A stretch of 64,000 bases of DNA, from positions 5,266,822 to 5,330,821 of the forward strand of contig NZ_KB913037.1 of NCBI RefSeq assembly GCF_000384295.1, in the 5' to 3' direction. The notes beneath the pieces are model-generated. The model saw nothing but the letters and a program-made list of their open reading frames with translations. It was not told where the DNA came from and searched no databases. This document shows, one piece after another, positions 1 to 64,000 of this stretch (within the stretch, counting starts at the first letter, position 1; every line of letters starts with the position of its first letter). This DNA is from Amycolatopsis balhimycina FH 1894. Lineage in GTDB: Bacteria > Actinomycetota > Actinomycetes > Mycobacteriales > Pseudonocardiaceae. Both the position numbers and the translations under genes were made by a program.

Positions 1-1552
1 TGGCCTCGAACAGCGGGATCGCCCGTCCCAGATCACCCGCCGCCTGGTAGGCGGCCGCCAGGTTGTTCCGCGAGCTCAGCGTGTTCGGGTGGTCGGGTCC
101 CAGCACCCGCTCGTAGTCGGCAAGGGTGGCCTCGTACAGCGGGATCGCCCGCCCCAGATCACCCGCCGACTCGTAGGTGCTTGCCAGGTTGTTCCGCGAG
201 GCCAGCGTGGCCCGGTGGTCAGGGCCGTAGAGGCGCTGGTAGCTGTCGCGGGCGCGGATGAGGTAGCCAATGGCGGTACCGACGTCGCCCTGCCCTTCAA
301 CGTAGAGGCCCAGCTCGTTGAGCAGGTGGCTGGTTTGGATGGTGTCGGTGTCGGGCGTGGTGTGTTCCAGCAGAGCCCGCGCATGGGGCAGGACCATCCG
401 ATAGGCAGGCCAGTTCGCGGGAGTGTCCGGGTCCAGGTCGGGGAGGGCTGTTGAGAGGAAGGTCGCGGTGTTGTCGCGGGCGGTGGCGATGTCGGCGGGC
501 TGACGGTGCGGGTCGGTCGGGTCGGGTGTGCGGGTGACCGCCTGAACCAGACGGTGCACGGCCACGGTGTTTCCGGTCAGGGTGACCATGCTGTAGGCGG
601 CCAGGCGACCGAGCGCCTCGGACAGCTCCGGTTCCCCCACCTCGCCGGTCAGCAGGTCCCGGGGGATGCCGTCCGGGGCGAACCAGGCCAGTTGCCGCAA
701 CACCTGTCCCGCGGCCGGGGTGTCGGCCAGACGGTCGAGGGTGACGTGCCAGACCCTGGCCATCGTCCGCTGCGCGTCACCGCCCTCCGCCGTCGCGGTG
801 AACATCCGCGCCGGAAACCGCGCCAGCAAGTCGAGATAGCCGGCAGGGCTGGTGCGTGTCTGGGCCAGGTAGGTGGCCGCCTGCTCGACCGCCAGCGGCA
901 GCCACCCCAGCTCACGGCACAAGCGGTCCGCGCCGGCCAGATCCGCGTCCGGCCACTCCGACCGCACGATCCGGGTCAGCAACTGCACCGCCTCGTTGGC
1001 GGTGAGCACGTCCAGCGGCACCGTCTCCACGGTCCGCCATCCCGAGCGCTGACGGCTGGTGATCACCACCGTGCCTGTCCGCACCCGGCTCAACAAGTCC
1101 GCCACGTCCTGCGGGCTGGTCACGTTGTCCAGCACCAGCAACCAGTCCTCATGGGTCGCCAGCCACCGCACACCCAGCTCCACCCGCTGCTCGGATGGCA
1201 ACACCGCCGTCTCCGGCGCCAGCGCGGCAGCCAACTCCCCCAATCCCGTCTCGATCGCCGCCGGTGAATCCGCCGTTGCCCACCACGCCAGGGAAAACCG
1301 GTCGGTGTGCAGCTCGGCGAACCGGGCGGCCAGGGTGCTTTTGCCGACCCCGCCCAAGCCGTGCACCGCCACCACCACCGCACGACCACCCGACCCGGCC
1401 ACCACCGACTCCAGCCGCGCCAGCTCGTGTGTTCTGCCCACGAACACGCCCGGCTCTGCCGGGACACGTCCCACCCCCGGTACGGCCGGGAGCGACTCCA
1501 TCACCGGCCCGCCCGAAGCGTTGACCACCAGGTCACCCTGCACAACCCCCAC
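1..1552 (-). CDS. NB-ARC/TPR STAND-type protein, C-terminus beyond window
   Basis: Reading the minus strand gives an open frame continuing past position 1. A P-loop GLGGVGKST lies near residue 70, a Walker B LLVLDNV follows, and then come winged-helix-like NB-ARC segments. The visible C-terminal part has tetratricopeptide repeats of about 42 residues with the recurring pattern LGPDHPNTL, RNNLA, AGDLGRAIPL. This is the STAND NTPase plus TPR architecture common in actinomycetes, where such proteins act as signal-responsive switches or conflict/defence proteins; the specific role is unknown. No ATG lies near the N-terminus. GTG at 1552 is a tentative start and another GTG lies at 1543. The gene follows a small membrane protein 78 bp upstream, probably in one transcript. 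It lies left of the integrase, where no attachment site was seen, so it probably belongs to the integrated DNA. Confidence 0.75.
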   Translation of the reverse strand, partial: MGVVQGDLVVNASGGPVMESLPAVPGVGRVPAEPGVFVGRTHELARLESVVAGSGGRAVVVAVHGLGGVGKSTLAARFAELHTDRFSLAWWATADSPAAIETGLGELAAALAPETAVLPSEQRVELGVRWLATHEDWLLVLDNVTSPQDVADLLSRVRTGTVVITSRQRSGWRTVETVPLDVLTANEAVQLLTRIVRSEWPDADLAGADRLCRELGWLPLAVEQAATYLAQTRTSPAGYLDLLARFPARMFTATAEGGDAQRTMARVWHVTLDRLADTPAAGQVLRQLAWFAPDGIPRDLLTGEVGEPELSEALGRLAAYSMVTLTGNTVAVHRLVQAVTRTPDPTDPHRQPADIATARDNTATFLSTALPDLDPDTPANWPAYRMVLPHARALLEHTTPDTDTIQTSHLLNELGLYVEGQGDVGTAIGYLIRARDSYQRLYGPDHRATLASRNNLASTYESAGDLGRAIPLYEATLADYERVLGPDHPNTLSSRNNLAAAYQAAGDLGRAIPLFEA

Positions 1553-1629
1553 CGCAGGACCACCGGCGCTACTGACGCCGCCCTCGACCGACGCCGGCCG
1601 GGCCGCCGATGTCCCCGGCGCGGGATGGC

Positions 1630-2028
1630 CTATTCCCGCGCCGGCGGCGGAGGGTCTGGTGGCGCACCACCCACCTGCCCGAAGTTCACTCCCACCGTCG
1701 GACCCGAACCGGAACCGCCTGACACGCCCCCAGTGATGTTCACGCCCTGATTCGAGGCAGATTGCGACGCCACCGGCTCGGCGGCAGCAGGGGCATCGGC
1801 AGCGGTTGCACGTCCCTGCCGCACCGCGATCACTAATGCCGCTACCCCGACCAGCAGGCCGCCGATGCCCGCGACCCAGCTCAAGCCCTCCACGACCGGC
1901 CGGGCGTTGCTGCCCTTGTCACCCAGCCAGGCGAGCAGCCCGAACCGCAACACCGCCCACACCACCACGCCACCCGCTGCCACACCGCCGGCAGCAGCCA
2001 ACCACCCACCCCGCTTACGAGCGGCCAC
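1630..2028 (-). CDS. Small membrane protein upstream of the NB-ARC/TPR gene
   Basis: 132-residue protein. The GTG start at 2028 is chosen because GTAGGGGG sits 4-5 bases upstream; an in-frame start at 2064 lacks such a site. A basic N-terminus (AARKRGGW) is followed by two hydrophobic segments of about 20 residues each, then a Ser/Gly/Pro-rich tail containing QGVNITGGVSGGSG and GVNFGQVGG. No family is recognised. The next gene encodes a STAND NTPase whose N-terminus has a similar short Gly/Asn-rich stretch (VVQGDLVVNASGG), so the two may work together at the membrane. That is inference from order and spacing only. Confidence 0.6.
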   Translation of the reverse strand: MAARKRGGWLAAAGGVAAGGVVVWAVLRFGLLAWLGDKGSNARPVVEGLSWVAGIGGLLVGVAALVIAVRQGRATAADAPAAAEPVASQSASNQGVNITGGVSGGSGSGPTVGVNFGQVGGAPPDPPPPARE

Positions 2029-2499
2029 ACAACCCCCTACGTCCCACCCGCACAGCACAACCAACCTGTACGAACTAGTCGTGGATCAGCCGCTGAGCGC
2101 TACACCAGCGCAAGAATTCCAGGCCGCAGCGAACCCACCCTCACTAGCCGCTGATCGATCGTTCGGAGAACCCTGTGCTTGCCAAACGCCAGCACGATAA
2201 CCTGTTCCACTTCTGCGCTGCTGTCGGTGGTCCCACGACCGGCAACGTGGTGGTCTCGCCACGATGGCATGCGACAGCCAGGCGCCGTTGAGACGGACCA
2301 CTTGTTTCATCAGGCGGCGGGCTTGGGCGCTTTGAGCGCGGTAGGAGTTACTGCCGGCGTTGGGTCGGGACGGGACACCGAACACCCTTTTTGGGTGTCG
2401 ATTTTCCGCCCTCGCCCGCCGAACCGGGCGCGCCCACAGCGCTGTAGGCGCGACAAAGGCCAGGTCAGAGGGTGTTTCCTCTGACCTGGCTTCGTCGTA
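2029..2499. other. Gene-free region between membrane protein and integrase
   Basis: No convincing coding frame. It holds two hairpins: ACACCC TTTTT GGGTGT around 2380-2397, followed by a short T-run on the plus strand, and the perfect 13-bp stem listed separately at 2459. The integrase-proximal attachment site would be expected here in an AICE, but no tRNA-like sequence or TTTGCAA core was found on either strand. Confidence 0.5.
2459..2490 (-). terminator. Perfect 13-bp hairpin downstream of integrase
   Basis: GCCAGGTCAGAGG, a 6-base loop GTGTTT, then CCTCTGACCTGGC. It lies 10 bp beyond the integrase stop. On the minus strand it is followed by CTTTGTC, a weak T-run, so it probably acts as an intrinsic terminator or mRNA-stabilising stem. 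The palindrome could also be a recombinase site. Confidence 0.7.
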
Positions 2500-3690
2500 T
2501 CAGGCGGCCGTGTTGCCCGCCGTGCCTCCTGCATGCCCCTCACCTCGCCGACGACCACGCTTTCGGGCGCGTTTGCCCTGCGGGCGCCTGCGCGCCGACT
2601 CGATGTTGCGGTTCATCGCGTCGGCGATCGAGTGGTCACGCTCGCGGCGTGCACGCTGGTAGCGCAGCGCGGCCCGCGTGGTCGAGTGACCCATCCGGGC
2701 CATCAGCTCACGCGTCGTCGCGCCACTTTCAGCGGCCAGTTCGTTCCCGCTGTGGCGGAGGTCGTGAAAGTGCACATCGTCTGGGATCTGCGCAGCCTTC
2801 TTCGCCTTCACCCACAACCGGCGGAAGTTGTGTCGGCGTAGCCGGCCGCCCTGTGGGCCGATGAACACCAGGCCGTCTGCGCCGGGTTCGGCGTACCGCG
2901 CGATGTGCTCGCGCAGCTCGCCGACGATCGCCTTCGGAATGGCGATCCGGCGCTTCCCGGCTTCGCTCTTCGGGCCTTTCCACTTCGTGCCACCTCGCAG
3001 TTCGGCTTGCGAGCGCAAGACGCGGATCTCGCGGCGTTCGAGGTCGACGTCTCGACGCCGGAGCGCGGCCAGCTCGCCGAACCGCGGCGACGCGAACGTG
3101 GCCAGCAGGATGAGCATCCGATACCGCGGCTGCATCGCGTCGGCGACCGCGTACACCTGGCGAATCGTCAGCACCGGACGTTCTGCCGAGTTGTCCTCGC
3201 CGGCTCCCTTGATCCGGCAGGGGTTCCGCTTCACAATCCGGTCCTCTTCGACCGCGGTGTTGTAGATCGCCCGCAGCAGCCGGTACGCCTTCGCGACGGT
3301 CGGCTCGCCAACCTTCCGCGCCAGCAAGTCGCTGCGCCACCGGCGGACAGTCGCCTCCTTGATGCCCGCCACGGTCGAATCACCAAAGGCAGGCGCGAAG
3401 TGGTTGCGCACAATGCCTTCGTAACGCTCCCGTGTGGTGTCGCTGAGCTTCCGTTCGGCAACCCACGTCGAGGCATAGGCCATGAACGGCACCTTCCCCA
3501 GGTCCGGATCGACCCAGTCGTCGCGGATGATCTCGGTGCGCTTCTCGGCCAACCAGTCGGACGCCTGCTTGCGTGTCTCGAACGTCACGGGTGCCGGCCG
3601 CAGAGCGCCGTCCGGCCCCGGGTATCGGGCTTGCCAACGACCGGACGGCAGTCGACGAATACGGCCCCAGTCACGTCGGTTGTTTGCCAT
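2500..3690 (-). CDS. int: Tyrosine recombinase, site-specific integrase
   Basis: 396-residue phage/AICE-type integrase. The N-terminal part (about 1-60) resembles an AP2-like arm-binding domain, and residues about 65-150 a SAM-like core-binding domain. The catalytic domain shows the conserved Arg in SPRFGELAAL, a Lys in the KSEAGKRR beta-hairpin, HDLRHSG (H-x-x-R) and GHSTTRAALRY with the nucleophile Tyr near the end of the fold; all key residues are present. The ATG at 3690 overlaps the excisionase stop by one base (TGATG), so the two are translationally coupled. It is expected to insert the element into a tRNA gene. The tRNA-Ala 3' half at 26.9 kb is the only candidate seen, although several elements may share that site, so the pairing is not proven. 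Confidence 0.95.
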   Translation of the reverse strand: MANNRRDWGRIRRLPSGRWQARYPGPDGALRPAPVTFETRKQASDWLAEKRTEIIRDDWVDPDLGKVPFMAYASTWVAERKLSDTTRERYEGIVRNHFAPAFGDSTVAGIKEATVRRWRSDLLARKVGEPTVAKAYRLLRAIYNTAVEEDRIVKRNPCRIKGAGEDNSAERPVLTIRQVYAVADAMQPRYRMLILLATFASPRFGELAALRRRDVDLERREIRVLRSQAELRGGTKWKGPKSEAGKRRIAIPKAIVGELREHIARYAEPGADGLVFIGPQGGRLRRHNFRRLWVKAKKAAQIPDDVHFHDLRHSGNELAAESGATTRELMARMGHSTTRAALRYQRARRERDHSIADAMNRNIESARRRPQGKRARKRGRRRGEGHAGGTAGNTAA

Positions 3691-3908
3691 CAGGCAGCCC
3701 CCTTGAAAGCAGTCGTTCGAGGTGAAACGGTGTTTGAAGCGATGAACTCGGCCAGCACGCTTTCCGCGATGCGCACGTGGCGTCCGAGCTTGACGAACTC
3801 GATGCGCCGTTCTTCGATCAAGCGACGCGGGAACCGAACAGTGGTCCCGAGCATTTCGGCGACCTGTTCGACGTTGAGGTAGCGCTCACCAGTGCGCGCG
3901 GAACCCAT
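3690..3908 (-). CDS. xis: Excisionase / helix-turn-helix (MerR-like) protein
   Basis: 72 residues from the ATG at 3908, chosen over an upstream in-frame start because GAAAGG precedes it and the family is typically 60-75 residues. The sequence has the winged-helix excisionase pattern: YLNVEQVAEMLGTTVRF (helix-turn-helix) followed by EFVKLGRHVRI (the wing) and ESVLAEFIASN. It lies immediately upstream of and coupled to the integrase, the usual xis-int order. It likely directs excision of the element and may bind the repeated TGTCAC sites just upstream. Confidence 0.85.
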   Translation of the reverse strand: MGSARTGERYLNVEQVAEMLGTTVRFPRRLIEERRIEFVKLGRHVRIAESVLAEFIASNTVSPRTTAFKGAA

Positions 3909-3980
3909 GGCGTTGAGGACCTTTCGTGCAAGTGGATGCGGGCGGCGCAACGCGTCATGGCTCTGTCCTCCAATGTCGGG

Positions 3981-4203
3981 CGTCACTCGGGGTGTCACTC
4001 AGGTTTGGCCTGGTCAGCCAGGGTCGAGTTACGGAGTGACAGGTGTGACAGGGGTCGGGTGGTCGCGGGTGTCACTCCCGCGTCGGCGGTGTGACAGTCG
4101 GCGAAGCTGTCACTCGGGGTGTCACTCGGGTTTGTGCTGGTCAGCGACCTGGGGTGACACCGGTGACAGGTGTGACTGGATGGGCGTGGTGCCGCTGTCA
4201 CTC
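3981..4203. repeat. Iteron-like array of TGTCACTC / GAGTGACA
   Basis: About a dozen copies of TGTCAC or its complement GTGACA lie in 223 bp in both orientations, for example at 3993, 4034, 4044, 4070, 4090, 4108, 4120, 4153, 4162, 4171 and 4196; several extend to TGTCACTC. The array spans the space upstream of xis and the last 80 bp of the ATPase gene. The same hexamer forms a fixed triplet in the three attachment arms at 21.06, 22.96 and 26.58 kb. Candidate roles are replication iterons, integrase/excisionase arm sites or operator repeats. Confidence 0.75.
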
Positions 4204-5171
4204 GCGCCGGGCGCGCTGTAGATGCCGTCCACCGTGCGCGCCAGTTGGCCGGCGTCGCCCATGCGCTTGCAGGTCTGGCGGATGCTGCCCGGGTTGCCGT
4301 CGAGCGCTTCGGCGATCGCTTTCGGCGTGAGCGGCCCGTGCTCGCGCAACAGGCGCAGGATCTGCGCGCGGGTGTCGCCGACCAGGTGATCGGCGGCCGG
4401 GCCGTCGAGCTTGGTCCACCTGCCGGCGGTGGCGTCGAAGGTCATGGCGTAGTCGGCTTCTTCGACGTCGCGGCCGGTCACGTGCAACACGCCGTCCGCC
4501 TGCCCGCGGCCGCGCTCCAGCACGAGTGTGGCGTCCACCGCGCCGGTGAGCCCGTTGGTGCCGGAGACGAGGTTCTGCCAGTCCTCCGCGCCTTGCTTGC
4601 GGACGTGGTGAATGAGCAGGAACGGGACGCTGTAGTGGTCGGCCAGCTGCTTGAACCGGCCGGCCGCGGCGTAGTCGCCGGCGTAGGCGGACATGCCCGG
4701 GGCGTCGGAGCCACGCATCTTCTCGTAGGTGTCGATGATGACCAGCCGGGCGTGTGGGTTCTCCTCCAGCCACTCCACGAGCACGGCGTCTCCGCCGTTG
4801 GTCATGGTGGGGCAGGCGGTTTCGAGGGTGAGCAGCGGTGCGGCCCGCCCGCCGGCGGCGAGCATCTGCCGCCGCCGGCGCTGCAACCGACGGCCCGTGT
4901 CCTCCAACGCGCAGTAGAAGACCGGGCCGCGCTCCACCTCGATCGAGCCCAACACCTGATCACCGTTCGCGATGTCGGCTCCCAGCCCGAGGGAGAGCCA
5001 TGACTTGCCCAGCTTTGGCGCGCCGGCCAGCAGGTTCAGCCCTTCCGCCAGTAGGCCTGGGACGGCCCACTTCGGCAGTGGGAACTCCTCTCGCATCAGC
5101 TCCGCATCGGTCCACCGGGTGCGGCGGGCGGGCGGTGTCGGCACGGCGGCCAGCGGCCGGGGTGTGGTCAT
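4122..5171 (-). CDS. AAA/RepA-like ATPase of element replication module
   Basis: 349 residues. The start is fixed by GGAGGAA seven bases before the ATG. It matches the RepA/RecA-fold hexameric ATPase family (AAA_25 type): Walker A GAPKLGKS near residues 50-57, Walker B LVIIDTYEKM, then LLIHHVRKQG and a GTNGLTGAVD segment typical of these helicase-like proteins. The C-terminal 100 residues look like a winged helix (LREHGPLTPKAIAEAL). It precedes a Prim-Pol gene in the opposite transcription sense of many AICEs that use RepSA, so replication of this element probably uses an ATPase/primase pair. The last 25 codons overlap the TGTCAC repeat array, which gives an odd Ser/Thr/Pro-rich tail. Confidence 0.85.
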   Translation of the reverse strand: MTTPRPLAAVPTPPARRTRWTDAELMREEFPLPKWAVPGLLAEGLNLLAGAPKLGKSWLSLGLGADIANGDQVLGSIEVERGPVFYCALEDTGRRLQRRRRQMLAAGGRAAPLLTLETACPTMTNGGDAVLVEWLEENPHARLVIIDTYEKMRGSDAPGMSAYAGDYAAAGRFKQLADHYSVPFLLIHHVRKQGAEDWQNLVSGTNGLTGAVDATLVLERGRGQADGVLHVTGRDVEEADYAMTFDATAGRWTKLDGPAADHLVGDTRAQILRLLREHGPLTPKAIAEALDGNPGSIRQTCKRMGDAGQLARTVDGIYSAPGASDSGTTPIQSHLSPVSPQVADQHKPE

Positions 5172-5193
5172 GGCTGGTTCCTCCGAGTGTTGG

Positions 5194-6129
5194 TCAGGCG
5201 ACGTGCCGCGGGCGCTTCGCGCCGGCGCGCAGACCGGACGTGATCGTGCGTTCGGCCTCGCGTTCGGTGAACTGTCGCGTCCCGATGTGGCGGCCGGCGG
5301 CGGTCATCAGCGCCGCGCGCACCTCGTCTTCGGTGAGCGCGTCGCCTTCGACCAGCTGCCCCAGGGCGACGGCGGCGGCGTAGAGGGTGGCGTTGCGGTT
5401 GGTCTTGGCGTCGGCGACCTTCCCGGCCTCCGCGCGTACCGCGACGTCGAGGTAGCGCGAGCGCCGGGTACTGGCCGGGCGGATCGGCCGCACCGGCGCG
5501 GCCGGCAGCGGTGCCGGGGTAAGCCGCTCGATCAACCAGACGGGCAGCTCCGCCACCGGCCCGTCCCACACGTAGGCGTAGCGGCCGGCGCGGGTGAGCG
5601 TGCCGGGGCCGACGACGTAGCCGCCCCACGCGCGGGTGTCGACCTTCCACCCGAGCCCTTGCCCCCGCTCGCCGCTGGTGTTGCGTAGCACCACGCCGGC
5701 CGGGACGCGGTAGTACAGGTGCAGCCCACCCGACGGTGTCCGGACGGTGAGCGTGTCGCCGGGCAGCTCCTCGCACGCTTCGTCGGCGAGGACGGCAAGC
5801 ACGTCTTCCCCGCACCGCGCGCCGACCGCGGCCCACCGCGCCGGCACCTCCTCGCCGGACTTGGTCGTGTCGAGGTCGAGCACGCACAGCCCGGACGGTC
5901 CGGCCGCGATGCCGATCCCGTACGGGGCGTGCGTCCACGCGGCCCGGATCTTGCCCGGGTCGGTAGTGGCGCGCTGCTCCCACGTGCGGTGTCCGCCGGC
6001 GCACCGCCCGGTGCCGGGGCAGCCGTCTTCGGCGTGCCCGGCCGGGCGCTTGCTGCCGGGCCGGAGCGGGAAGACGTGCCACCCGCGGGCGGCCGCGTTC
6101 AGCGCGGCCGTCATCGTCGTGCTGTCCAT
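5194..6129 (-). CDS. Bifunctional DNA primase/polymerase (Prim-Pol) protein
   Basis: 311 residues from the ATG at 6129, preceded by AAGGAGA; an in-frame upstream extension has no such site. Prim-Pol hallmarks are visible: N-terminal AALNAAARGWHVFPLRPGSK, an acidic metal-binding motif LCVLDLDTTKSG, RTPSGGLHLYYRVP, GLGWKVDTRAWGGYVV and GPGTLT. The C-terminal segment (about 215-311) is helical and contains the GLRAGAKRPR tail seen in AICE Prim-Pols. It probably synthesises primers for element DNA copying together with the ATPase encoded 22 bp downstream. Confidence 0.9.
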   Translation of the reverse strand: MDSTTMTAALNAAARGWHVFPLRPGSKRPAGHAEDGCPGTGRCAGGHRTWEQRATTDPGKIRAAWTHAPYGIGIAAGPSGLCVLDLDTTKSGEEVPARWAAVGARCGEDVLAVLADEACEELPGDTLTVRTPSGGLHLYYRVPAGVVLRNTSGERGQGLGWKVDTRAWGGYVVGPGTLTRAGRYAYVWDGPVAELPVWLIERLTPAPLPAAPVRPIRPASTRRSRYLDVAVRAEAGKVADAKTNRNATLYAAAVALGQLVEGDALTEDEVRAALMTAAGRHIGTRQFTEREAERTITSGLRAGAKRPRHVA

Positions 6130-6152
6130 TGTGGTCTCCTTCTGCTTAGTGG

Positions 6153-6374
6153 TCAGGCGAACGGGTTGGACGGCGGGCGGGAGTTGCTCGCGTTGGGCGC
6201 GATCTGGTGCAGGGCCTCGCAGATTCCGCATGTGCGGTGCAGGAACGGCAGCCACGGGGTGCGGACGGCGTGGCGGGGAAGCTCGAGCCCGCAGAGGGTG
6301 TCGACGCGCCGGGCCAGCCAGCGAGCGCGCCCGCGGTGCAGGGTGCCGTTGAACAGGTAGCGGGTGAGTGCCAT
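6153..6374 (-). CDS. Small AICE hypothetical protein with Cys cluster
   Basis: 73 residues, ATG preceded by GGAAGG eight bases upstream. Basic N-terminus (RGRARWLARRVD), then TLCGLELPRH and HRTCGICEALHQ. Three Cys (LCG and CGIC) plus His residues could bind zinc. Proteins of this size and motif set recur between the primase and transfer genes of AICEs, with no known function. It ends 23 bp before the primase start, so it is probably co-transcribed. Confidence 0.7.
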   Translation of the reverse strand: MALTRYLFNGTLHRGRARWLARRVDTLCGLELPRHAVRTPWLPFLHRTCGICEALHQIAPNASNSRPPSNPFA

Positions 6375-6467
6375 CGGAGTGCCTTCCGGAAAGTGACTGT
6401 GTGTGCCTGTTTTTGGGTAGGAGGTGCCGGCGCGAGCACCTGGGGCGGTGTCGCGTGGCGGTGAGAT

Positions 6468-6640
6468 CGGTGAGTTAGGTCCCGGATTTCGGGTTAGGTT
6501 CCTAACCTGGCGAGTTAGACCCCTGATCGGCCCGCTGGCCTGCGGAAAGTGAGATGGGTTAGGTGGGTTAGCCCGCCGTCGGCGGCCGGGTTTCGGGCCG
6601 GATTCCGCGGTGTGTGCGGGCCGGTGAGCGGGCTAACCTG
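6468..6640. repeat. GGTTAG/CTAACC repeats downstream of traB (candidate clt)
   Basis: Several GAGTTAG/GGGTTAG copies occur near 6471, 6491, 6513 and 6557-6571. They include the palindrome GGTTAGGTTCCTAACC around 6492-6507 and CTAACC with GGGCTAGC close to the traB stop. In Streptomyces plasmids the translocase TraB recognises short direct repeats at the clt locus, often next to traB. Here position and repetition suggest such a site; the role is inferred. Confidence 0.5.
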
Positions 6641-6642
6641 GG

Positions 6643-8814
6643 CTAGCTTTCGTCGTCGAGCTCGGCGGTTGCCTGTCCAGCCAGGGCATCACGGATCGTG
6701 ACCGGGTCGACCAGGTAGCGGTTCTGCGAGCTGGGCACCTTCACCCCGACCGCGGCGAGGTCGGCGCACAGCTGCTTGCCGGTCAGGCCGCTGTACTCGG
6801 TGGACAGCGCAATGAGCAGCGGCGCCACCTTCGCGGCCGGCACCGGCTCGTCCCCGAGAACCTCGTCGAGGTCTTCGAGCAGGTTCCGCGGCGCCGGCGG
6901 CGCCTCCAATTCGCCGCTTTCCCTGGTGGACCAGGGCACGCGGCCGCACTTCGCGATCGCCGCCAGTCCGCGTTCGATGATCGGGGTCACCTGGTCGTTG
7001 TCCTTGGCGACGTCGAGGAAGTACACCTGCACGATCTCCGAGCGTTCCCCGGAGAAGCCCTTGACCACCGCGGTTCCCTTGTCGGTGCCCGGAATCAGCT
7101 CGGTGGCGCGGTGCCCGGCCGCGTAGGCGCCCTGCCCGAGCAGCGCGTCGTTGGCGACGTGGTCCCCCACGGCGAACGCGATGCCGTTGGAGCAGTTCCG
7201 TGTCACGTCCCTGGGCATGGAATCCTTGGTCGGCGCCTGGGTCGAGACGATCAGGTGAATGGCGCGCTTGCGGCCCAGACGAACGATGTCGACCAGCAGT
7301 TGGCCGATCTCCTCGCCGTACTTCTTGTGCTGGATCGCCACGTGGGCCTCTTCCAGCAGGCAGAAGATCGGGTGCAGCCCGGCGTTCTTCGACGCCAGAT
7401 CCCGCGTCACCGCCGGGATTTCGTGCTTGACCAGCAGGTCACCGCGCCGCTGCACCTCCGCGTGCAACTCCCGCAGGTCAGCCAGGATCTGGGAGATCTT
7501 CTCGTCTTCGGCGCCCATGACGTAGCGGGAGCAGCGCGGGGCGAACACCTCGAAGTCGTAGTTGGCGTCCGGGACCCAAATCCGCAGCTCAGCGGTGGGA
7601 TCGAGGGCAGCGCCGGCCATGATGACCCGGGCCGCGGAGGACTTGCCCTGACCGGGCATGCCGCCGCAGATGGTGTTGCGCTCCAGCAGCGGCGCCATCA
7701 TCGGCTCCCCGCGTAACGTCCGTCCGAACGGGACACCCTTGAACACGTCCACCGCACCGTCTTCCAACAGCGGGTACGGCCCCGCCCCTTCCGAGAGGGC
7801 ACCCTTGTCGGCCACCCACAGGTCCAGGATTCCGGCTTCGCTGCCGGTGGTCGGCCACACCTCTTTGGACAGCCGGTGCAGGCCCGTGGCCAGGTCAGCG
7901 CGTCGCCGGGCGACCTTCTCGGCCGTGACCCCGGCGGGCAGGCGCAACACGGCGTGCGTGCCGCGCCCGTCCCGGCGCGCCGGGGTCAGGTACTGCATCG
8001 GCAGACCTTCCTTCAGATAGTTGGTGATCTGCGGAATCCGCAGTGCGGCAAGGGCTTGCGCGATGGTCGTCTCATCAATCGCCACGTCGGAGTCCTCGGT
8101 GGAGGTGGCGAGCCAGCCGGGGACCTTGCCGCGCTGCTGGCCCTCGCGCCACGCTGCCAGCACCACACCGACGCTGATCACATACGGCGCGACCAGCGCA
8201 AGCGGCGTCCACGCCCACGCGATGGCGGTGAAAATGAACCGCAGCGCGTCCATCACCCCGCCCACGACGCGGGTGAACTCGCCGGCGCCGGACAGCTGCA
8301 CCAGCAGCCCGATCAGGAGCACGATCACCACCAGCGCCGCCAGGCCCACGACCCCGGCTTTGACCAGGCCGACCAGCAGTTTCGGCAGGTCCATCAGCCG
8401 GCGGTGCCGGGCGTCCTGCACCCGCGCCTTACGCTCCAGCCACTCGGCGACCAACGCCTGATCGCCCGTCGCTTCGGCGGCCTTGATCTGCCGCCGGTAG
8501 ACGCCCATCGTGGACGCGTCCCACGCGCGGCCGCGCCAGGAGTCCAGGCCCTGGATCATCGTGAGGCCGTGGTTGATGGCGGCTTTGGTCTTCTCGTGCG
8601 TCGCGGCCTTGCGTGCCGCGGTGGCGACGACCACGACGTCGCGGCGGTACCCCTCGTACCGGGCCAGTGCCCGGGCCTTCTGCGACGTGCGGGCCGCGTA
8701 CTCCTCCGGGGTCAGGATCTCGTCCGGCTCGATCGCCGCGCCCCGATCGGAGCCGACAGGCAGGTGGTGCACCGTCGCCAGCTCGCCGGCGCCCGGGTTG
8801 GTGTCCGTGCTCAT
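6643..8814 (-). CDS. traB: FtsK/SpoIIIE-type conjugal DNA translocase (TraB-like)
   Basis: 723 residues. ATG at 8814 is chosen because GAAAGGA lies about 8 bases upstream; a GTG at 8835 overlapping the upstream stop is an alternative. The N-terminus is soluble and helical, two hydrophobic stretches lie near residues 150-225 (VVGLAALVVIVLLIGLLVQL and a second one), and the motor domain has Walker A GGMPGQGKSSAA, Walker B PIFCLLEEAHVAI and RLGRKRAIHLIVSTQAP, which is the FtsK-type sensor motif. The C-terminal 70 residues form a winged-helix-like region (YSGLTGKQLCADLAAVGVK). In actinomycete mating, TraB-like hexamers move double-stranded DNA between cells. It is the main transfer gene of the island. 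Confidence 0.93.
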   Translation of the reverse strand: MSTDTNPGAGELATVHHLPVGSDRGAAIEPDEILTPEEYAARTSQKARALARYEGYRRDVVVVATAARKAATHEKTKAAINHGLTMIQGLDSWRGRAWDASTMGVYRRQIKAAEATGDQALVAEWLERKARVQDARHRRLMDLPKLLVGLVKAGVVGLAALVVIVLLIGLLVQLSGAGEFTRVVGGVMDALRFIFTAIAWAWTPLALVAPYVISVGVVLAAWREGQQRGKVPGWLATSTEDSDVAIDETTIAQALAALRIPQITNYLKEGLPMQYLTPARRDGRGTHAVLRLPAGVTAEKVARRRADLATGLHRLSKEVWPTTGSEAGILDLWVADKGALSEGAGPYPLLEDGAVDVFKGVPFGRTLRGEPMMAPLLERNTICGGMPGQGKSSAARVIMAGAALDPTAELRIWVPDANYDFEVFAPRCSRYVMGAEDEKISQILADLRELHAEVQRRGDLLVKHEIPAVTRDLASKNAGLHPIFCLLEEAHVAIQHKKYGEEIGQLLVDIVRLGRKRAIHLIVSTQAPTKDSMPRDVTRNCSNGIAFAVGDHVANDALLGQGAYAAGHRATELIPGTDKGTAVVKGFSGERSEIVQVYFLDVAKDNDQVTPIIERGLAAIAKCGRVPWSTRESGELEAPPAPRNLLEDLDEVLGDEPVPAAKVAPLLIALSTEYSGLTGKQLCADLAAVGVKVPSSQNRYLVDPVTIRDALAGQATAELDDES

Positions 8815-8831
8815 GGTGGTGTCCTTTCGGC

Positions 8832-9932
8832 TCACTGGTTCGGGTTCTTGTGCTCGTCGCGCAGCTGGCGGGCGTACTTCGGCGCGCAGCGCAGCGTCTT
8901 GCGGATCGACTCCGCCGACTTCGGGTTGATCGCTACGTCCGGGTTGTCGATCGCCGCGGCGAACGCGGCACGCAGGTCCTCGATCGAACGTGTCTTCGGT
9001 GCCCGCGGAGGTCGGGGCTTGCGGGTCGATTTCGGCTGCTCGCCGGGGCGATCGAGGGTCAAGATCGGGGCGTCGACGATCGGGCCGTCGTCGGCGCGCG
9101 GGGCCTGGTCCTGCTCGGCGAAGAACGCGGCGATCTCCTCATCCAGCACGTCCGCGGCGAGCCGGTCCGGGGCGACCACCGACGCGAGTCGACGGCCGTC
9201 GAGGGTGTAGCGGCCCGGGGTGAACACCAGTCGCGCTGTGCCGTCCGCGGCCAGCTCCGCCACCGCCGTACGGACGGCGGCCCGCCGAACCCGGGCGACC
9301 TTGCGCAGCGTCTTGCGCTCGATCCGGGCAGCGGCCCGCTCCGCCGCCGATCGGGGCGGGGACGCGACGGCGAGCTGATGCGCGATGACCCCGGCGACGG
9401 ACACGATGCCCATCACCACCGCGGCGTCGGCCCCGCGGTGCCAGCCGTGCAACACGTTCAGCGCGAACCCGACACCGGCGAACACCCACACCCCGAGCTG
9501 CAACGCCCACACCGGCCGCTCCGGATGGCGGTGCCGGGTGACCTCCACCGCGAACGCGAACGCCCACATGCCCAGCTCCGACAGCGCCGGCAGCGGCGCA
9601 CCGGTGGCGTTGCCGTAGACACCCACGCCGAAGCCGGCCATCGCGGGCACCGCCATGCCCGCCGACACCAGGGCGAGCAGGTAGATCGGCAACCGGACCC
9701 GGTTCGCCGACAGCCAATCGGCCACGCTGGCCACCATGGCGGCCCGGCGCGCCTGCCGCGCCTTGCGCTGCTGCTCGGCCAGCTTCGCCGCTGCGGTGGT
9801 GTCGGCGCGGCGCTGCTCGGCCGCCGCGCTCTGCGCTCGCAACTTGCGCTCCAGCACGGCGTTCGCGTCCTGCCGCTGGATCTCCGCCTCAGCCGCGCGG
9901 GTCGCGCGGCGCTCCTCAGCCCAGCTGCTCAT
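8832..9932 (-). CDS. spdB: SpdB-like membrane spread protein (DUF2637 type)
   Basis: 366 residues. A charged, Ala-rich coiled-coil N-terminus (1-65) is followed by four hydrophobic segments between about 75 and 185 containing GFGVGVYGNATGAPL, WAFAFAVEVTRHRHPER and VVMGIVSVAGVIAHQL. This matches the DUF2637 family found beside TraB in actinomycete plasmids and AICEs. The C-terminal half is soluble, basic and Pro-rich, and ends in an HTH-like SIRKTLRCAPKYARQLRDEH. Spread proteins are thought to distribute the element within the recipient mycelium. The start overlaps the upstream gene by 4 bp, and traB begins 18 bp after its stop. Confidence 0.85.
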   Translation of the reverse strand: MSSWAEERRATRAAEAEIQRQDANAVLERKLRAQSAAAEQRRADTTAAAKLAEQQRKARQARRAAMVASVADWLSANRVRLPIYLLALVSAGMAVPAMAGFGVGVYGNATGAPLPALSELGMWAFAFAVEVTRHRHPERPVWALQLGVWVFAGVGFALNVLHGWHRGADAAVVMGIVSVAGVIAHQLAVASPPRSAAERAAARIERKTLRKVARVRRAAVRTAVAELAADGTARLVFTPGRYTLDGRRLASVVAPDRLAADVLDEEIAAFFAEQDQAPRADDGPIVDAPILTLDRPGEQPKSTRKPRPPRAPKTRSIEDLRAAFAAAIDNPDVAINPKSAESIRKTLRCAPKYARQLRDEHKNPNQ

Positions 9933-10219
9933 CGCGCACCTTCCTGACTCTCCTGGTTGGTCGTCTCGTCGGTGGCCGGGGACGCCGGCAGCTGCTTGCG
10001 GTCCCCGGTGCCGGCCCGCAGTCGGGCGTGCTCGCGGTGATCACGCACCTCGTGCACCGCCCACCCGGCGGCCACAACCGCCGACACCAGGGCGAACCAG
10101 GGGGTGAACACCGCGGCCAGGACCAGCGGCCCGGCCACGCCGGCCAGCTCACCGAAGTGCCACACCACCCACTCAATGACCAGCTGAAGCCGGGTCCGCT
10201 GCTCACGCGACACGTTCAT
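9929..10219 (-). CDS. Small transfer-operon membrane protein
   Basis: 96 residues from the ATG at 10219, preceded by GGAGG about 7 bases upstream. Amphipathic N-terminus, one long or two short hydrophobic segments (AGVAGPLVLAAVFTPWFALV, then SAVVAAGWAVHEV), and a charged C-terminus. It overlaps spdB by 4 bp (ATGA) and the upstream small membrane gene by 4 bp. Likely a spread or mating accessory protein by position; no family name is certain. Confidence 0.75.
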   Translation of the reverse strand: MNVSREQRTRLQLVIEWVVWHFGELAGVAGPLVLAAVFTPWFALVSAVVAAGWAVHEVRDHREHARLRAGTGDRKQLPASPATDETTNQESQEGAR

Positions 10220-10461
10220 CGGGGCACCTCCTGCCCAGTGGGGAAGTCGAGGGGGAAGAACTGGTTGACGCGCCGCCGCGGCGGCTGGGACGCCTGCCGC
10301 GCGGCGGCCCGGTCCAGCCGGACCAGCACACCGGCCAAGATCCGCTCGCAGACGACCAGCGGGATGCGCAGCAGGTGCAGCACCAGGAACAGGCACACCG
10401 TGCCGGCGAACCGCATCAGCGCAAGCGTTCCGTGGCGCTGCAACACCTCGAACGTGTTCAC
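10216..10461 (-). CDS. Small transfer-operon membrane protein
   Basis: 81 residues starting at GTG 10461 with GAAGGAGAA upstream. The N-terminus NTFEVLQRHGTLALMRFAG leads into a hydrophobic segment (VCLFLVLHLLRIPLVV); the tail is basic and ends FFPLDFPTGQEVPR. The family recurs beside spdB genes in AICEs. Its start overlaps the stop of a 32-residue ORF and its stop overlaps the next ATG, so it sits in a tightly coupled series. Confidence 0.7.
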   Translation of the reverse strand: MNTFEVLQRHGTLALMRFAGTVCLFLVLHLLRIPLVVCERILAGVLVRLDRAAARQASQPPRRRVNQFFPLDFPTGQEVPR

Positions 10462-10556
10462 CGGGACTTCTCCTTCGCTTCGCTGCGGGCCTTGTCGATG
10501 GCTTCCTGACTGCGCTGAACCTTGTCGTGCCAGGCGCCGGAGTCGTTGTTGCTCAC
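10458..10556 (-). CDS. 32-residue helical micro-protein
   Basis: GTG start at 10556 overlaps the preceding 22-residue ORF stop (GTGA), and its TGA overlaps the next gene's GTG. The product is strongly charged and predicted as one helix: DKVQRSQEAIDKARSEAKEK is its central stretch. The frame contains the AGGAG that serves the next gene, so translation of this ORF may mainly couple expression. Function unknown. Confidence 0.5.
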   Translation of the reverse strand: MSNNDSGAWHDKVQRSQEAIDKARSEAKEKSR

Positions 10557-10621
10557 GCGGCGACCCCCGGACGGTCGGCCTGCTCAAGGTCGCAGCGCTG
10601 GCGACGGGTGCGCGGGTTCAT
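10553..10621 (-). CDS. 22-residue coupled leader-like ORF
   Basis: ATG at 10621 overlaps the stop of the upstream gene (ATGA) and is preceded by GGGGA. It encodes a very short basic peptide beginning MNPRTRRQRCDLEQ and ending at a TGA that overlaps the next GTG. The unbroken 4-bp overlaps on both sides argue for translation. It may be a coupling device rather than a functional protein. Confidence 0.4.
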   Translation of the reverse strand: MNPRTRRQRCDLEQADRPGVAA

Positions 10622-10881
10622 CGGAGGTCCCCAGCGATGCCGTCCAACTCGGCGAGAGCCAGCAGCCGCAGTTGCGTTGCGACGTCGAGGTAGACCCGGG
10701 CGCGGTCCCGCTTGACCGCGGCCGGCACCGCGTCGTTGGCCAGGAGAAACGCAGCGTTCGACATCAGCGACATGCCGAGCTCGTGCAGGCGGCCGGAGAG
10801 CTCGCGGGAGATCAGGCAGTTCAGCTCGGTCGGGGTGTAGGTGTAAGCGGCCTCGCGGGCCGGGGCGGTGGTGTCTACCAT
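10618..10881 (-). CDS. Hypothetical AICE protein, helical
   Basis: 87 residues from the ATG at 10881 with GGAGGAA seven bases upstream. An in-frame ATG at 10992 would add 37 residues and overlap the upstream gene's stop (TGATG), so the longer form remains possible. The sequence is helical: YTPTELNCLISRELSGRLHE, LMSNAAFLLANDAVPAAVKR, DRARVYLDVATQLRLLAL. No recognised domain. It lies in the operon leading to the transfer genes. Confidence 0.65.
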   Translation of the reverse strand: MVDTTAPAREAAYTYTPTELNCLISRELSGRLHELGMSLMSNAAFLLANDAVPAAVKRDRARVYLDVATQLRLLALAELDGIAGDLR

Positions 10882-10991
10882 CTGGAGTTCCTCCGTGCGG
10901 TTTCGTGACTGGGCGGTGGAACCCGGCGCGGTCGGCACGTTCTTGCCGGAAGGGGCCGCCGCGTCGGGGCTGAAGTACGGGCGAGCGGCCA

Positions 10992-11282
10992 TCACGCGGC
11001 CTCACCTTTGAACGGCCGGACCTGTATCCCGGTCGGCAGCGCCCGCAGCGCCTCGCGGTCGGCCCGGCGACGTGCCCGGCTCACCCGACGCTGGTCGTTG
11101 AAGTCGAAGCGGTATGCCGCTTCCGCGGCGAACTCATCCGCGGCCAGTTCGCGGTCCACCTCTTCCAAGAGCGCGTCAATCGCGGCTTCGGTCAGCCCGT
11201 CTGGATAGACGGCTTCGCTGGCGAACTCGCCCGCGACCGACACAGCGGTGGCAATCCGGCGACGGTAAATGCTGGTGCCCAC
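10992..11282 (-). CDS. Hypothetical AICE protein, first gene of transfer operon
   Basis: 96 residues from GTG 11282, with GAAGGGA about 10 bases upstream. Mixed helical, charged sequence (AIDALLEEVDRELAADEFAA, then DQRRVSRARRRADREALRAL). It is the promoter-proximal gene of the leftward operon that runs through small genes to spdB and traB. It faces the divergent GntR gene across a 165-bp control region. Function unknown. Confidence 0.65.
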   Translation of the reverse strand: MGTSIYRRRIATAVSVAGEFASEAVYPDGLTEAAIDALLEEVDRELAADEFAAEAAYRFDFNDQRRVSRARRRADREALRALPTGIQVRPFKGEAA

Positions 11283-11390
11283 TTGGGTAGTCCCTTCGGT
11301 AAAAGTGCTGGTCAGTCGATGTTCAGAAGCGGCTCCCCTTGGGAGCGGCCGGTGTCGGCCGAGACCCAACGTAAGTCCTGTCTATTAACT

Positions 11391-11434
11391 CTGTCAACTG
11401 ACATGTGAGAACTGACTTAGCCAACTGACTTGGC
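11391..11434. promoter_or_regulatory. Operator-like triple AACTGAC repeat
   Basis: AACTGAC occurs at 11396, 11410 and 11423 (14 and 13 bp apart), twice followed by TT. It sits in the divergent promoter region between the GntR gene and the transfer operon. This is the expected place for a KorSA-like GntR repressor to control both itself and transfer. Confidence 0.6.
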
Positions 11435-11447
11435 CTACGCTGGTGGT

Positions 11448-11801
11448 ATGGCATCTCTGAACCCGGACGACCCGCGTGCGCCGTTCTTGCAAGTAGCCGG
11501 CGGTCTCCGGGCCGCGATCCTGTCGGGGGAGTACGCCCCAGGAGCGCAGTTGCCGACCTACCAGGAACTGGCCGATTCCTGGGGAGTCGCGGTGAACACG
11601 GCCAAGAGCGCCGTCGCCCACCTCAGGGAAGAAGGCCTGGTGGTGATCCGGCACGGCAAGGGCTCGTTCGTGCGCACCCAGCCGGCCGAAGGTGACTCCG
11701 TGGCTCGCCCCGAGGCCTCGGGGGACGAGCGGGTCTGGCAGGCCATTGCCGAGATCCGGAAGCGTCTCGGCGAGATCGAGAGGAAGCTGGGGGAGAACTA
11801 G
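11448..11801 (+). CDS. GntR-family repressor (KorSA-like)
   Basis: 117 residues from the ATG at 11448, preceded by GGTGGT. The N-terminal winged helix-turn-helix is typical of GntR: VAGGLRAAILSGEYAPGAQL, PTYQELADSWGVAVNTAKSA, EGLVVIRHGKGSFV. The short C-terminus (about 75-117) is a charged helix (IAEIRKRLGEIERKLG) with no ligand domain, as in pSAM2 KorSA and similar plasmid regulators. It is divergent from the transfer operon, with operator-like repeats between them, so it probably represses transfer. Its 3' end overlaps the convergent small membrane gene by 4 bp. Confidence 0.88.
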   Translation: MASLNPDDPRAPFLQVAGGLRAAILSGEYAPGAQLPTYQELADSWGVAVNTAKSAVAHLREEGLVVIRHGKGSFVRTQPAEGDSVARPEASGDERVWQAIAEIRKRLGEIERKLGEN

Positions 11802-11998
11802 CCGAACAGGGCACGGAGGAATTTCACGACGCCGTCGATTACCGCACCGACGCCGCGGATAGCTCCGCTGACCCAGCTCGCCGAGTCGGCCGGGTACTTG
11901 ACGATCAGCACGATGATCGCGAGCCCCACCACCAGGCCGATCGCCTTGCCGAGCAGGCCGCTCCCGCTCTTCATCACCGGGAAGTTGCTCTTCGCCAT
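11798..11998 (-). CDS. Small single-pass membrane protein
   Basis: 66 residues from the ATG at 11998 with GAAGGAG upstream. After a short polar N-terminus there is one hydrophobic helix (AIGLVVGLAIIVLIVKY) and then a Gly/Val-rich amphipathic tail (GAIRGVGAVIDGVVKFLRAL). Small proteins of this kind are frequent in AICEs. Its role is unknown; membrane location next to transfer genes suggests a mating or exclusion accessory. Confidence 0.65.
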   Translation of the reverse strand: MAKSNFPVMKSGSGLLGKAIGLVVGLAIIVLIVKYPADSASWVSGAIRGVGAVIDGVVKFLRALFG

Positions 11999-12100
11999 CG
12001 CGGTCTCCTTCGTTCTGCGACAGGCCGGGAGGCCGGTCCGGGTCGGTGTTTTCGATCCGGCGTTGTCGCTGATGAACTCAGGAAACCGCGCAGGGGCGGG

Positions 12101-12160
12101 GGTGCAGCAGTGTGCACGTGGGGGTGCGTTTTTGCACATGGGGGGTGCACGGGGGGTGCT
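12101..12160. promoter_or_regulatory. GTGCA/TGCAC repeats before HTH-TPR regulator
   Basis: Four or more GTGC-containing units (GGTGCAG, TGTGCACG, TTTGCACA, GGGTGCAC) lie in 60 bp directly upstream of the ATG at 12164, in the divergent space facing the small membrane gene. The G-run GGGGGG just before GTGCTTTA could also serve as ribosome binding site. Likely an autoregulatory operator; inferred from position. Confidence 0.4.
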
Positions 12161-12163
12161 TTA

Positions 12164-13597
12164 ATGACCTCGGAGGTACCGGTGGTCGACAAGGGGAAGC
12201 AGCCGAACGCACTTCTAGCTGCGGTTATGCGACAGGCGGGAGCGACGAACAAGGGCTTCGCCCGCCGTGTGCGCGAACGCAGCCAGAGAGACGGCGGCGA
12301 GCTGGTCAGCGCGGACCACGTGTCGGTGAAGCGCTGGCTCGACGGCACGAAGCCGCACCCGCGCACCTGTCAGCTGATCGCCGCTGTCCTCGGCGAGCTG
12401 CTCGGCCGGCCCGTCGGCCTGGAGGAGATCGGCTTCGGCGGGGCGGGTGAAAGCACCTCCGATGACATCGGTTTGGAGTACCCGGAGGAGATCGCACACA
12501 GCCTGGTCGCGCTGGGCGCGATCACCGAGCTGGAGCTGAGGACGCCGCAGCGGGTGGCGCCGCTTTCCGTCGTGCCGGAAGCGTGGAGCGGCCTGCTCGT
12601 GCGATGGCTGACCGACTCCGACGCTGAGGGTTCGCGGCCGCCGTCCGAGCCGCGTTCGATCACTCTCGTGGACGTCGAGGCGGTTCGCGAGGCCACCGCG
12701 ATGTTCAGCAGCTTCGACTACAAGTACGGCGGCGGCCGGCCGAAGTCTCTCGTCGCCTCGTTCCTGGACCAGGAGATCTTGCCGAACATCAGGCATGTGT
12801 CCCCGCAAGACGCGGTCGGGCGGGAGTACTTCCGGGAGGTCGCTGCCCTGACGCGACTGGCTGGCTGGACGGCCTACGACACGGGCGCGCACGGACTCGC
12901 GCAGCGGTACCTGACGCAGGCGTTCCGGCTGGCGAAGGCGGCCGGCGACAAGGCGCTGTGCGGTCGAATCCTCGCAGGCATGTCGCATCAGGCGAACTTC
13001 CTCGGGCACTTCCAGCGGGCCGTTGACCTGGCACGCGCGGCGTACAAGGGGGCCAACGGCTACGCCACCCCGACGACGATGGCGCTCTTCCACGCGATGG
13101 AAGCAAGGGCACTCGCGTCGCTCGGCCGGAAGGAGGACGTCACGGCTGCCTTGCTCACGGCTGAACGATGGCACTGCCAGGGCATCCGAGAGAACGACCC
13201 CGAATGGATTCACTACTTCGACGAGGCCGAGCTACACGCCGAGTTCGCGCACTGCTTCCGCGACCTCGGGGACGCCGAGTTGGCGAACCACCACGCGGCC
13301 GCCTCGATCGCTGCCTCGGAGTCGACCTACGTCCGAAGTCTCTCGTTCTGCCGGACCGTGCTGGCGACGTCGCACCTGCAAGGCGGCAACCTCGAAGAGG
13401 CGTTGGACGTGGCCAGGTCGGTTGTCGAGACCGCGGCGAAGCTGAAGTCGTTTCGGGTGATCTCGTATCTCGACGACTTCCGCGGGCGACTAGGCGGGCA
13501 TGCCGGCGACCCGTTGGTGAAGGAGTTCCTCGACTTCGCCAGCATCCACCTGCCGTCAAAAAACCTTCCAGTGTCGGGGCGCCTGGTCGTCGCGTAG
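12164..13597 (+). CDS. HTH transcriptional regulator with C-terminal TPR-like helices
   Basis: 477 residues from the ATG at 12164. The N-terminus is XRE-like (LLAAVMRQAGATNKGFARRV, then SADHVSVKRWLDGTKPHPRT and CQLIAAVLGELLG). Residues about 200-470 are repeating helical hairpins typical of TPR regulators in actinomycetes (REVAALTRLAGWTAYDTGAH, LAQRYLTQAFRLAKAAGDKA, LCGRILAGMSHQANFLGHFQ). Such proteins are common on AICEs and in development and plasmid-fertility control. The 3' end overlaps the convergent phosphotransferase gene by 42 bp. Confidence 0.85.
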   Translation: MTSEVPVVDKGKQPNALLAAVMRQAGATNKGFARRVRERSQRDGGELVSADHVSVKRWLDGTKPHPRTCQLIAAVLGELLGRPVGLEEIGFGGAGESTSDDIGLEYPEEIAHSLVALGAITELELRTPQRVAPLSVVPEAWSGLLVRWLTDSDAEGSRPPSEPRSITLVDVEAVREATAMFSSFDYKYGGGRPKSLVASFLDQEILPNIRHVSPQDAVGREYFREVAALTRLAGWTAYDTGAHGLAQRYLTQAFRLAKAAGDKALCGRILAGMSHQANFLGHFQRAVDLARAAYKGANGYATPTTMALFHAMEARALASLGRKEDVTAALLTAERWHCQGIRENDPEWIHYFDEAELHAEFAHCFRDLGDAELANHHAAASIAASESTYVRSLSFCRTVLATSHLQGGNLEEALDVARSVVETAAKLKSFRVISYLDDFRGRLGGHAGDPLVKEFLDFASIHLPSKNLPVSGRLVVA

Positions 13598-14452
13598 GTC
13601 GGCGATCCGCTTCTCGACCTCGGCTTTGACCTCGGCGGACTCGTCGATGGTCTGCGAGAGCCACATGGTCATGTTCAGCTCTCGTGTTGCCCTGAGCACG
13701 GGGAAGCCTGGCCAGTCGATCGGATCGAACCCGTAGGCCGCGGTGTACGAGTCGTACTCGGCTTCGGAGGCCCAGCCGAACGCCTGGTGGCGGACGGACA
13801 GTACGGCCGCGTCCCACTCGCGCGGTCCGTAGGCGAAGTCCTCGAAGTCGATCAGGTTCAGCGTCCCGTCCGGGGTACGCATGACGTTCCCGAGGTGGGC
13901 GTCGCCGTGCACCGGGCCGGCGGGCAGCGGGAATTCAAGGTCTTGGAACTTCTCGGAGAGTTCCTCGTACCGGTCGCGCAGGAAGTCGAGGTCCGCCTCG
14001 GGGAGCTTGCCCTTCAAGGCTTGCAGGCGCGGTTCGACCTTCGGCATCGGGGAGAAGGCCGGCAGACGGAAGTCCGTTGGGTGGGGGAGAGCGTGCAGGT
14101 CGTGGAGCAACTTCCCGAACTCCGCCGGGGTGATCGGCGTGTTGTCCTCTTCGAGGCAGTTCCAGAACGTGACGGGCAGCCCGTCCTCAACGAACGGTTG
14201 TTCCCTTCCGCTCAGCGAGGTCGCAGCGGGGAACGCGTGCTCGGCGAGCCAGCCGGCGACGAGCACTTCCTTCGTCGCCGCCGGGATCGACCGGCCAACG
14301 CGGACTACTGCGGAGCCGTCAACCAGGCGATAGATCGCGTTCTCACCGAACCGGACTCGCTTCGCGCCGGCCGCTTCCAGCTCGGCGAAGGCGCATGCTG
14401 CCTCGAACACAGCTTGTGTCCGCTCTGACGTGAAGGCCTTCGTCGTGGTCAT
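13556..14452 (-). CDS. Aminoglycoside-phosphotransferase-family protein
   Basis: 298 residues with a protein-kinase-like fold. It has the catalytic loop PVHGDAHLGNVM (HxDxxxxN) and the metal-binding LIDFEDFAYGPREWD. The N-lobe has RFGENAIYRLVDGSAVVRVG in place of a clear glycine-rich loop. Proteins of this kind are recurrent AICE cargo and are not shown to give antibiotic resistance, so phosphotransfer to a small molecule is the family inference only. The gene has its own promoter region upstream of 14452 and converges on the TPR regulator. Confidence 0.85.
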   Translation of the reverse strand: MTTTKAFTSERTQAVFEAACAFAELEAAGAKRVRFGENAIYRLVDGSAVVRVGRSIPAATKEVLVAGWLAEHAFPAATSLSGREQPFVEDGLPVTFWNCLEEDNTPITPAEFGKLLHDLHALPHPTDFRLPAFSPMPKVEPRLQALKGKLPEADLDFLRDRYEELSEKFQDLEFPLPAGPVHGDAHLGNVMRTPDGTLNLIDFEDFAYGPREWDAAVLSVRHQAFGWASEAEYDSYTAAYGFDPIDWPGFPVLRATRELNMTMWLSQTIDESAEVKAEVEKRIADLRDDQAPRHWKVF

Positions 14453-14573
14453 CAGACTCCTCTATCGGTGCCCTGCTCAGGCTAGAGCTTGAGGTTGATC
14501 GCTGGCACGGTGAATGACCCGGCCGGCGCGCCGTCTGGAGGGAGGACAGGGCGCGTCGGCCGGAGGCTCTCTG

Positions 14574-15368
14574 TCAGGGCCACGCACCGTCCGCGGCGCG
14601 GCGTCGTAGCAACTGGGCGGTCTTCTTGTAGATCGCTAAGGCAACTCCGTGAGTGAGGAACACAGCGCCCTGGTGATGCCGCACCGCGACCGCGAAGGCG
14701 CCGGCGCGGTCCTCGTACAAGGTGAACGGCTCAACGAGGCCGGGCGGACAGTCCTTAACCGGGACGAGGCGGACGGACACACGCGGGTGCCGTGTCATTG
14801 CGGCCACCGCGTCGGACTGGTCGCGGACCTCTCCCGGCAAGCAGGCATCGGGATGTGTGGCGGCCTCGCCGATCAAGAACGTGTATCGCGGCCCCGTCTT
14901 GTTCGACAAAGTGAGCTGCTGCACTGTTCGGGCGAGAGATCGCATGTCGCAGGCGTCGATGTCGAGCAAGCCCGTCTCCTGCAAGGCACTGGCGTAGCCG
15001 ACGGTTTGCAGCGCCTCCGGAATCAACGATGGCGACCACTCGAACACGTGCGTCGATCGCTGTTCGTAAGCCGCGCGCAAGAGGTCCTCGCTGCGCCCGG
15101 CGTGGTCGATGAAGTCGTGTTCATGAGCGCGGCGGGCAAGGCTGATGAGCTGTTCACGCACGGGGTTCGGTGAGCGTAGAACACCAAGGATGTGCGCCAC
15201 GGTCGTTTCCGGCGCTGAGCGGTGCCCGAGTTCGTAGGCCGACAGCAATTGCGGGGAGACGCCGATCATGTCAGCGAGCTGGCGGAGACCGAGACCGCGT
15301 TGGGTGCGGGCTTCGCGGAGTCCCCCTGCAAGGGCGATGACCGCTGGTCGGAGTGCAGCTTTGGTCAC
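14574..15368 (-). CDS. XRE-family regulator with DUF5753 domain
   Basis: 264 residues, GTG start 3 bp after the upstream gene's stop. N-terminal helix-turn-helix: LREARTQRGLGLRQLADMIG, VSPQLLSAYELGHRSAPETT. A long C-terminal domain has FEWSPSLIPEALQTVGYASA, a Thr/Arg-rich middle and DRAGAFAVAVRHHQGAVFLT, which matches DUF5753. This type is usually paired with a small DUF397 protein. Here the neighbours are instead three small helical proteins upstream in the same operon, an unusual partnership. Confidence 0.88.
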   Translation of the reverse strand: MTKAALRPAVIALAGGLREARTQRGLGLRQLADMIGVSPQLLSAYELGHRSAPETTVAHILGVLRSPNPVREQLISLARRAHEHDFIDHAGRSEDLLRAAYEQRSTHVFEWSPSLIPEALQTVGYASALQETGLLDIDACDMRSLARTVQQLTLSNKTGPRYTFLIGEAATHPDACLPGEVRDQSDAVAAMTRHPRVSVRLVPVKDCPPGLVEPFTLYEDRAGAFAVAVRHHQGAVFLTHGVALAIYKKTAQLLRRRAADGAWP

Positions 15369-15371
15369 AGT

Positions 15372-15629
15372 TCAGGCCGCTCCATTCGGTCGTTGGGTCT
15401 CTTCGCCTGGGTGGTTGGGCAGCGTCGCCGGATCAAGTGCTGTTCCGTCCAGCTCTCCGGCGCGGGCAGCCAGCTCGGCACCGATGCGCACCAGGTCTCG
15501 ACCGAGCTGGCGGAGCGCGGCCGCGTACTCGGCGTCATCCGCCTGGAGCGTGAGCAGCCGAATCGTGGCGTTGCCGATCTCAGCGTTTACGCGCGCGAGA
15601 CCGGCGAGTAGTTCCCGGTCGCGTCTCAT
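15372..15629 (-). CDS. Small helical protein, paralogue set member 1
   Basis: 85 residues from the ATG at 15629, whose A is the last base of the upstream stop (TGATG). It begins RRDRELLAGLARVNAEIGNA and continues in helices (AAALRQLGRDLVRIGAELAA). The DRELL start and helical layout resemble the two neighbouring small proteins. It sits directly before the XRE-DUF5753 gene with 3 bp between. No family recognised. Confidence 0.65.
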   Translation of the reverse strand: MRRDRELLAGLARVNAEIGNATIRLLTLQADDAEYAAALRQLGRDLVRIGAELAARAGELDGTALDPATLPNHPGEETQRPNGAA

Positions 15630-16102
15630 CACGCGCCATCACCGTCGGGCCCCAGGTTGATCGGGTTGGCGAGCATCGCGGCTCGGATCGCCGTGATCAT
15701 CGACAGCATTTCCAGCGTTCCGAATGCCATGGCCAGCTCGACGGCGACGATGTTGGGCGGCGGGTCCTTCTGAAGGACGCCCTTCGCGTGCTCAGCGAGC
15801 GTGTCCGCCGCGGACCGGATTCCGTCGAGCACGTTGGCGTCGGTGGCTTCCGGCGGCTCCGGCGGCTCCGTGAGCTCGTCGAATACGTCACGAATTGTCT
15901 TCTCGACTGCGTCCACGTCCACGTGGCTGAGTCGGCGCGAGATGGCGCCCGGCAACGCCCCCAGTTCATCAGAGAGCCGCCGCAGCCGGGCAACGAACAT
16001 GGCGCTGTCGGGCGGGGTCTGCGTCAGCACGTCGACGACGCGGCCGCAATCCCGCGCGGTGACGATGATCCGGTCGAGCAGCTGGCGATCATCCTCGTGC
16101 AA
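15629..16102 (-). CDS. Small helical protein, paralogue set member 2
   Basis: 157 residues, ATG at 16102. The start EDDRQLLDRIIVTARDCGRV recalls the DRELL motif of the genes on either side. The middle holds VARLRRLSDELGALPGAISR, a Pro/Glu linker (ELTEPPEPPEATD), and a C-terminal hydrophobic helix (VAVELAMAFGTLEMLSMITA) that could contact membrane or a partner. It overlaps the upstream gene by 14 bp and the downstream one by 1 bp. Function unknown. Confidence 0.65.
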   Translation of the reverse strand: MHEDDRQLLDRIIVTARDCGRVVDVLTQTPPDSAMFVARLRRLSDELGALPGAISRRLSHVDVDAVEKTIRDVFDELTEPPEPPEATDANVLDGIRSAADTLAEHAKGVLQKDPPPNIVAVELAMAFGTLEMLSMITAIRAAMLANPINLGPDGDGA

Positions 16103-16322
16103 CAGGGCCCCCTGGTGTCCACGGATGTACGGCGTTCAGAGCGGCAGCCCGCGCGTACATCTGGCCGGCGGCGTCCGAGTACGCCCGCACCAGCACCAAC
16201 AGGGCCCCGGCGAACTCGACCGCGTCCATCTCGCCGCCCTCGGCGTGCTCGATCAACTTGTCGGTGCGCTCGCTCGCGGTGCGCAGCTGCTTGAGCAGCT
16301 CTCGATCGCGGTCGCCGATCAC
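16089..16322 (-). CDS. Small helical protein, paralogue set member 3
   Basis: 77 residues from GTG 16322, chosen because it overlaps the upstream stop as GTGA; an in-frame ATG at 16355 would extend it into the upstream gene. It begins IGDRDRELLKQLRTASERTD and is otherwise helical (DAVEFAGALLVLVRAYSDAA), sharing the DRELL start with its two downstream neighbours. Function unknown. Confidence 0.55.
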   Translation of the reverse strand: MIGDRDRELLKQLRTASERTDKLIEHAEGGEMDAVEFAGALLVLVRAYSDAAGQMYARAAALNAVHPWTPGGPVARG

Positions 16323-16645
16323 GGTCGAGACCCCGAGCGACGTTGTTGCGGGCATGGCAGCTCGACGCGCCGGTGCTCGTTTTGGCTCGCGCAGCCAGGG
16401 CACGTCCGCCCCGGCTTCGGGATTACCTTGCTCTCACTGACGCTCTGTCGGGCGTGGTCCAGCGGGAACCGCTGCAGCGTCTCGCACCACGGCCGCACCA
16501 GCGGGTCCCGGGCGCTGTTGTCGCCGCGTAGCTGCACTCCGAAGTACAGGTGTGCCCACCCGTCATCGGAGCACTCGTGCCATTCCCAGCCCGCGACCGG
16601 TGGCGGCGTCCGGCGGCCCGACGGCCGGACGGCGAGCGCGGTCAT
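16319..16645 (-). CDS. Hypothetical protein with CPGC motif
   Basis: 108 residues; the ATG at 16645 overlaps the upstream stop (ATGA). A Trp/His-rich beta segment (VAGWEWHECSDDGWAHLYFG) precedes a C-terminal GRTCPGCASQNEHRR with later ELPCPQQ. The CxxC plus a further Cys could bind zinc, so it may be a small nucleic-acid-binding protein. No family recognised. Confidence 0.5.
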   Translation of the reverse strand: MTALAVRPSGRRTPPPVAGWEWHECSDDGWAHLYFGVQLRGDNSARDPLVRPWCETLQRFPLDHARQSVSESKVIPKPGRTCPGCASQNEHRRVELPCPQQRRSGSRP

Positions 16646-16974
16646 CGCGAGACCCTCGTCGAACGGGGCACCAGCCGTGCGCGTTCAACGGCGTACCTGC
16701 CGGTCGCCAGGTAGCCGTAGAACAGCTTGCGCGCTAACTCTGGGCCGCCGTGCCAGTCGTGGCTAATGACCTGGACATCAGCGCTGCCGGCGCCCACACC
16801 GAGACCGCTCACCCACACGTTGCCGGCTTCGACCGCGCGAAAGAAGGCAGCGTGGTCGCTCAGGCGTGGCGGCACGGACGCGGTAAGTCCGTCGTCCGGC
16901 CGGTCCTGAAGAGGACACCTGTCGCCCTTGTCGCCCCCTTTGGCAGGGGGCATCTCACCATCGCGCGCTGTCAC
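16642..16974 (-). CDS. Hypothetical protein, first gene of five-gene XRE operon
   Basis: Up to 110 residues from GTG 16974; an ATG at 16953 is also in frame. The conserved-looking part is AAFFRAVEAGNVWVSGLGVG, DVQVISHDWHGGPELARKLF and YGYLATGRYAVERARL. The start lies within the palindrome GTCAC-GCG-GGTGAC at 16970-16983, and no Shine-Dalgarno is evident, so the transcript may be leaderless and the palindrome an operator. Function unknown. Confidence 0.5.
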   Translation of the reverse strand: MTARDGEMPPAKGGDKGDRCPLQDRPDDGLTASVPPRLSDHAAFFRAVEAGNVWVSGLGVGAGSADVQVISHDWHGGPELARKLFYGYLATGRYAVERARLVPRSTRVSR

Positions 16975-17036
16975 GCGGGTGACGTTATGAGCTGGGCAAA
17001 CGCCGCACGGGTACGGTTTGTACCCTCACTCAATAG

Positions 17037-17060
17037 GCGGTCAGGCGGTCAGGCGGTCAG
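17037..17060. repeat. Tandem 8-bp repeat GGCGGTCA
   Basis: Three consecutive GGCGGTCA units and a partial fourth cover the stop codon of the HTH-TPR gene ending at 17057. Slippage here would alter the C-terminus or stop. It may be a simple low-complexity tract. Confidence 0.6.
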
Positions 17061-18292
17061 GCGACCAGGCCGACTCGCTGGCAGAGGTCGCGCACGGCGG
17101 CACGTTCGCCAGCGGGTGGCCGCTTCGACAAGTCAACCAGCAGGTCGCGAGCGAAGCCGTTGTAGCTGATCGTCTCGCTGGCCACCCGCTGCGCCCTGTC
17201 GAGCGTCGCCAGCACAGCGGGCCGCTCGTCCCGAAGCGCGTGGACCCGGGCGACTTCGATCAGGTGGCGGCTCCGCCTTGCCAGCGAGGGGATCGAGACG
17301 GGGTCCAGCGCTTCGACAGCCCGCCACGCTTCACCGACTCGGCGCAGCTCCACGCCGAGCGTCACCGCGTGCGCCTTCATCACACTCTGAGAGAACGAGG
17401 TTTGGGTGTGGCGATAGTCGGCACCAAGGCCATTGACGACGCGTTCGGCGGCCTCCCAGTGCGCCCACGCTTCGCCGTGGCGGCCGCGCCGGGCGTGCAC
17501 GTAGGCGATCTCCGCGTCGAGCGCGCCGGCCATCCCGCGCCAATCGGCGGGCGCGCCGTCGAGATGGGGCAGCAGCTGGCGCTTCGCGTCCGTCGCCAGC
17601 GAGACTGCTTCGTCCCAACGCCCGGCATCACGCAGGGCCTGCACCATGGCCCACGCGCCGCCGGCGATCGCGTACGGGTCGTCTGCCTCCTGCGCCTCAG
17701 TCAATGCGCGGTCGGCAACCATCCAGACCAGCTCAGATGACGGCTGGTAGGCAACGTAGAAGTCAGCCAGCTGGTAGACGCCGGAGAGCACCCGCCGGGC
17801 CTCGCGCCGCTCGGGGCCGCGAAGCGCACGCACAGCCGTCTGCGCGTCCCCGATGAGGCCAGGCAGCAGTGTGCCGAGTTGGGTTCGGTGATCGGGCGAT
17901 GAGTGCCGGACCAGCCAAGCCACGCGCAACCGCTCCGCCAGGTGAGGGACCGAGACTGGTTCCGGCGCGACGCTGATGCGGTATTCGGTGAGCGCGGACT
18001 GCACCGCGGACAACGCGGCATGGCGCTGACCCGCGTAGACCGTCACCGGAACGGCGTGGCCGTTGCCGGTCAGTTTCGCCAGATCTTCAAGTTCGAGAGC
18101 CTGCGCGATCCGCAGCAGCATCGGGAGCCGTGGCGTCTGCAGTCGCCCGCTCTCGACCGCCTTCAGCCACTCGGCGGACTTCCCGAGTAGACCGGCCAGC
18201 ACCGGACGGGACATACCCACGCGCTCACGGTGCAGCTTGATCCTCTTGCCGACGGGCAACGCTTCGTCGTCGGTCACGTAGACCACCCTCAT
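17057..18292 (-). CDS. XRE-family regulator with TPR-like C-terminus
   Basis: 411 residues from the ATG at 18292, with GAGAGG upstream; a longer in-frame start at 18361 would read through a strong hairpin and is rejected. Helix-turn-helix in residues about 15-70 (RIKLHRERVGMSRPVLAGLL, GKSAEWLKAVESGR), then helical repeats (YQLADFYVAYQPSSELVWMV, ADDPYAIAGGAWAMVQALRD, WDEAVSLATDAKRQLLPHLD). Similar proteins are widespread single-copy regulators on actinomycete mobile elements. Ligand and targets unknown. Confidence 0.85.
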   Translation of the reverse strand: MRVVYVTDDEALPVGKRIKLHRERVGMSRPVLAGLLGKSAEWLKAVESGRLQTPRLPMLLRIAQALELEDLAKLTGNGHAVPVTVYAGQRHAALSAVQSALTEYRISVAPEPVSVPHLAERLRVAWLVRHSSPDHRTQLGTLLPGLIGDAQTAVRALRGPERREARRVLSGVYQLADFYVAYQPSSELVWMVADRALTEAQEADDPYAIAGGAWAMVQALRDAGRWDEAVSLATDAKRQLLPHLDGAPADWRGMAGALDAEIAYVHARRGRHGEAWAHWEAAERVVNGLGADYRHTQTSFSQSVMKAHAVTLGVELRRVGEAWRAVEALDPVSIPSLARRSRHLIEVARVHALRDERPAVLATLDRAQRVASETISYNGFARDLLVDLSKRPPAGERAAVRDLCQRVGLVA

Positions 18293-18315
18293 TCGCGGAG
18301 TCGACCTCTCCGCGT

Positions 18316-18338
18316 GCCCCCGGGAGCTACCCGGGGGC
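18316..18338. terminator. 9-bp GC hairpin between two minus-strand genes
   Basis: GCCCCCGGG AGCTA CCCGGGGGC is a perfect inverted repeat between the stop at 18444 and the start at 18292. No T-run follows on either strand. It may end the upstream transcript or protect an mRNA end. Confidence 0.55.
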
Positions 18339-18443
18339 GTTCCCTCCGCGAAGAGGTGCACATCTCAGCCTACCCGGGCGGACCGTGGCGCAGGACGGGC
18401 GAATATCGCAGCGAAACCGTCACGTCGAGATCCGGCTGGCGAT

Positions 18444-18647
18444 CTACGAAACAGCAGTCTTGGGAACCTCGATCCACACGGCCCGGTCGCGAAGGGTGCT
18501 GGCGGTGAGCACGCGTGATTCCTCGAACTCGCCGGGGCGACGCTCGTAGATCACGGTCATGTCGGGAAGGACGTGCCAACGATCGACGGCGTTGGGCTGG
18601 TCGGTGACGACGTAGGTTGTTGCGTTCGTCAGGTCTGGGGTGTCCAT
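18444..18647 (-). CDS. Small hypothetical protein
   Basis: 67 residues, ATG at 18647, 9 bp after the upstream gene. Beta-rich sequence: TTYVVTDQPNAVDRWHVLPD, MTVIYERRPGEFEESRVLTA, RDRAVWIEVPKTAVS. Probably co-transcribed with the gene ending at 18657. No family recognised. Confidence 0.55.
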   Translation of the reverse strand: MDTPDLTNATTYVVTDQPNAVDRWHVLPDMTVIYERRPGEFEESRVLTASTLRDRAVWIEVPKTAVS

Positions 18648-18656
18648 GTGCGTGCC

Positions 18657-19013
18657 TCAGCGCCGGTACCGGGTCGGTTTCTCTTCGAGCCGCATTTCTC
18701 GGAGTAGTCGGAGTGCCGCGTCTCGTCCCGGGACCTCCTCGGCGCTGCCGCTGGCGGCCCTGATGAGGTCCGCCAGTGCCATGCCGGCGGTACGGCCGAG
18801 CAGGCTGAGCCATTTCGCCATGTCGGGCGCATAGACTCCGTGGAAGGTGATCAGCGGATGACCGTCGGTGTCGCGCATCATGATCTCTTCCCCGGTGTTG
18901 TCGACCTGCCAGAACGGGACCCGCACGGCGACCGCGTGTACCTCGTCGGCGCGGCCCTTCATCCGCTTCGCGACCGCGGCGCGCTCAAGCTGACGCTCGT
19001 ACTTCGTGACCAT
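18657..19013 (-). CDS. Hypothetical protein under SOS-box promoter
   Basis: 118 residues from the ATG at 19013, with GAAGGAG upstream. Basic helical N-terminus (KYERQLERAAVAKRMKGRAD), a beta segment (VHAVAVRVPFWQVDNTGEEI, DTDGHPLITFHGVYAPD) and a helical tail ending EEKPTRYRR. No domain recognised. A GAACACATGTTC palindrome 66 bp upstream matches an actinobacterial LexA box, so DNA damage may induce it. Confidence 0.55.
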   Translation of the reverse strand: MVTKYERQLERAAVAKRMKGRADEVHAVAVRVPFWQVDNTGEEIMMRDTDGHPLITFHGVYAPDMAKWLSLLGRTAGMALADLIRAASGSAEEVPGRDAALRLLREMRLEEKPTRYRR

Positions 19014-19076
19014 GACATGCTCCTTCGTACCGGCGCTGAACAGGCACTTTTCTTGTCTGCGCAGCACGGACGAATG

Positions 19077-19092
19077 TAGAACACATGTTCGA
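19077..19092. promoter_or_regulatory. LexA/SOS box in divergent promoter
   Basis: TAGAACACATGTTCGA contains the 12-bp palindrome GAAC-ACAT-GTTC and one flanking half of the mycobacterial-type SOS consensus TCGAAC-N4-GTTCGA. It lies between two divergent genes, 64 bp before the ATG at 19013 and 55 bp before the ATG at 19147. This suggests LexA repression of both and links island activity to DNA damage. Confidence 0.65.
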
Positions 19093-19146
19093 TTCCGGCA
19101 ACTCAAAGGGTGCGCGAACCGGGGTTATCGTGGACTCGTGGTGATC

Positions 19147-20136
19147 ATGAGGAGGGAACTCGCCAGGTCGGCGTTCGACGGCCGGCGGCTGGAATGGCTG
19201 GTCGCCATCGCCGCCGGCGGACTCGCGCTGATGCTGTGGACGCTGCTGGACAGCGCCTGGCCATGGGTGCTCGCGCTCGGGGTACTGCTGCTTGCCGCGC
19301 TGGTCGGTGTCCGGCGCCCGGGAGCGCCGGCGGCCGGGCTGGTGGCGGCTGACGTGTGGTGGCTGCTGTCGGTGCCCTGGTGGGGCTGGTGCCTCGTCGT
19401 CGGCGTGGTGCTGGTCGCCGTCGCCGCGTGGTGGGCGTTGGCGCTCTACCGCGTTCGTCTCGTCGGCCGGGCCGTTGCGGGCCGTTCGCCCGCTCAGCCG
19501 CTCGTGCACGTGCCTGCCGCGGGGCCGGCAGAGCAAACCGCGCCGATTCCGCGTATTTCGGCTCGCCCTGGCTTGCCCGGCTGGAGGGGGCGGCCGGTCC
19601 GCCGCTGGCACCCGATCGCCGCCGCAGCGGCCGGCGTACTGGTGTTGACGGTGGGGATCGTTGGGCAGCAGTTGGCGGCCGCTGAGCTTGCCGACCGTCG
19701 TCAAGCCGAGCTGGACCAGGCGCACCAGGAAGCATTCAGCCGGATCATGCCGCACAGCGCCGCCTCGTTCGTCCAAGCGATGATCAAGTCGATCGCGGAG
19801 CGACAGCCAGCCGTCGCGTGCGCGATCCTCACCCCGCCGGCCAGGAGGGACTTCGCCGCCGCGCACGGGGCCGACGCGTGCGAGCACGCCGTGGACGCAC
19901 TGTCCCGGCAAGTGCCCAACGGCGACGGCGTGGCGTACGAGAACGCTGCCTTGCTGCCGCTGCCGGGTTCGGCCACTGAGTACGGCCCAGCGGGGAAGTG
20001 GCTCCGGGTGGACGCGTGCGCGCTCTCGATCGACCCACCAACCGCGGGCCCGACCTCGCTGGGGATCTTCCAACTCGAGCTCACTGCGGGCGGTGGTGGC
20101 GGCTACCAGGCCACCGGGTACACCAGGTGTCTGTAG
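19147..20136 (+). CDS. Membrane protein with extracytoplasmic domain
   Basis: 329 residues from the ATG at 19147; two GTG codons at 19138 and 19141 are in frame and no Shine-Dalgarno is clear. Four hydrophobic segments lie in the first 130 residues (WLVAIAAGGLALMLWTLLDS, WVLALGVLLLAALVGV, LLSVPWWGWCLVVGVVLVAV) and a fifth near 180 (IAAAAAGVLVLTVGIVGQQL). After it comes an exported domain of about 140 residues with ACAILTPPARRDFA and CEHAVDALSRQV, resembling NTF2-like lipoprotein or TcpC-like folds. It may be a transfer-machine or envelope component. An SOS box lies 55 bp upstream. Confidence 0.6.
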   Translation: MRRELARSAFDGRRLEWLVAIAAGGLALMLWTLLDSAWPWVLALGVLLLAALVGVRRPGAPAAGLVAADVWWLLSVPWWGWCLVVGVVLVAVAAWWALALYRVRLVGRAVAGRSPAQPLVHVPAAGPAEQTAPIPRISARPGLPGWRGRPVRRWHPIAAAAAGVLVLTVGIVGQQLAAAELADRRQAELDQAHQEAFSRIMPHSAASFVQAMIKSIAERQPAVACAILTPPARRDFAAAHGADACEHAVDALSRQVPNGDGVAYENAALLPLPGSATEYGPAGKWLRVDACALSIDPPTAGPTSLGIFQLELTAGGGGGYQATGYTRCL

Positions 20137-20209
20137 TCCGGCTGTTCGGCGGGACTGCTGTGTAGGCCAACGCAAACGGGTGCCCGCTCCCGCACTAGGG
20201 GTAGGCCGG

Positions 20210-20857
20210 CTACTTGGTTTCGGCGTGAGCAAAAGAGGTCCGGCTGGATCGCCGGGCGGCAACGGTGTTCGGCAGGGCGGAGTAGGTGGCTGCGACCGAA
20301 TCATTCAACGCGTCGATCAGTTCGCGGAAGCGTTGGCACTCGGCGAGACTCTCCTGAATGTCAACTTTTTTGCGTGCCTGTTCGAAGCGCCCCGCGAAAC
20401 TGTCGTAGCAATCCTTGACCTGCTTGATGCAATCTTTAACCACGGGATTGCTGATGATTAGGCCCGCGGCTGTCCGCGCGAATAGGAACTCCTTATCTGC
20501 GGCGTTGATTTTTTCAGTGGCCTGGGCCAGACGTTCCGCCGGCTTTCCATCAGGGTCTCCGTCATATTCGTCGCAGCGTACGATGTAGACCTGAGCGGCC
20601 CTGACCCATGGAATCGCAGCAGCAAGCATTGTGGCCGCGTGACCGAGCTCGTCCCTTCGGTGGGCCTCCTTCGTGTCGGCTTTAGCTCTCCACTGGGCGA
20701 AGACGTGCGTCATGAAAGCAGCAAGAATGGCCGCAACGACCGGAATGATCAGCGTGACGATCGTCGGTGTAGACGATGGCGACGGGGGAAGGTTGACGAT
20801 CACGTCTGGCGAAGTGGGGCTGCCGACGGTGATCGTGAAGGGCGGTTGCTGCACCAT
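20210..20857 (-). CDS. Membrane-anchored helical protein, atypical composition
   Basis: 215 residues from the ATG at 20857. A Pro/Ser/Thr-rich N-terminus is followed by one hydrophobic helix (IVTLIIPVVAAILAAFMTHV), then a long helical, charged cytoplasmic part (NAADKEFLFARTAAGLIISN, DSFAGRFEQARKKVDIQESL). Codon use is less GC-rich than in neighbouring genes (AAA, TTT and ATT codons appear), suggesting separate acquisition. No family recognised. It is the last intact gene before the first attachment-like repeat. Confidence 0.6.
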   Translation of the reverse strand: MVQQPPFTITVGSPTSPDVIVNLPPSPSSTPTIVTLIIPVVAAILAAFMTHVFAQWRAKADTKEAHRRDELGHAATMLAAAIPWVRAAQVYIVRCDEYDGDPDGKPAERLAQATEKINAADKEFLFARTAAGLIISNPVVKDCIKQVKDCYDSFAGRFEQARKKVDIQESLAECQRFRELIDALNDSVAATYSALPNTVAARRSSRTSFAHAETK

Positions 20858-21139
20858 AGTGGAGGACTCTAAACGTCCGGCGCGACTGACGCACGAGGCT
20901 CGCGGGTGACCTGCACGGTTGCAGTCGACGTGGTCAGGGGGTCTCAGTGGCCGCAAATGGCCCGGATTCGCGAGCAGGTTTTGGCGACGATCGAGTTCGG
21001 GGTGGCAACCGTCGCCAAACCTCGGGTTGTGGCCGAGTAACGCCTATGGAACGCCCGGACTGTCACACCTGTCACGCTGTCACTCAGTTGAAACAGGTCC
21101 CTGACCAGAAAATACGGTTCCCGCAGGTCAGCGGAGAGA
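20858..21139. other. Attachment arm 1 with TGTCAC triplet
   Basis: No gene is seen. TGTCAC occurs at 21061, 21070 and 21078 (spacing 9 and 8), and the last 50 bp before the 32-bp att-like sequence resemble the arms before the two other copies (CTGACC, then CGCAGGTCAGCG). Confidence 0.6.
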
Positions 21140-21171
21140 CGGGTTCGCACCTTTGCAACGCGGTGGTCAGG
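21140..21171. repeat. Attachment-like repeat copy 1 (32 bp)
   Basis: Begins CGGGTTCGCACCTTTGCAA and ends GGTGGTCAGG; identical over 32 bp to the copy at 23253 and 30/32 identical to the copy at 26878 that runs into the tRNA-Ala 3' half. The tRNA anticodon-loop core TTTGCAA is retained, but the T-arm does not follow. It includes the stop codon of the gene at 21167. Confidence 0.8.
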
Positions 21172-22759
21172 TGGGTTTGCGGACGAGGCCGGTGTAGGCG
21201 GCGATGGCGAGGGTTGCCAGGCCCCAGAGGAGGGCTTGGAGTGCCCAGAGGATGGCTGTGAAGGTTTGGCCCCAGCCGGTGGTGGTGTCGAGGTCGCAGT
21301 GGGCGCGAATGCCGGTGGTGCCGAGGGGGAGACCACGGTCGATGCCGAGGCCGATGAGTTCGACGGGTGAGCAGGGTGTGCCCGGGTCCGTGGGTTTTGC
21401 GGTGGGGGGTAGGACGCGTTCGGCGGCGTGGTGGTCGGGGTGGGTGGTGACGTGCCCGGCGAGCAGGCTGAGTGTGGCGGCGAGGGTGAGGATGACGGCG
21501 AGGGCGGTGGCGAGGCGGTGGGCGCGGTAGCCGTAGCGGCCGAGCCAGCCCCAGAGCGCGTGTCGCGCGCGCGCGAGCCGGTTGCCCAGAGCCTCGGGGG
21601 TGCGTCGGCGGAGGTCGTGTTGCTGGGTGATCAGGACTTCGCGGGCGTTGTTGTCGTGGCCGGCGGCGCATTCGGTTGCGGCGAGTTGCTGGAAGGGTTG
21701 GGGCCAGTAGGTGAGGGTGTGGTGAACCAGCAGGTGCAGCCATTGACGCCACGATGTTTCACGCAGGATGGGGTAAGTCAATCCGTGGACTGTGAGGGTG
21801 CGGTCGCTGTCGGGGCAGCCATGCCGGCTCATCCCCTCCTGACCGGCCGGGCACACCACCGCCGCTGGGAACAGCAACGCCCCGGTGGTCTGCGCCTCAT
21901 GCAGTACTAGGAGTGGGCCCGAGCTGTTGTCCAGTCCGGAGACCAGCAGGACAGCTTGGCCGCCGATGTGGGCGCCGAGCAGCCGGATCGCGCCGTGTTC
22001 TCCGGTGCCGGTGACGGTGGCGTCCCGCATGTGCAGGCTGCTGTCGGTGCGGAGGCGGTCGGCGTGCAGGGCGGGACCGGTGGTGTTGGTGATGGCGGCC
22101 CGATCGAGTACGAGTGGGCCGCCGATGTGGGCGCCGAGCAGCCGGATCGCGCCGAGTTCTCCGGTGCCGGTGACGGTGGCGTCCCGCATGTGCACGCTGC
22201 TGTCGGTGCGGAGGCCGTCGGCGTGCAGCGCGGGACCGGTGGTGTTGGTGATAGTGGCTCGGCTGAGGCCGAGTTCAGCGCCGATGTGGGCATCGGACAG
22301 TCGAACTGCGCCGAGTTCTCCGGTGCCGGTGATGGTGGCGTCCCGCATGTGCAGGCTGCTGTCGGTGCGGAGGCCGTCGGCGTACAGGTGGGTGAGTAGG
22401 CAGTGGTTCAGGTACAGGCAGCGAAGGCGCGCGTATCGGCAAACGACGCCGTTCGGTAGCGCACATCGGTACAAGTCCAGACCGGTGATGGCGGTGACGT
22501 GATCGAGGTCGAGCCGTCCGACGACCCGCACACCCGCTATCCGGATTCCGCGGGGATCGAGGTCACCGTGCAAGCCTCGGAGCAGTTCGCGGAGGAGATC
22601 CGCTCGTATCCGCATTTCGGGGTCGTCGGTGACCGCCAGCTCCTCCACCGTCATCGCGGTGGCGGGTCTGGCGACTTCCCCGCGGCGCGCGGTGTTGACC
22701 ACCCGTTGCTCGAACTCGGTTAGGTCAGTCAGCACGGGTGAGGGCTGCGTCTCGTCCAC
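21167..22759 (-). CDS. Beta-helix repeat membrane protein
   Basis: 530 residues, GTG start at 22759. The N-terminus (MTVEELAVTDDPEMRIRADL, RELLRGLHGDLDPRGI) is a helical head. Residues about 70-285 form a right-handed-beta-helix-like repeat region with near-identical 53-residue units (ALHADGLRTDSS, HMRDATVTGTGELGAIRLLG, AHIGG). Residues about 340-410 are Trp/Arg-rich. The C-terminus has two transmembrane segments (LATALAVILTLAATLSLLAG and TAILWALQALLWGLATLAIA). Related actinomycete proteins are often annotated only as oxidoreductase or pentapeptide-like; no enzyme motif is seen. The stop codon lies inside an attachment-like repeat, and a broken copy of the N-terminus sits before the third repeat. 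Confidence 0.75.
   Translation of the reverse strand: MDETQPSPVLTDLTEFEQRVVNTARRGEVARPATAMTVEELAVTDDPEMRIRADLLRELLRGLHGDLDPRGIRIAGVRVVGRLDLDHVTAITGLDLYRCALPNGVVCRYARLRCLYLNHCLLTHLYADGLRTDSSLHMRDATITGTGELGAVRLSDAHIGAELGLSRATITNTTGPALHADGLRTDSSVHMRDATVTGTGELGAIRLLGAHIGGPLVLDRAAITNTTGPALHADRLRTDSSLHMRDATVTGTGEHGAIRLLGAHIGGQAVLLVSGLDNSSGPLLVLHEAQTTGALLFPAAVVCPAGQEGMSRHGCPDSDRTLTVHGLTYPILRETSWRQWLHLLVHHTLTYWPQPFQQLAATECAAGHDNNAREVLITQQHDLRRRTPEALGNRLARARHALWGWLGRYGYRAHRLATALAVILTLAATLSLLAGHVTTHPDHHAAERVLPPTAKPTDPGTPCSPVELIGLGIDRGLPLGTTGIRAHCDLDTTTGWGQTFTAILWALQALLWGLATLAIAAYTGLVRKPT
21946..22400. repeat. 159-bp tandem repeats inside the beta-helix gene
   Basis: About three near-identical 159-bp (53-codon) units; GCCGATGTGGGCGCCGAGCA recurs about 160 bp apart, with a degenerate third copy near 22279. 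Nucleotide-level identity implies recent expansion or gene conversion. Confidence 0.75.
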
Positions 22760-23284
22760 GCCATCAATGTCGATGACACGCTACCGAATGTGACATCTGA
22801 AACCCACCTCCTCGCGGCGGGCACCCTTCTTGGACGTGCCCGCAGCCAAGACGGTCAACTCGGGGGAATGACGAGCTGCTGCGTGCGTTGCGGTACGTCC
22901 GCGCCGAGGTTACCCGCGGAGCCTGCTGCGGCTCGGTGTGACAGCTGCGGCGTGTCGAGGCTGTCACACCTGTCACTCTGTCACTCGACTCCGTCTGACC
23001 TGCGGGTTTGGGTGTGACAGGTGAGTGATACCTTCGGTAACTGCTTTCTCCCCACTCTAATTCTATGTCTCTGCAGTCACCGGAAGACCGAAAGCGGCTG
23101 AAACACCGGGGGCCCCGCGTGTTTCAGCCACTTGTGTCCCCACGTGCCCCTTGCGTGCCCGTTGCCGGGGGAGTGCGCGGGGAATCACGGGGAACGACAG
23201 GCCGTGCAGAGCGCTGACCAGGGAGCGAAGGTTTCGCAGGTGAGCAGCGAGACGGGTTCGCACCTTTGCAACGCGGTGGTCAGG
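22500..23284. repeat. Arm repeat copy A (gene 5' end plus arm plus att 2)
   Basis: This 0.8-kb stretch aligns along its length with 26097-26909: the beta-helix gene start, an intergenic arm of about 480 bp, and the 32-bp attachment-like sequence. The arm has TGTCAC at 22962, 22971 and 22979, TGTGACAG at 23012, the string GTGCCCGTTGCCGGGGGAG, and CGGGGAACGACGG-like sequence. No gene is supported in 22760-23249. Confidence 0.8.
23253..23284. repeat. Attachment-like repeat copy 2 (32 bp)
   Basis: Identical to the copy at 21140. Sequence to the right (TCGCTGACCGAACAG) shows no tRNA T-arm, so the site is not a functional tRNA end. Confidence 0.8.
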
Positions 23285-23898
23285 TCGCTGACCGAACAGA
23301 ACGAGCAACTACGTCGTCAACTTGAATGCGCCTACGCTGAGATCCGACGACTTGAAGCACAAGTACCGAGAAGATCCGCGACATCCTGCACCTGAGCACT
23401 AGGCAAGACAACGCGTCATGCCACCGCTCAAGCAACTTGCCTGACGACGCTGGCCATAATTTCGTCCTCAACCGAGCTCGCCCGACGGCTCAACCGACAC
23501 CTATGACAGCGGACACTTAGAGTGAGATGTCATCTACTGAGAGACATAGTTGCTGCACGGAGCAATGGTCGAGCAAAGCGCGGCGGCCTCTCGCGGCCAA
23601 ACGAGAGGCCGCCAGCGCTGATGAGGATCTCGTCCAGGCAACGGAGCAAGTACCTCTGATCTAGTTATAGGTAGCCTGGCCCCTCTGTCCGGACAGGATG
23701 CGTCAACGAGGAGAGAAGTTTTCTAGAGTCGCCGGGCTCCAGGCGCCCAGGTCATGTCGTTATGGCCACGGTTGCCGATGCGGTCACGGTCCGGCGGCAC
23801 CCGGGCAGGCGGCCCTGCGCGGAGGCAGTGCCGTTGCCCAGCATGTGGGATATGCGGCCGCGCCTGCGGGCCGCAGGAGTGCGCTTCCGGCAACTGAG
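23285..23898. other. Gene-poor cargo start with hairpin and possible gene remnant
   Basis: A short plus-strand frame at about 23284-23370 encodes a coiled-coil-like fragment (LTEQNEQLRRQLECAYAEIR), possibly a remnant of a recombinase-associated small protein. A 12-bp perfect hairpin GGCGGCCTCTCG, CGGCCAAA, CGAGAGGCCGCC lies at 23582-23613. No complete gene is supported. Base composition is lower in GC than the flanks. Confidence 0.45.
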
Positions 23899-25041
23899 TT
23901 AGGAGAGGCTTGAGGTCTCTTCGGGAGCGCAGGCCAGTTTCAAGCTGTCGTAAAATTGTTGAAGGTCTGACACTGCGCCCTTGGAGTGGGGATTGGGACG
24001 ATTCACGTCTGGGAACTCTGTTCGAATCGCATCCAGAACCCTTCGGGTGACGCGAGCCCGCTTTGACATCCAGGACACCCTATCTTCTCTATCCACATCC
24101 ACATCGATGTGGTCGAGAATAATGTCGAGCATGTTGTGGGGAATCTTGGGTGAGGGTCGATAGAGTGCAGGGAAGCGCGAGTCCTCGAAAGTCTTCCGCG
24201 CGTTGTCGATAATTCCCTTGATCGTAACGGCCATTTCCAATGTTCCCACCCCCCATTGCTGGAGGTGCTGCCAAGTCTCGATCAGAGTCGTAGTTTTAGT
24301 GAACTCTTCATTGGTAAGGTCGATGCTCCTGCGGGCGCGGTCCTTCCGGATCTTTTTGCGAGCGCGCGCCAACATCTTGCGAACGGCATCTGGGGTCGCA
24401 TCGATTGCGGAGGCGATTTCGCCATGAGTCAGCCCTGCGCCATGCAATAAGAGTATGTGCCGCTCGCGTTCCGTGACGCGGGCGAGCACTTCCATGAGCT
24501 CCAACTTGGCAAGAGTCTGACGCTCAGGATCCACTCCCTCGGAAGACGTGGCTGCAGTCAGCTGCTGGACATCGTCGGGCATGGCGTCGACGAGAACTTC
24601 GTTCAAGGCCTTCAATCGTGCGGCTCGGGAAACCTTTCGCAGCCCGGAGGGGAACTCGCGAATGCAGGCGTTGATGAACGTGGTGCTAATTGATGCCAAC
24701 CCGGGGCGCCACCGCTGTTCGCCGAGCAAGAATTGGGACATGAATAGTCTTCCAGCTTCGGCTATTACATCCATAACAAGGTCCATTTGGTCGACGTCAG
24801 ACAACCGTCGGAGCTCGCTGGGAGGTATTGGACGTCCGATTTGCATAACCTTGTTAACGATTTGTCCCGACTTGACAAGGTCGCGCATGACTGGAATTGC
24901 GTATCTATACAAACGGGTCATTAAAAGCTGGGCTTCTTGGCTGCTTGAGCCTTTGTCTCGGACTACGCGGACAAGTTCCGCTTCACTCCGGAGTCGGGCT
25001 TCGTCGCGGAATCCGCGACTGAGATTGTGTGAGTCAGACAT
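23899..25041 (-). CDS. Sigma-70 region-4-like protein with unknown C-terminal domain
   Basis: 380 residues, ATG at 25041. Residues about 15-125 are helical, with a possible sigma-region-2-like layout (AQLLMTRLYRYAIPVMRDLV, LSDVDQMDLVMDVIAEAGRL). Residues about 185-240 hold a clear sigma region 4 helix-turn-helix: LARVTERERHILLLHGAGLT, HGEIASAIDATPDAVRKMLA, RARKKIRK. The last 140 residues match nothing I recognise (TIKGIIDNARKTFEDSRFPA, MLDIILDHIDVDVDREDRVS). No typical -10-recognition signature is visible, so it could be a sigma-like regulator rather than a true sigma factor. AT-richer codons than its neighbours suggest transfer from elsewhere. It is the last gene of a small operon between two attachment-like repeats. 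Confidence 0.7.
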   Translation of the reverse strand: MSDSHNLSRGFRDEARLRSEAELVRVVRDKGSSSQEAQLLMTRLYRYAIPVMRDLVKSGQIVNKVMQIGRPIPPSELRRLSDVDQMDLVMDVIAEAGRLFMSQFLLGEQRWRPGLASISTTFINACIREFPSGLRKVSRAARLKALNEVLVDAMPDDVQQLTAATSSEGVDPERQTLAKLELMEVLARVTERERHILLLHGAGLTHGEIASAIDATPDAVRKMLARARKKIRKDRARRSIDLTNEEFTKTTTLIETWQHLQQWGVGTLEMAVTIKGIIDNARKTFEDSRFPALYRPSPKIPHNMLDIILDHIDVDVDREDRVSWMSKRARVTRRVLDAIRTEFPDVNRPNPHSKGAVSDLQQFYDSLKLACAPEETSSLS

Positions 25042-25043
25042 GA

Positions 25044-25196
25044 CTATCCGCCTCCCGCTGCTCGACTCCAGGCAAGGCGCCCGAACGCGGTTGCCTGTCC
25101 GAGTAACCCCGCATCACGCAGATCGGCGACACCGCCTGCACCGCCTCCATTCGGAGGCGGTGCAGGCGAAGCGGTCGTGCTACCGGGGGTGATCAT
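25044..25196 (-). CDS. 50-residue Pro/Gly/Ala-rich protein
   Basis: The ATG at 25196 overlaps the XRE-like gene's stop (ATGA), and its TAG lies 2 bp before the sigma-like gene. Sequence: MITPGSTTASPAPPPNGG, then VADLRDAGLLGQATAFGRLA. The frame also contains a GC hairpin (CCGCCTCC with GGAGGCGG). It could be a real small protein or a coupling ORF for the next gene. Confidence 0.45.
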   Translation of the reverse strand: MITPGSTTASPAPPPNGGGAGGVADLRDAGLLGQATAFGRLAWSRAAGGG

Positions 25197-25510
25197 CGGT
25201 GTCGGCGGCCCTTGGCCGCGTCCTTCAGCAGGATCTGCAACATCGCCAAGTCGATGACGGTGCCGTCCTTGGCTACGACCGCGGCGGTCGACGATTCGAC
25301 CGCATGGATCTCCGAAGCGCACGCGATGAAGTAGGCCTTCACGACGGCCCAGTTGGGCACCCGCTGGCCGGTTCCCGCGCGGAACATCACCGTGTGGTGG
25401 TACATCGCACGGCTTCCAAGCTCTCTCCACGTCAGGTCGGCAAGCTCTCGCAGCTCGCCCAGAACCTGGGCGAGCTGCGAGAGTGGAACCTGACCCTTGT
25501 CCCGGGTCAT
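25193..25510 (-). CDS. XRE-like helix-turn-helix protein
   Basis: 105 residues. The pattern LSQLAQVLGELRELADLTWR, ELGSRAMYHHTVMFRAGTGQ, RVPNWAVVKAYFIACA fits the short actinomycete XRE-type domain (rely-and-bind helices followed by W-V-A-Y). The remaining C-terminus (AAVVAKDGTVIDLAMLQILL) is unassigned. It is first or second in a four-gene run ending with the sigma-like gene, so it may regulate or partner that protein. Confidence 0.6.
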   Translation of the reverse strand: MTRDKGQVPLSQLAQVLGELRELADLTWRELGSRAMYHHTVMFRAGTGQRVPNWAVVKAYFIACASEIHAVESSTAAVVAKDGTVIDLAMLQILLKDAAKGRRHR

Positions 25511-25524
25511 GGTGGAGGCGCCGC

Positions 25525-25803
25525 TCAGGTGTTCTCGGCGCCCGGGTCACCGAGCTTGTCGACCACCACCGCGGCCAGCGCGGCGCAGCCGGCGACCGCG
25601 GCGACCGCGGCCGCCGGGTCGACCCCGGCGATCACCATCTTCACGACGGCCGCCACGGACACGCCGAAGACCACGAACCAGATGAACCAGCGGCCGCGGC
25701 GCTTCACCGCCGACACGCAGGTGCGCAGCGGCGGCAGGGGCCACCACAGGACGCAGCCCACGAAGGCCAGCACCTTCCGCACGGCGGAAAGGATCTTGCT
25801 CAC
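25525..25803 (-). CDS. Small membrane protein
   Basis: 92 residues from GTG 25803 with AAAGGAAG upstream. Three hydrophobic stretches: AVRKVLAFVGCVLWWPLPP, WFIWFVVFGVSVAAVVKMVI and AAAVAAVAGCAALAAVVVDK. It lies 14 bp before the XRE-like gene and heads the cargo operon. TGGCAACACG occurs twice about 14 bp apart upstream, near 25978, a possible operator. Function unknown. Confidence 0.6.
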   Translation of the reverse strand: MSKILSAVRKVLAFVGCVLWWPLPPLRTCVSAVKRRGRWFIWFVVFGVSVAAVVKMVIAGVDPAAAVAAVAGCAALAAVVVDKLGDPGAENT

Positions 25804-26072
25804 GATGATCTTCCTTTGCTCGAAACGTTGCCTGGACTCCCTGGTCGCGTTCACGGGCGTCTGCGCCCCGGAGAACCGGAGTGCCTCGTTGGCAGCGAGA
25901 CCCGAGCACGAAACCAGTGCCGAAACTCTGACAGACCCGCTTCCGTTCCGCCAGCCGACAAGCACATTTCGGGCGATCTGGCAACACGGATGGCAACACG
26001 CCGATCCACAAAGGTCCATGCGCAGCTGCGTCGCGGACACGTTCACGACGCAAAGTTCCTGCTCAGGAGCCC

Positions 26073-26366
26073 CTAAGTCGAGGAGCTGGAGATAACCGCG
26101 GTGACATGAGCCAGGTCGAGCTCTCCGGCAACCCGCACACCCACTACCCGGATTCCGCGGGGGTCGAGGTCACCGTGCAGGCCGCGGAGCAGTTCGCGGA
26201 GCAGATCGGCTCGCACCTGCAGTTCGGAGTCGTCGGTGACCGCCAGTTCCTCCACCGTCATCGTGGTGGCGGGTTTGGCGACTTCCCCGCGGCGGGCGGT
26301 GTCGACCACCTACCGCTCAAGCTCGGTCAGGTCGGTCAGCACGGGTGAGGGCTGCGTCTCGTCCAC
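26073..26366 (-). pseudogene. Truncated, nonsense-mutated copy of beta-helix protein gene
   Basis: From GTG 26366 the frame reads DETQPSPVLTDLTELER, then an in-frame TAG, then VVDTARRGEVAKPATTMTVE, LAVTDDSELQVRADLLRELL and RGLHGDLDPRGIRVVGVRVA. This is clearly homologous to the N-terminus of the protein at 21167-22759. Homology stops near 26097, after which a few unrelated codons lead to a stop, so the repeat region and membrane domain are lost. Confidence 0.85.
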
Positions 26367-26909
26367 ACCACCACAGTCGATTACACGCTAAGAAATGTGA
26401 CACTTGACGGCCCCACGCAGTAGACGCACCTTTCCTGGACGTGGCCGCATCCAAGGCTGGCGGAATTCGGGGATGACATGCCCGGTCGGTGCGTTGCGGC
26501 ACGTTCCGAAACCGGGGACCCGGGGACACCTGCGGAGACTGCCGCGGCTCGGTGTGACACGTGCAGAGTGTCGAGGCTGTCACACCTGTCACTCTGTCAC
26601 TTCACTGGAACTGACCTGCGGCTTTAGGAGTGACAGGGGAGTGACACCTTCGGTGGCGGCTCTTCTCCCACACTAACGGTATGTCTCAGTAGTCACCGGG
26701 CAGAGAAAAGAAGCTGGAACACCGGGGAGTTGGCCACAACCACGTGTTCCAGCCGCGTGTGCCCCTGCGTGCCCCTCGCGTGCCCGTTGCCGGGGGAGCG
26801 CGCGGGGAACATCGGGGAACGACGGACCGTGTAGGACCCTGAACGGGGGATACGGGTTTCGCTGGTCAGCGGTGAGTCGGGTTCGCACCTTTGCAAGGCG
26901 GGGGTCAGG
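26097..26909. repeat. Arm repeat copy B (gene 5' remnant plus arm plus att 3)
   Basis: Second copy of the 0.8-kb arm at 22500-23284, diverged but alignable throughout. TGTCAC at 26578, 26587 and 26595 keeps the same 9/8 spacing; GTGACA follows at 26630 and 26641. No intact gene lies in 26367-26877. Confidence 0.8.
26878..26909. repeat. Attachment-like repeat copy 3 (attR)
   Basis: Differs from copies 1 and 2 at two positions and continues directly into a tRNA-Ala anticodon-arm 3' side and T-arm. This is the junction of integrated DNA with the chromosome. Crossover probably lies in the CCTTTGCAAGG stretch at 26888-26898. Confidence 0.8.
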
Positions 26910-26931
26910 GGTTCGATTCCCCTCAGCTCCA
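26888..26931 (+). tRNA. alaT: tRNA-Ala(UGC) 3' half left at attR (partial)
   Basis: Anticodon loop TTTGCAA (anticodon TGC), 3' anticodon stem GGCGG, T-arm CAGGGGTTCGATTCCCCT and acceptor 3' strand CAGCTCC plus A. No D-arm or 5' acceptor strand precedes it, so this copy is not a functional tRNA. In related actinobacteria tRNA-Ala(UGC) lies between gyrA and ppiA, matching this locus. Confidence 0.85.
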
Positions 26932-26987
26932 CAGTTGAATGGCTCGTACTCGCCCAGGGTGCGGGCCATTTTTCACGTCCGGCGGCG

Positions 26988-27028
26988 GTGTCAGGGGCCG
27001 TGTCAGGTCAGGGTCAGGTCGGTGTCAG
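26988..27028 (+). promoter_or_regulatory. SARP-type direct repeats upstream of ABC exporter
   Basis: GTGTCAG at 26988, 27000 and 27022 and the variant GGGTCAG at 27011, spaced 12, 11 and 11 bp. Heptamers on about an 11-bp step are the known SARP binding arrangement. They end 23 bp before the ATG at 27052. The regulator is encoded at 28711-31812. Confidence 0.75.
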
Positions 27029-27051
27029 GCCCGCTGATCACAGTGGTTCCC

Positions 27052-27987
27052 ATGACAGACCTGGCGATCATGGCTTCCGGGTTGCGGAAGGCCTACCAAG
27101 ACAAAGTCGTGCTCGACGGCATCGATCTCGATGTTCGTGCGGGCAGTGTCTTCTCCCTGCTCGGCCCGAACGGGGCCGGCAAGACCACCACGGTGAACGT
27201 CCTGACCACGCTGGCCGGCGCCGACGGCGGGTCCGTCCGCGTCGCCGGGCATGACGTCGCGACCGAGGCCAAGGCCGTCCGGGCCGCGATCGGCGTCACC
27301 GGGCAGTTCGCGGCCGTCGACGAGCTGCTGACCGGGCAGGAGAACCTGCAGCTGATGGTGGACCTCCACCGGGGCCCCGCCGGCAAACGGACCGTCGACG
27401 AGCTGCTGGAACGCTTCGAACTGACGGAGTCGGCGCGGAAACCCGCGTCGACCTACTCCGGCGGGATGCGCCGGAAGCTCGACCTGGCCATGACCCTCGT
27501 CGGCCACCCGCGAATCATCTTCCTCGACGAGCCGACCACGGGTCTCGACCCGCGGAGCCGCCGCACGATGTGGTCCCTCATCCGCGAGCTCGTCGCCGAC
27601 GGCGTGACCATCTTCCTCACCACCCAGTACCTCGAGGAAGCCGACCAGCTCGCCGATCGGATCGCGGTTCTCGACCAGGGCCGCCTGGTCGCCCAGGGCA
27701 CCCCGGACGAGCTCAAGCGCCGGATCCCCGGCACCCACGTCCGGCTGCGCTTCACCACCGCCGCCGAACTCGACGCCGCCGCTCGTGTCCTCGCCGGCTC
27801 CACCCGGGACGACGAGGGGATGGTCCTGCGCGTTCCCGGTGACGGCGGCACGAAATCCCTGCGGACGCTGCTCGACCGGCTCGACGAGTACGCGATCGCC
27901 GCCGGCGAACTGTCCGTCCACACCCCCGATCTCGACGACGTTTTCCTCGCCCTCACGGGCCACACCACGGAGGTGCTCGCGAAATGA
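27052..27987 (+). CDS. drrA: DrrA-type ABC exporter ATP-binding protein
   Basis: 311 residues from the ATG at 27052. Walker A LGPNGAGKTTT near residue 40, Q-loop VTGQFAAVDELLTGQENLQL, signature STYSGGMRRKLDLAMTL, Walker B IIFLDEPTTGLD and the H-loop position changed to LTTQYLEEADQLA, as in DrrA proteins. The C-terminal 90 residues fit the DrrA regulatory extension. It overlaps the permease gene by 4 bp (ATGA). Likely exports a drug or secondary metabolite. The gene-proximal SARP-type repeats imply control by the regulator encoded convergently downstream. Confidence 0.92.
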   Translation: MTDLAIMASGLRKAYQDKVVLDGIDLDVRAGSVFSLLGPNGAGKTTTVNVLTTLAGADGGSVRVAGHDVATEAKAVRAAIGVTGQFAAVDELLTGQENLQLMVDLHRGPAGKRTVDELLERFELTESARKPASTYSGGMRRKLDLAMTLVGHPRIIFLDEPTTGLDPRSRRTMWSLIRELVADGVTIFLTTQYLEEADQLADRIAVLDQGRLVAQGTPDELKRRIPGTHVRLRFTTAAELDAAARVLAGSTRDDEGMVLRVPGDGGTKSLRTLLDRLDEYAIAAGELSVHTPDLDDVFLALTGHTTEVLAK

Positions 27988-28727
27988 AATCTCCCTCGAT
28001 CGTGATGCTGCGGCGCAACTTCAAGCACATCGCCCGGAACCCGACGTCGGTGTTCAACGCGGTCCTGATGCCGATCGTGATCATGCTGATGTTCGTCTAC
28101 ATGCTCGGAGACGCTTTCGACGTCGGTGTCGACTACGTCGACTACGCGACGCCGGGCCTGATGCTGCTGGCCGTTTGCTACGGCCTCGGCGCCACCGCGA
28201 CGTCGGTGAACTCCGACATGACCAAGGGCATCATCAACCGCTTCAAGGTCATGGACGTCTCCCGCGGCGCGGTCCTGACCGGGCACGTCGTCGCCAGCGT
28301 GCTGACCAACCTCGTCGCCATCGCCGCCCTTGTCGGCGTGGCTTTCTTACTGGGGTTCAGCCCGTCGGCGAGTTTCCTCGACTGGCTCGGCGTGGCCGGC
28401 ATCGTCGTCCTGCTCGCCTTCGCGGCCGGCTGGCTGACGATCGCTTTGGGGCTGGCGGCGAAATCCGTGGAAACGGCGGGTCTCGCCACCGTGCCGCTGG
28501 TCATGTTGCCGTTCTTCAGCAGCGCGATCGCCCCGGCCGACAAGATGGGGCAGGGCCTCCGGCAGTTCGCGGAGTACCAGCCGTTCACGCCCATCATCGA
28601 AACCGTGCGCGGGCTGCTGAACGGCACACCGTCCACCGGCTACGCGATCGCCGCGATCGCCTGGTGCGCCGGCATCGCTGTCGTCGGCTACCTGTGGGCC
28701 TCCGCCACGTTCAAGAAGCGAGCGTGA
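27984..28727 (+). CDS. drrB: DrrB-type ABC-2 membrane permease
   Basis: 247 residues, start overlapping the ATPase stop. ABC-2 permease features: LRRNFKHIARNPTSVFNAVL at the N-terminus, six hydrophobic segments (PIVIMLMFVYMLGDAF, GLMLLAVCYGLGATATSV, VLTNLVAIAALVGVAFLLGF and others) and the conserved tail LRQFAEYQPFTPIIETVRGL. It pairs with the ATPase as an efflux unit. The last 17 bp overlap the convergent SARP gene. Confidence 0.9.
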   Translation: MKSPSIVMLRRNFKHIARNPTSVFNAVLMPIVIMLMFVYMLGDAFDVGVDYVDYATPGLMLLAVCYGLGATATSVNSDMTKGIINRFKVMDVSRGAVLTGHVVASVLTNLVAIAALVGVAFLLGFSPSASFLDWLGVAGIVVLLAFAAGWLTIALGLAAKSVETAGLATVPLVMLPFFSSAIAPADKMGQGLRQFAEYQPFTPIIETVRGLLNGTPSTGYAIAAIAWCAGIAVVGYLWASATFKKRA

Positions 28728-31700
28728 CGGCGATCAGCTCGTGCCGGCTCGCCTGCGCACCTTCCCGCGTCGCCTCGGTGAACCGCGTGTCACCGAGGCG
28801 GCGTCGCGTGGTTTCCTCGATCCGCGCGACGTCCGGTTTGGACAGATCCGGCAGCCCGCGCACCACGGTGCTCGCCGCGAGCAGTCGCGCGGCTTGCTCG
28901 TACTCCTCTTGCCGCAGCGCCAAATCCGCGACGCCGACCACGGCATCCGCGATCATGGGCACGTATCCGGTCTCGTCCGCCGCCGCACAGGCCGCCTCGT
29001 AGAGTCCGCGCGCTTCGTCGAGATCGCCGGCTACGTAACCCAGCAGGACAAGAGCGGTCGCGCGGAGGTGTGGCTGCTCCGCTTCTTCGCCGAGCACGGC
29101 ACGCATGACGCCGATTTGCCGGCGTGCCTCCTCGGCATCGCCGTCCCAGCGGGCGAGTTCCGCTTTCGACAGGGCCAGCACGGCCAGCGTGCCCGGCCAG
29201 GTGACGCCGTCCGCGTGCCGCCGGGCCTCGGCGATGGCGGCCGCGCTGGAATCCTTGTCGCCCAGCAGCCAGTAGTGCTGTGCCTGGCGTGACCGCATCC
29301 GGATCACGTCGTCGACGGCGCCGATTTCGGTGACCGCCGCGATCGCCTGTTCGAGGTGCTCGCATGCCCGGGCGAACTCACCGCGCGTGGCGACCAGGTC
29401 GGCCAATTCGGCCAGGGCGAAGGAGATCCCGAACCGCTCGCCGATCGCGCGGAACTCGGTCAACGCCGTCTCGAGGTACTCCTCGGCCTCCCGCCCGCCT
29501 TGGCCGAAGATGACCCGCATCTTGCCGAGCTGCAGCCGGGCCAGCGCGCGAACCCAGGGATCCTCGTCCGCCAGCGCCGGCTCGAACGCGGACAACGCCG
29601 CTTCGGGTCCCTGCAAAAGACGTTCCATCGCGACGACCAGCCCCAGCCCCGGGTGCCCGCCCTGGATGTTCCGGCTGAAGCGGTACGCCTGGTGGATCCA
29701 CTCCGCGGACTGGCGTTCGTCGCCCGGCCCGGAGTTCACGAACATCGAGATGATGGCGTACACCGTCGCCCGGAGCTCGTCGGTGACCTCGCCGGGCGTG
29801 CGCGCGGCCGTGGTGAGCAGCTCCATGCCTTCGGACTTGTGGCCGCCCAGCCACCAGTACCAGCCGGCCCCCGCCGCGAGCCGCATCGCCGCCTGCGCGT
29901 CGCCCGCCGTGAGCGCCCCGCGCATCGCCGCGGCGAGGTTGTCGTGCTCGGCTTCGAGCGTGGCGAGCCACTCCAGCTGTTCGGCGCGACGGAGGTGCGG
30001 TTCGGCGGTTTCGGCGAGCTCGGTGAAGTACGCGAGGTGCGCCCGGCGCGTCGAATCCGCTTCCCCAGCTTCGGTGAGCCGTTGCTCCGCGTACTCCTTG
30101 ATCGTGCCGAGCATCCGGTAGCGCGGCGCTTCCTCGCCGTCGGCGACGACCAGCGACTTCTCGGTCAACGCCGTCAGGACGTCTTCGACCGCGTCGTCCC
30201 CGCAGACCCGTTCGGCGGCTTCCAGGCCCGTACCACCGGAGAACACCGACAGCCGGCGCAGCACCGTTCGCTCGTCGTCGGCGAGCAGTTCCCAGCTCCA
30301 GTCGATCACCGCGCGCAGCGTGCGGTGCCGCGGCAGCGCGGTGCGGCTCCCGCCGGTCAGCAGGCGGAACCGGTCGTCGAGCCGGTTGGCGAGCTGATCG
30401 AGGGACATCGTCCGCAGCCGGGCCGCGGCCAGTTCGATGGCCAGGGGCATGCCGTCCAGCGCCCGGCAGATGCGTGCCAGAGCCGGGGATGCGTTGAGGG
30501 CTAGGTCCTTGCGCACGGCGCCGGCCCGGTCCCGCAGCAGCCGCACGGCCGGAGCGTTCTCGATCTCGACGGCGTCGGCGTTCTCCCCGGGCAGGGCCAG
30601 CGGTGCGACCGGCCACAGCGACTCCCCGGTGATGCCGAGGGGTTCCCGGCTCGTCGCGAGGACCCGCAGCCGGCGGCATTCGCCGAGCACGCGGTGGGCG
30701 AACTCCGCCGCGGCCTCGATCACGTGCTCGCAGTTGTCCAGAATCAGCAGCGTTTCCCGCTCGCGGAGCGCGGCGACGACCCGGTCCACCGGCTCCGCGT
30801 CCGGTCCCTCGCCGAGCAGGACGTCCCGCAGGCCGAGGGCGGAGAGCGTCGCCTGCGCGGGGTCACCCTCGGCGCGGATGGCCGCGAGCTCCACCACCCA
30901 GGCGCCGTCCGGCAGGTCACCGAGCAGGGTGCGCGCGGTTTCCGTGGCCAGCCTGGTCTTTCCCGAACCGCCCGGCCCGATCAGGGTGGTGAGGCGGTGG
31001 CCGGCGACGAGCTCGCGGACCGCGGCGACGTCGGCGTCCTTGCCGACGAAGCTGGTCAGCTCGGCCCGCAGGTTGGTTTTCCGGTTCTCCTCACGCCGTC
31101 CCAGCTCGCCCCGCAGCAGCGCGACGTGCAGCTCGGACAGCTCGGGTGACGGGTCGACGCCCAGGGTGTCGGCCAGCGTTTCCCTCGTGCGCTCGTAGAC
31201 GAGCAGTGCCTCGGTGTCGCGCCCGGTCGCGACGAGGGCGCGCATCAACGCGACGACCAGCCGTTCCCGCATCGGGTTCGCGGCCACCAGGTCGGTCAGT
31301 TCCGTGACCAGGTCCGCGCCGCAGCCGAGGCGGACCTCCGCGTCGAACCGGTCCTCCAGCGCGGCCAGGCGCAGGCCCTCGAGCCGGGTGACCGCCGCGC
31401 CGAACGCCGGGCTCTCCGGCAGCTCGACGTCCTGCATGGCCGCGCCGCGCCACAGCGCCAGTGCGTCCCGCAGCTGCCGTGGGTCCTGGCGGGCCTGGCC
31501 GACGAGGTGCTCGAACCGCACGGCGTCGACGGCGTCGGGCGCCACCAGCAGCCGGTAGCCGGTCGGCCTGCCGTCGACCGACCCGTCCGGCAGGGCCTTC
31601 CGCAGCCGGGAAACCAAGCGCTGCAAGGCGTTCGCCGCTTCGGCGGGTGGACGCTCGCCCCAGATCCAGTCGACGAGCGTCGCTTTCGGGACCACCTGAC

Positions 31701-31812
31701 CCGGTTCGAGCGCGAGGGCGACCAGCAGTCCCCGCAACCGGGCGCCCGGCACGTCGGCGAGCGCGCCGTCGTCCAGCCGTATTTCGAAGGGCCCCAGGAT
31801 CCCGATCCGCAC
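28711..31812 (-). CDS. Large SARP-family regulator: BTAD, NB-ARC and TPR domains
   Basis: 1033 residues. Residues 1-90 are an OmpR-type winged helix (MRIGILGPFEIRLDDGALAD, ALQRLVSRLRKAL), and about 95-240 the bacterial transcriptional activation domain (RLEGLRLAALEDRFDAEVRL, ALVATGRDTEALLVYERTRE). An AAA/NB-ARC ATPase follows, with LIGPGGSGKTRLATE near 280 and TLLILDNCEHV as Walker B. From about 600 there are helical TPR-like repeats. This is the AfsR/large-SARP layout that activates pathway genes through direct repeats. The gene is divergent from the P450 and convergent with the exporter; both have GTGTCAG repeats upstream, so it probably controls them. Confidence 0.92.
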   Translation of the reverse strand: MRIGILGPFEIRLDDGALADVPGARLRGLLVALALEPGQVVPKATLVDWIWGERPPAEAANALQRLVSRLRKALPDGSVDGRPTGYRLLVAPDAVDAVRFEHLVGQARQDPRQLRDALALWRGAAMQDVELPESPAFGAAVTRLEGLRLAALEDRFDAEVRLGCGADLVTELTDLVAANPMRERLVVALMRALVATGRDTEALLVYERTRETLADTLGVDPSPELSELHVALLRGELGRREENRKTNLRAELTSFVGKDADVAAVRELVAGHRLTTLIGPGGSGKTRLATETARTLLGDLPDGAWVVELAAIRAEGDPAQATLSALGLRDVLLGEGPDAEPVDRVVAALRERETLLILDNCEHVIEAAAEFAHRVLGECRRLRVLATSREPLGITGESLWPVAPLALPGENADAVEIENAPAVRLLRDRAGAVRKDLALNASPALARICRALDGMPLAIELAAARLRTMSLDQLANRLDDRFRLLTGGSRTALPRHRTLRAVIDWSWELLADDERTVLRRLSVFSGGTGLEAAERVCGDDAVEDVLTALTEKSLVVADGEEAPRYRMLGTIKEYAEQRLTEAGEADSTRRAHLAYFTELAETAEPHLRRAEQLEWLATLEAEHDNLAAAMRGALTAGDAQAAMRLAAGAGWYWWLGGHKSEGMELLTTAARTPGEVTDELRATVYAIISMFVNSGPGDERQSAEWIHQAYRFSRNIQGGHPGLGLVVAMERLLQGPEAALSAFEPALADEDPWVRALARLQLGKMRVIFGQGGREAEEYLETALTEFRAIGERFGISFALAELADLVATRGEFARACEHLEQAIAAVTEIGAVDDVIRMRSRQAQHYWLLGDKDSSAAAIAEARRHADGVTWPGTLAVLALSKAELARWDGDAEEARRQIGVMRAVLGEEAEQPHLRATALVLLGYVAGDLDEARGLYEAACAAADETGYVPMIADAVVGVADLALRQEEYEQAARLLAASTVVRGLPDLSKPDVARIEETTRRRLGDTRFTEATREGAQASRHELIAVTLAS

Positions 31813-31837
31813 CCGGCCGATCTTGCCACGGACGCCG

Positions 31838-31866
31838 GTGTCCGAGCCGTGTCAGCCCCGTGTCAG
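31838..31866 (+). promoter_or_regulatory. SARP-type direct repeats upstream of P450
   Basis: GTGTCCG at 31838 and GTGTCAG at 31849 and 31860: exact 11-bp steps, same heptamer as before the exporter. They lie in the 101-bp divergent region between the regulator (ATG 31812) and the P450 (ATG 31914), so autoregulation is also possible. Confidence 0.75.
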
Positions 31867-31913
31867 CCCGGTCGGTGACCGTGGTCGGCACCACCACCAC
31901 GAGAGGAACACCG

Positions 31914-33134
31914 ATGAGCCAGGTCGACGTCCCGCACGGACTTCCCATGGAACGCGACGCGGGCCCCTTCGACCCGCCGCGCGAGATCACCCGGCTGCGC
32001 GAGGCTCGCCCGGTCAGCCCGCTGGTCTTCCCCGACGGTCACGAGGGCTGGCTCGTCACCGGCTACGAAGAGGTCCGGCAGCTGATGGCCGACACGCGGT
32101 TCAGCTCCCGCCTGGACCTCGACGTCATCCACGTGCCGTACGAGACGGGCATGCCGGTCGCCACCGAGCCGTCCCCGCAGATCCCGGGCATGTTCGTCGC
32201 CATGGACCCGCCGGACCACAGCCGGCTGCGCAAGCGGCTCACCGGCGCCTTCACCGTGAAGCGGATGAAGCAGCTCGAAGAGCACATCGCCGACGTCGTC
32301 GAGCGGCAGCTGGACCACCTGGCGCGGCTGGCTCCGCCGGTCGACCTGGTCAAGGAGTTCGCGCTCCCGGTGCCGTCGCTGGTGATCTGTGAACTGCTCG
32401 GCGTGCCGTACGCGGACCGGGAGAAGTTCCAGGCCGACTCCGCCCAGTTCATGGTCAGGGAGCAGTCGCTCGAGGAGAAGATGGGTGCGTACATCGCGCT
32501 CAACACGTACCTCTCCGAACTGGTCACGAGCAAGCGCGCCGAGCCGGGTGAGGACATCCTGTCCGACCTGGCCCGCCACGACGACCTGACCATCGAAGAG
32601 CTGACCGGCGCGGCCTTCCTGCTGCTGCTCGCGGGGCACGAGACCACTGCCAACATGCTGGCGCTGGGCACTTTCGCGCTGCTTGAACACCCCGCGCAGC
32701 GCGCCGAACTGCGCGCCGACCCGGAACTGCTGCCGGGCGCAGTGGAGGAGCTGCTGCGCTACCTGTCCGTGGCCGACATCTTCTTCCGGTACGCGACGGA
32801 AGACCTGGAACTCGGCGGGGAAACGATCGCCAAGGGCTCGACCGTCGTCGTCTCGCTGCTGGCGGCCAACCACGACCCGCGGCGCTTCGACAACCCGGAC
32901 ACGCTCGACATCCACCGCAACGCCCGTGGCCTGCTGTCCTTCGGTCACGGCATCCACCAGTGCCTCGGGCAGCAGCTGGCCCGCGTCGAAATGCGCGCCG
33001 GGTTCGGCGGCCTGCTGCGCCGCTTCCCGACCCTGGCACTGGCCGTCCCGGCCGGTGAGGTGAAACTGCGGACCGACATGAACATCTACGGCGTCCACGC
33101 GTTGCCGGTCACCTGGACGGAACAGCCGGCGTAG
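31914..33134 (+). CDS. Cytochrome P450 monooxygenase
   Basis: 406 residues from the ATG at 31914, with GAGAGGAA upstream. Bacterial class I P450: I-helix LLLLAGHETTANML, K-helix EELLRY (ExxR), heme-binding FGHGIHQCLGQQLAR with the axial Cys, and an N-terminal DPPDHSRLRKRLTGAFTVKR. The substrate is unknown. No ferredoxin or reductase gene adjoins; the FprA-type reductase at 46.8 kb or others could supply electrons. The SARP-type repeats in its promoter suggest it belongs to the same regulon as the drrAB exporter. Confidence 0.93.
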   Translation: MSQVDVPHGLPMERDAGPFDPPREITRLREARPVSPLVFPDGHEGWLVTGYEEVRQLMADTRFSSRLDLDVIHVPYETGMPVATEPSPQIPGMFVAMDPPDHSRLRKRLTGAFTVKRMKQLEEHIADVVERQLDHLARLAPPVDLVKEFALPVPSLVICELLGVPYADREKFQADSAQFMVREQSLEEKMGAYIALNTYLSELVTSKRAEPGEDILSDLARHDDLTIEELTGAAFLLLLAGHETTANMLALGTFALLEHPAQRAELRADPELLPGAVEELLRYLSVADIFFRYATEDLELGGETIAKGSTVVVSLLAANHDPRRFDNPDTLDIHRNARGLLSFGHGIHQCLGQQLARVEMRAGFGGLLRRFPTLALAVPAGEVKLRTDMNIYGVHALPVTWTEQPA

Positions 33135-33143
33135 CTTGGAGTC

Positions 33144-33779
33144 GTGGACTGGCCGATCAAGCGGGTCGACCTCGGTGAGGTCGGTTACCACCAAGCTCTC
33201 GCCGACATGAACACGTGGGTGGAAGAACGTCAGCAGGGCTTGGCCGAGGACCGGCTCTTCCTCCTCAGCCATCCGCCGATCGTCACCTACGGCCCGCGCA
33301 CCAAGCCCGAAGACCTGCCCGCCGATCTGCCGGCCGTCCAGGTCGACCGCGGCGGGTACGCCACCTACCACGGGCCAGGGCAGCTCGTCGGCTACCTCGT
33401 CGTCGACGTCAAGGCGCGCGGGCCCGTCGACATCGTGCGGTGGCTCGAAAACGGCCTGGTGGACGCCCTCGGCTGGCTGGGTTTTCCCGCGGTGCGGCGG
33501 GAAACGCCGAAGGGGGCGTCCAGCCTCGCCGGGGTCTGGACACCGGACCACCGCAAGGTCGCCTCGATCGGCATGCGGATCCGCCGCGGGGTCACCAGCC
33601 ACGGCTTCGCGCTCAACGTCGACCCGGACATGACGGCCTTCCACCGCTTCACCGCGTGCGGTCTCGCCGACGTCACCATGGTGTCCCTCGCCGAGCTCGC
33701 CGCCGAACAACGACGGGGGACACCGTCCGATGCCGAGGTGCGGGACGCGGTTTTCGCTGCCCTCACCGCAGGAAGCTGA
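33144..33779 (+). CDS. lipB: Lipoyl(octanoyl) transferase
   Basis: 211 residues, GTG start 10 bp after the P450 stop. Family motifs: RGGYATYHGPGQLVGYLVVD, KVASIGMRIRRGVTSHGFAL (catalytic Lys region) and FTACGLADVTMVSL with the catalytic Cys. LipB moves octanoyl groups from acyl carrier protein to lipoyl domains of 2-oxoacid dehydrogenases. lipA, often next to lipB in actinobacteria, is not here. The 3' end overlaps the convergent hydrolase gene by 17 bp. Confidence 0.92.
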   Translation: MDWPIKRVDLGEVGYHQALADMNTWVEERQQGLAEDRLFLLSHPPIVTYGPRTKPEDLPADLPAVQVDRGGYATYHGPGQLVGYLVVDVKARGPVDIVRWLENGLVDALGWLGFPAVRRETPKGASSLAGVWTPDHRKVASIGMRIRRGVTSHGFALNVDPDMTAFHRFTACGLADVTMVSLAELAAEQRRGTPSDAEVRDAVFAALTAGS

Positions 33780-35154
33780 TCACCGCGTCCCGCCCCGCGT
33801 GGCCGCGTTCGCGGTTCTGGATCGAGTGCGACGCGCCCGGCACGATCACCAGCTCACCGCGCGGGGCCTGCGCCGATTCCTCCCGCGCCCACTCCAACGG
33901 CGTCGAAAGGTCGTGGTCGCCGTTGAGCAGCAGCACCGGGACGTCCGGCAACGGTCCCGCCGGGTTCGAGCCGGGGCGTTCCGCCGGCCACGGCAGGCAG
34001 CTCTGGATGAACCCCTGCCGCGTGGCGACTTCGGTCGTGTACGGCCAGGTCGCGCTCGCCGGCAGCGTGCGTGCGGCCAGCGACAGCAGGGGTTGCCGGA
34101 ACGGGACCGGGGTGGCCGCGGAGCCCCACGGGAAGCGCTGGTCGGCGCACAGCGTCGCCGCGTGGAGGCCGGCGCTGAACGACGCCGGGTCGTCGCCACC
34201 GGACTTGTAGGCCTCCAGCAGCTCGTCGAGGTGGGCCGGGGCCCCGCCGCGGGCTTCGTGGAGCGCGCCGATGATGTCGCCCGCCGCCGGGGCGCGGTAG
34301 GTCGGGTCGGCGAATTCGTACGAGACGATCGTGTCGAAGATCCGCACCCCGTCGGCCGCGCCGCGGTGGCGGACCACCCACGCCAGGTCTTCGGCCGGGT
34401 CGTAGCCGCAGGCCGGGGCCACCGCGCAGGCCGCGCGCAGCACGCGCGCCTCCGCCGTCAACCCCGTCAGGTACAGCGATGCGGACGCGGTCGCGTGGTG
34501 CGGCAGCACCGAATCGAGGACGACCTTGCTGACGTTGCGCGGGTGCGCGATCGCGTACCGCGCCGCGGTGAACGAGCCGTACGAGACGCCGTCGACGACC
34601 ATCTTCGGCACGCCGAGCGCCTGCCGCAGCTGGTCGAAGTCCGCCACGGTCTGGTCGGTCGAGTACAGCGGAGCCGTGTGGCCGAGGATGCGCGCGCATT
34701 CCTTCACCGCATCGGGTGACGGCGTCGCGATGTCCGAACTGCCCATCTGCGCCTGCAGGCCGGGACACTGCAGCGCACCCGACGGCCCGGTGCCGCGCTG
34801 GTCGAGCATGACGAACCGGTAGTCCTTCGCGACTTCCGGCAGCCGTTGCGTGGCGATCCGCGTGATCGCGCCGACGCCGCCCTGCCCGGGGCCGCCGGTG
34901 AGGAACAGCAGCACGCCCTTGGGCGCGGTCACGTTGTCCGCGGTCGCCACGGGCAGGTCGAGCGTGCCCGGCACCCGGCCGGTGTGGTCGAGCGGCACGG
35001 TCAGGATCGAGCACGTGAAACCCGGTTGGCCCGGGCACGGATGCGGGTCCGTCAGCTTCGGTCGTCCCCCAGGACGCGCGTCGGCCGCGGCCACACCCCC
35101 GAGTGCGGCGGTCAGCGCCAGGACCAGCCCGGCGGTCAGCATCTTCCTGCGCAT
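33763..35154 (-). CDS. Secreted TAP-type alpha/beta hydrolase
   Basis: 463 residues from the ATG at 35154, which gives a signal peptide RRKMLTAGLVLALTAALGGV ending AADA. Alpha/beta-hydrolase motifs: oxyanion region FLTGGPGQGG, RFVMLDQRGTGPSG, nucleophile VDGVSYGSFTA, acid LLNGDHDLSTP and base PGASHSIQ. This matches the tripeptidyl aminopeptidase (SlpD/SlpE-like) group with a C-terminal TAP domain. Expected outside the membrane, trimming N-terminal peptides. An ATG at 35142 is an alternative start. Confidence 0.88.
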   Translation of the reverse strand: MRRKMLTAGLVLALTAALGGVAAADARPGGRPKLTDPHPCPGQPGFTCSILTVPLDHTGRVPGTLDLPVATADNVTAPKGVLLFLTGGPGQGGVGAITRIATQRLPEVAKDYRFVMLDQRGTGPSGALQCPGLQAQMGSSDIATPSPDAVKECARILGHTAPLYSTDQTVADFDQLRQALGVPKMVVDGVSYGSFTAARYAIAHPRNVSKVVLDSVLPHHATASASLYLTGLTAEARVLRAACAVAPACGYDPAEDLAWVVRHRGAADGVRIFDTIVSYEFADPTYRAPAAGDIIGALHEARGGAPAHLDELLEAYKSGGDDPASFSAGLHAATLCADQRFPWGSAATPVPFRQPLLSLAARTLPASATWPYTTEVATRQGFIQSCLPWPAERPGSNPAGPLPDVPVLLLNGDHDLSTPLEWAREESAQAPRGELVIVPGASHSIQNRERGHAGRDAVISFLR

Positions 35155-35208
35155 GGGTGCATCATGCGCACAACGGCGCGGAACCCGCATACCCCCGAAC
35201 GGGGACCG

Positions 35209-35847
35209 TCACGGCCAGAGGCGCTCGCGGACCCACTCGCCGCCGGACTTCCGGTACCGCAGCCGCACGTGCCGCCGGTCGTGGCCGGCCTGCCAGAACT
35301 CGACCTCGTCCGGGTCCACGAGGTACCGCGTCCACGTTTCCGGGGCCACGTCCGGGTTGTCCGCAACCCAGCGTTCCGCTTCCGCGGCCGCCGCGTCGAG
35401 GTCCGCCGGATCGTGCAGCACCTGGGACTGGTGCCCGATGAACGCCTCGACGCGGGACGCCGGCGGCCGGGCCAGGAAGTCGGCCGCGGACACCTCGGGC
35501 GCGGCGGGGGAGACCGGGCCGCGCAGCCGGACCTGCCGGCCGCGGCCGGGCCAGAAGAACGTCAACGCGGCGCGCGGATCCTTGCGCAGCTGCAGGCCCT
35601 TGGGGCTTTCCGAGCTGGTTGCGACCGCCCAGCCGGCCGGCCCGACATCCTTGAGGATCACCACGCGGGCGTCGGGCGCGCCATCGGCGTCCACTGTGGA
35701 CAGAGTGACGGCGTGCGGTGCCAGCACGTGCTCGCCGGCCTCGGTCAGCCACTCCAGGAACAGCGCCTGTGGGTCCGGGGGCGCGGTCTCCGGCGTGAAC
35801 ACGGGAAGTTCTTCGGGGAACGACGGCCAGCCGCGCAACTGCACCAT
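35209..35847 (-). CDS. pdxH: Pyridoxamine 5'-phosphate oxidase
   Basis: 212 residues. PNPOx flavin-binding split-barrel: PHAVTLSTVDADGAPDARVV, LKDVGPAGWAVATSSESPKG, ALTFFWPGRGRQVRLRGPVS, and the C-terminal dimerisation segment EVEFWQAGHDRRHVRLRYR. It makes pyridoxal 5'-phosphate from pyridoxine or pyridoxamine phosphate with FMN. Its ATG is 1 bp past the stop of the upstream gene. A substrate other than the vitamer cannot be excluded for this family. Confidence 0.85.
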   Translation of the reverse strand: MVQLRGWPSFPEELPVFTPETAPPDPQALFLEWLTEAGEHVLAPHAVTLSTVDADGAPDARVVILKDVGPAGWAVATSSESPKGLQLRKDPRAALTFFWPGRGRQVRLRGPVSPAAPEVSAADFLARPPASRVEAFIGHQSQVLHDPADLDAAAAEAERWVADNPDVAPETWTRYLVDPDEVEFWQAGHDRRHVRLRYRKSGGEWVRERLWP

Positions 35848-35848
35848 G

Positions 35849-36508
35849 TCAGTAACCGTACGGGCCCTGCTGCGGCGGATGGCCCGGCGGTGGGTAGACC
35901 GGCGGCTGCGGACCGGCCGGGCCGGCGTACGGCGGAGGCGGCACCTGCGGCGCGGGCTGGGGCATCGGCTGCTGACCCTGCTGCTGCACCTGCTGCCACT
36001 GCTGCCACTGGACCTGCTGGTACACCTCGGCCGGCTGTGGGAAGCAGTATGTCAGCTTCGCGTTGACCGAGCCCTGCATCGCCGCGCCCCAGAGCTTGCC
36101 GCCGACGAACGCGTACATCTGCCCGGCCGAGAGGTCCACCGCGACCATCCGCGTCTCGCCGCCGAACTGGTTGGCCGACTTGGCCGACGCGGCCTGCGCG
36201 GCGTCGGGGTACACGCGTCCGCCGACGAGCCCGGCGATCACGACGGACCCTGCCGTCCAGCCCATGGTGCCGGTCAGGTTCGCGCGGGCGTGCTGCGTCG
36301 CGCGGCCGGTGAAGTCGTACAGCGCTGCGGCGCTGACCTCCGGGACGGCGGCGGCGATCACGCAGTAGTTCATCGTCGTGAGCAGGACCTGCTCGGTGAA
36401 CAGCCCGACGACGGCCGTGGCGGGCCCGATCTGCACGGAGTTCAGCCGGCCACCGGCCCGCTGGATGCGCTCGGCCATCGCGCCGAGGTACTGCTCGGGG
36501 GTGAGCAC
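35849..36508 (-). CDS. Hypothetical protein with Gln/Pro-rich tail
   Basis: 219 residues, GTG start at 36508. The first 145 residues form an alpha/beta domain (LTPEQYLGAMAERIQRAGGR, VVGLFTEQVLLTTMNYCVIA, RMVAVDLSAGQMYAFVGGKL). The rest is Gln- and Pro-rich and probably disordered (VQWQQWQQVQQQGQQP, PPYAGPAGPQPPVYPPPG). No family recognised. It is probably co-transcribed with the pdxH-like gene. Confidence 0.65.
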   Translation of the reverse strand: MLTPEQYLGAMAERIQRAGGRLNSVQIGPATAVVGLFTEQVLLTTMNYCVIAAAVPEVSAAALYDFTGRATQHARANLTGTMGWTAGSVVIAGLVGGRVYPDAAQAASAKSANQFGGETRMVAVDLSAGQMYAFVGGKLWGAAMQGSVNAKLTYCFPQPAEVYQQVQWQQWQQVQQQGQQPMPQPAPQVPPPPYAGPAGPQPPVYPPPGHPPQQGPYGY

Positions 36509-36590
36509 GCCGCCATCGTCGCACGTCCGGTGGCCACGGCGACGTCAGCCAGCAGTTTTCACACACGCTTCATGGTTGACTGTGCGCGCT

Positions 36591-37118
36591 ATGCGACGAC
36601 TCGTACTTCTCGCGCCCGCCGTGGCCCTGCTGGCCGGCTGTGGCGCCACCATCGTGACCGGCACCGCGGCTCCCAGCCCGCCGTCCGCGTCCTCCGCCGT
36701 GGGCGCCGAGCTGCCCCCGGACCCCCAGCCGGGAGCGACCGAGGACTGCCCGTACCTCGGCAGCGAGGTCGTGGCCGAGGCGAACGGCCAGCACGTGTCG
36801 AAGGTGCGCGTGTCCGCCGACCAGCCGCACCCGGCGTGCTTCTTCTACCGCCCGGACGGGAAGATCCAGCTCACCGTGCGGGTGTACGTCGGGGACGTGA
36901 AAACGGCGACGGCGCTGGTCAACAAGGCGGCGCCGATCGATTCGTCCAACCCGGCCTCCGATCCGCCGGGCTGGAAGGGCGGCTACCTGTCCTCCGACGA
37001 CGGCGCCGTTTACGCGGTCGCGAAGGGGGCATCAGCCGTCGTGGTGACGACCAACCAGAAGCAAAGCGTCAAAGCACGCACAGTGGCGAAGAAGGCTATC
37101 GCTGCCCTGAAGCTCTAG
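36591..37118 (+). CDS. Lipoprotein, DUF2020-like
   Basis: 175 residues from the ATG at 36591. The N-terminus RRLVLLAPAVALLAGCGA is a lipoprotein signal with lipobox LAGC. After a Ser/Pro linker, the domain TEDCPYLGSEVVAEANGQHV, PACFFYRPDGKIQLTVRVY and GGYLSSDDGAVYAVAKGASA resembles DUF2020 in actinobacterial lipoproteins. Anchored outside the membrane; role unknown. Confidence 0.72.
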   Translation: MRRLVLLAPAVALLAGCGATIVTGTAAPSPPSASSAVGAELPPDPQPGATEDCPYLGSEVVAEANGQHVSKVRVSADQPHPACFFYRPDGKIQLTVRVYVGDVKTATALVNKAAPIDSSNPASDPPGWKGGYLSSDDGAVYAVAKGASAVVVTTNQKQSVKARTVAKKAIAALKL

Positions 37119-37264
37119 GTAGTGGGCTCCACACGGGTGAGTGATGTTGATCTTGTATTACGCTGTGCGTCACGCGCAGGCTTCGTGGACTCGCGCACCG
37201 CAGCCACCGGGGACCCCCACCCCGGGGCGGGGCACCAACTCTGCAAGGACAAAGGACAAGATTC

Positions 37265-37717
37265 GTGGCTGACACCCTCAAGGACATCCTGCTCGACTCC
37301 GGCCGTCGCCCGGCTGTCGTCTCCGACTTCGAGACCCTCGTCGACGCCGAGGTCTCCGACAAGGGCGGCGTTTCCGGTGCCGTCGTGAAGACCGGCTTCG
37401 CCGCGGTCAAGAAGATCAAGCCGGGCATCATCCCCTCGGCCGTCGACGCGCTGCTGCCGGACTTCGCCACCGCGCTCGAGCCGTTCTACGGCGACTACCG
37501 CACCAAGGGTGGCAACGACTTCGGTGCCTACCTGTCCAGCCGCTCGGACGAGGCTTCCGACGCGCTGCTGAGCGTCACCGACTCGCGCGCGGAGAAGAGC
37601 AGCCGCGACAGCATCAAGAAGGTCTACGGCAAGCTGCGCCCGAACGGCAAGAAGAACGTCGAGGAGGCGCTGCCGCGTCTCGGCCAGCTGATCGACAAGC
37701 ACGCCGCTGCCGTCTGA
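37265..37717 (+). CDS. DUF6918-like small conserved protein
   Basis: 150 residues, GTG start with AAAGGACAA upstream. Helical, Lys/Ala-rich sequence: LKDILLDSGRRPAVVSDFET, VSGAVVKTGFAAVKKIKPGI, ALLPDFATALEPFYGDYRTK. A conserved actinobacterial protein near ppiA, without known function. A strong terminator follows. Confidence 0.7.
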   Translation: MADTLKDILLDSGRRPAVVSDFETLVDAEVSDKGGVSGAVVKTGFAAVKKIKPGIIPSAVDALLPDFATALEPFYGDYRTKGGNDFGAYLSSRSDEASDALLSVTDSRAEKSSRDSIKKVYGKLRPNGKKNVEEALPRLGQLIDKHAAAV

Positions 37718-37736
37718 GCGGACCCCAGGCACGACT

Positions 37737-37771
37737 GAAGAGGCCCCCGGTGCACCCCCGGGGGCCTCTTC
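37737..37771. terminator. Bidirectional intrinsic terminator
   Basis: GAAGAGGCCCCCGG, loop, then CCGGGGGCCTCTTC: 14-bp stem between convergent genes ending at 37717 and 37781. Confidence 0.85.
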
Positions 37772-37780
37772 GCGTCGTGT

Positions 37781-38317
37781 TCAGTTCTTCTTTTCGGCCG
37801 GCGCCGGTGAAGGCGCCTTACCGTTCGCCTGCGGGGCCGGCTTCGCCGCTTCGGCGGGCTTCGGCGCAGGCGGGGTGGCCTTCGGCGGCGCCGGGGCGAC
37901 CGGAGGCTCCTGCTTCGAGCGGAGGGCGTAGGCGGCGCCCGCGCCGACTACGACCAGGCCGAGCAGCCACGGCCACTTGCGACGGCTGCGGGTGCCCTTG
38001 GCGGCCGACTTGGCCTCGGACACGGCGGCGTAGAAGTCCTTCTTCGCCGACTTGAAGTCCTTCTTGCCGCGGCGCTTCGACTCGCCGGCCGCCTTCGCGG
38101 CCTTGATGGCGGCCTTCTTCGCCTTGCGACCCGGCTTGCGCAGCTCGGAGAGGCGCGCGAGCGCCTCCTGGCGAGCGGCCTTCGAGCTCTTCTTGAGCTC
38201 CTTGCGGGTCAGTTCCGTCTTCTTCGCGAGCTTTTTCTGCGCGCGCCGCCCCTGCTTGACACCCTCGGTGACGAGTTTGTCGGCGGTCTCGACGGCCTGG
38301 GCTGTCGCCCGGGACAT
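37781..38317 (-). CDS. Lys/Ala-rich membrane-tethered protein
   Basis: 178 residues from the ATG at 38317 with GAGGTGAAG upstream. The N-terminal 105 residues are very rich in Lys, Ala and Arg (RRAQKKLAKKTELTRKELKK, KPGRKAKKAAIKAAKAAGES), like histone-H1-type tails. One transmembrane segment follows (WPWLLGLVVVGAGAAYAL), then a Pro/Ala tail. It may link DNA or RNA to the membrane, or be a structural cell-wall-associated protein; function unknown. Confidence 0.65.
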   Translation of the reverse strand: MSRATAQAVETADKLVTEGVKQGRRAQKKLAKKTELTRKELKKSSKAARQEALARLSELRKPGRKAKKAAIKAAKAAGESKRRGKKDFKSAKKDFYAAVSEAKSAAKGTRSRRKWPWLLGLVVVGAGAAYALRSKQEPPVAPAPPKATPPAPKPAEAAKPAPQANGKAPSPAPAEKKN

Positions 38318-38404
38318 GGGCTTCACCTCATCATTCGTTTCGACGCTGCTCTGTTACCCGTAACCTATCGTGCCCCTTTTTTGAGCTCCCCGCTCTGTCC
38401 TTCT

Positions 38405-38455
38405 GGGGTCAAACCCCAGACCCCAGCCCGGGGCGAGCCCCCGAACCCCCCAAAG
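38405..38455. repeat. GC-rich REP-like palindromic repeat, left of ppiA
   Basis: Contains GGGGTCAAACCCCAGACCCC and CGGGGCGAGCCCCCGAACCC. It is an inverted, diverged copy of the repeat at 39018, so ppiA is flanked by opposite-facing copies. Confidence 0.55.
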
Positions 38456-38472
38456 CTGCGGTAGATGGCACG

Positions 38473-38991
38473 ATGAGTCTCGTGAAAGCTACGCTGCACA
38501 CCAACCAGGGTGACATCCACCTGAACCTGCTCCCCGACCACGCGCCGAAGACGGTCGCGAACTTCGTCGGGCTGGCGGAAGGCACCAAGGAGTACACCCA
38601 GCCCAACGCGGCGGGGACGAACTCCGGCCCCTTCTACGACGGGTCGATCTTCCACCGGGTCATCGATGGCTTCATGCTGCAGGGCGGCGACCCGACCGGC
38701 ACCGGCCGCGGCGGCCCCGGCTACAAGTTCGGCGACGAATTCCACCCGGAGCTGCAGTTCAGCAAGCCGTACCTGCTGGCCATGGCGAACGCCGGCCCGG
38801 GCACGAACGGCTCGCAGTTCTTCATCACCGTCGCGCCGACCACCCACCTGAACTTCCGGCACACGATCTTCGGCGAGGTGGCCGACCAGGAGTCGCGCAA
38901 CGTCGTCGACACGATCGCCCGGACGTCGACCGGCCCGGCGGACCGCCCGCTGACCGACATCGTGATCGAGAAGATCACCATCGAGCACTGA
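38473..38991 (+). CDS. ppiA: Cyclophilin-type peptidyl-prolyl isomerase
   Basis: 172 residues. Cyclophilin core: DHAPKTVANFVGLAEGTKEY, FYDGSIFHRVIDGFMLQGGD with the catalytic Arg, GPGTNGSQFFITVAPTTHLN and HTIFGEVADQES. No signal peptide, so cytoplasmic. It speeds proline cis-trans isomerisation in folding proteins. Its position near crgA and the pkn operon matches the conserved origin-proximal order. Confidence 0.95.
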   Translation: MSLVKATLHTNQGDIHLNLLPDHAPKTVANFVGLAEGTKEYTQPNAAGTNSGPFYDGSIFHRVIDGFMLQGGDPTGTGRGGPGYKFGDEFHPELQFSKPYLLAMANAGPGTNGSQFFITVAPTTHLNFRHTIFGEVADQESRNVVDTIARTSTGPADRPLTDIVIEKITIEH

Positions 38992-39017
38992 CGGCCTTGT
39001 CGGCGCGGACACCCGCT

Positions 39018-39072
39018 TTCGGGGGTCCAGGGGGCTTGCCCCCTGGCGGGGTCTGGGGCTCGGCCCCAGGAG
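39018..39072. repeat. GC-rich REP-like palindromic repeat, right of ppiA
   Basis: CAGGGGGCTTGCCCCCTGG is a hairpin, followed by GGGGTCTGGGGCTCGGCCCC. A related hairpin (CCGGGGGG, CCGAG, CCCCCCGG) lies at 60573-60593. Probably an extragenic dispersed repeat or terminator element. Confidence 0.6.
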
Positions 39073-39093
39073 TTTCGGTAGGTTGGTGACATC

Positions 39094-40050
39094 GTGAATC
39101 AACCGCCGAACCCCGCCGCCGAACAAGCCGCGCTTCCCGGGTGCTGGTGGCACCCGAACCGCCCGACCGGGCTGAGCTGTTCCCGGTGCGGGCGTCCGGC
39201 GTGCCCGGACTGCCTCCGCGAGGCCCCGGTCGGCTTCCAGTGCACCGACTGCGTGCACGCCGGCAGCCAGCAGCAGCGCCGTCAGCACCGTGACTACCAG
39301 GACGCCGGCCTCGGCGGCATGCGCACGATCGCCGGAGCCCGGCCGTCGTCGTCCGTCCTGGCGACGCAGGCCATCCTCGCCGTCAACGTCCTCGTCTTCC
39401 TCGTGACCGTGGTCCAGGCCCGCAGCCTGAACGACAACCAGACCTCCGGCCTCTTCCAGGTCGGCGTGCTGTGGGGGCAGGCGACGCTCGGCGCCGGCGA
39501 GTGGTGGCGGCTGTTCACCTCGGGCTTCCTGCACTACGGGCCCATCCACATCGCGGTCAACATGTTCTCGCTGTGGATGATGGGCCGCGCGCTCGAACCG
39601 GTCTTCGGCAAGGTCCGGTACCTCACGCTCTACTTCGTCTCGATGCTCGGCGCGTCGACGGCCGTGCTGCTCTTCGACAGCCTCGACGGTGGCACCGCCG
39701 GCGCGTCCGGCGCGCTGTTCGGCCTGATGGGCGCCTACGGCGTCATCGTGCTGAAGCTGCGGCTGAACCCGACCGGGCTGATCATCACGCTCGCGCTGAA
39801 CGCGTTCATCACCTTCGGCGTCGCGAACATCTCGATCCTCGGCCACGTCGGCGGCCTGGTCACCGGTGCGCTGGTCACCGTGGCGATCCTCTACGCCCCG
39901 CAGGCACGGCAGGCCACCTACCAGGCGGCCGGGGTCGCCCTCCTCGTCGTCGCGATGATCGGGCTCCTGGTCTACAAGGACGCCCAGGTCGCGGCGCAGA
40001 CGTGCCAGTTCGCCCAGTACCGCGGCGAGCAGGTCTACAGCTGCGGCTAG
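39094..40050 (+). CDS. Rhomboid intramembrane serine protease with zinc-finger N-terminus
   Basis: 318 residues, GTG start. N-terminal zinc-binding segment CWWHPNRPTGLSCSRCGRPA, CPDCLREAP and QCTDC. Six to seven transmembrane helices follow; rhomboid motifs are EWWRLFTSGFLHYGPIHIAV, GASGALFGLMGAYG with the catalytic Ser, and SILGHVGGLVTG with the catalytic His. It cuts membrane proteins within the bilayer; substrates unknown. It overlaps the convergent PH-domain gene by 4 bp. Confidence 0.93.
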   Translation: MNQPPNPAAEQAALPGCWWHPNRPTGLSCSRCGRPACPDCLREAPVGFQCTDCVHAGSQQQRRQHRDYQDAGLGGMRTIAGARPSSSVLATQAILAVNVLVFLVTVVQARSLNDNQTSGLFQVGVLWGQATLGAGEWWRLFTSGFLHYGPIHIAVNMFSLWMMGRALEPVFGKVRYLTLYFVSMLGASTAVLLFDSLDGGTAGASGALFGLMGAYGVIVLKLRLNPTGLIITLALNAFITFGVANISILGHVGGLVTGALVTVAILYAPQARQATYQAAGVALLVVAMIGLLVYKDAQVAAQTCQFAQYRGEQVYSCG

Positions 40051-40475
40051 CTGCGCAGCGTGCTGAGCACGTCGAGGACGTCGCGGGGGTCCTCGCCGAG
40101 GTCGAGCCACCCGAAGACGTACAGCTGCTCCTCGTGCTCGACCTCGAGCGTGACGCCGTCGCGGCCCAGTCTGCGGGTCGTGCGCAGCCGCGTACGGGTC
40201 TGGGCCCACGGCAGCCGGTGCGTGCCGCTCAGCGTCCGGGCGACCAGGCCCTCGGTGCCGGCGGCCAGCCGGGGCCGCACGAGCGTCGAGTGGGCGGCGA
40301 ACGCGCCGACGGCCAGCGTCGCCAGTGCGAACAGCACCAGGCCGCCGCGGTCGCCGGTCGCCGCGTCGGTCACCACGCCGGCCAGCAGCAGCGCGGTGAC
40401 CGCCCAAGCCGATACCACAAGGGCCGGACGCGGCGCCCACGAGGTGGGGTAGTTATCCACAGGGGTTATCCACAC
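40047..40475 (-). CDS. Membrane protein with PH-like domain
   Basis: 142 residues from GTG 40475; GTG 40460 is an alternative. Two transmembrane segments (ALVVSAWAVTALLLAGVV and GLVLFALATLAVGAFAA) precede a PH-like domain (TEGLVARTLSGTHRLPWAQT, RLGRDGVTLEVEHEEQLYVF). Family position matches the PH-domain gene beside ppiA and crgA in mycobacteria. The first codons contain two DnaA-box sequences. Function unknown. Confidence 0.82.
   Translation of the reverse strand: MWITPVDNYPTSWAPRPALVVSAWAVTALLLAGVVTDAATGDRGGLVLFALATLAVGAFAAHSTLVRPRLAAGTEGLVARTLSGTHRLPWAQTRTRLRTTRRLGRDGVTLEVEHEEQLYVFGWLDLGEDPRDVLDVLSTLRS
40453..40474. promoter_or_regulatory. Two perfect DnaA boxes
   Basis: TTATCCACA at 40453 and again at 40466, same orientation, 13 bp apart, inside the start of the PH-domain gene. 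They match the DnaA consensus exactly. oriC itself should lie further left with dnaA/gyrB, so these may be auxiliary DnaA-binding sites or a DnaA-regulated promoter. Confidence 0.6.
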
Positions 40476-40563
40476 TGGGGATGAGTCACACCGGTGTAAT
40501 TCGGCGTCAAGCCGCCATTCGGAGTAATACTGCGCCGATCATTGCCACTCCGACCACAGGCAA

Positions 40564-40830
40564 TCAACGCCAGCGCATAGTCATGAGCAGGCCCGCGATC
40601 ATCAGCGCGAACCCGCCGGCGAAGTTCCAGTTCCCCAGGTCGGCCATCCAGGAGATCTTGTCCCCGGCGATGTAGTTCACCAGCAGCCACACCAGGCCCA
40701 GGACCATGAACCCGAACATCGGGATCTTCCAGGCGAGGCCGGTCGGGCCGGCGGCCCGCACCTTCACCGGCGTGCGCCGGTCGGCAGGTGGGGTGTAAGC
40801 GGTCTTCTTGCGGACCTTGGACTTGGGCAT
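40564..40830 (-). CDS. crgA: Cell division protein CrgA
   Basis: 88 residues from the ATG at 40830 with CGAGGAA upstream. Basic N-terminus PKSKVRKKTAYTPPADRRTP, then two transmembrane helices (PMFGFMVLGLVWLLVNYIAG and NWNFAGGFALMIAGLLMTMR). CrgA is an actinobacterial FtsZ/PBP-interacting divisome protein. The location beside the PH gene and before the sortase is the conserved order. Confidence 0.93.
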   Translation of the reverse strand: MPKSKVRKKTAYTPPADRRTPVKVRAAGPTGLAWKIPMFGFMVLGLVWLLVNYIAGDKISWMADLGNWNFAGGFALMIAGLLMTMRWR

Positions 40831-41016
40831 CGTGTGTTCCTCGCGGTGCTCTTCGGGCTCGTCTGGTGGCGATGTCCCGCTGAGGGTGCGCAACCAGCGC
40901 CACGTGCACACGTTAACGTAAACGACCGCAGGAAAGCAGCGGCCGGACTGGTCGGATTTTCCCGCACCGTGACATCGGCGTCACCCAGGGTTCGACGCGG
41001 CTTGAGAGGAGCTTGC

Positions 41017-42096
41017 GTGACGATGCGCGAAGGACCGGATGACGACCGGCGCAGACAGCCCGGACAACGGCCGATGCCCCAGCGACGTCCCGTGACGCCC
41101 CCGCGCGGCCAGGTGCCGCCCCACCAGCCCCAACGCGGCCCCCAGGGGCAGCCACCCCGGCGTCCGCAAGGGCCGCCGCCCCGTCGTTACGCCGGCCCGC
41201 CCCCGCTGCCCGGCGCGAACGAAGAGACCGTCATCTTCGCCCCGGTCGGGAGGGGCGGCACCGCGACCAAGGAGAAGACCGCCCCGCCCCCGCTCGGCAA
41301 GGGCGGCGTCGCGATCCGGACCGCCGGCGAAATCCTCATCACGCTCGGCCTGGTCGTGCTGCTGTTCATGGTCTACGAGCTCTACGTGACCGACCTGTTC
41401 TCGGCGGGCAAGCAGTCAGAGGCGAGCGACCAGCTCGACGGCGAGTGGGCGCACGACCGCACGCTGCACCCCGAGCTGATCGACGGCAAGGCGTTCGCCC
41501 GCATCCACATCCCCACCTTCGGCGTCGACTACAACTTCACCATCCAGGAGGGCACCGACGACGCCGCCCTCGAAGTCGGCCCCGGCCACTACAAGGGCAC
41601 GTCGCTGCCCGGCGAGCCCGGCAACTTCGCCGTGGCCGGTCACCGCGTCGGCAAGGGTGCCCCGTTCAACGACCTGGACAACCTCTCATCTTGTGACCAG
41701 ATCGTGATCGAGACCTCCGCGGACTTCTACATATACAAGGTCCTGCCGTACGACGACGAGGTGAAGGACTGGGCCGGTGGCAAGGGTGCCGACCCGAAGT
41801 GCAAGGGCGTCTCGACCCTGCGCGACCCGAACGCCGAAGACGGCGGCGCGTACAGCGAGACCTTCGGCCGCAAGGTCGTGCTGCCCAGCAACGGCACCGC
41901 GGTGAACCCGGTCCCGTACAAGGGCGCCGACGTGCTGCCGAAGGCCCAGCAGGCCGCGCTGCTCACACTCACCACCTGCCACCCGCAGTTCTCCGCGCGG
42001 GAGCGGCTCATCATCACCTCGGTGCTGACCCAGCAGGTGCCGAAGAACCAGGTCAAGAACTACGCCGACCTGCTTTCGAAGATCGGGGAGGCCTGA
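41017..42096 (+). CDS. srtE: Class E sortase
   Basis: 359 residues from GTG 41017, preceded by GAGAGGAG. The N-terminal 110 residues are Pro/Arg/Gln-rich and cytoplasmic; one transmembrane helix follows (ILITLGLVVLLFMVYELYVT), then a sortase domain: FARIHIPTFGVDYNFTIQEG, GNFAVAGHRVGKGAPF with the catalytic His, and LTLTTCHPQFSARERLIITS with the catalytic Cys and Arg. It links LPxTG/LAxTG-type proteins to the cell wall. The stop overlaps the next ATG (TGATG). Confidence 0.93.
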   Translation: MTMREGPDDDRRRQPGQRPMPQRRPVTPPRGQVPPHQPQRGPQGQPPRRPQGPPPRRYAGPPPLPGANEETVIFAPVGRGGTATKEKTAPPPLGKGGVAIRTAGEILITLGLVVLLFMVYELYVTDLFSAGKQSEASDQLDGEWAHDRTLHPELIDGKAFARIHIPTFGVDYNFTIQEGTDDAALEVGPGHYKGTSLPGEPGNFAVAGHRVGKGAPFNDLDNLSSCDQIVIETSADFYIYKVLPYDDEVKDWAGGKGADPKCKGVSTLRDPNAEDGGAYSETFGRKVVLPSNGTAVNPVPYKGADVLPKAQQAALLTLTTCHPQFSARERLIITSVLTQQVPKNQVKNYADLLSKIGEA

Positions 42097-42251
42097 TGTA
42101 CGCCTGGATCTGGCGGAAGCTGCCCGGTCCGTTCGTGGCGAAGCTGTCCGTGGCGGTCGTGCTGGTGCTCGGCGTCGTCGCGCTGCTGATGTTCGTCGTG
42201 TTCCCGTGGCTGGAGCCGCGCCTGTGGTTCAACGAGGTCGCCGTCAACTGA
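42096..42251 (+). CDS. 51-residue membrane protein coupled to sortase
   Basis: ATG at 42096 overlaps the sortase stop by one base. Sequence has a single hydrophobic helix (LSVAVVLVLGVVALLMFVVF) and ends PWLEPRLWFNEVAVN. Small membrane proteins of this type follow class E sortase genes and precede trpG/pabA in actinobacteria; function unknown. Confidence 0.75.
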   Translation: MYAWIWRKLPGPFVAKLSVAVVLVLGVVALLMFVVFPWLEPRLWFNEVAVN

Positions 42252-42263
42252 GACGGAACCCGC

Positions 42264-42295
42264 CGCCGGAGGACCCGTGAAACGAGCCTCCGGCG
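42264..42295. terminator. Hairpin between convergent genes
   Basis: CGCCGGAGG and CCTCCGGCG with a 14-base loop, between stops at 42251 and 42305. No T-run. Confidence 0.55.
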
Positions 42296-42304
42296 CGCTG
42301 CGGG

Positions 42305-42697
42305 CTAGCAGTCCCGCAGTTCCGGGCTCTGGTTGAGCAGCTGGCCGCGCGGCGAGACGAACGCCCGGTAGCGATCACTGTCGAGTTCGGACTTCTTGAA
42401 CACGGCGACGCGGTGGCAGTTCTGGAAGGCCAGCTTGACGCCGAAGTGCCGCTCGAGACCACCGCGGATCGCGTCCGACGCCAGCGCCCGCAGCAGCTGG
42501 CCGCGGGCGGCTTCGCTCGGGGGCGGCGTCTCGTTGTCGGCGAAGCCGTCCGCCGCGCCCTCGGCGTCGGCGATGACGCCGGTGATGACCTCCCAGGCGT
42601 AGGGCAGGGACTCCTTGACGCAGGTGACGAACTCGGCGTCGGTGACCTCCCCGCGCTCGGCCTTTTCCAGCAACGCGGGTGACACGTCCAGGGACAT
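42305..42697 (-). CDS. SCO5389-family protein
   Basis: 130 residues from the ATG at 42697 with TGGAGG upstream. Sequence: SLDVSPALLEKAERGEVTDA, EFVTCVKESLPYAWEVITGV, a Pro/Glu loop (DNETPPPSEAARGQ) and a C-terminal beta segment (HRVAVFKKSELDSDRYRAF). It matches the conserved actinomycete SCO5389-like group from memory. Function unknown. Confidence 0.75.
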   Translation of the reverse strand: MSLDVSPALLEKAERGEVTDAEFVTCVKESLPYAWEVITGVIADAEGAADGFADNETPPPSEAARGQLLRALASDAIRGGLERHFGVKLAFQNCHRVAVFKKSELDSDRYRAFVSPRGQLLNQSPELRDC

Positions 42698-42797
42698 CGA
42701 ACCTCCAGTTTGAGCAGGGCCACCTTCCTGGCTACCGCCCGGGTGGCCCGGCCACAAGAGAAAACGATGATCATCACCACTTTGGCCGAAGCGGTGG

Positions 42798-43532
42798 TCA
42801 CTCCCAGCGGAACAGCCGTGCCGCCAGTGCCGTTCCGACCACCGCGAAGCCGCCGAGCACGGCCAGCTGCAGCGGCTGCACGCCGGTGCCGACCCAGGCG
42901 TCCTGCAGCGGCTGCGACCCCGGCGGCACGTAGTCGCCGATCCGGCGGAGCACCTCCGGCAGCAGCGGCCGCGGCAGGTACACGCCACCGAAGAACATGG
43001 TCGGCAGGAACGCGATCATCGCGACCCCGGACGCGGCCTTCGACGTCCGGGCGACCGCGGCCGCGATCAGGCCGAGCGCGAACATCGAGACCACGCCGAG
43101 CACCAGCGTCAGCACGAACGACAACGGGTGCTTCGGCAGCGGGACGTCGTAGACGGCGTTGGCCAGCCCGAGCACGAGCCCGATGCCCGCCAGCGCGACC
43201 ACGACGTGGATCAGCAGCTGCGCGCCCAGCAGGTTCACCGGGTGCACCGGTGTGGTGGACAGCCGGCGCAGCACGCCCTGCTCGCGGTAGGTGGCGACGG
43301 CGGCCGGGATCGACTGCAGCGCGAGCATCGCGAGGCTGATGACGATCAGCGAAGGCACCCAGGCGTCGATGAACCGGTACCCGCCGGCGGCCGGGCTCGG
43401 TTCGGACATGCCCGGGATGGCGCCGATCGCGAGCAGCAGGACCGACGGCAGCAGGATGCCGGCCACGCCCACGAACGGCGAGCGGAGGAAGAGCTTCGTT
43501 TCGGTGGTGGTGATCTTGGCGAAGGTGGTCAT
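42798..43532 (-). CDS. ABC-2 type exporter permease
   Basis: 244 residues from the ATG at 43532, which overlaps the ATPase stop by 4 bp. Six hydrophobic segments, starting VGVAGILLPSVLLLAIGAIP, with the ABC-2 hallmark IPAAVATYREQGVLRRLSTT and FLPTMFFGGVYLPRPLLPEV. It pairs with the upstream ATPase. The adjacent two-component system, divergent from the ATPase gene, suggests stress-inducible export as in LiaFSR-like or drug-sensing modules. Confidence 0.9.
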   Translation of the reverse strand: MTTFAKITTTETKLFLRSPFVGVAGILLPSVLLLAIGAIPGMSEPSPAAGGYRFIDAWVPSLIVISLAMLALQSIPAAVATYREQGVLRRLSTTPVHPVNLLGAQLLIHVVVALAGIGLVLGLANAVYDVPLPKHPLSFVLTLVLGVVSMFALGLIAAAVARTSKAASGVAMIAFLPTMFFGGVYLPRPLLPEVLRRIGDYVPPGSQPLQDAWVGTGVQPLQLAVLGGFAVVGTALAARLFRWE

Positions 43533-44242
43533 CGGGCACTCCTCGTGAGCGAGACGAACGCGTCGTCCAAAGTGGAGGCTCCGGCCGTGGCGCGGAGCTC
43601 GGCCGGGGTGCCGGTGGCGGCCACGCGCCCGGCGTCGAAGATCGCGACGCGGTCGCAGAGCCGCTCGGCCTCGTCCATGAAGTGGGTGACCAGCAGGACC
43701 GTGACGCCCGTGGCGCGGACGCCCTCGACGAGCCGCCACGTTTCGCGGCGGGCGTGCGGGTCGAGCCCGGTGGTCAGCTCGTCGAGGATCGCCAGCTCGG
43801 GCCGCCCCACGAGTGCCAGCGCGATCGACATGCGTTGTTTCTGGCCGCCGGAAAGCTTCCCGAAGTAGCTGCGGGCGTGGTCACGGAGGTCGAGCTGGTC
43901 GAGCAGGGTGTCGACGTCGGCCGGCTCCGGGTAGAAGGCGGCGAACAGTTCCAGCGCTTCCCGCACCCGCAGTTTCGCGGGCAGCCGGCTCTCCTGGAGC
44001 TGGACGCCGACGCGGTGGGTCAGCGCCGCGCGGTCGGTCGCCGGGTCCAGGCCGAGCACGGAGATCGTGCCGCCGTCGGCCTGGCGGAGTCCTTGGAGGC
44101 ATTCGACGGTGGTGGTCTTCCCGGCGCCGTTGGTGCCGAGGATGCCGAAGATTTCGCCACGCTCGACGGTGAACGAAACGCCGTCGACCGCGACCCGGGT
44201 GCCGTAGCGCTTGCGGAGGTCGGTGACTTCGATGAGTGGCAT
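43529..44242 (-). CDS. ABC exporter ATP-binding protein
   Basis: 237 residues. Walker A GILGTNGAGKTTTVECLQG, Q-loop VQLQESRLPAKL, signature YFGKLSGGQKQRMSIALALV, Walker B LAILDELTTGLD (note E-L in place of E-P) and H-loop LLVTHFMDEAERL. Forms an exporter with the permease 4 bp downstream. Divergent from the histidine kinase gene across about 170 bp. Confidence 0.92.
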   Translation of the reverse strand: MPLIEVTDLRKRYGTRVAVDGVSFTVERGEIFGILGTNGAGKTTTVECLQGLRQADGGTISVLGLDPATDRAALTHRVGVQLQESRLPAKLRVREALELFAAFYPEPADVDTLLDQLDLRDHARSYFGKLSGGQKQRMSIALALVGRPELAILDELTTGLDPHARRETWRLVEGVRATGVTVLLVTHFMDEAERLCDRVAIFDAGRVAATGTPAELRATAGASTLDDAFVSLTRSAR

Positions 44243-44411
44243 GGCTCCGAACCTACGAACTCGCGCTTGCGTCGGGAATGACGCTGAAACCCCAGCTCAG
44301 GTAGCGTTTTGCTGAAGCGGGGGTGGGGCTTCCCCCACCCCTTTCGTGGGGCTTCGCGCAGTGCGCGCCCCGGCTTCGGCCGGCGAGGATCTCAGGGGAA
44401 GGAGGTGCCGG

Positions 44412-46235
44412 GTGCCGTACCTGCGTGCGCTGGGCCGGGCGCTGGCGCTGGCCGCGTTCTCGCTGCTCAGCTGGGTGGACGTGCTGATCCAGCTGGTCAC
44501 GTTCGCGATGCTCTGCGGCGGGCTGGTCTTCTTCTTCGGCCCCACGGTCTTGTGGGCCCGTGGCCGGTCGGCGACCGTGCGCGCGCTGGCCGCGCGCTGG
44601 TGCGGCGTCGAGATCGAAGCGCCGTACCGGCCCGAGCCGCCGGAGCCGGCGCGGGAGCGCGACGGCTGGTACCGCGACGGCAACCAGCTCTACAAGCGGG
44701 CGTTCTGGATCCGCTGGCAGCACCGGCTCACCTGGGCGATGGAGGACCCGGCGACGGGCCGCGAGTTCACCTGGCAGCTCGTGAACCCGCTGTGCACGCT
44801 GTTACTGCCGGTGGCCGTCCTGCTCGGCGGCCCGGCCGTGCTGCGCGGCTACGGCCGGTGGACGCGCTGGTGGATCGGCCCTCGCCCGCCCGCCGAGCCC
44901 ACGCGCAAGAACTGGCTGCACCGGCACCTCGAAGCGCTGGGTCACCAGGCCGGATTCTTCGCGGTTTCGGTGGTGCTGCTGATCTTCTCGACCTTCCAGC
45001 TGGTCGTCATGGTCTTCTTCATGCCGGTGGCCACTCCGGTCGTGCTGGCGAACCGGACGATCACGGACACGCTGCGCCGGGAGGCCGGGAAATTGACGGG
45101 CGTGCCGATCGCGCGGCCGTACCTGCCGCCGCCGGGATTGCCGGTGCCCCGCCCCGATGGGCTCTACCAGGCAGGCAACCATCTGTACGAGGAGCCGTTC
45201 TGGCCGGTCCAGCACGCCCGCACGCGGTGGGTGTACCGCGACCGCGGCACCTGGCGCGACCTCGCCTGCGGCCTGCTCTTCCCGCTGGTTTCGCTCGTCC
45301 TGATCCTTCCGACGGTCGCTTTGGCCGGCCGAGGACTCGTCGGACTCGCGGCGCTCTGGATCTGGCGGCCGTTCGTGTCGCCGCATGTCGACTGGTTCCC
45401 GTTGCCCGAGGTGACGACGCACCTCGGCGCGCTCGCGCAGACACCCGTCCTGCTGGCCATGGCTGTCGCCGGGCTGGTGCCGGCGCCGTGGCTCGCCCGG
45501 CAGCAGGTGCGGTTCGCCCGGGTGTGGCTCGGGCCGACCGAGTCGTCCCGGCTGGCCCACCGCGTCGAGCGGCTGAAGCAGACCCGTTCCGACGTCACGG
45601 TCACGCAGGCGGCGGAGCTGCGCCGGATCGAGCGCGACCTGCACGACGGCATCCAGTCGCGGCTGGTCGCGATGGGCATGAAGCTCGGCGCGGTCGAGGC
45701 ACTGGTGGACACCGACCCGGAGGCGGCGAAACGGCTCGCGGCGGAGTTGCGCGCGTCGTCGTCGGAAGCGCTCACCGAGCTGCGAGTGCTGATCCGCGGC
45801 ATTCACCCGCCGGTGCTGTCCGAGCGTGGGCTGCTGGACGCCGTGCGCGCGCTGGCCCTGGACAGCCCGCTGAAGACGCAGGTCACGGGCTCGCTGCCGG
45901 GACGAGTCGAAGAACCGGTGGAGGCGTGTGTGTACTTCGCGGTGTCCGAACTGCTCGGCAACGCGGCCAAGCACGGCGCGAAGCGGGTGACGATCGATGT
46001 CGCCTTCGCGGACGACCTGCTCACGGTGGTGGTGACGGACGAAGGCCCGGGTGGCGCGAACCCGGCACGCGGCTCCGGGCTGCGCGGAATCGAGCGCCGG
46101 CTGGGCGGCTTCGACGGTAGGTTGACGCTGACCAGCCCGATCGGCGGCCCGACGAAGGCGACCCTGGAGATCCCGTGCTTGAGCACCCCAGAACCGTCAT
46201 CGCCGAAGACCAGTACCTCCTCCGAGACGGCTTGA
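44412..46235 (+). CDS. Sensor histidine kinase with duplicated membrane sensor
   Basis: 607 residues from GTG 44412 with GGAAGGAGG upstream. The N-terminal 390 residues hold two similar sensor units, each with transmembrane pairs and a Trp/Tyr-rich loop (RDGWYRDGNQLYKRAFWIRW and PDGLYQAGNHLYEEPFWPVQ). A HisKA_3 box follows, ELRRIERDLHDGIQSRLVAM, with the phospho-accepting His, then an HATPase domain (YFAVSELLGNAAKHGAK, DEGPGGANPARGSGLRGI). This is the NarL/LiaS-type kinase group. It overlaps its response regulator by 61 bp. Confidence 0.92.
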   Translation: MPYLRALGRALALAAFSLLSWVDVLIQLVTFAMLCGGLVFFFGPTVLWARGRSATVRALAARWCGVEIEAPYRPEPPEPARERDGWYRDGNQLYKRAFWIRWQHRLTWAMEDPATGREFTWQLVNPLCTLLLPVAVLLGGPAVLRGYGRWTRWWIGPRPPAEPTRKNWLHRHLEALGHQAGFFAVSVVLLIFSTFQLVVMVFFMPVATPVVLANRTITDTLRREAGKLTGVPIARPYLPPPGLPVPRPDGLYQAGNHLYEEPFWPVQHARTRWVYRDRGTWRDLACGLLFPLVSLVLILPTVALAGRGLVGLAALWIWRPFVSPHVDWFPLPEVTTHLGALAQTPVLLAMAVAGLVPAPWLARQQVRFARVWLGPTESSRLAHRVERLKQTRSDVTVTQAAELRRIERDLHDGIQSRLVAMGMKLGAVEALVDTDPEAAKRLAAELRASSSEALTELRVLIRGIHPPVLSERGLLDAVRALALDSPLKTQVTGSLPGRVEEPVEACVYFAVSELLGNAAKHGAKRVTIDVAFADDLLTVVVTDEGPGGANPARGSGLRGIERRLGGFDGRLTLTSPIGGPTKATLEIPCLSTPEPSSPKTSTSSETA

Positions 46236-46834
46236 CGCATCTCCTGACGGCACACGGCTTCGACGTCGTCGCGGCGGTCGCGAGCGGCCCCGAGCTGGTG
46301 GCGGCGTTGCGCGAACACCGGCCCGAGGTGTCCATTGTGGACGTGAGGATGCCGCCGACCAACACCGACGAAGGACTGCAGGTTTCGCTGGCGGCGCGCC
46401 GGGAGTTCCCCGGGCTGCCGATCCTGGTGCTGTCCCAGCACGTCGAGCAGCTGTACGCCCGCGAACTGCTGGCCGACGGCACCGGCGCGATCGGCTACCT
46501 GCTGAAGGACCGGGTGTTCAACGCGGACCAGTTCATCGACGCGGTCCGCCGGGTGGCGGCGGGCGGCACGGTGATGGACCCCGAGGTGATCGCGAAACTG
46601 GTGGCGGGCAACGCGTCCGACCCGCTGGCGGCATTGACACCGCGCGAGCGCGAAGTGCTGTCCCTGATGGCGGAAGGCTGCTCCAACGCGGCGATCGCGG
46701 CCCGGCTGCACTTCAGCGAAGGAGCGGTCGGCAAGCACACGGCCAACCTCTTCACCAAGCTCGGCATCACCGCCTCGGACGACACGAACCGCCGGGTCAT
46801 GGCGGTTCTCGCCTACCTCGGCGCGGGGACTTAG
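46175..46834 (+). CDS. NarL/LuxR-family response regulator
   Basis: 219 residues, GTG start with TGGAGA upstream. Receiver domain: RTVIAEDQYLLRDGLTHLLT with the acidic pair, VSIVDVRMPP with the phospho-acceptor Asp, LVLSQHVEQLYARELL and GAIGYLLKDRV with the conserved Lys. C-terminal LuxR helix-turn-helix: LTPREREVLSLMAEGCSNAA and IAARLHFSEGAVGKHTANLF. It likely controls the adjacent ABC exporter. It overlaps the convergent reductase gene by 4 bp. Confidence 0.93.
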   Translation: MLEHPRTVIAEDQYLLRDGLTHLLTAHGFDVVAAVASGPELVAALREHRPEVSIVDVRMPPTNTDEGLQVSLAARREFPGLPILVLSQHVEQLYARELLADGTGAIGYLLKDRVFNADQFIDAVRRVAAGGTVMDPEVIAKLVAGNASDPLAALTPREREVLSLMAEGCSNAAIAARLHFSEGAVGKHTANLFTKLGITASDDTNRRVMAVLAYLGAGT

Positions 46835-48186
46835 CCGCGCGAGACGCGCGTCATCTCCTCGCGCTCCACCACCTTGATGCGCTCGCGGCCCGCCGCCGTG
46901 CCCAGTGCCTTCTCGTGCGCGTCGAGCTTGCCCCAGCCTTCCCAGGTCGTGAACGGGATTCCGCGCGTCCCGAGGAAGTCCAGGATCGCGTCCGGCGAGC
47001 CGTACTTCGGCGCGCGAAGCGTTTCCGCGTCCGACAGCAGGCTCGCGATCGTCTCGGCCGCGTCGCCCTTCGTGTGACCGATCAGGCCCACCGGGCCGCG
47101 CTTGATCCAGCCCGTCACGTAGACGCCCGGTAGCTGGTTGTCGTCCAGGTCCAGCACGCGGCCCGCCTCGTTCGGCACGACGCCCGCCACGTGGTCGAAC
47201 GGGAGCTCCGGCAGGTGCGACGACAGGTAACCCACCGCGCGGTACACCGCCTGGACGTCCCAGTCGTGGAACTCGCCCGTGCCGCGGACGTTCCCGTCGC
47301 CGGTCAGCTCGGTCCGCTCGGTGCGCAGGCCGGTGACGCGGCCGTCCTCGCCGACGACCTCGGCCGGTGAGTGGAAGAAGTGCAGGTGCAGCCGGCGCGG
47401 GCGTGAACCGGGCTCGCGGATCGCCCACTCCTGCAACGTCTTCACGACCATGTCGATCTGCTTCGACGCCCGCAGCGCCGCGATGCTGCCCTCGTCGAAC
47501 TCGATGTCCTCGGGGTAGACGATGACCTCGACGTTCGGCGAGTGGTCCAGCTCCCGCAGCTCCAGCGGCGTGAACTTCGCCTGCGCCGGGCCACGGCGGC
47601 CGAACACGTGCACGTCCGTCACCGGGCTCGTCCGCAGGCCCTGGTACACGTTGTCCGGGATGTCCGTGGTCAGCAGCTCGTCGGCCGTCTTCGCCAGGAT
47701 GCGCGCGACGTCCAGAGCCACGTTCCCGACACCCAGCACCGCGACCGAAGAAGCGGTGAGCGGCCACGAGCGCGGCGCGTCCGGGTGGCCGTCGTACCAG
47801 GAGACGAAGTCCGCGGCGCCGTAGCTGCCGTCGAGGTCGATGCCCGGGATGTCGAGCGCGCGGTCGGCGGACGCGCCGGTCGAGAAGATCACCGCGTCGT
47901 AGAACTCGCGCAGCTCGTCGAGCTTGATGTCGGTGCCGTAGCCGATGTTGCCCAGCAGCCGGATGTTCGGCTTCGAAAGCACCTTCTCCAGCGCCATCAC
48001 GATGCCCTTGATGCGGGGGTGATCGGGCGCGACGCCGTACCGGATCAGCCCGTAAGGCGCGGGCATCCGCTCGAACAGGTCGATGGAGACGTCGGCGTCG
48101 GACTTGTCCAGGATGTCGGCGGCGTAGATCCCGGCGGGACCGGCGCCCACCACGGCTACGCGAAGAGGTCGGCTCACTCCTTCCAC
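46831..48186 (-). CDS. fprA: Ferredoxin-NADP(+) reductase, FprA type
   Basis: 451 residues from GTG 48186; GTG 48177 is an alternative with an overlapping AAGGAG. FAD-binding VAVVGAGPAGIYAADIL at the N-terminus, then APYGLIRYGVAPDHP, an NADP site VAVLGVGNVALDVARIL, DVHVFGRRGPAQAKFTP, and a C-terminal GVYVTGWIKRGPVGLIGHTK. This is the adrenodoxin-reductase-like group that passes electrons from NADPH to ferredoxins, for example for P450s. An iron box covers its promoter, so it is likely repressed by IdeR/DtxR when iron is plentiful. Confidence 0.93.
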   Translation of the reverse strand: MEGVSRPLRVAVVGAGPAGIYAADILDKSDADVSIDLFERMPAPYGLIRYGVAPDHPRIKGIVMALEKVLSKPNIRLLGNIGYGTDIKLDELREFYDAVIFSTGASADRALDIPGIDLDGSYGAADFVSWYDGHPDAPRSWPLTASSVAVLGVGNVALDVARILAKTADELLTTDIPDNVYQGLRTSPVTDVHVFGRRGPAQAKFTPLELRELDHSPNVEVIVYPEDIEFDEGSIAALRASKQIDMVVKTLQEWAIREPGSRPRRLHLHFFHSPAEVVGEDGRVTGLRTERTELTGDGNVRGTGEFHDWDVQAVYRAVGYLSSHLPELPFDHVAGVVPNEAGRVLDLDDNQLPGVYVTGWIKRGPVGLIGHTKGDAAETIASLLSDAETLRAPKYGSPDAILDFLGTRGIPFTTWEGWGKLDAHEKALGTAAGRERIKVVEREEMTRVSRG

Positions 48187-48192
48187 GGTAAG

Positions 48193-48211
48193 TTAGGTTG
48201 ACCTAACCTAA
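48193..48211. promoter_or_regulatory. IdeR/DtxR iron box
   Basis: TTAGGTTGACCTAACCTAA resembles the IdeR consensus TTAGGTTAGGCTAACCTAA in length and symmetry. It lies 7 bp before the fprA start and 52 bp before the trpG/pabA start. Confidence 0.8.
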
Positions 48212-48262
48212 AATGTGATTTGGCGTACGGTCCACCTGCTGGGAGCCGGTAAGCTCGGCGCC

Positions 48263-48907
48263 ATGCGCGTTCTCGTCGTCGACAACTACGACAGCTTCGT
48301 CTACAACCTGGTCCAGTACCTGGCCCAGCTCGGCGCCGACTGCACGGTCTGGCGCAACGACGTCGTGGACCTCGACCGCGTGCCCGAGTTCGACGCCGTG
48401 CTCGTCTCCCCGGGCCCGGGGACCCCCGAACGCGCCGGTCAGAGCATGGACGTCGTCCGGAAGTGCGCCGAGACACGCACGCCGATGCTCGGTGTCTGCC
48501 TCGGCCACCAGGCGCTGGGCGTCGTCTACGGCGCGACGGTCGACCGCGCCCCCGAGCTGCTCCACGGCAAGACGAGCCAGGTGCGCCACACCGGCGTCGG
48601 CATCCTCGAGGGCCTGCCCGAGGAGTTCACGGCCACCCGGTACCACTCCCTGACCGTGGTGCCCGGCACCATTTCCGACGCCGTCTTCGAGATCACCGGC
48701 CGCACCGAGTCCGGGATCGTGATGGGGATGCGCCACCGTGAGCTGCCGCTGGAAGGTGTCCAGTTCCACCCGGAGTCCGTGCTCACCGAGGGCGGCCACC
48801 GGATGCTCGCGAACTGGCTCGCCGCCGCGGGTCACCCCGTCGACCCGGCCCGGGTGAACGAACTCGAGCGCGCGACCAAGGCGCTCCAGAAGGCCGCTGT
48901 TGCGTGA
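48263..48907 (+). CDS. trpG: Glutamine amidotransferase, anthranilate/aminodeoxychorismate synthase component II
   Basis: 214 residues from the ATG at 48263. Class I amidotransferase: VLVVDNYDSFVYNLVQYLAQ, VLVSPGPGTPERAG, LGVCLGHQALGVVYGATV with the catalytic Cys, ATRYHSLTVVPG and GVQFHPESVLTEGG with the His-Glu pair. It supplies ammonia for anthranilate or 4-amino-4-deoxychorismate synthesis; in actinobacteria this origin-proximal copy may serve both trpE and pabB. It overlaps the next gene by 4 bp. Confidence 0.92.
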   Translation: MRVLVVDNYDSFVYNLVQYLAQLGADCTVWRNDVVDLDRVPEFDAVLVSPGPGTPERAGQSMDVVRKCAETRTPMLGVCLGHQALGVVYGATVDRAPELLHGKTSQVRHTGVGILEGLPEEFTATRYHSLTVVPGTISDAVFEITGRTESGIVMGMRHRELPLEGVQFHPESVLTEGGHRMLANWLAAAGHPVDPARVNELERATKALQKAAVA

Positions 48908-49695
48908 TCCGGCTCGAGGGGGTCGGCAAGCGGTACGGGCGCGGTGACTTCGTCCTGCACGACGTCGACCTGACCGTCGAGCCGGGGCACGTCGTCGGGA
49001 TCCTCGGCAGCAACGGCTCCGGCAAGTCGACGCTGCTGCGGATCATGGCCGGTGTCTCGCACCCGACCACCGGCACGGTGGGCGGCACCCCGCGGGTCGG
49101 CTACCTGCCGGACCGCTTCCCGGCGGGCCAGCGCATGGGTGCCCGGGCCTACCTGCGGCACATGGCACGCATCCGCGGGCTCACCGACCTCTCGGCGATC
49201 GACCCGCTGCTCGAACGGCTCGCCCTCGTCGGCGGCCCGACGGCGCCGCTGCGCACCCTGTCCAAGGGCAACGCCCAGAAGGTGGGGCTCGCGCAGGCCG
49301 TGCTGGTCCGGCCCGACCTGCTGATCCTCGACGAGCCGTGGTCCGGCCTGGACGTGGGGACGCACGCGATCCTCGGCGAGCTCGTGGCCGAGACGCGGGC
49401 GCGCGGGGCGAGCGTCGTGTTCACCGACCACCGGCCGGCGGTGGTGCACGACCACGCCGACGTCGTCCACCTCATGGACGAGGGCAGGCTCACCGCGGAA
49501 AGCGCGGAGCCGACCACGCGGATCGTGCTCCGGGGCCGCGGAACCGGGTGGGCGGACGAGCCCGGCGTGCGGCACGTCGTCGCGGAAGGGTCCCAACTGG
49601 CGCTCACCGTCGAAGTCGGCTGCGTCGACGCCGTGCTGCTGCGCGCGCTCAAGGACGGCTGGTCGGTGCGGGAGGTGGCGCCGTGCTCGCCCTGA
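48904..49695 (+). CDS. ABC transporter ATP-binding protein
   Basis: 263 residues, GTGA overlap with trpG. Walker A VGILGSNGSGKSTLLRIMAG, signature TLSKGNAQKVGLAQAVLV, Walker B LLILDEPWSGLDVGTHAILG and H-loop VVFTDHRPAVVHDHADVV, where the His is present. The C-terminal 70 residues bear an extra domain after TRIVLRGRGTG. Works with the membrane protein encoded 13 bp inside its 3' end. Substrate unknown. Confidence 0.88.
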   Translation: MIRLEGVGKRYGRGDFVLHDVDLTVEPGHVVGILGSNGSGKSTLLRIMAGVSHPTTGTVGGTPRVGYLPDRFPAGQRMGARAYLRHMARIRGLTDLSAIDPLLERLALVGGPTAPLRTLSKGNAQKVGLAQAVLVRPDLLILDEPWSGLDVGTHAILGELVAETRARGASVVFTDHRPAVVHDHADVVHLMDEGRLTAESAEPTTRIVLRGRGTGWADEPGVRHVVAEGSQLALTVEVGCVDAVLLRALKDGWSVREVAPCSP

Positions 49696-50324
49696 CGCGG
49701 TACTACCTGGCGCTGCTCGGCCATTCGCAGCGGTACCTGCCCGCCTTGCTGGCGTACCTGGCGCTGTGCGTGATCCTCTACGCCGGTCCGCCCTCGCCGC
49801 AGCTGCCGCTGATCGGCGTGAGCGCCGGCGGGTTGCTGGTCGTCTCCTGCTGGCTGACGATCGCCCTGCTCGACATCGAAGACCCCGTGCAGCGCCTGAT
49901 CACCCTGAGCCATGCGCGGCAGTGGCGGCGGATGATCGCCGGCGCGGTCCTCACCGTGCTCGCCTGCGCGCTGGTGCTCACCGTTCTCACCGTGGCGTGG
50001 TCGGCGCTGAAGGCGGTGAAGGTCCAGCCGTCGGCGCTCGGCATCGGGTTGCTCGCGCACCTCGCGTGCGCGGTGCTGGGCATCGCGATCGCGCTGCCGT
50101 GCTCGCGGCTGCTGGTCCACCGCATCGGCTGGACGGTGCTCGCCGCGGTGATCACGCTCGGCGTCGTCCTGCTGGCGAAGATCCCGCTGGTCCACCCGCT
50201 GCTGCACGCCCTGACCGACGACGAACCGGTCGGCGGCCCGCTGGTGCTGGCGGCGGTGACGTCGGTGGCGATGCTGGCCGTCAGCTTCGCGGTCGTCTCG
50301 GCCCTCGTCCACCGCCGCTCCTGA
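49683..50324 (+). CDS. ABC transporter membrane protein
   Basis: 213 residues from GTG 49683 with GGGAGG upstream. Six hydrophobic segments: YLPALLAYLALCVILYAG, LIGVSAGGLLVVSCWLTIAL, GAVLTVLACALVLTVLTVAW, LGIGLLAHLACAVLGIAIAL, IGWTVLAAVITLGVVLLA and LAAVTSVAMLAVSFAVVSAL. Gene overlap with the ATPase marks it as the permease. Confidence 0.82.
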   Translation: MLALTRYYLALLGHSQRYLPALLAYLALCVILYAGPPSPQLPLIGVSAGGLLVVSCWLTIALLDIEDPVQRLITLSHARQWRRMIAGAVLTVLACALVLTVLTVAWSALKAVKVQPSALGIGLLAHLACAVLGIAIALPCSRLLVHRIGWTVLAAVITLGVVLLAKIPLVHPLLHALTDDEPVGGPLVLAAVTSVAMLAVSFAVVSALVHRRS

Positions 50325-50424
50325 CTGCAATGTGCACTGTTCAAATCCCCGCCCGCTCTTCCTGGGAAGCCATGGGGCCGACTAAGGTTCGGGTCCTCTC
50401 CGGTTCCGGGTGAAGGGAGAACGG

Positions 50425-50739
50425 GTGACGGCTGGGATCGTCGCGATCACCGTGCCAGACTCCGACGCCGAGCTTCCGGAGCTCGCCGCCTGGTTACGCG
50501 GGGAGGACGCGCTCCGCGGTCGCGTCCAGGTCTTCGACGCCGTCGTGGTCGGCGTGTCGAGCAACTCCGCCGGCGTCTTCTGCCGCTCGCTCTTCGCGTG
50601 GCTGCTGCGTTGCCAAGCCCGTGTCTCACTGAAGGTCAAACGCTCCGGCGCCGCCGAGGAACTCGAGCTCGACTGCGGTGCCGCGAGCGACGCCGAGCAG
50701 GTTCTCTTTGCCGTCCAAGGGTTCCTCGACCAGCCCTGA
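50425..50739 (+). CDS. EACC1-like effector-associated protein
   Basis: 104 residues from GTG 50425 with AAGGGAGAA upstream. The pattern SDAELPELAAWLRGEDALRG, GVFCRSLFAWLLRCQARVSL and KVKRSGAAEELELDC resembles effector-associated constant component 1 proteins of actinobacterial conflict systems (family named from memory; not searched). No partner effector gene adjoins; the pkn operon converges on it past a terminator. It may act with a distant partner. Confidence 0.55.
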   Translation: MTAGIVAITVPDSDAELPELAAWLRGEDALRGRVQVFDAVVVGVSSNSAGVFCRSLFAWLLRCQARVSLKVKRSGAAEELELDCGAASDAEQVLFAVQGFLDQP

Positions 50740-50760
50740 ACGACCAGCCCTTAACAAGAA

Positions 50761-50790
50761 AAGGCCCGCACGGCGAACCGTGCGGGCCTT
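50761..50790. terminator. Intrinsic terminator between convergent genes
   Basis: AAGGCCCGCACGG CGAA CCGTGCGGGCCTT: 13-bp stem with tetraloop, then CTTC on the plus strand and TTC on the minus strand. It ends the pkn operon and the EACC1-like gene. Confidence 0.9.
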
Positions 50791-50806
50791 CTTCGCGGAA
50801 GCCGGA

Positions 50807-52773
<1,967 letters not shown>

Positions 52774-52777
<4 letters not shown>

Positions 52778-54126
52778 CTCTGGGTGCCGTTCCATTCCGT
52801 CCAAGGTGTGGTCATGATGCCTTGCGGGCCATCGTCGGTCGCGCCGGGAGTGTCCGCCGGGTAGACGTTCGAGCCGACCGGCTCCTCCGTGGGCGCCTGT
52901 CTGCCCGGGACCACCTGGCTCTGCGTCTGGCCGGTGCGCGGTGGCGAGCCGGAGTCGCCGATCATCTTCGCCACCAGCACGATGCCCGCGACCAGGACAA
53001 CGAGCAGGATCACCGCGAGAAGCGCCCACCAGCCCCACTGGGACCGCCTCCGGGCGGCCGGCACCATGAGCGGGCGCACCGCGGGCCGGGACGGCGGGCC
53101 GAGGACGACCATCGGGTTCATCGCCGGGGACGGCGGGCCGACGGGCATGTGCTGCTGCTGCGGGGGAAGCTGCTGCGGGAGCACCGGCACCGGAACCGAC
53201 GGCGGGGGCTGCAGCGGTTGCGGCTGCTGTGGTTGCTGGGGGTGCTGACCGGTCGTGTACGTGGCGTTGACCAGCCCGGACGGCGTCGGCAGCGGCAGCC
53301 CGGCGCGGACCGCGGCGACGGCGGCCGCGAACTCGCCGCCGTTGTTGTAGCGCTGCCGCGGATCCTTGACCAGCGTCGCGTCGATCACCGCGCGCGCCGC
53401 GGGCGGCACGTCCGGTGGCAGGGGCGGCGGCATGTCGCGGATGTGCATCATCGCGACCGTCACGGCGTTCTCGGACAGGAACGGCCGGTGCCCGGCGAGG
53501 CATTCGTAGCCGCACACGGCCAGCGAGTAGACGTCGGACGCCGGCTCGGCCGGGTGCCCGAGCGCCTGCTCCGGCGCGATGTAGTGCGCGGTGCCCATGA
53601 CCATGCCGGACCGGGTGACCGGGGCTGCGTCGGCGGCCTTCGCCACCCCGAAGTCGGTGATCTTCACCTGGCCCGCCGACGTCACGAGGATGTTGCCCGG
53701 CTTGACGTCGCGGTGGACCAGGCCCTGCTCGTGCGCGGCCTGCAGCGCGTTGCCCGCCTGCTCCAGCATGTCGAGCGTGAACTCCGCCGACAGCCGCCCG
53801 TGCTTGGCCAGCAGCCCGGCCAGCGGGTCACCGTCGACGAGCTCCATCACGAGGTACGCGATCGACAGATCGCCGTCGAGGATGGTTTCGCCGTAGTCGT
53901 GCACCGCGGCGATGCCGGGGTGGTTCAGGGACGCCGTCATCCGCGCTTCGGTGCGGAAGCGGTGGAGGAATTCGGCGTCGCCGGAGAGTTCGGCCTTGAG
54001 GACCTTGACGGCCACGGTCCGGTCCAGCCGGGTGTCGCTGGCCTGCCAGACCTCTCCCATCCCGCCGACGGCGATCCGGCTCGTCAGCTTGTACCGCTCA
54101 GCCAGCAGCTGACCCGAGGACAGCAT
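52774..54126 (-). CDS. pknA: Serine/threonine kinase PknA
   Basis: 450 residues. Kinase domain in residues about 12-275: [70 protein letters not shown] and [21 protein letters not shown] Pro/Gln-rich segment follows, then one transmembrane helix ([20 protein letters not shown]) and a short exterior tail without PASTA repeats. Partner of PknB in cell-shape signalling. It begins 4 bp after the pbpA stop. Confidence 0.95.
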
Positions 54127-54129
54127 GCG

Positions 54130-55596
54130 TCATCCACCCCCGAGCTTGGCGTTGATCGCCGCGCGGCCGATTTCCGCCGCGACCGAGCCGCCGGTGGCCG
54201 CGAGCCCGCGGTCACCGCCGCTCTCGACGATCACGGCGACCGCGATCTGCGGGTTGGCCGCGGGGGCGAAGGCGGTGTACCAGGCGTGCGGGGCGGTGTT
54301 CTTGGAGTCCGCGCCGTGCTCGGCGGTGCCGGTCTTCGACGCGATCTGGATGTCCGCGCGCTTGCCGCCACCCTTGGTGAAGCCTTCGGAAGCGATCATC
54401 ATGTCCTTGAGGATCGCGGCGTTCGACGACGACAGCGCCGGTGTGCCGGTGAGTTCGGTGGGGCTGAAGTCCTCGATGGTCGACAGGTCCGGTGCCAGCA
54501 CCGACTGCACCAGCTGCGGCTTCATCGCCATCCCGCCGTTGGCCACGGTGGCCGCGAGCAAGCAGTCCTGCAGCGGGGTCAGCCGGACGTCGCGCTGGCC
54601 GATCCCGCTTTGGTAGAGCGCGCCCTGGGAGTCGAGCGGCCCGACGGTCGACGCCGCGACCTTCATCGGCACGGTCAGGTCGGTCTGCCCGACGCCGAAG
54701 TTGGCCGCCGTCTTCTTGATCTTGTCCGAGCCCAGCTGGCCGGCGAACTGCGCGAACGGCACGTTGCAGGAGTGCGCGAGCGCGTCCTTGAACGTGTTGC
54801 CCTGGCAGGGGCTGCCCGCGTAGTTCTCCAGCGTGACGTTGGTGCCCGGGAGCTTCGTGTTCGGCGCCGTGTCGACCGGGGTGTCCGGGCCCTTGCCGTC
54901 CTCGAGCGCGGCCGACGCGATGATCAGCTTCATCGTCGAACCCGGCGGGTAGGTCTCGGAGATCGCCCGGTTCAGCATGGGCTTCTTGGGGTCCTTGTTG
55001 TTCGCGTTCCAGGCGTCGCTCTGGGCCTTCGACGTGTGCGAAGCCAGCTGGTTCGGGTCGTACGACGGCGTCGAGACCATCGCCAGGATCTTCCCGGTGC
55101 TCGGCTCCATCGCGACGACGGCGCCGGTGTAGCCCTTCTGCGTCATCAGGTCGTACGCGGCCTTCTGCACGGCCGGGTCGATGGTCAGCCGGACGTTGCC
55201 GCCGCTCGGGTCGCGGCCGGTGACCATGTCCGACAGCCGCCGCACGAACAGCCGCGGGTCGGAGCCGTTGAGGACGTCGTCCTCGGAACGCTCCAGGCCG
55301 CCGGCGCCGTAGTTGATCGAGTAGTAGCCGGTGACCGGCGCGTACATCGGGCCGTCGACGTAGGTCCGGGTGTACTTGTACTTGTCGTTCGACGGGTTGA
55401 CGTTGGCCAGCACCTCACCGTTGGGCGACACGATCTTGCCGCGCTGGCGGGCGAACTCGTCGTAGAGCACACGCGCGTTCCGGGAGTCGGTGCGGTAGGC
55501 GTCGGCCTTCACCACCTGGATGTAGGTGGTGTTGGCGAGCAGCAGGACGACCATGACGAGCATCGCCATGCCGACCTTGCGGAGCGGGGTGTTCAT
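54130..55596 (-). CDS. pbpA: Penicillin-binding protein PbpA (transpeptidase)
   Basis: 488 residues from the ATG at 55596, overlapping the rodA stop (ATGA). One N-terminal transmembrane helix (VGMAMLVMVVLLLANTTYIQ), a PBP dimer region (RQRGKIVSPNGEVLANVNPS), and the transpeptidase motifs PPGSTMKL (active Ser), AHSCN and ASKTGTAEHG. Class B PBP that crosslinks septal or lateral wall with RodA. Regulated by PknB phosphorylation in mycobacteria. Confidence 0.95.
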   Translation of the reverse strand: MNTPLRKVGMAMLVMVVLLLANTTYIQVVKADAYRTDSRNARVLYDEFARQRGKIVSPNGEVLANVNPSNDKYKYTRTYVDGPMYAPVTGYYSINYGAGGLERSEDDVLNGSDPRLFVRRLSDMVTGRDPSGGNVRLTIDPAVQKAAYDLMTQKGYTGAVVAMEPSTGKILAMVSTPSYDPNQLASHTSKAQSDAWNANNKDPKKPMLNRAISETYPPGSTMKLIIASAALEDGKGPDTPVDTAPNTKLPGTNVTLENYAGSPCQGNTFKDALAHSCNVPFAQFAGQLGSDKIKKTAANFGVGQTDLTVPMKVAASTVGPLDSQGALYQSGIGQRDVRLTPLQDCLLAATVANGGMAMKPQLVQSVLAPDLSTIEDFSPTELTGTPALSSSNAAILKDMMIASEGFTKGGGKRADIQIASKTGTAEHGADSKNTAPHAWYTAFAPAANPQIAVAVIVESGGDRGLAATGGSVAAEIGRAAINAKLGGG

Positions 55597-57080
55597 GCCT
55601 GCGCCTCTCCATCCGCCGGCGGGCGCTGCACGAGCACGGTGTGCGCCTCCGCGATCGGCGCCTGCGGCTGCTGCTGCGCCTTCGGGCGGGCCACGGGCTT
55701 GCGGGCCGCGTCGGAGATGCGGAGCAGCAGCGCGACGAGGATGTAGTTCGCGAGCAGCGACGAACCACCCTTGGACAGGAACGGGGCGGTGATACCGGTC
55801 TCCGGGATGAGTTTCGTGACCCCGCCGACGACGACGAAGATCTGCATGACCATGGTGAACGCGAGCCCGCCGCCCAGCAGCTTGCCGAACGTGTCGCGCA
55901 CGGCGAGCGCGCTGCGCATGCCGCGCATGGCGACCAGCAGGTAAAGCATCAGCACCGCCGCCAGCCCGATGAAGCCGAGCTCCTCGCCGATCGACGCGGT
56001 GATGAAGTCGGTGTTGGCCTCGGGGACCATGTCCGGCCGCCCGGCACCGAGCCCGGTGCCGCCGACGCCGCCGGTGCCGAGCCCGAACAGGCCCTGCGCG
56101 AGCTGGTAGCCGCCGCCCGCCTGGTCGTAGGTGGCCAGCGGGTCCAGCCAGTTCGCCACGCGCTGCTGGACGTGCGTGAAGAGTTTGTACGCGATCATGC
56201 AGCCGACCGCGAAGAAGCTGAGCCCGAGGACCACCCAGATGGCTCGCTCGGTCGCGACGTACAGCATCACCAGGATGACGCTGAAGAACAGCAGCGACGT
56301 GCCGAGGTCCTTCTCGAACACCAGGATGCCGATGCAGGCGAACGCGGCGATCAGGATCGGGCCGAGGTCGCGGGCCCGCGGCAGCTCGACGCCGACGAGC
56401 TTCTTGCCCGCCACCATGAACAGGTCCCGCTTCGACACCAGGAACGAAGCGAAGAAGATCATCAGCAGGATCTTCGCGAACTCGCCCGGCTGGATCGAGA
56501 AGAACGGCAGCTTCAGCCACACCTTGGCGCCGTTGACCTCGGACAGGCTCGACGGCAGCAGCGCCGGCAGCGCCAGCGCGACGATCCCGATCAGGCCCGC
56601 GGTGTAGCCGTAGCGCGTCAGCGTGCGGTGGTCGTTCACCACCACCAGCACGACGACGAAGAACACCAGCGAAATCACCGTGAACAGCACCTGCGAGGTG
56701 ACCGCGGGCGTGTAGTCCTTGCCCTGCTGCGTGGCTCGTTCCGCCAGGGCCAGGTCGATCCGGTGGATCATCACCAGCCCGACGCCGTTCAGCAGCGCGA
56801 CACAGGGGAGCAGCACCGGATCGGCGTAGGGCGCCCACTTGCGGACGGCCAGGTGCGCCGCGCCGAAGATCCCGAGATAGGCGAGGCCGAGCCAGATGAT
56901 CGACCAGGTCAGCTCCTGCTCCTGGTTCGCCTCCACCAGCACCAGCGCGACGGTGACGATGAACGCCGCGAACCCCAGCAGCACCAGCTCGGTGTTGCGG
57001 CGGGTCGGGACCTCGCGCGGCGGGTTCGTCTGGAACTGCGCGGCGAGCGGTTCGGCGGGACGCGCGACAGGCTGGCTCAT
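55593..57080 (-). CDS. rodA: RodA/FtsW-family peptidoglycan glycosyltransferase
   Basis: 495 residues with about twelve transmembrane helices. Conserved segments: LRGRVIEL-type SEDS positions are read here as LPFFSIQPGEFAKILLMIFF, FEKDLGTSLLFFSVILVMLY, GFIGLAAVLMLYLLVAMRG, and the C-terminal ITAPFLSKGGSSLLANYI. SEDS enzymes polymerise lipid II and pair with class B PBPs. It overlaps pstP by 1 bp and pbpA by 4 bp. The soluble C-terminus is Ala/Gln/Pro-rich. Confidence 0.95.
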   Translation of the reverse strand: MSQPVARPAEPLAAQFQTNPPREVPTRRNTELVLLGFAAFIVTVALVLVEANQEQELTWSIIWLGLAYLGIFGAAHLAVRKWAPYADPVLLPCVALLNGVGLVMIHRIDLALAERATQQGKDYTPAVTSQVLFTVISLVFFVVVLVVVNDHRTLTRYGYTAGLIGIVALALPALLPSSLSEVNGAKVWLKLPFFSIQPGEFAKILLMIFFASFLVSKRDLFMVAGKKLVGVELPRARDLGPILIAAFACIGILVFEKDLGTSLLFFSVILVMLYVATERAIWVVLGLSFFAVGCMIAYKLFTHVQQRVANWLDPLATYDQAGGGYQLAQGLFGLGTGGVGGTGLGAGRPDMVPEANTDFITASIGEELGFIGLAAVLMLYLLVAMRGMRSALAVRDTFGKLLGGGLAFTMVMQIFVVVGGVTKLIPETGITAPFLSKGGSSLLANYILVALLLRISDAARKPVARPKAQQQPQAPIAEAHTVLVQRPPADGEAQA

Positions 57081-58477
57081 CAGTTACCGCCTCCCGTCGT
57101 CGGTGCCGTCGAACTCGGCGTCGAGCAGTCCCTCCCCGCTGGCTGGTTCACCGACGACGGAGCAGTGGAGCCGGCCGGAGCCGACGGAGTCGTCGTCGGC
57201 GTGACCGAAGGGGTCGGCGTCGAGGACGGGGTACCGCCCGCCGGCGCGCAGTTGTTCAGGCGCTTGTGCAGCTGCAGGAAGTCGTCGATGTACCTCCGGG
57301 CGTCATCGAGGCTGTCCTTCCTGACGCCGTTCTGCACCGCCAGCCGCGCGTCTTCCTGGAGCTGGTCGACGCGCAGCTTGTCCGTGCACACCTGGGTGGG
57401 CGGGCAGGAGCCCTGCTCGTAGGTGTGCAGGTCGATGCCGAGGATGCTGCCGGGGACGCCGCGGTAGATCACGACCTCCTCGTCCGCACCCTCGCCGACA
57501 TAGTACTGACTCAGCACGAAGTAGCGGGTGGCGATAGCCGCGGCGGCGAGCACCACGAGGACCACGAGCGCGCCGGCCAGCCAGCGGAACCGCTTCCGGC
57601 GCTTCGCCTTCGGATCTTCGGAGGGCTGCGGGAGCTCCGGGCGCTGCTGCGGTGGGGGCTGGGTCAGCGCCCGGGCCCGCGCCGCGGGCGAGTCGCCCTG
57701 GTGCAGTTCGTCACTGCCGTCTCCGGCGGCGCCGCCCACGATGGGCGCGTCCTCGCCGAAGTCGACGTCGACCACGTCGGCGATGATCACCGTGACGTTG
57801 TCCGTGCCGCCGCCCTTGAGGGCCAGTTCGATCATCCGGTCCGCGCACTGCTGCGGGTCCGGGATCTGCACGGCCTCGGCCAGCGTCTCGTCGCTGACCA
57901 TGCCGGACAGGCCGTCCGAGCAGATCAGGTACCGGTCACCGGAACGTGCTTCGCGCACGGTCAGGCTCGGCTCGACCTCGTGCCCGGTGAGCGCCTTCAG
58001 CAGCAGCGACCGCTGCGGGTGGACCGCCGCCTCTTCGGGCGTGATCCGGCCCTGCTCCAGCAGTTCGTTGACGAAGCTGTCGTCGCGCGTGATCTGCGCG
58101 AACTGGCCGCCGCGCAGCAGGTACGCCCGCGAGTCGCCGACGTGCACCAGCCCCAGCCGGGTGCCCGCGAACAACACGGCGGTCAACGTCGTGCCCATGC
58201 CGTCGAGGTCCGGGTCCTGCGAGACCAGCTCGGCGATCGCGGCGTTGCCGTTCGCCACCGCTTCGCGCAGCTGGGCGAGCAGATCGTCACGCGGTTCGTC
58301 GTCGTCGAGCGGGGCGAGTGAGGCGATGACCACCTTGCTGGCCACTTCACCCGCCGCATGCCCACCCATGCCGTCGGCGAGCGCGAGCAGGCGAGGGCCG
58401 GCGTACACGGAGTCCTGGTTGCTCGAACGCACCAGGCCCCGGTCGCTGCGGGCTGCATAGCGGAGGACGAGAGTCAT
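57080..58477 (-). CDS. pstP: PP2C-type serine/threonine phosphatase PstP
   Basis: 465 residues. PP2C motifs: RYAARSDRGLVRSSNQDSVY, LALADGMGGHAAGEVASKVV with metal-binding Asp, VLFAGTRLGLVHVGDSRAYL, YLICSDGLSGMVSDE and GGTDNVTVIIADV. A linker and transmembrane helix (LAGALVVLVVLAAAAIATRY) lead to an exterior domain with Cys residues and a Ser/Thr/Pro tail. It reverses PknA/PknB phosphorylation. The fhaB stop overlaps its start. Confidence 0.95.
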   Translation of the reverse strand: MTLVLRYAARSDRGLVRSSNQDSVYAGPRLLALADGMGGHAAGEVASKVVIASLAPLDDDEPRDDLLAQLREAVANGNAAIAELVSQDPDLDGMGTTLTAVLFAGTRLGLVHVGDSRAYLLRGGQFAQITRDDSFVNELLEQGRITPEEAAVHPQRSLLLKALTGHEVEPSLTVREARSGDRYLICSDGLSGMVSDETLAEAVQIPDPQQCADRMIELALKGGGTDNVTVIIADVVDVDFGEDAPIVGGAAGDGSDELHQGDSPAARARALTQPPPQQRPELPQPSEDPKAKRRKRFRWLAGALVVLVVLAAAAIATRYFVLSQYYVGEGADEEVVIYRGVPGSILGIDLHTYEQGSCPPTQVCTDKLRVDQLQEDARLAVQNGVRKDSLDDARRYIDDFLQLHKRLNNCAPAGGTPSSTPTPSVTPTTTPSAPAGSTAPSSVNQPAGRDCSTPSSTAPTTGGGN

Positions 58478-58935
58478 GGGCGAAGCTCGATCACCGTCTT
58501 GCCGATCCGGATGGGGACTCCGAGCGGGACCCGGAGGGGTGCAGTGACCTTAGCCCGGTCCAGATAGGTGCCGTTCGTCGAGCCCAGGTCTTCCACGTAC
58601 CAGTCCTCACCGCGCTGGGCGATCCGCGCGTGCCGGGTCGACGCGTAGTCGTCGTCGAGCACCAGTGTCGAGTCGTCGGCCCGGCCGATCAGGATCGGCC
58701 TGCCGTCGAGTGCGATACGCGTCCCGGCGAGCGCGCCGTGCGTCACCAGCAGCTGCTGCGGCGACTTGCTGTTGCGCGGCTTCTTTTCCTTCTTGCGGCC
58801 GAAGGTCGGCACCTGGACGCGCATGCCTGACGCCGCGTAGAGGTCCGAACGGACGACTCTGAGCGCGGCGAACACGAAGAGCCAGAGCAGCACGAGGAAG
58901 CCCACCCTGGTGAGTTGTACGACCAGCTCTGGCAC
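58474..58935 (-). CDS. fhaB: FHA-domain protein FhaB (FipA)
   Basis: 153 residues. N-terminal transmembrane helix (TRVGFLVLLWLFVFAALRVV), a basic linker, and a C-terminal FHA domain: DGRPILIGRADDSTLVLDDD, YASTRHARIAQRGEDWYVED and LGSTNGTYLDRAK. It binds phosphothreonine sites made by the Pkn kinases and acts in division. First gene overlapping pstP by 4 bp. Confidence 0.94.
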   Translation of the reverse strand: MPELVVQLTRVGFLVLLWLFVFAALRVVRSDLYAASGMRVQVPTFGRKKEKKPRNSKSPQQLLVTHGALAGTRIALDGRPILIGRADDSTLVLDDDYASTRHARIAQRGEDWYVEDLGSTNGTYLDRAKVTAPLRVPLGVPIRIGKTVIELRP

Positions 58936-59035
58936 TTGGTGTGTCCGCTCCCGACTCTTCCGCGCAGCCGCGACGCGGGTACGCCGCGGTCCCCCCGCAC
59001 GTCAATTCTGCGGGAACAGTATTCCGTGTCCCGAG

Positions 59036-60316
59036 TCAGCCCTGTGTACGGAACACGAGGGAGGAATGACCCACCCGGATGACGTCGCCGTCGGCGAGCT
59101 GCCAGGTCTGGACCGGCGTGCCGTTCACGGTCGTGCCGTTCGTCGAGCCGATGTCGGCGAGCGTCGCGCTCTGGCCGTCCCAGGTGATCTCCAGGTGGCG
59201 GCGCGAGACACCGGTGTCAGGCAGGCGGAAGTCCGCGTCCTGGCCCCGGCCCACGACGTTCCCGCCCTGCTTCAGCGAGTACGTGCGGTTCGAGCCGTCG
59301 TCCAGCTGCAGGCTCGCCGCGAGCTGACGGCCCGGCGCGGGCTGGCCGTAGCCGCCCTGCTGCTGGGCGTACGGGTCGCCGGCCGGCTGGCCGTACGCCT
59401 GCTGCTGGCCGTACTGGTCGTAACCGCCCTGCTGCTGGCCGCCGTACTGGTCGTAGCCGCCGCCCTGGGGCTGGGCGTAGCCGCCCTGGTCGTAGCCACC
59501 GCCCTGCGGCTGGCCGTAACCCTGGTCGTAGCCGCCGCCTTGGGGCTGGGCGTAGCCGCCCTGGTCGTAGCCACCGCCCTGGGGCTGGGCGTAGCCGCCC
59601 TGGTCGTAGCCACCGCCCTGCGGCTGGCCGTAACCCTGGTCGTAGGCGGCCGGCTGCTGCGGCTGTTGCGGCTGCTGTTGCTGGCCGTATTGGTCGTAAC
59701 CGCCACCCGGCTGCTGCTGGCCGTACTGGTCGTATCCGCCCTGCTGGCCGTAACCCTGGTCGTACCCGGGCTGCTGGCCACCCTGCTGTCCGTAGCCGTA
59801 CTGGCCCTGCTGGCCGTACGGGTCACCCTGGTCGTATTGGCCGTAGCCGGGGGGCTGGCTCATTGCTGGGTCTCCTGCGTTGCTGGGTCGTGCCGACCGC
59901 GGTGAACCGGCGCCTGAGGGGCGGGCGTCGGGATCGACGGACGAACGGGTCTTGAACTGTCCAGTATGCAGCGCCTCGTTGCGCTCGAGTGATACGACGA
60001 CGTCACCATAGGTGTCCAGGCCCTCGGCGGCGAGGTGTTCCGCCACTGCCCTGGCCAGCATCTGCGTGACGCGCTGCTCGTCACCGGCCATGCGTTCGTG
60101 GTCAGCCACCCCCAGGGACACGATGTAGTGATTCGGGGCGAGCTGCCGACCGCCTGCCAGCTCACGAACGTTCTCCTCACTCTCCCGCTCCAGGGCGATC
60201 GCCACTTCCTGCGTGACGACATTGCCACCGAACATGCGCGCGAAAGTGTTCCCCACCAGGTTCTCGAGTCGCCTGTCGAAACGCTCGGCGCGGCCCACCG
60301 GGGAAAACCTCCTCAC
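59036..60316 (-). CDS. fhaA: FHA-domain protein FhaA with DUF3662 domain
   Basis: 426 residues. N-terminal DUF3662 domain ([23 protein letters not shown]-free residues 1-125), a long Gln/Gly/Tyr-rich tract (about 150-325) made of repeats such as [13 protein letters not shown], and a C-terminal FHA domain: [40 protein letters not shown]. In mycobacteria it binds phosphorylated MviN pseudokinase and limits wall synthesis. Operon head; the tract length may vary between strains. Confidence 0.94.
59380..59840. repeat. Tandem repeat tract in fhaA
   Basis: Imperfect repeats of about 39 bp with the minus-strand unit encoding [13 protein letters not shown], then shorter YGQQ units. Typical of slippage-prone low-complexity coding sequence. 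Confidence 0.8.
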
Positions 60317-60429
60317 ACGTCTGCTTCCGCATCGATCCTATCCGGGTGAGCGAGCCTCTACACGGCCCCCGGTGAAACCCGCCCGAACGGCCTGCTAGTC
60401 TTCTCCTCGCTGCCGCAAGGAAGCACTCT

Positions 60430-60512
60430 GGGCGAGTGGCGGAATGGCAGACGCGCACGGTTCAGGTCCGTGTGTCCGAAAGGACGTGAGGGTTCAACTC
60501 CCTCCTCGCCCA
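60430..60512 (+). tRNA. leuT: tRNA-Leu(CAG)
   Basis: 83-nt class II tRNA: acceptor GGGCGAG with CTCGCCC, D-arm containing GGAATGGCAGACGC, anticodon arm CACGG TTCAGGT CCGTG (anticodon CAG), a long variable arm GTCCGAAAGGAC, and T-arm GAGGGTTCAACTCCCTC. No genomic CCA. Conserved position next to fhaA. Confidence 0.95.
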
Positions 60513-60520
60513 CGCTGTTC

Positions 60521-60555
60521 AAAGCCCCGGTCGCTGGCGCGACCGGGGCTTTTCC
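60521..60555 (+). terminator. Intrinsic terminator after tRNA-Leu
   Basis: AAAGCCCCGGTCGC, short loop, GCGACCGGGGCTTTT: strong stem with a T-run on the plus strand. Confidence 0.88.
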
Positions 60556-60719
60556 CGTTGGCCTTATTCCTCCCGGGGGGCCGAGCCCCCCGGACCCCCC
60601 ACGGTGCGGTGTGTCACCTCCCAGCGTGGTTGCGTGGGTGGGTTGGGGGTGGGTTTGGTGGGGAATGTCACCCGGTTGGCTCTGTGTGTTGTTCGCTTCT
60701 GGCGGACTTCTTGGGGTAT
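60556..60719. other. Gene-free spacer with GC hairpin
   Basis: Contains CCGGGGGG, CCGAG, CCCCCCGG (60573-60593), related to the REP-like repeats flanking ppiA, then GT-rich sequence. No gene seen. Confidence 0.5.
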
Positions 60720-61451
60720 TTAGGGTGTCTTTTTCTTGATCCAGTCTGTTAGGACGTCTGTCCTTGACGTGGTTTCTATGCCTGCGTGGGGGCAGCCGGG
60801 GCCTGTTGCTTCCAGGGCGACCAGTGCTCCTTCTGTGAAGTACGGGGCTCCTGAGTCGTATGTGCATGCGCTTGTTGTGATGTCCGGGGCTGCTCCGCGG
60901 ACTCCCAGTGTTGTTGGCGCGATGTTCGCGATCGCTACCGTTCCCTGCTGCAGGTGGGTTGCCGGTTTGGGGTTTTCGCTGGTCAGGCTGCCCCAGCCTG
61001 CCAGTGTCAGCTGTTCGCCCACCCTGGGGGTTGCGTGGCTCAGTGGCAGTGGGGGGATCGTTGTCACCGGGGAGTCGAGGTGGAGGAGGGCCACGTCGTT
61101 CTGGGGTGACTGGATGACCTCTGTTGCCTTGCGGGCTATGCCCGACTCTGTCCCTTCGTCCACCATGCCCAGCGTTGCCGTTGTTGGGTACGGGACTTTG
61201 CCTGAGACTCGGTTGCGGTTCGCGTCGTGGAAGCAGTGGCCTGTGGTGATCAGCCAGCTTGGGGCGATCAGTGCGCCCGTGCAGTAGCTGCTGTACGTCG
61301 AGCCGTCCGGGCGGGGGATCTTCGTCATCGACAGCTTCGCGACGAACCCGTACTGGCCCGGTGGGACGTCCGAACCGTGGGCGACGGCCCAGGCGGTGGG
61401 GGCGGTCGTGATGGTCAAAACGGCGGCGGCTAGCAGGGCGCGCAGGCGCAT
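60720..61451 (-). CDS. Secreted trypsin-like serine protease, copy 1
   Basis: 243 residues from the ATG at 61451, giving a signal peptide LRALLAAAVLTITTAPTAWA. S1 fold: SWLITTGHCFHDANRNRVSG (catalytic His), PQNDVALLHLD (Asp) and ACTYDSGAPYFTEG (Ser; GAP replaces the usual GGP). Paralogue of the next gene with about the same length. Codon use differs: many A-ending codons (ACA, GCA, TCA, ATA) versus G/C-ending codons in the paralogue, pointing to a foreign origin or old divergence. Substrate unknown. Confidence 0.88.
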   Translation of the reverse strand: MRLRALLAAAVLTITTAPTAWAVAHGSDVPPGQYGFVAKLSMTKIPRPDGSTYSSYCTGALIAPSWLITTGHCFHDANRNRVSGKVPYPTTATLGMVDEGTESGIARKATEVIQSPQNDVALLHLDSPVTTIPPLPLSHATPRVGEQLTLAGWGSLTSENPKPATHLQQGTVAIANIAPTTLGVRGAAPDITTSACTYDSGAPYFTEGALVALEATGPGCPHAGIETTSRTDVLTDWIKKKTP

Positions 61452-61566
61452 TCTTCCCCTTCGTCGAGTCATCGTCGACGTTCGAGGCTAGGGGCGCCGG
61501 CGCGCGCCGGGAATTCCCTGGCCGGGCGTCACCCGGTGGACCGTCGGGTGACGCCCGGCCGGGGGG

Positions 61567-62319
61567 TCAGCCGGTGTGCGAAGCGATCCAGTCCGCGACG
61601 ACGTCCACCCGCGAAGTCGTCTCGAGCTGGTTGTGCGGGCAGTCCGGGCCGGTCGACTCGACCGAGACCAGCTGGCCGCCGGAGCCACCCGCGACGAAGT
61701 ACGGCGCGCCCGAGTCGTACACGCAGGCACTCGTCGTCGACGTCGGGGCCACACCCTGGACGCCGAGCGTCGCGGCGGCGACCTGGCCGACCTTCACCGT
61801 GCCCTGCTCCAGCTTCGTCGACGGCGCCGGGTTGACCGAGGTGAGGCTGCCCCAGCCGGCGAGGGTCAGCAGCTGGCCCACCGACGGCGTGACGCGGTTG
61901 ACCGTGAGCGGCGTGATCGTCGTGACGTCGGCGTCGAGCGTCGCGAGCGCGATGTCGTTGACGCTCGACTGGTAGACGGTGACGACGTTGCGCGTCACGC
62001 CGGGCGTGCTCTGGTTGACCGTGCCGAGCAGCACGGACGTCGGGTACGGCACCGGGCCGGAGACGCGGTTGCGGTTCGCGTCGTGGAAGCAGTGCCCGGC
62101 CGTGATGATCCACTTCTTGGCGATCAGCGAGCCGGAGCAGGCGCTGTTGTACTTCGTGCCGTCGGGCTTCGGGATGTTGGTCATGGTGAGCTTGGCGGCG
62201 AACCCGAACTGGCCGGCCGGGACGTCGGAACCGTTGGCCACGGCCGAAGCCGGTGCCGCGGTGGCGAGACCGGCGGTCAAGATCAGGAAGGCAGCGGAAA
62301 GCACTGCGCGAACGCGCAT
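61567..62319 (-). CDS. Secreted trypsin-like serine protease, copy 2
   Basis: 250 residues from the ATG at 62319 with AAGGGGGA upstream. Signal peptide VLSAAFLILTAGLATAAPAS. Triad: KWIITAGHCFHDANRNRVSG, SVNDIALATLD and ACVYDSGAPYFVAG. It shares most of its motifs with copy 1, which lies about 115 bp downstream on the same strand, so the pair arose by tandem duplication or paired acquisition. Typical high-GC codon use. Confidence 0.9.
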   Translation of the reverse strand: MRVRAVLSAAFLILTAGLATAAPASAVANGSDVPAGQFGFAAKLTMTNIPKPDGTKYNSACSGSLIAKKWIITAGHCFHDANRNRVSGPVPYPTSVLLGTVNQSTPGVTRNVVTVYQSSVNDIALATLDADVTTITPLTVNRVTPSVGQLLTLAGWGSLTSVNPAPSTKLEQGTVKVGQVAAATLGVQGVAPTSTTSACVYDSGAPYFVAGGSGGQLVSVESTGPDCPHNQLETTSRVDVVADWIASHTG

Positions 62320-62423
62320 CGGTGGATCCCCCTTGTCACGCACCGGCGACCCGCGCCGGTGATCACCATCGAGAGTAGCGACGGCGTGCCGGGGCGGGAA
62401 TGCTCTGCTCGGGCTAAGAAAAG

Positions 62424-62449
62424 GGCCCCGGCGAAAGCTCGCCGGGGCC
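62424..62449. terminator. Intrinsic terminator downstream of FKBP gene
   Basis: GGCCCCGGCGAAAGCTCGCC continues as GGGGCC: an 11-bp stem with AAGC loop between the FKBP stop and the protease start. Confidence 0.75.
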
Positions 62450-62479
62450 GTTTGCCGCAAATGTCTCGAGGTGCGTGAA

Positions 62480-62854
62480 TCAGTTCACGCCGACCAGGTC
62501 GACGACGAAGATGAGGGTCTCGCCGGGCTTGATGACGCCGCCCGCGCCACGGTCGCCGTAGGCCAGGTGCGGCGGGATGACGAGCTTGCGGCGCCCGCCG
62601 ATCTTCATCCCCGCGACGCCCTGGTCCCAGCCGGAGATGACCTGGCCGGCACCGAGGCCGAAGCGCAGCGGCTCGCCGCGGTTCCAGGACGCGTCGAACT
62701 CTTCGCCGGTCGAGTGCGCGACGCCGACGTAGTGCACGGTGACGCCCTTGCCGGGCGTGGCCTCCGCGCCGTCACCGACGGTGAGGTCGGTGATCTCGAG
62801 GTCGGCCGGGGGCGGTCCGTCCGGTCGGTCGATGAGGGGCTTTTCCAAGGTCAT
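62480..62854 (-). CDS. fkbP: FKBP-type peptidyl-prolyl isomerase
   Basis: 124 residues from the ATG at 62854. FKBP core: TVGDGAEATPGKGVTVHYVG, TGEEFDASWNRGEPLRFGLG, AGQVISGWDQGVAGMKIGGR, RKLVIPPHLAYGDRGAGGVI and KPGETLIFVVDLVGVN. No signal peptide, so cytoplasmic; folds proteins by proline isomerisation and may bind FK506-like compounds. Confidence 0.94.
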   Translation of the reverse strand: MTLEKPLIDRPDGPPPADLEITDLTVGDGAEATPGKGVTVHYVGVAHSTGEEFDASWNRGEPLRFGLGAGQVISGWDQGVAGMKIGGRRKLVIPPHLAYGDRGAGGVIKPGETLIFVVDLVGVN

Positions 62855-62994
62855 GGGCTTCACCGTACCGACGCCCGGAGGGCTGCGCCGAACGGCCTAC
62901 GCCCAAGGAGGGGAAAAACGCGAAAAGTCTTCACACTTGACCTACTGCTGGGTAACGTGCGCTTCGTCACTCTTCTGACTGAGGGGAGCCCGGC

Positions 62995-64000
62995 ATGCGA
63001 CGTGGCATCCGCGCCCTGTCCATTACGGCACTGGGGGCCCTCGTGGCCGGGCTCACCCAGGTCGTCCTCACCGCGCCGGCCGCGAACGCGGCTTTGTCGC
63101 CCGACGACTACTGCGGCGGGCAGTGCAGCGACATCCTCCCGCCCGGCGAACAAGGCAGCGCCACCCTCGCCGAGATCCTGACGCACAAGCTGTTCGGCAC
63201 CCGCCCGGCGCACTCGGCCGACCAGCTCGGGAAGTACGCCTCGCTGGCCGGCGGCTACAAGACGCTGACCACCGGCGCGATCAACCAGTACTTCAACGAC
63301 TCCTCGTTCGGCGTCCCGGCCGACCAGGTGGCGAGCACGTCGCAGCCGCGTTCGGACGTCACGATCGTGCGGGACAAGGCCCTCGGCGTCCCGCACATCA
63401 CCGGCACCACCCGCGCCGGCACCGAGTTCGGCGCCGGGTACGCCGCCGCGCAGGACCGGCTGTGGCTGATGGACGTGCTGCGCCACGCCGCCCGCGGGCA
63501 GGTCACCTCGTTCGCGGGTGGCGCGGAAGCCAACCGCGAGCTCGAACAGCAGTTCTTCGCGAACGCGCCGTACACCGACGCCGAGCTGCAGGCGCAGATC
63601 GACCGCACCGCCGCGAGCGGTCCGCGGGGCGCGCAGGGCCTCGCCGACGCGCAGGCCTACGTCGACGGCATCAACAAGTACATCAGCGACTCCTACAACG
63701 GCCGCTACTTCCCGGGCGAGTACGTGCTGACCGGGCACGTCGACTCGATCACCAACGCCGGGTCGATCGACCCGTTCAAGCTGACCGACCTGGTCGCGCT
63801 CGCCTCGCTGATCGGCGCCGAGTTCGGCGCGGGCGGCGGCGGCGAGGTCCAGAACGCCATCGCGAAGCTCGCGATGCAGGAGAAGTACGGCGTCGTGCAG
63901 GGCGAGAAGGTGTGGCAGAGCCTGCGCGCGGAGGACGACCCCGAGGCGGTCAAGACGCTGCATGACGGCCAGACCTTCCCGTACGGCAAGACGCCGGCGA
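62995..64000 (+). CDS. Penicillin-acylase-family (S45) secreted amidase, C-terminus beyond window
   Basis: ATG at 62995 with GAGGGGAG upstream; the frame is open to the window end, giving 335 residues. Signal peptide ALSITALGALVAGLTQVVLT, then TIVRDKALGVPHITGTTRAG, TEFGAGYAAAQDRLWLMDVL and a helical alpha-subunit region. The N-terminal nucleophile Ser of the beta subunit lies beyond the window. S45 members deacylate penicillins, acyl-homoserine lactones or lipopeptides; which one is unknown. Confidence 0.88.
   Translation, partial: MRRGIRALSITALGALVAGLTQVVLTAPAANAALSPDDYCGGQCSDILPPGEQGSATLAEILTHKLFGTRPAHSADQLGKYASLAGGYKTLTTGAINQYFNDSSFGVPADQVASTSQPRSDVTIVRDKALGVPHITGTTRAGTEFGAGYAAAQDRLWLMDVLRHAARGQVTSFAGGAEANRELEQQFFANAPYTDAELQAQIDRTAASGPRGAQGLADAQAYVDGINKYISDSYNGRYFPGEYVLTGHVDSITNAGSIDPFKLTDLVALASLIGAEFGAGGGGEVQNAIAKLAMQEKYGVVQGEKVWQSLRAEDDPEAVKTLHDGQTFPYGKTPA

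Follow-up and report, generated by a model that had tools for sequence, protein, structure and literature searches.

The element in tRNA-Ala(UGC)

The window, that is the whole stretch of 64,000 nucleotides analysed here, comes from an Amycolatopsis genome (G000). An intact tRNA-Ala(UGC) gene lies approximately 0.66 kb to its left (G000:C1:5266086-5266159), and an exact 46-bp core is common to this gene and to the third of three repeats in the window, with a spacing of 27,594 bp. The earlier note on this DNA had placed an element in tRNA-Ala(UGC), with the third repeat as the displaced 3' half of the tRNA and the integrase-side site outside the window, and the core pair and the intact tRNA to the left bear this out. 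The gyrA gene that was to be sought there together with a reconstituted tRNA-Ala was also found, further to the left (97% at the amino acid level to gyrA of G078), as was a tRNA-Ile; ARAGORN found no tRNA-Ala within the window. The right-hand neighbour of the element is a DrrA-like ABC transporter. In G028 the site is unoccupied, with tRNA-Ala followed by 82 bp and then by the ABC flank. G066 has a simple one-arm element, and A. vastitatis carries an attR of the copy-3 kind at the same site. As read from the sequence, copy 3 alone among the three repeats is the real attachment site (attR), and the whole is a 27.6-kb, presumably mobile, element in the tRNA-Ala(UGC) of a soil bacterium.

Between the cores lie the genes of an actinomycete integrative and conjugative element (AICE), including those for Int, Xis, Prim-Pol and an FtsK-like protein (Table 1). 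Several marks of an AICE are present: a tyrosine integrase with an excisionase, a replication module (RepSA, RepAM or, as here, Prim-Pol), and insertion into the 3' end of a tRNA gene, which is restored and flanked by direct repeats. The transfer protein is a predicted one, with 17.6 bits for PF01580 (cut-off 24) and 27.4 bits for TraB (cut-off 800), and has homologues of 35-92% in related elements. The GntR regulator may have a KorSA-like role. No integron integrase (IntI) was recognised, the model for it giving 41.2 bits against a cut-off of 265. The repeat protein PP(C) has only a sub-threshold match in Pfam and no match in NCBIfam. The body of a second such gene, PP(D), appears to have been replaced by a 2.8-kb segment, for which there was no DNA match in the other 79 genomes of the genus (E 1e-10; three first-look candidates per genome). 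In the excerpts of PMC3218068, AICEs of the Prim-Pol replication type have the same tRNA 3'-end target, tyrosine Int and Xis, Prim-Pol and, by prediction here, FtsK-like gene; they differ in having one left and one right arm, whereas here there are two left and three right, with half-cores at the inner ones.

Table 1. Features of the element, by position in the window.
Feature	Positions	Strand	Remarks
Outer left (tRNA-side) remnant, part in the window	1..2433	-	NB-ARC/TPR cargo followed by a short sequence that recurs in other genomes
Inner left arm P(b)	2434..2579	+	overlaps int 3' end; att core gone
int, tyrosine recombinase, 396 aa	2500..3690	-	PF00589, 66.5 bits
xis, excisionase family	3690..3998	-	TIGR01764, 48.7 bits (cut-off 28.8)
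Replication genes: AAA_25 protein (4122-5171) and Prim-Pol (5194-6255)	4122..6255	-	AAA_25, 112 bits; PF09250, 147 bits
FtsK/TraB-like transfer protein (predicted)	6643..8835	-	below family cut-offs
GntR regulator	11430..11801	+	
Right end P'(1), shortened	21060..21137	+	26-bp iteron block and 3' part of armB
Copy 1	21138..21171	+	half-core joined to PP(C) 3' end
PP(C), repeat protein, 530 aa	21167..22759	-	likely membrane helices (by eye)
Right end P'(2)	22935..23262	+	armA and armB
Copy 2	23251..23284	+	end of P'(2) with half-core TTTGCAACGCGGTGGTCAGG
2.8-kb segment	23286..26097		where PP(D) body would be expected
Sigma-70 region-4 protein	23899-25041	-	in 2.8-kb segment
Small HTH protein	25193-25510	-	in 2.8-kb segment
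PP(D)	26098..26397	-	5' remnant of second repeat-protein gene
Right end P'(3)	26551..26887	+	armA 26551-26730 (CTGTCAC/GTGACAG block), armB 26731-26887 (Ala-type arm)
attR core	26888..26933	+	tRNA-Ala(UGC) 3' half, displaced; exact 46-bp match to the intact gene (G000:C1:5266115-5266160, left of the window)

Three right ends and two left arms

The three repeats are real: a 34-bp string is identical at copies 1 and 2 and has three mismatches at copy 3 (26876-26909), and it had no match in 100 dinucleotide shuffles. Over the 32 bp originally noticed (at 21140, 23253 and 26878) copy 3 differs at two positions, which agrees with the 30/32 identity reported for it. It is also correct that only copy 3 reaches the T-arm and acceptor end of tRNA-Ala; the similarity is wider than stated, as copies 2 and 3 have approximately 800 bp upstream in common, in pieces of 300 nt (87%), 180 nt (81%) and 170 nt (81%).

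In copies 1 and 2 a right-end arm is followed by only half a core. Copy 1 enters the 3' end of the repeat-protein gene, and most of the 13 bp to the right of its TTTGCAA is similar to the native sequence 3' of the neighbouring gene. At both inner junctions the right half of the core is in a non-tRNA version (CGCGGTGGTCAGG, identical twice), and at the outermost junction it is in the tRNA version. Under tandem accretion, each inner junction would be expected to consist of a right arm, a complete core and a left arm; here, neither a left arm nor the T-arm/acceptor half of the core was found at copies 1 and 2.

The arms themselves have different relatives. For P'(3), 50 of 63 decided sites favour G078; for P'(2), 48 of 67 favour G061 and 52 of 68 favour G028, and this arm groups with arms of G061, G028 and G051 from other tRNA sites and not with P'(3). 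The two differ from each other by about 21%, each having nearer relatives in other genomes. The short P'(1) belongs clearly with neither, sharing nine sites with P'(3) and six with P'(2). PP(D) shows no clear siding with the gene of G078 (20 versus 16 sites), which makes the right end itself a mosaic.

The left arm is duplicated too, in a region outside the view of the earlier note. A second left arm with approximately 25 codons of another int adjoins the tRNA; this arm, P(a), carries ...GKRTRRPGRGRGKGHAGGTAGGTAA*, the end of the second int. At the left junction near 2434 only CCACA is kept. Two left arms and two int 3' ends are the remains of more than one integration module, so that the earlier proposal of repeated integration or accretion likely holds for the locus, on the tRNA side, and is not supported for copies 1 and 2. 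Of 26 sites, only 18 place P(b) with G078 and not with P(a) (p = 0.08), and the order of the left-side events is therefore a matter of moderate evidence.

Half-core ends across the genus

The comparison covered 80 genomes of the genus (G000 and 79 others), and a few first-look candidates were scored per genome (7, 23, 3, 10, 8 or 2, depending on the search), so that the counts are lower bounds. Blocks of the armA type number at least 25. Among the 20 examined, 15 have tRNA 3'-half sequence at most 320 bp away, of the types Ala, Ile, Thr, Arg and Tyr, as typed with a library of 16 tRNA types, the half near the block in G028 being part of an intact tRNA-Tyr. G040 has three armA blocks, yet gave two rows in the search that scored two candidates per genome.

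Seven Ala-type half-core ends were found in five genomes, leaving out one G051 copy duplicated by an insertion sequence. Two are those of G000 itself and one (G056) is at tRNA-Ala; for these, serial integration is conceivable. The other four are at other tRNAs: in a tRNA-Phe element (G061), in a tRNA-Ile element (G051) and beside tRNA-Tyr (G028 and G051). The search for Int homologues (E 1e-100, 23 first-look candidates per genome, with absences not to be taken as absolute) found no Ala-type integrase in G061, G051 or G028. Among the other 79 genomes it gave one close homologue, in G066 (84%), and homologues of 50-51% in G053 and G057. The tRNA-Ile half-core of G051 is degenerate (CTTGCAT for TTTGCAA) and its case spans two contigs that both end in the same gene; from the tRNA-Tyr of G051 to the end of its contig, no further tRNA-Tyr repeat was seen. 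G040 has an inner site of another type: a tRNA-Ile element there encloses a near-whole tRNA-Tyr core (61 bp at 98%).

The pattern GGGTTCGCACCTTTGCAA, with up to two mismatches, had 10 matches in 7 of the 80 genomes (seven exact, one with one mismatch and two with two) and its reversed control had 12 matches in 11 genomes; matches were kept only where arm similarity flanked them, and G014 was left out. The idea that the PP gene has a native secondary att site was rejected, as arm and half-core are missing from 19 of 23 PP 3' ends. G066 was rejected as a source for the rest of the element: its matches were limited to the int-xis module (1464 bp at 79%; E 1e-20), a GntR (48%) and a short stretch resembling armB. 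An apparent second att array in G051 (locus L064, with two TTTGCAA copies) was also rejected: the second copy lies beside a cargo-bearing insertion sequence, which we take to be of the IS1549/IS1634 type, and repeats about 31 bp, in what looks like a long target duplication.

Origin of the inner copies

The earlier note had explained copies 1 and 2 as sites of integrations at this tRNA, now decayed or with a shorter core. Their type of arm and half-core also occurs at tRNA-Phe, at tRNA-Ile and beside tRNA-Tyr, in relatives with no Ala-type integrase found, and the inner copies are therefore no proof of repeated integration here, although one of them may have arisen at this tRNA-Ala. Instead, they look like fossil ends carried along as elements changed ends and targets. 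We consider it probable that this is a composite AICE in tRNA-Ala(UGC), with the intact tRNA as attL and copy 3 as the one true attR, and that copies 1 and 2 represent the fossil right ends of older elements.

The order of events, the recombination mechanism and the mobility of the composite would be as follows. A fossil right end would be an arm with the first part of an att core, up to and just past the anticodon loop. The likely start would be two related elements lying adjacent, after which deletion or homologous exchange would fuse one element's att core to the right-hand part of its neighbour, at the 12/13-bp similarity between the core (GGCGGGGGTCAGG) and the gene 3' flank (GGCGGTGGTCAGG, as in G078). 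The hybrid would retain its outer ends and travel with the fossil inside, and each new right end attached outside the older ones would leave copies 1 and 2 stranded. Integrase modules would also be exchanged in the family, bringing fossils of one tRNA type into elements now at another. The stretch that separates the tRNA from the main element would carry the left arm and int tail of another element, left there in a separate event.

Three successive elements at this tRNA-Ala, with three att sites of which two decayed, would fit the Ala type of all three sites in G000 and the different lineages of P'(2) and P'(3). Precedents for accretion in AICEs come from the excerpts of PMC3218068, for the Frankia elements Fean5518-Fean5534 and for Fean6303, which has three direct repeats and excises from either of two attL sites, and from those of PMC9513070, for tRNA-Arg in Streptomyces. 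These resemble our element in that a single tRNA gene has more than two att-like repeats; compared with Fean6303 as excerpted, two of the three repeats here have only half a core and are of a type found again at other tRNAs. The inner junctions without left arm, T-arm or acceptor half, a copy-1 junction that is common to elements at other tRNAs and the inner site of another specificity in G040 make this course of events unlikely.

Unequal crossing-over of the att core with the gene 3' flank, causing local tandem duplication of a unit of PP gene, right arm and half-core, would account for the head-to-tail repeat of the unit, the 34-bp identity of copies 1 and 2 and the junction at the 12/13-bp similarity. 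Such duplication could have produced copies 1 and 2, but the informative sites rule out that P'(2) and P'(3), whose distance and nearer relatives elsewhere speak against recent copying between them, arose in this way, and as a general explanation it is quite improbable. Integron-like gain, in which Int inserts circles of the same unit at attR, each adding an arm and half-core left of the true attR, predicts the observed order and the two kinds of junction, but is extremely improbable given the many PP 3' ends without arm and half-core, the junction bases that differ in G061 and G051, and the fact that no free cassette was seen.

The composite AICE with fossil ends has partial counterparts. In the excerpts of PMC9513070, AICEs exchange integrases, so that one element family has different integrases and targets, as here; those excerpts make no mention of old right ends kept inside and readable. 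PAISt has, like our element, one internal and two flanking att repeats and undergoes modular excision by the internal site, but in the excerpted account (PMC4057263) the site is an 8-bp palindrome in bacA with demonstrated excision, and excision of the present element is a prediction from sequence. None of the titles and abstract openings surveyed mentions right ends that have another tRNA specificity and lie stranded within AICEs. A very doubtful extension is that half-core right ends might still be substrates for a matching integrase, with right-end genes gained and lost like cassettes and the tRNA target changed by acquiring the outer end of a neighbour; the succession of targets (Ala, Tyr, Ile, Phe) would then still be legible in the element.

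Right ends in this AICE family can be located with the conserved armA block as a simple marker. Internal att-like repeats are readily read as repeated integration at one site, as they were here. The comparison suggests that such repeats can travel with the element and may even belong to another tRNA, which would make them unsafe as counts of integrations and useful as a record of target change.

Boundaries and composition of the element

The element lies at a tRNA-Ala(UGC) gene on a 10.86-Mb contig of A. balhimycina (G000), on which the window occupies G000:C1:5266822-5330821. An intact copy of this tRNA is found ~0.66 kb left of the window. It shares 46 bp of exact identity with the attR of the AICE, and the two cores are spaced 27,594 bp apart. 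In G028, one of the genomes compared, the site is unoccupied, the tRNA-Ala being followed by 82 bp and then the ABC-transporter flank. The same tRNA carries a single element in G066, with one left arm, int and one attR ~9.9 kb further, and decayed elements in G054 and G078 (Amycolatopsis vastitatis H5); the ends of the latter are split over two contigs, each of which breaks within the repeat-protein (PP) gene. In G000, gyrA (97% aa) stands ahead of tRNA-Ile, and in G078 gyrB, gyrA, tRNA-Ile and tRNA-Ala follow in succession. Just upstream in G000 there is a second region of ~11.6 kb, which includes an intact tRNA-Ile, a 43-bp tRNA-Ile repeat and partial APH-like and HTH-DUF5753-like matches, and which looks like another, partly decayed element. 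A tRNA-Leu(CAG) is located close to the right end of the window.

Feature coordinates (window positions unless a contig or locus is named)
Feature	Position
tRNA-Ala(UGC), intact	G000:C1:5266086-5266159
46-bp identity	G000:C1:5266115-5266160; 26888-26933
Region at tRNA-Ile	G000:C1:5251245-5262953 (L145:12246 to L019:4954)
Recurring short stretch	2147-2276 (query 1848-1977)
int-xis module	2434-3887
Short copies of armA repeats around xis-AAA intergenic stretch	3992-4195
Backbone	~4080 to 11328
Cargo block	11333-15375
Longer repeats ending in copies 2 and 3	22491-23284; 26098-26909
armA, conserved CTGTCAC/GTGACAG block near AICE right ends	22935-23111; 26551-26730
Segment right of copy 2	23286-26097
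Start of 5' part of PP gene	26098
tRNA-Leu(CAG)	60430-60513
Insertion sequence with cargo	L064:6048-8976
armB-and-half-core similarity	G176:C12:727441-727575

Reading from the left, NB-ARC/TPR cargo comes first, then int with xis, then AAA_25 with Prim-Pol. An FtsK-like protein and a set of conserved small genes follow, and after these GntR, proteins of the APH family and of the HTH-DUF5753 type, the PP gene (530 aa) and a sigma-70-like gene. The backbone is related piecewise, at 79–86%, to elements at tRNA-Ile (G040, where ~6110-8580 of the window backbone is without match) and at tRNA-Phe (G061). The window has its int-xis module in common with the element that G066 carries at tRNA-Ala; the backbone of the latter has no DNA match to that of the window at E 1e-20. 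Integration modules and backbones have thus been exchanged. The cargo block (GntR, APH-family, HTH-DUF5753) is 86.7% alike in DNA to the tRNA-Ile element of G051, and its GntR protein 98%. Two FtsK types are seen beside related Prim-Pol genes (window 6643-8835 and L053-L068), at ~37–40% vs 66–92% to the FtsK of the window.

Half-cores as probable fossil right ends

The earlier note had described three att-like repeats, and these are present as described, with 0 chance matches in 100 shuffles. Copies 2 and 3 terminate longer repeats that are related piecewise (81–87%), and copy 1 is preceded by a shortened version of the same repeat. Right of TTTGCAA, copy 1 continues as CGCGGTGGTCAGG and then enters the PP gene. 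The 3' flank of this gene in other genomes, where there is no arm, is similar to the copy 1 junction and reads GGCGGTGGTCAGG in G078. Among 23 PP 3' ends in 18 genomes, the alignment starts at query 38–45 (window 21160-21167) in 16, further right in 3 and further left in 4; the last four, in G000, G056, G061 and G051, carry an arm and half-core (the first part of the tRNA-Ala att core).

The G056 end is located at tRNA-Ala. The G061 element runs from tRNA-Phe to a 44-bp repeat of that tRNA; its integrase, also a tyrosine recombinase, is a different one. The G051 element, which has a degenerate half-core, is bounded by tRNA-Ile and a tRNA-Ile repeat across two contigs. At two places, one in G028 and the other on G051 contig C116, a different arm and tRNA-Tyr come after the Ala arm and half-core, with a second tRNA-Tyr 3' half on the far side in G028. 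A tRNA-Tyr core (61 bp at 98%) is also found within the tRNA-Ile-bounded element of G040. With 23 candidates per genome scored and a cut-off of E 1e-100, no Ala-type Int was detected in G061, G028, G051, G056 or G078. Together these observations indicate that half-core ends travel with their elements and are no tally of insertions into the tRNA at which they now stand. It is possible that one inner copy in G000 arose at this tRNA-Ala, since all three G000 sites are of the Ala type. The ends of an insertion sequence with cargo repeat ~31 bp of target, including the half-core.

Copy 2 would once have run into a second PP gene, the body of which would later have been replaced. The segment now to its right encodes a small HTH protein and a protein with sigma-70 region 4. 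When 3 candidates per genome were scored, none of the other 79 genus genomes matched it at the DNA level. Beyond it stands the 5' part of a PP gene.

AICEs in tandem, and one element with three repeats, are already known (PMC3218068). So are accretion and the switching of integrases (PMC9513070), and modular excision through internal att sites (PMC4057263). None of the titles and abstract beginnings listed in the literature searches names a reading in which inner half-cores are fossil ends that belong to other targets.

Left arms and genealogy of the right ends

The best evidence for serial integration is the doubled left arm with its int tail. The outer arm, P(a), lies beside the tRNA and terminates in an int tail of ~25 codons, which is followed by the NB-ARC cargo; the inner arm, P(b), at 2434, overlaps int. 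P(b) sides with G078 at 18/26 sites (p = 0.08), and P(a) with G066 at 17/22 (p = 0.02) and with G054 at 17/25 (p = 0.11). In the simplest reading, a second element would have inserted on the tRNA side and then lost int and its right end, an order of events that is only moderately supported. A short stretch that recurs in many genus genomes, also on this side, is probably a mobile-element remnant.

The right ends at copies 2 and 3, P'(2) and P'(3), were scored at the sites where they differ. G078 sides with P'(3) over P'(2), 50 to 13, and P'(2) is favoured over P'(3) by G061 (48 to 19), G028 (52 to 16) and G051 (35 to 18). By these counts, P'(3) is the end that the window has in common with G078's resident element, and P'(2) belongs to a lineage found elsewhere. 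The right end at copy 1, P'(1), has 6 sites with P'(2) vs 9 with P'(3); because it and the PP gene pieces side clearly with neither lineage, the right part is a mosaic.

The armA module

armA is a block of ~180 bp with CTGTCAC/GTGACAG repeats that aligns well in 20/20 instances aligned; armA has five more places in the genus (G078 C5, G050, G039, G001 and G058). When compared with 16 tRNA types, 15 of the 20 are followed within 320 bp by tRNA 3'-half sequence (Ala 2, Ile 4, Thr 4, Arg 3, Tyr 2), which starts within 200 bp in 14 of the 15 and in G028 belongs to an intact tRNA-Tyr. Of the five blocks that lack one, three have Ala half-cores (G000 copy 2, G061 and G051 C116); the other two are G065 and the first of the G040 blocks.

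Matches to the armA-armB stretch occur in 32/390 family genomes and 10/46 genera; in one of these genomes, G176, the match is in armB only. As this similarity to armB and the half-core, at 73%, is in a different genus of the family, the Ala-type arm may predate the genus. The FtsK genes found with armA are of two types, yet the Prim-Pol genes are related, so armA is a plausible candidate for an origin or for a site that controls replication or transfer.
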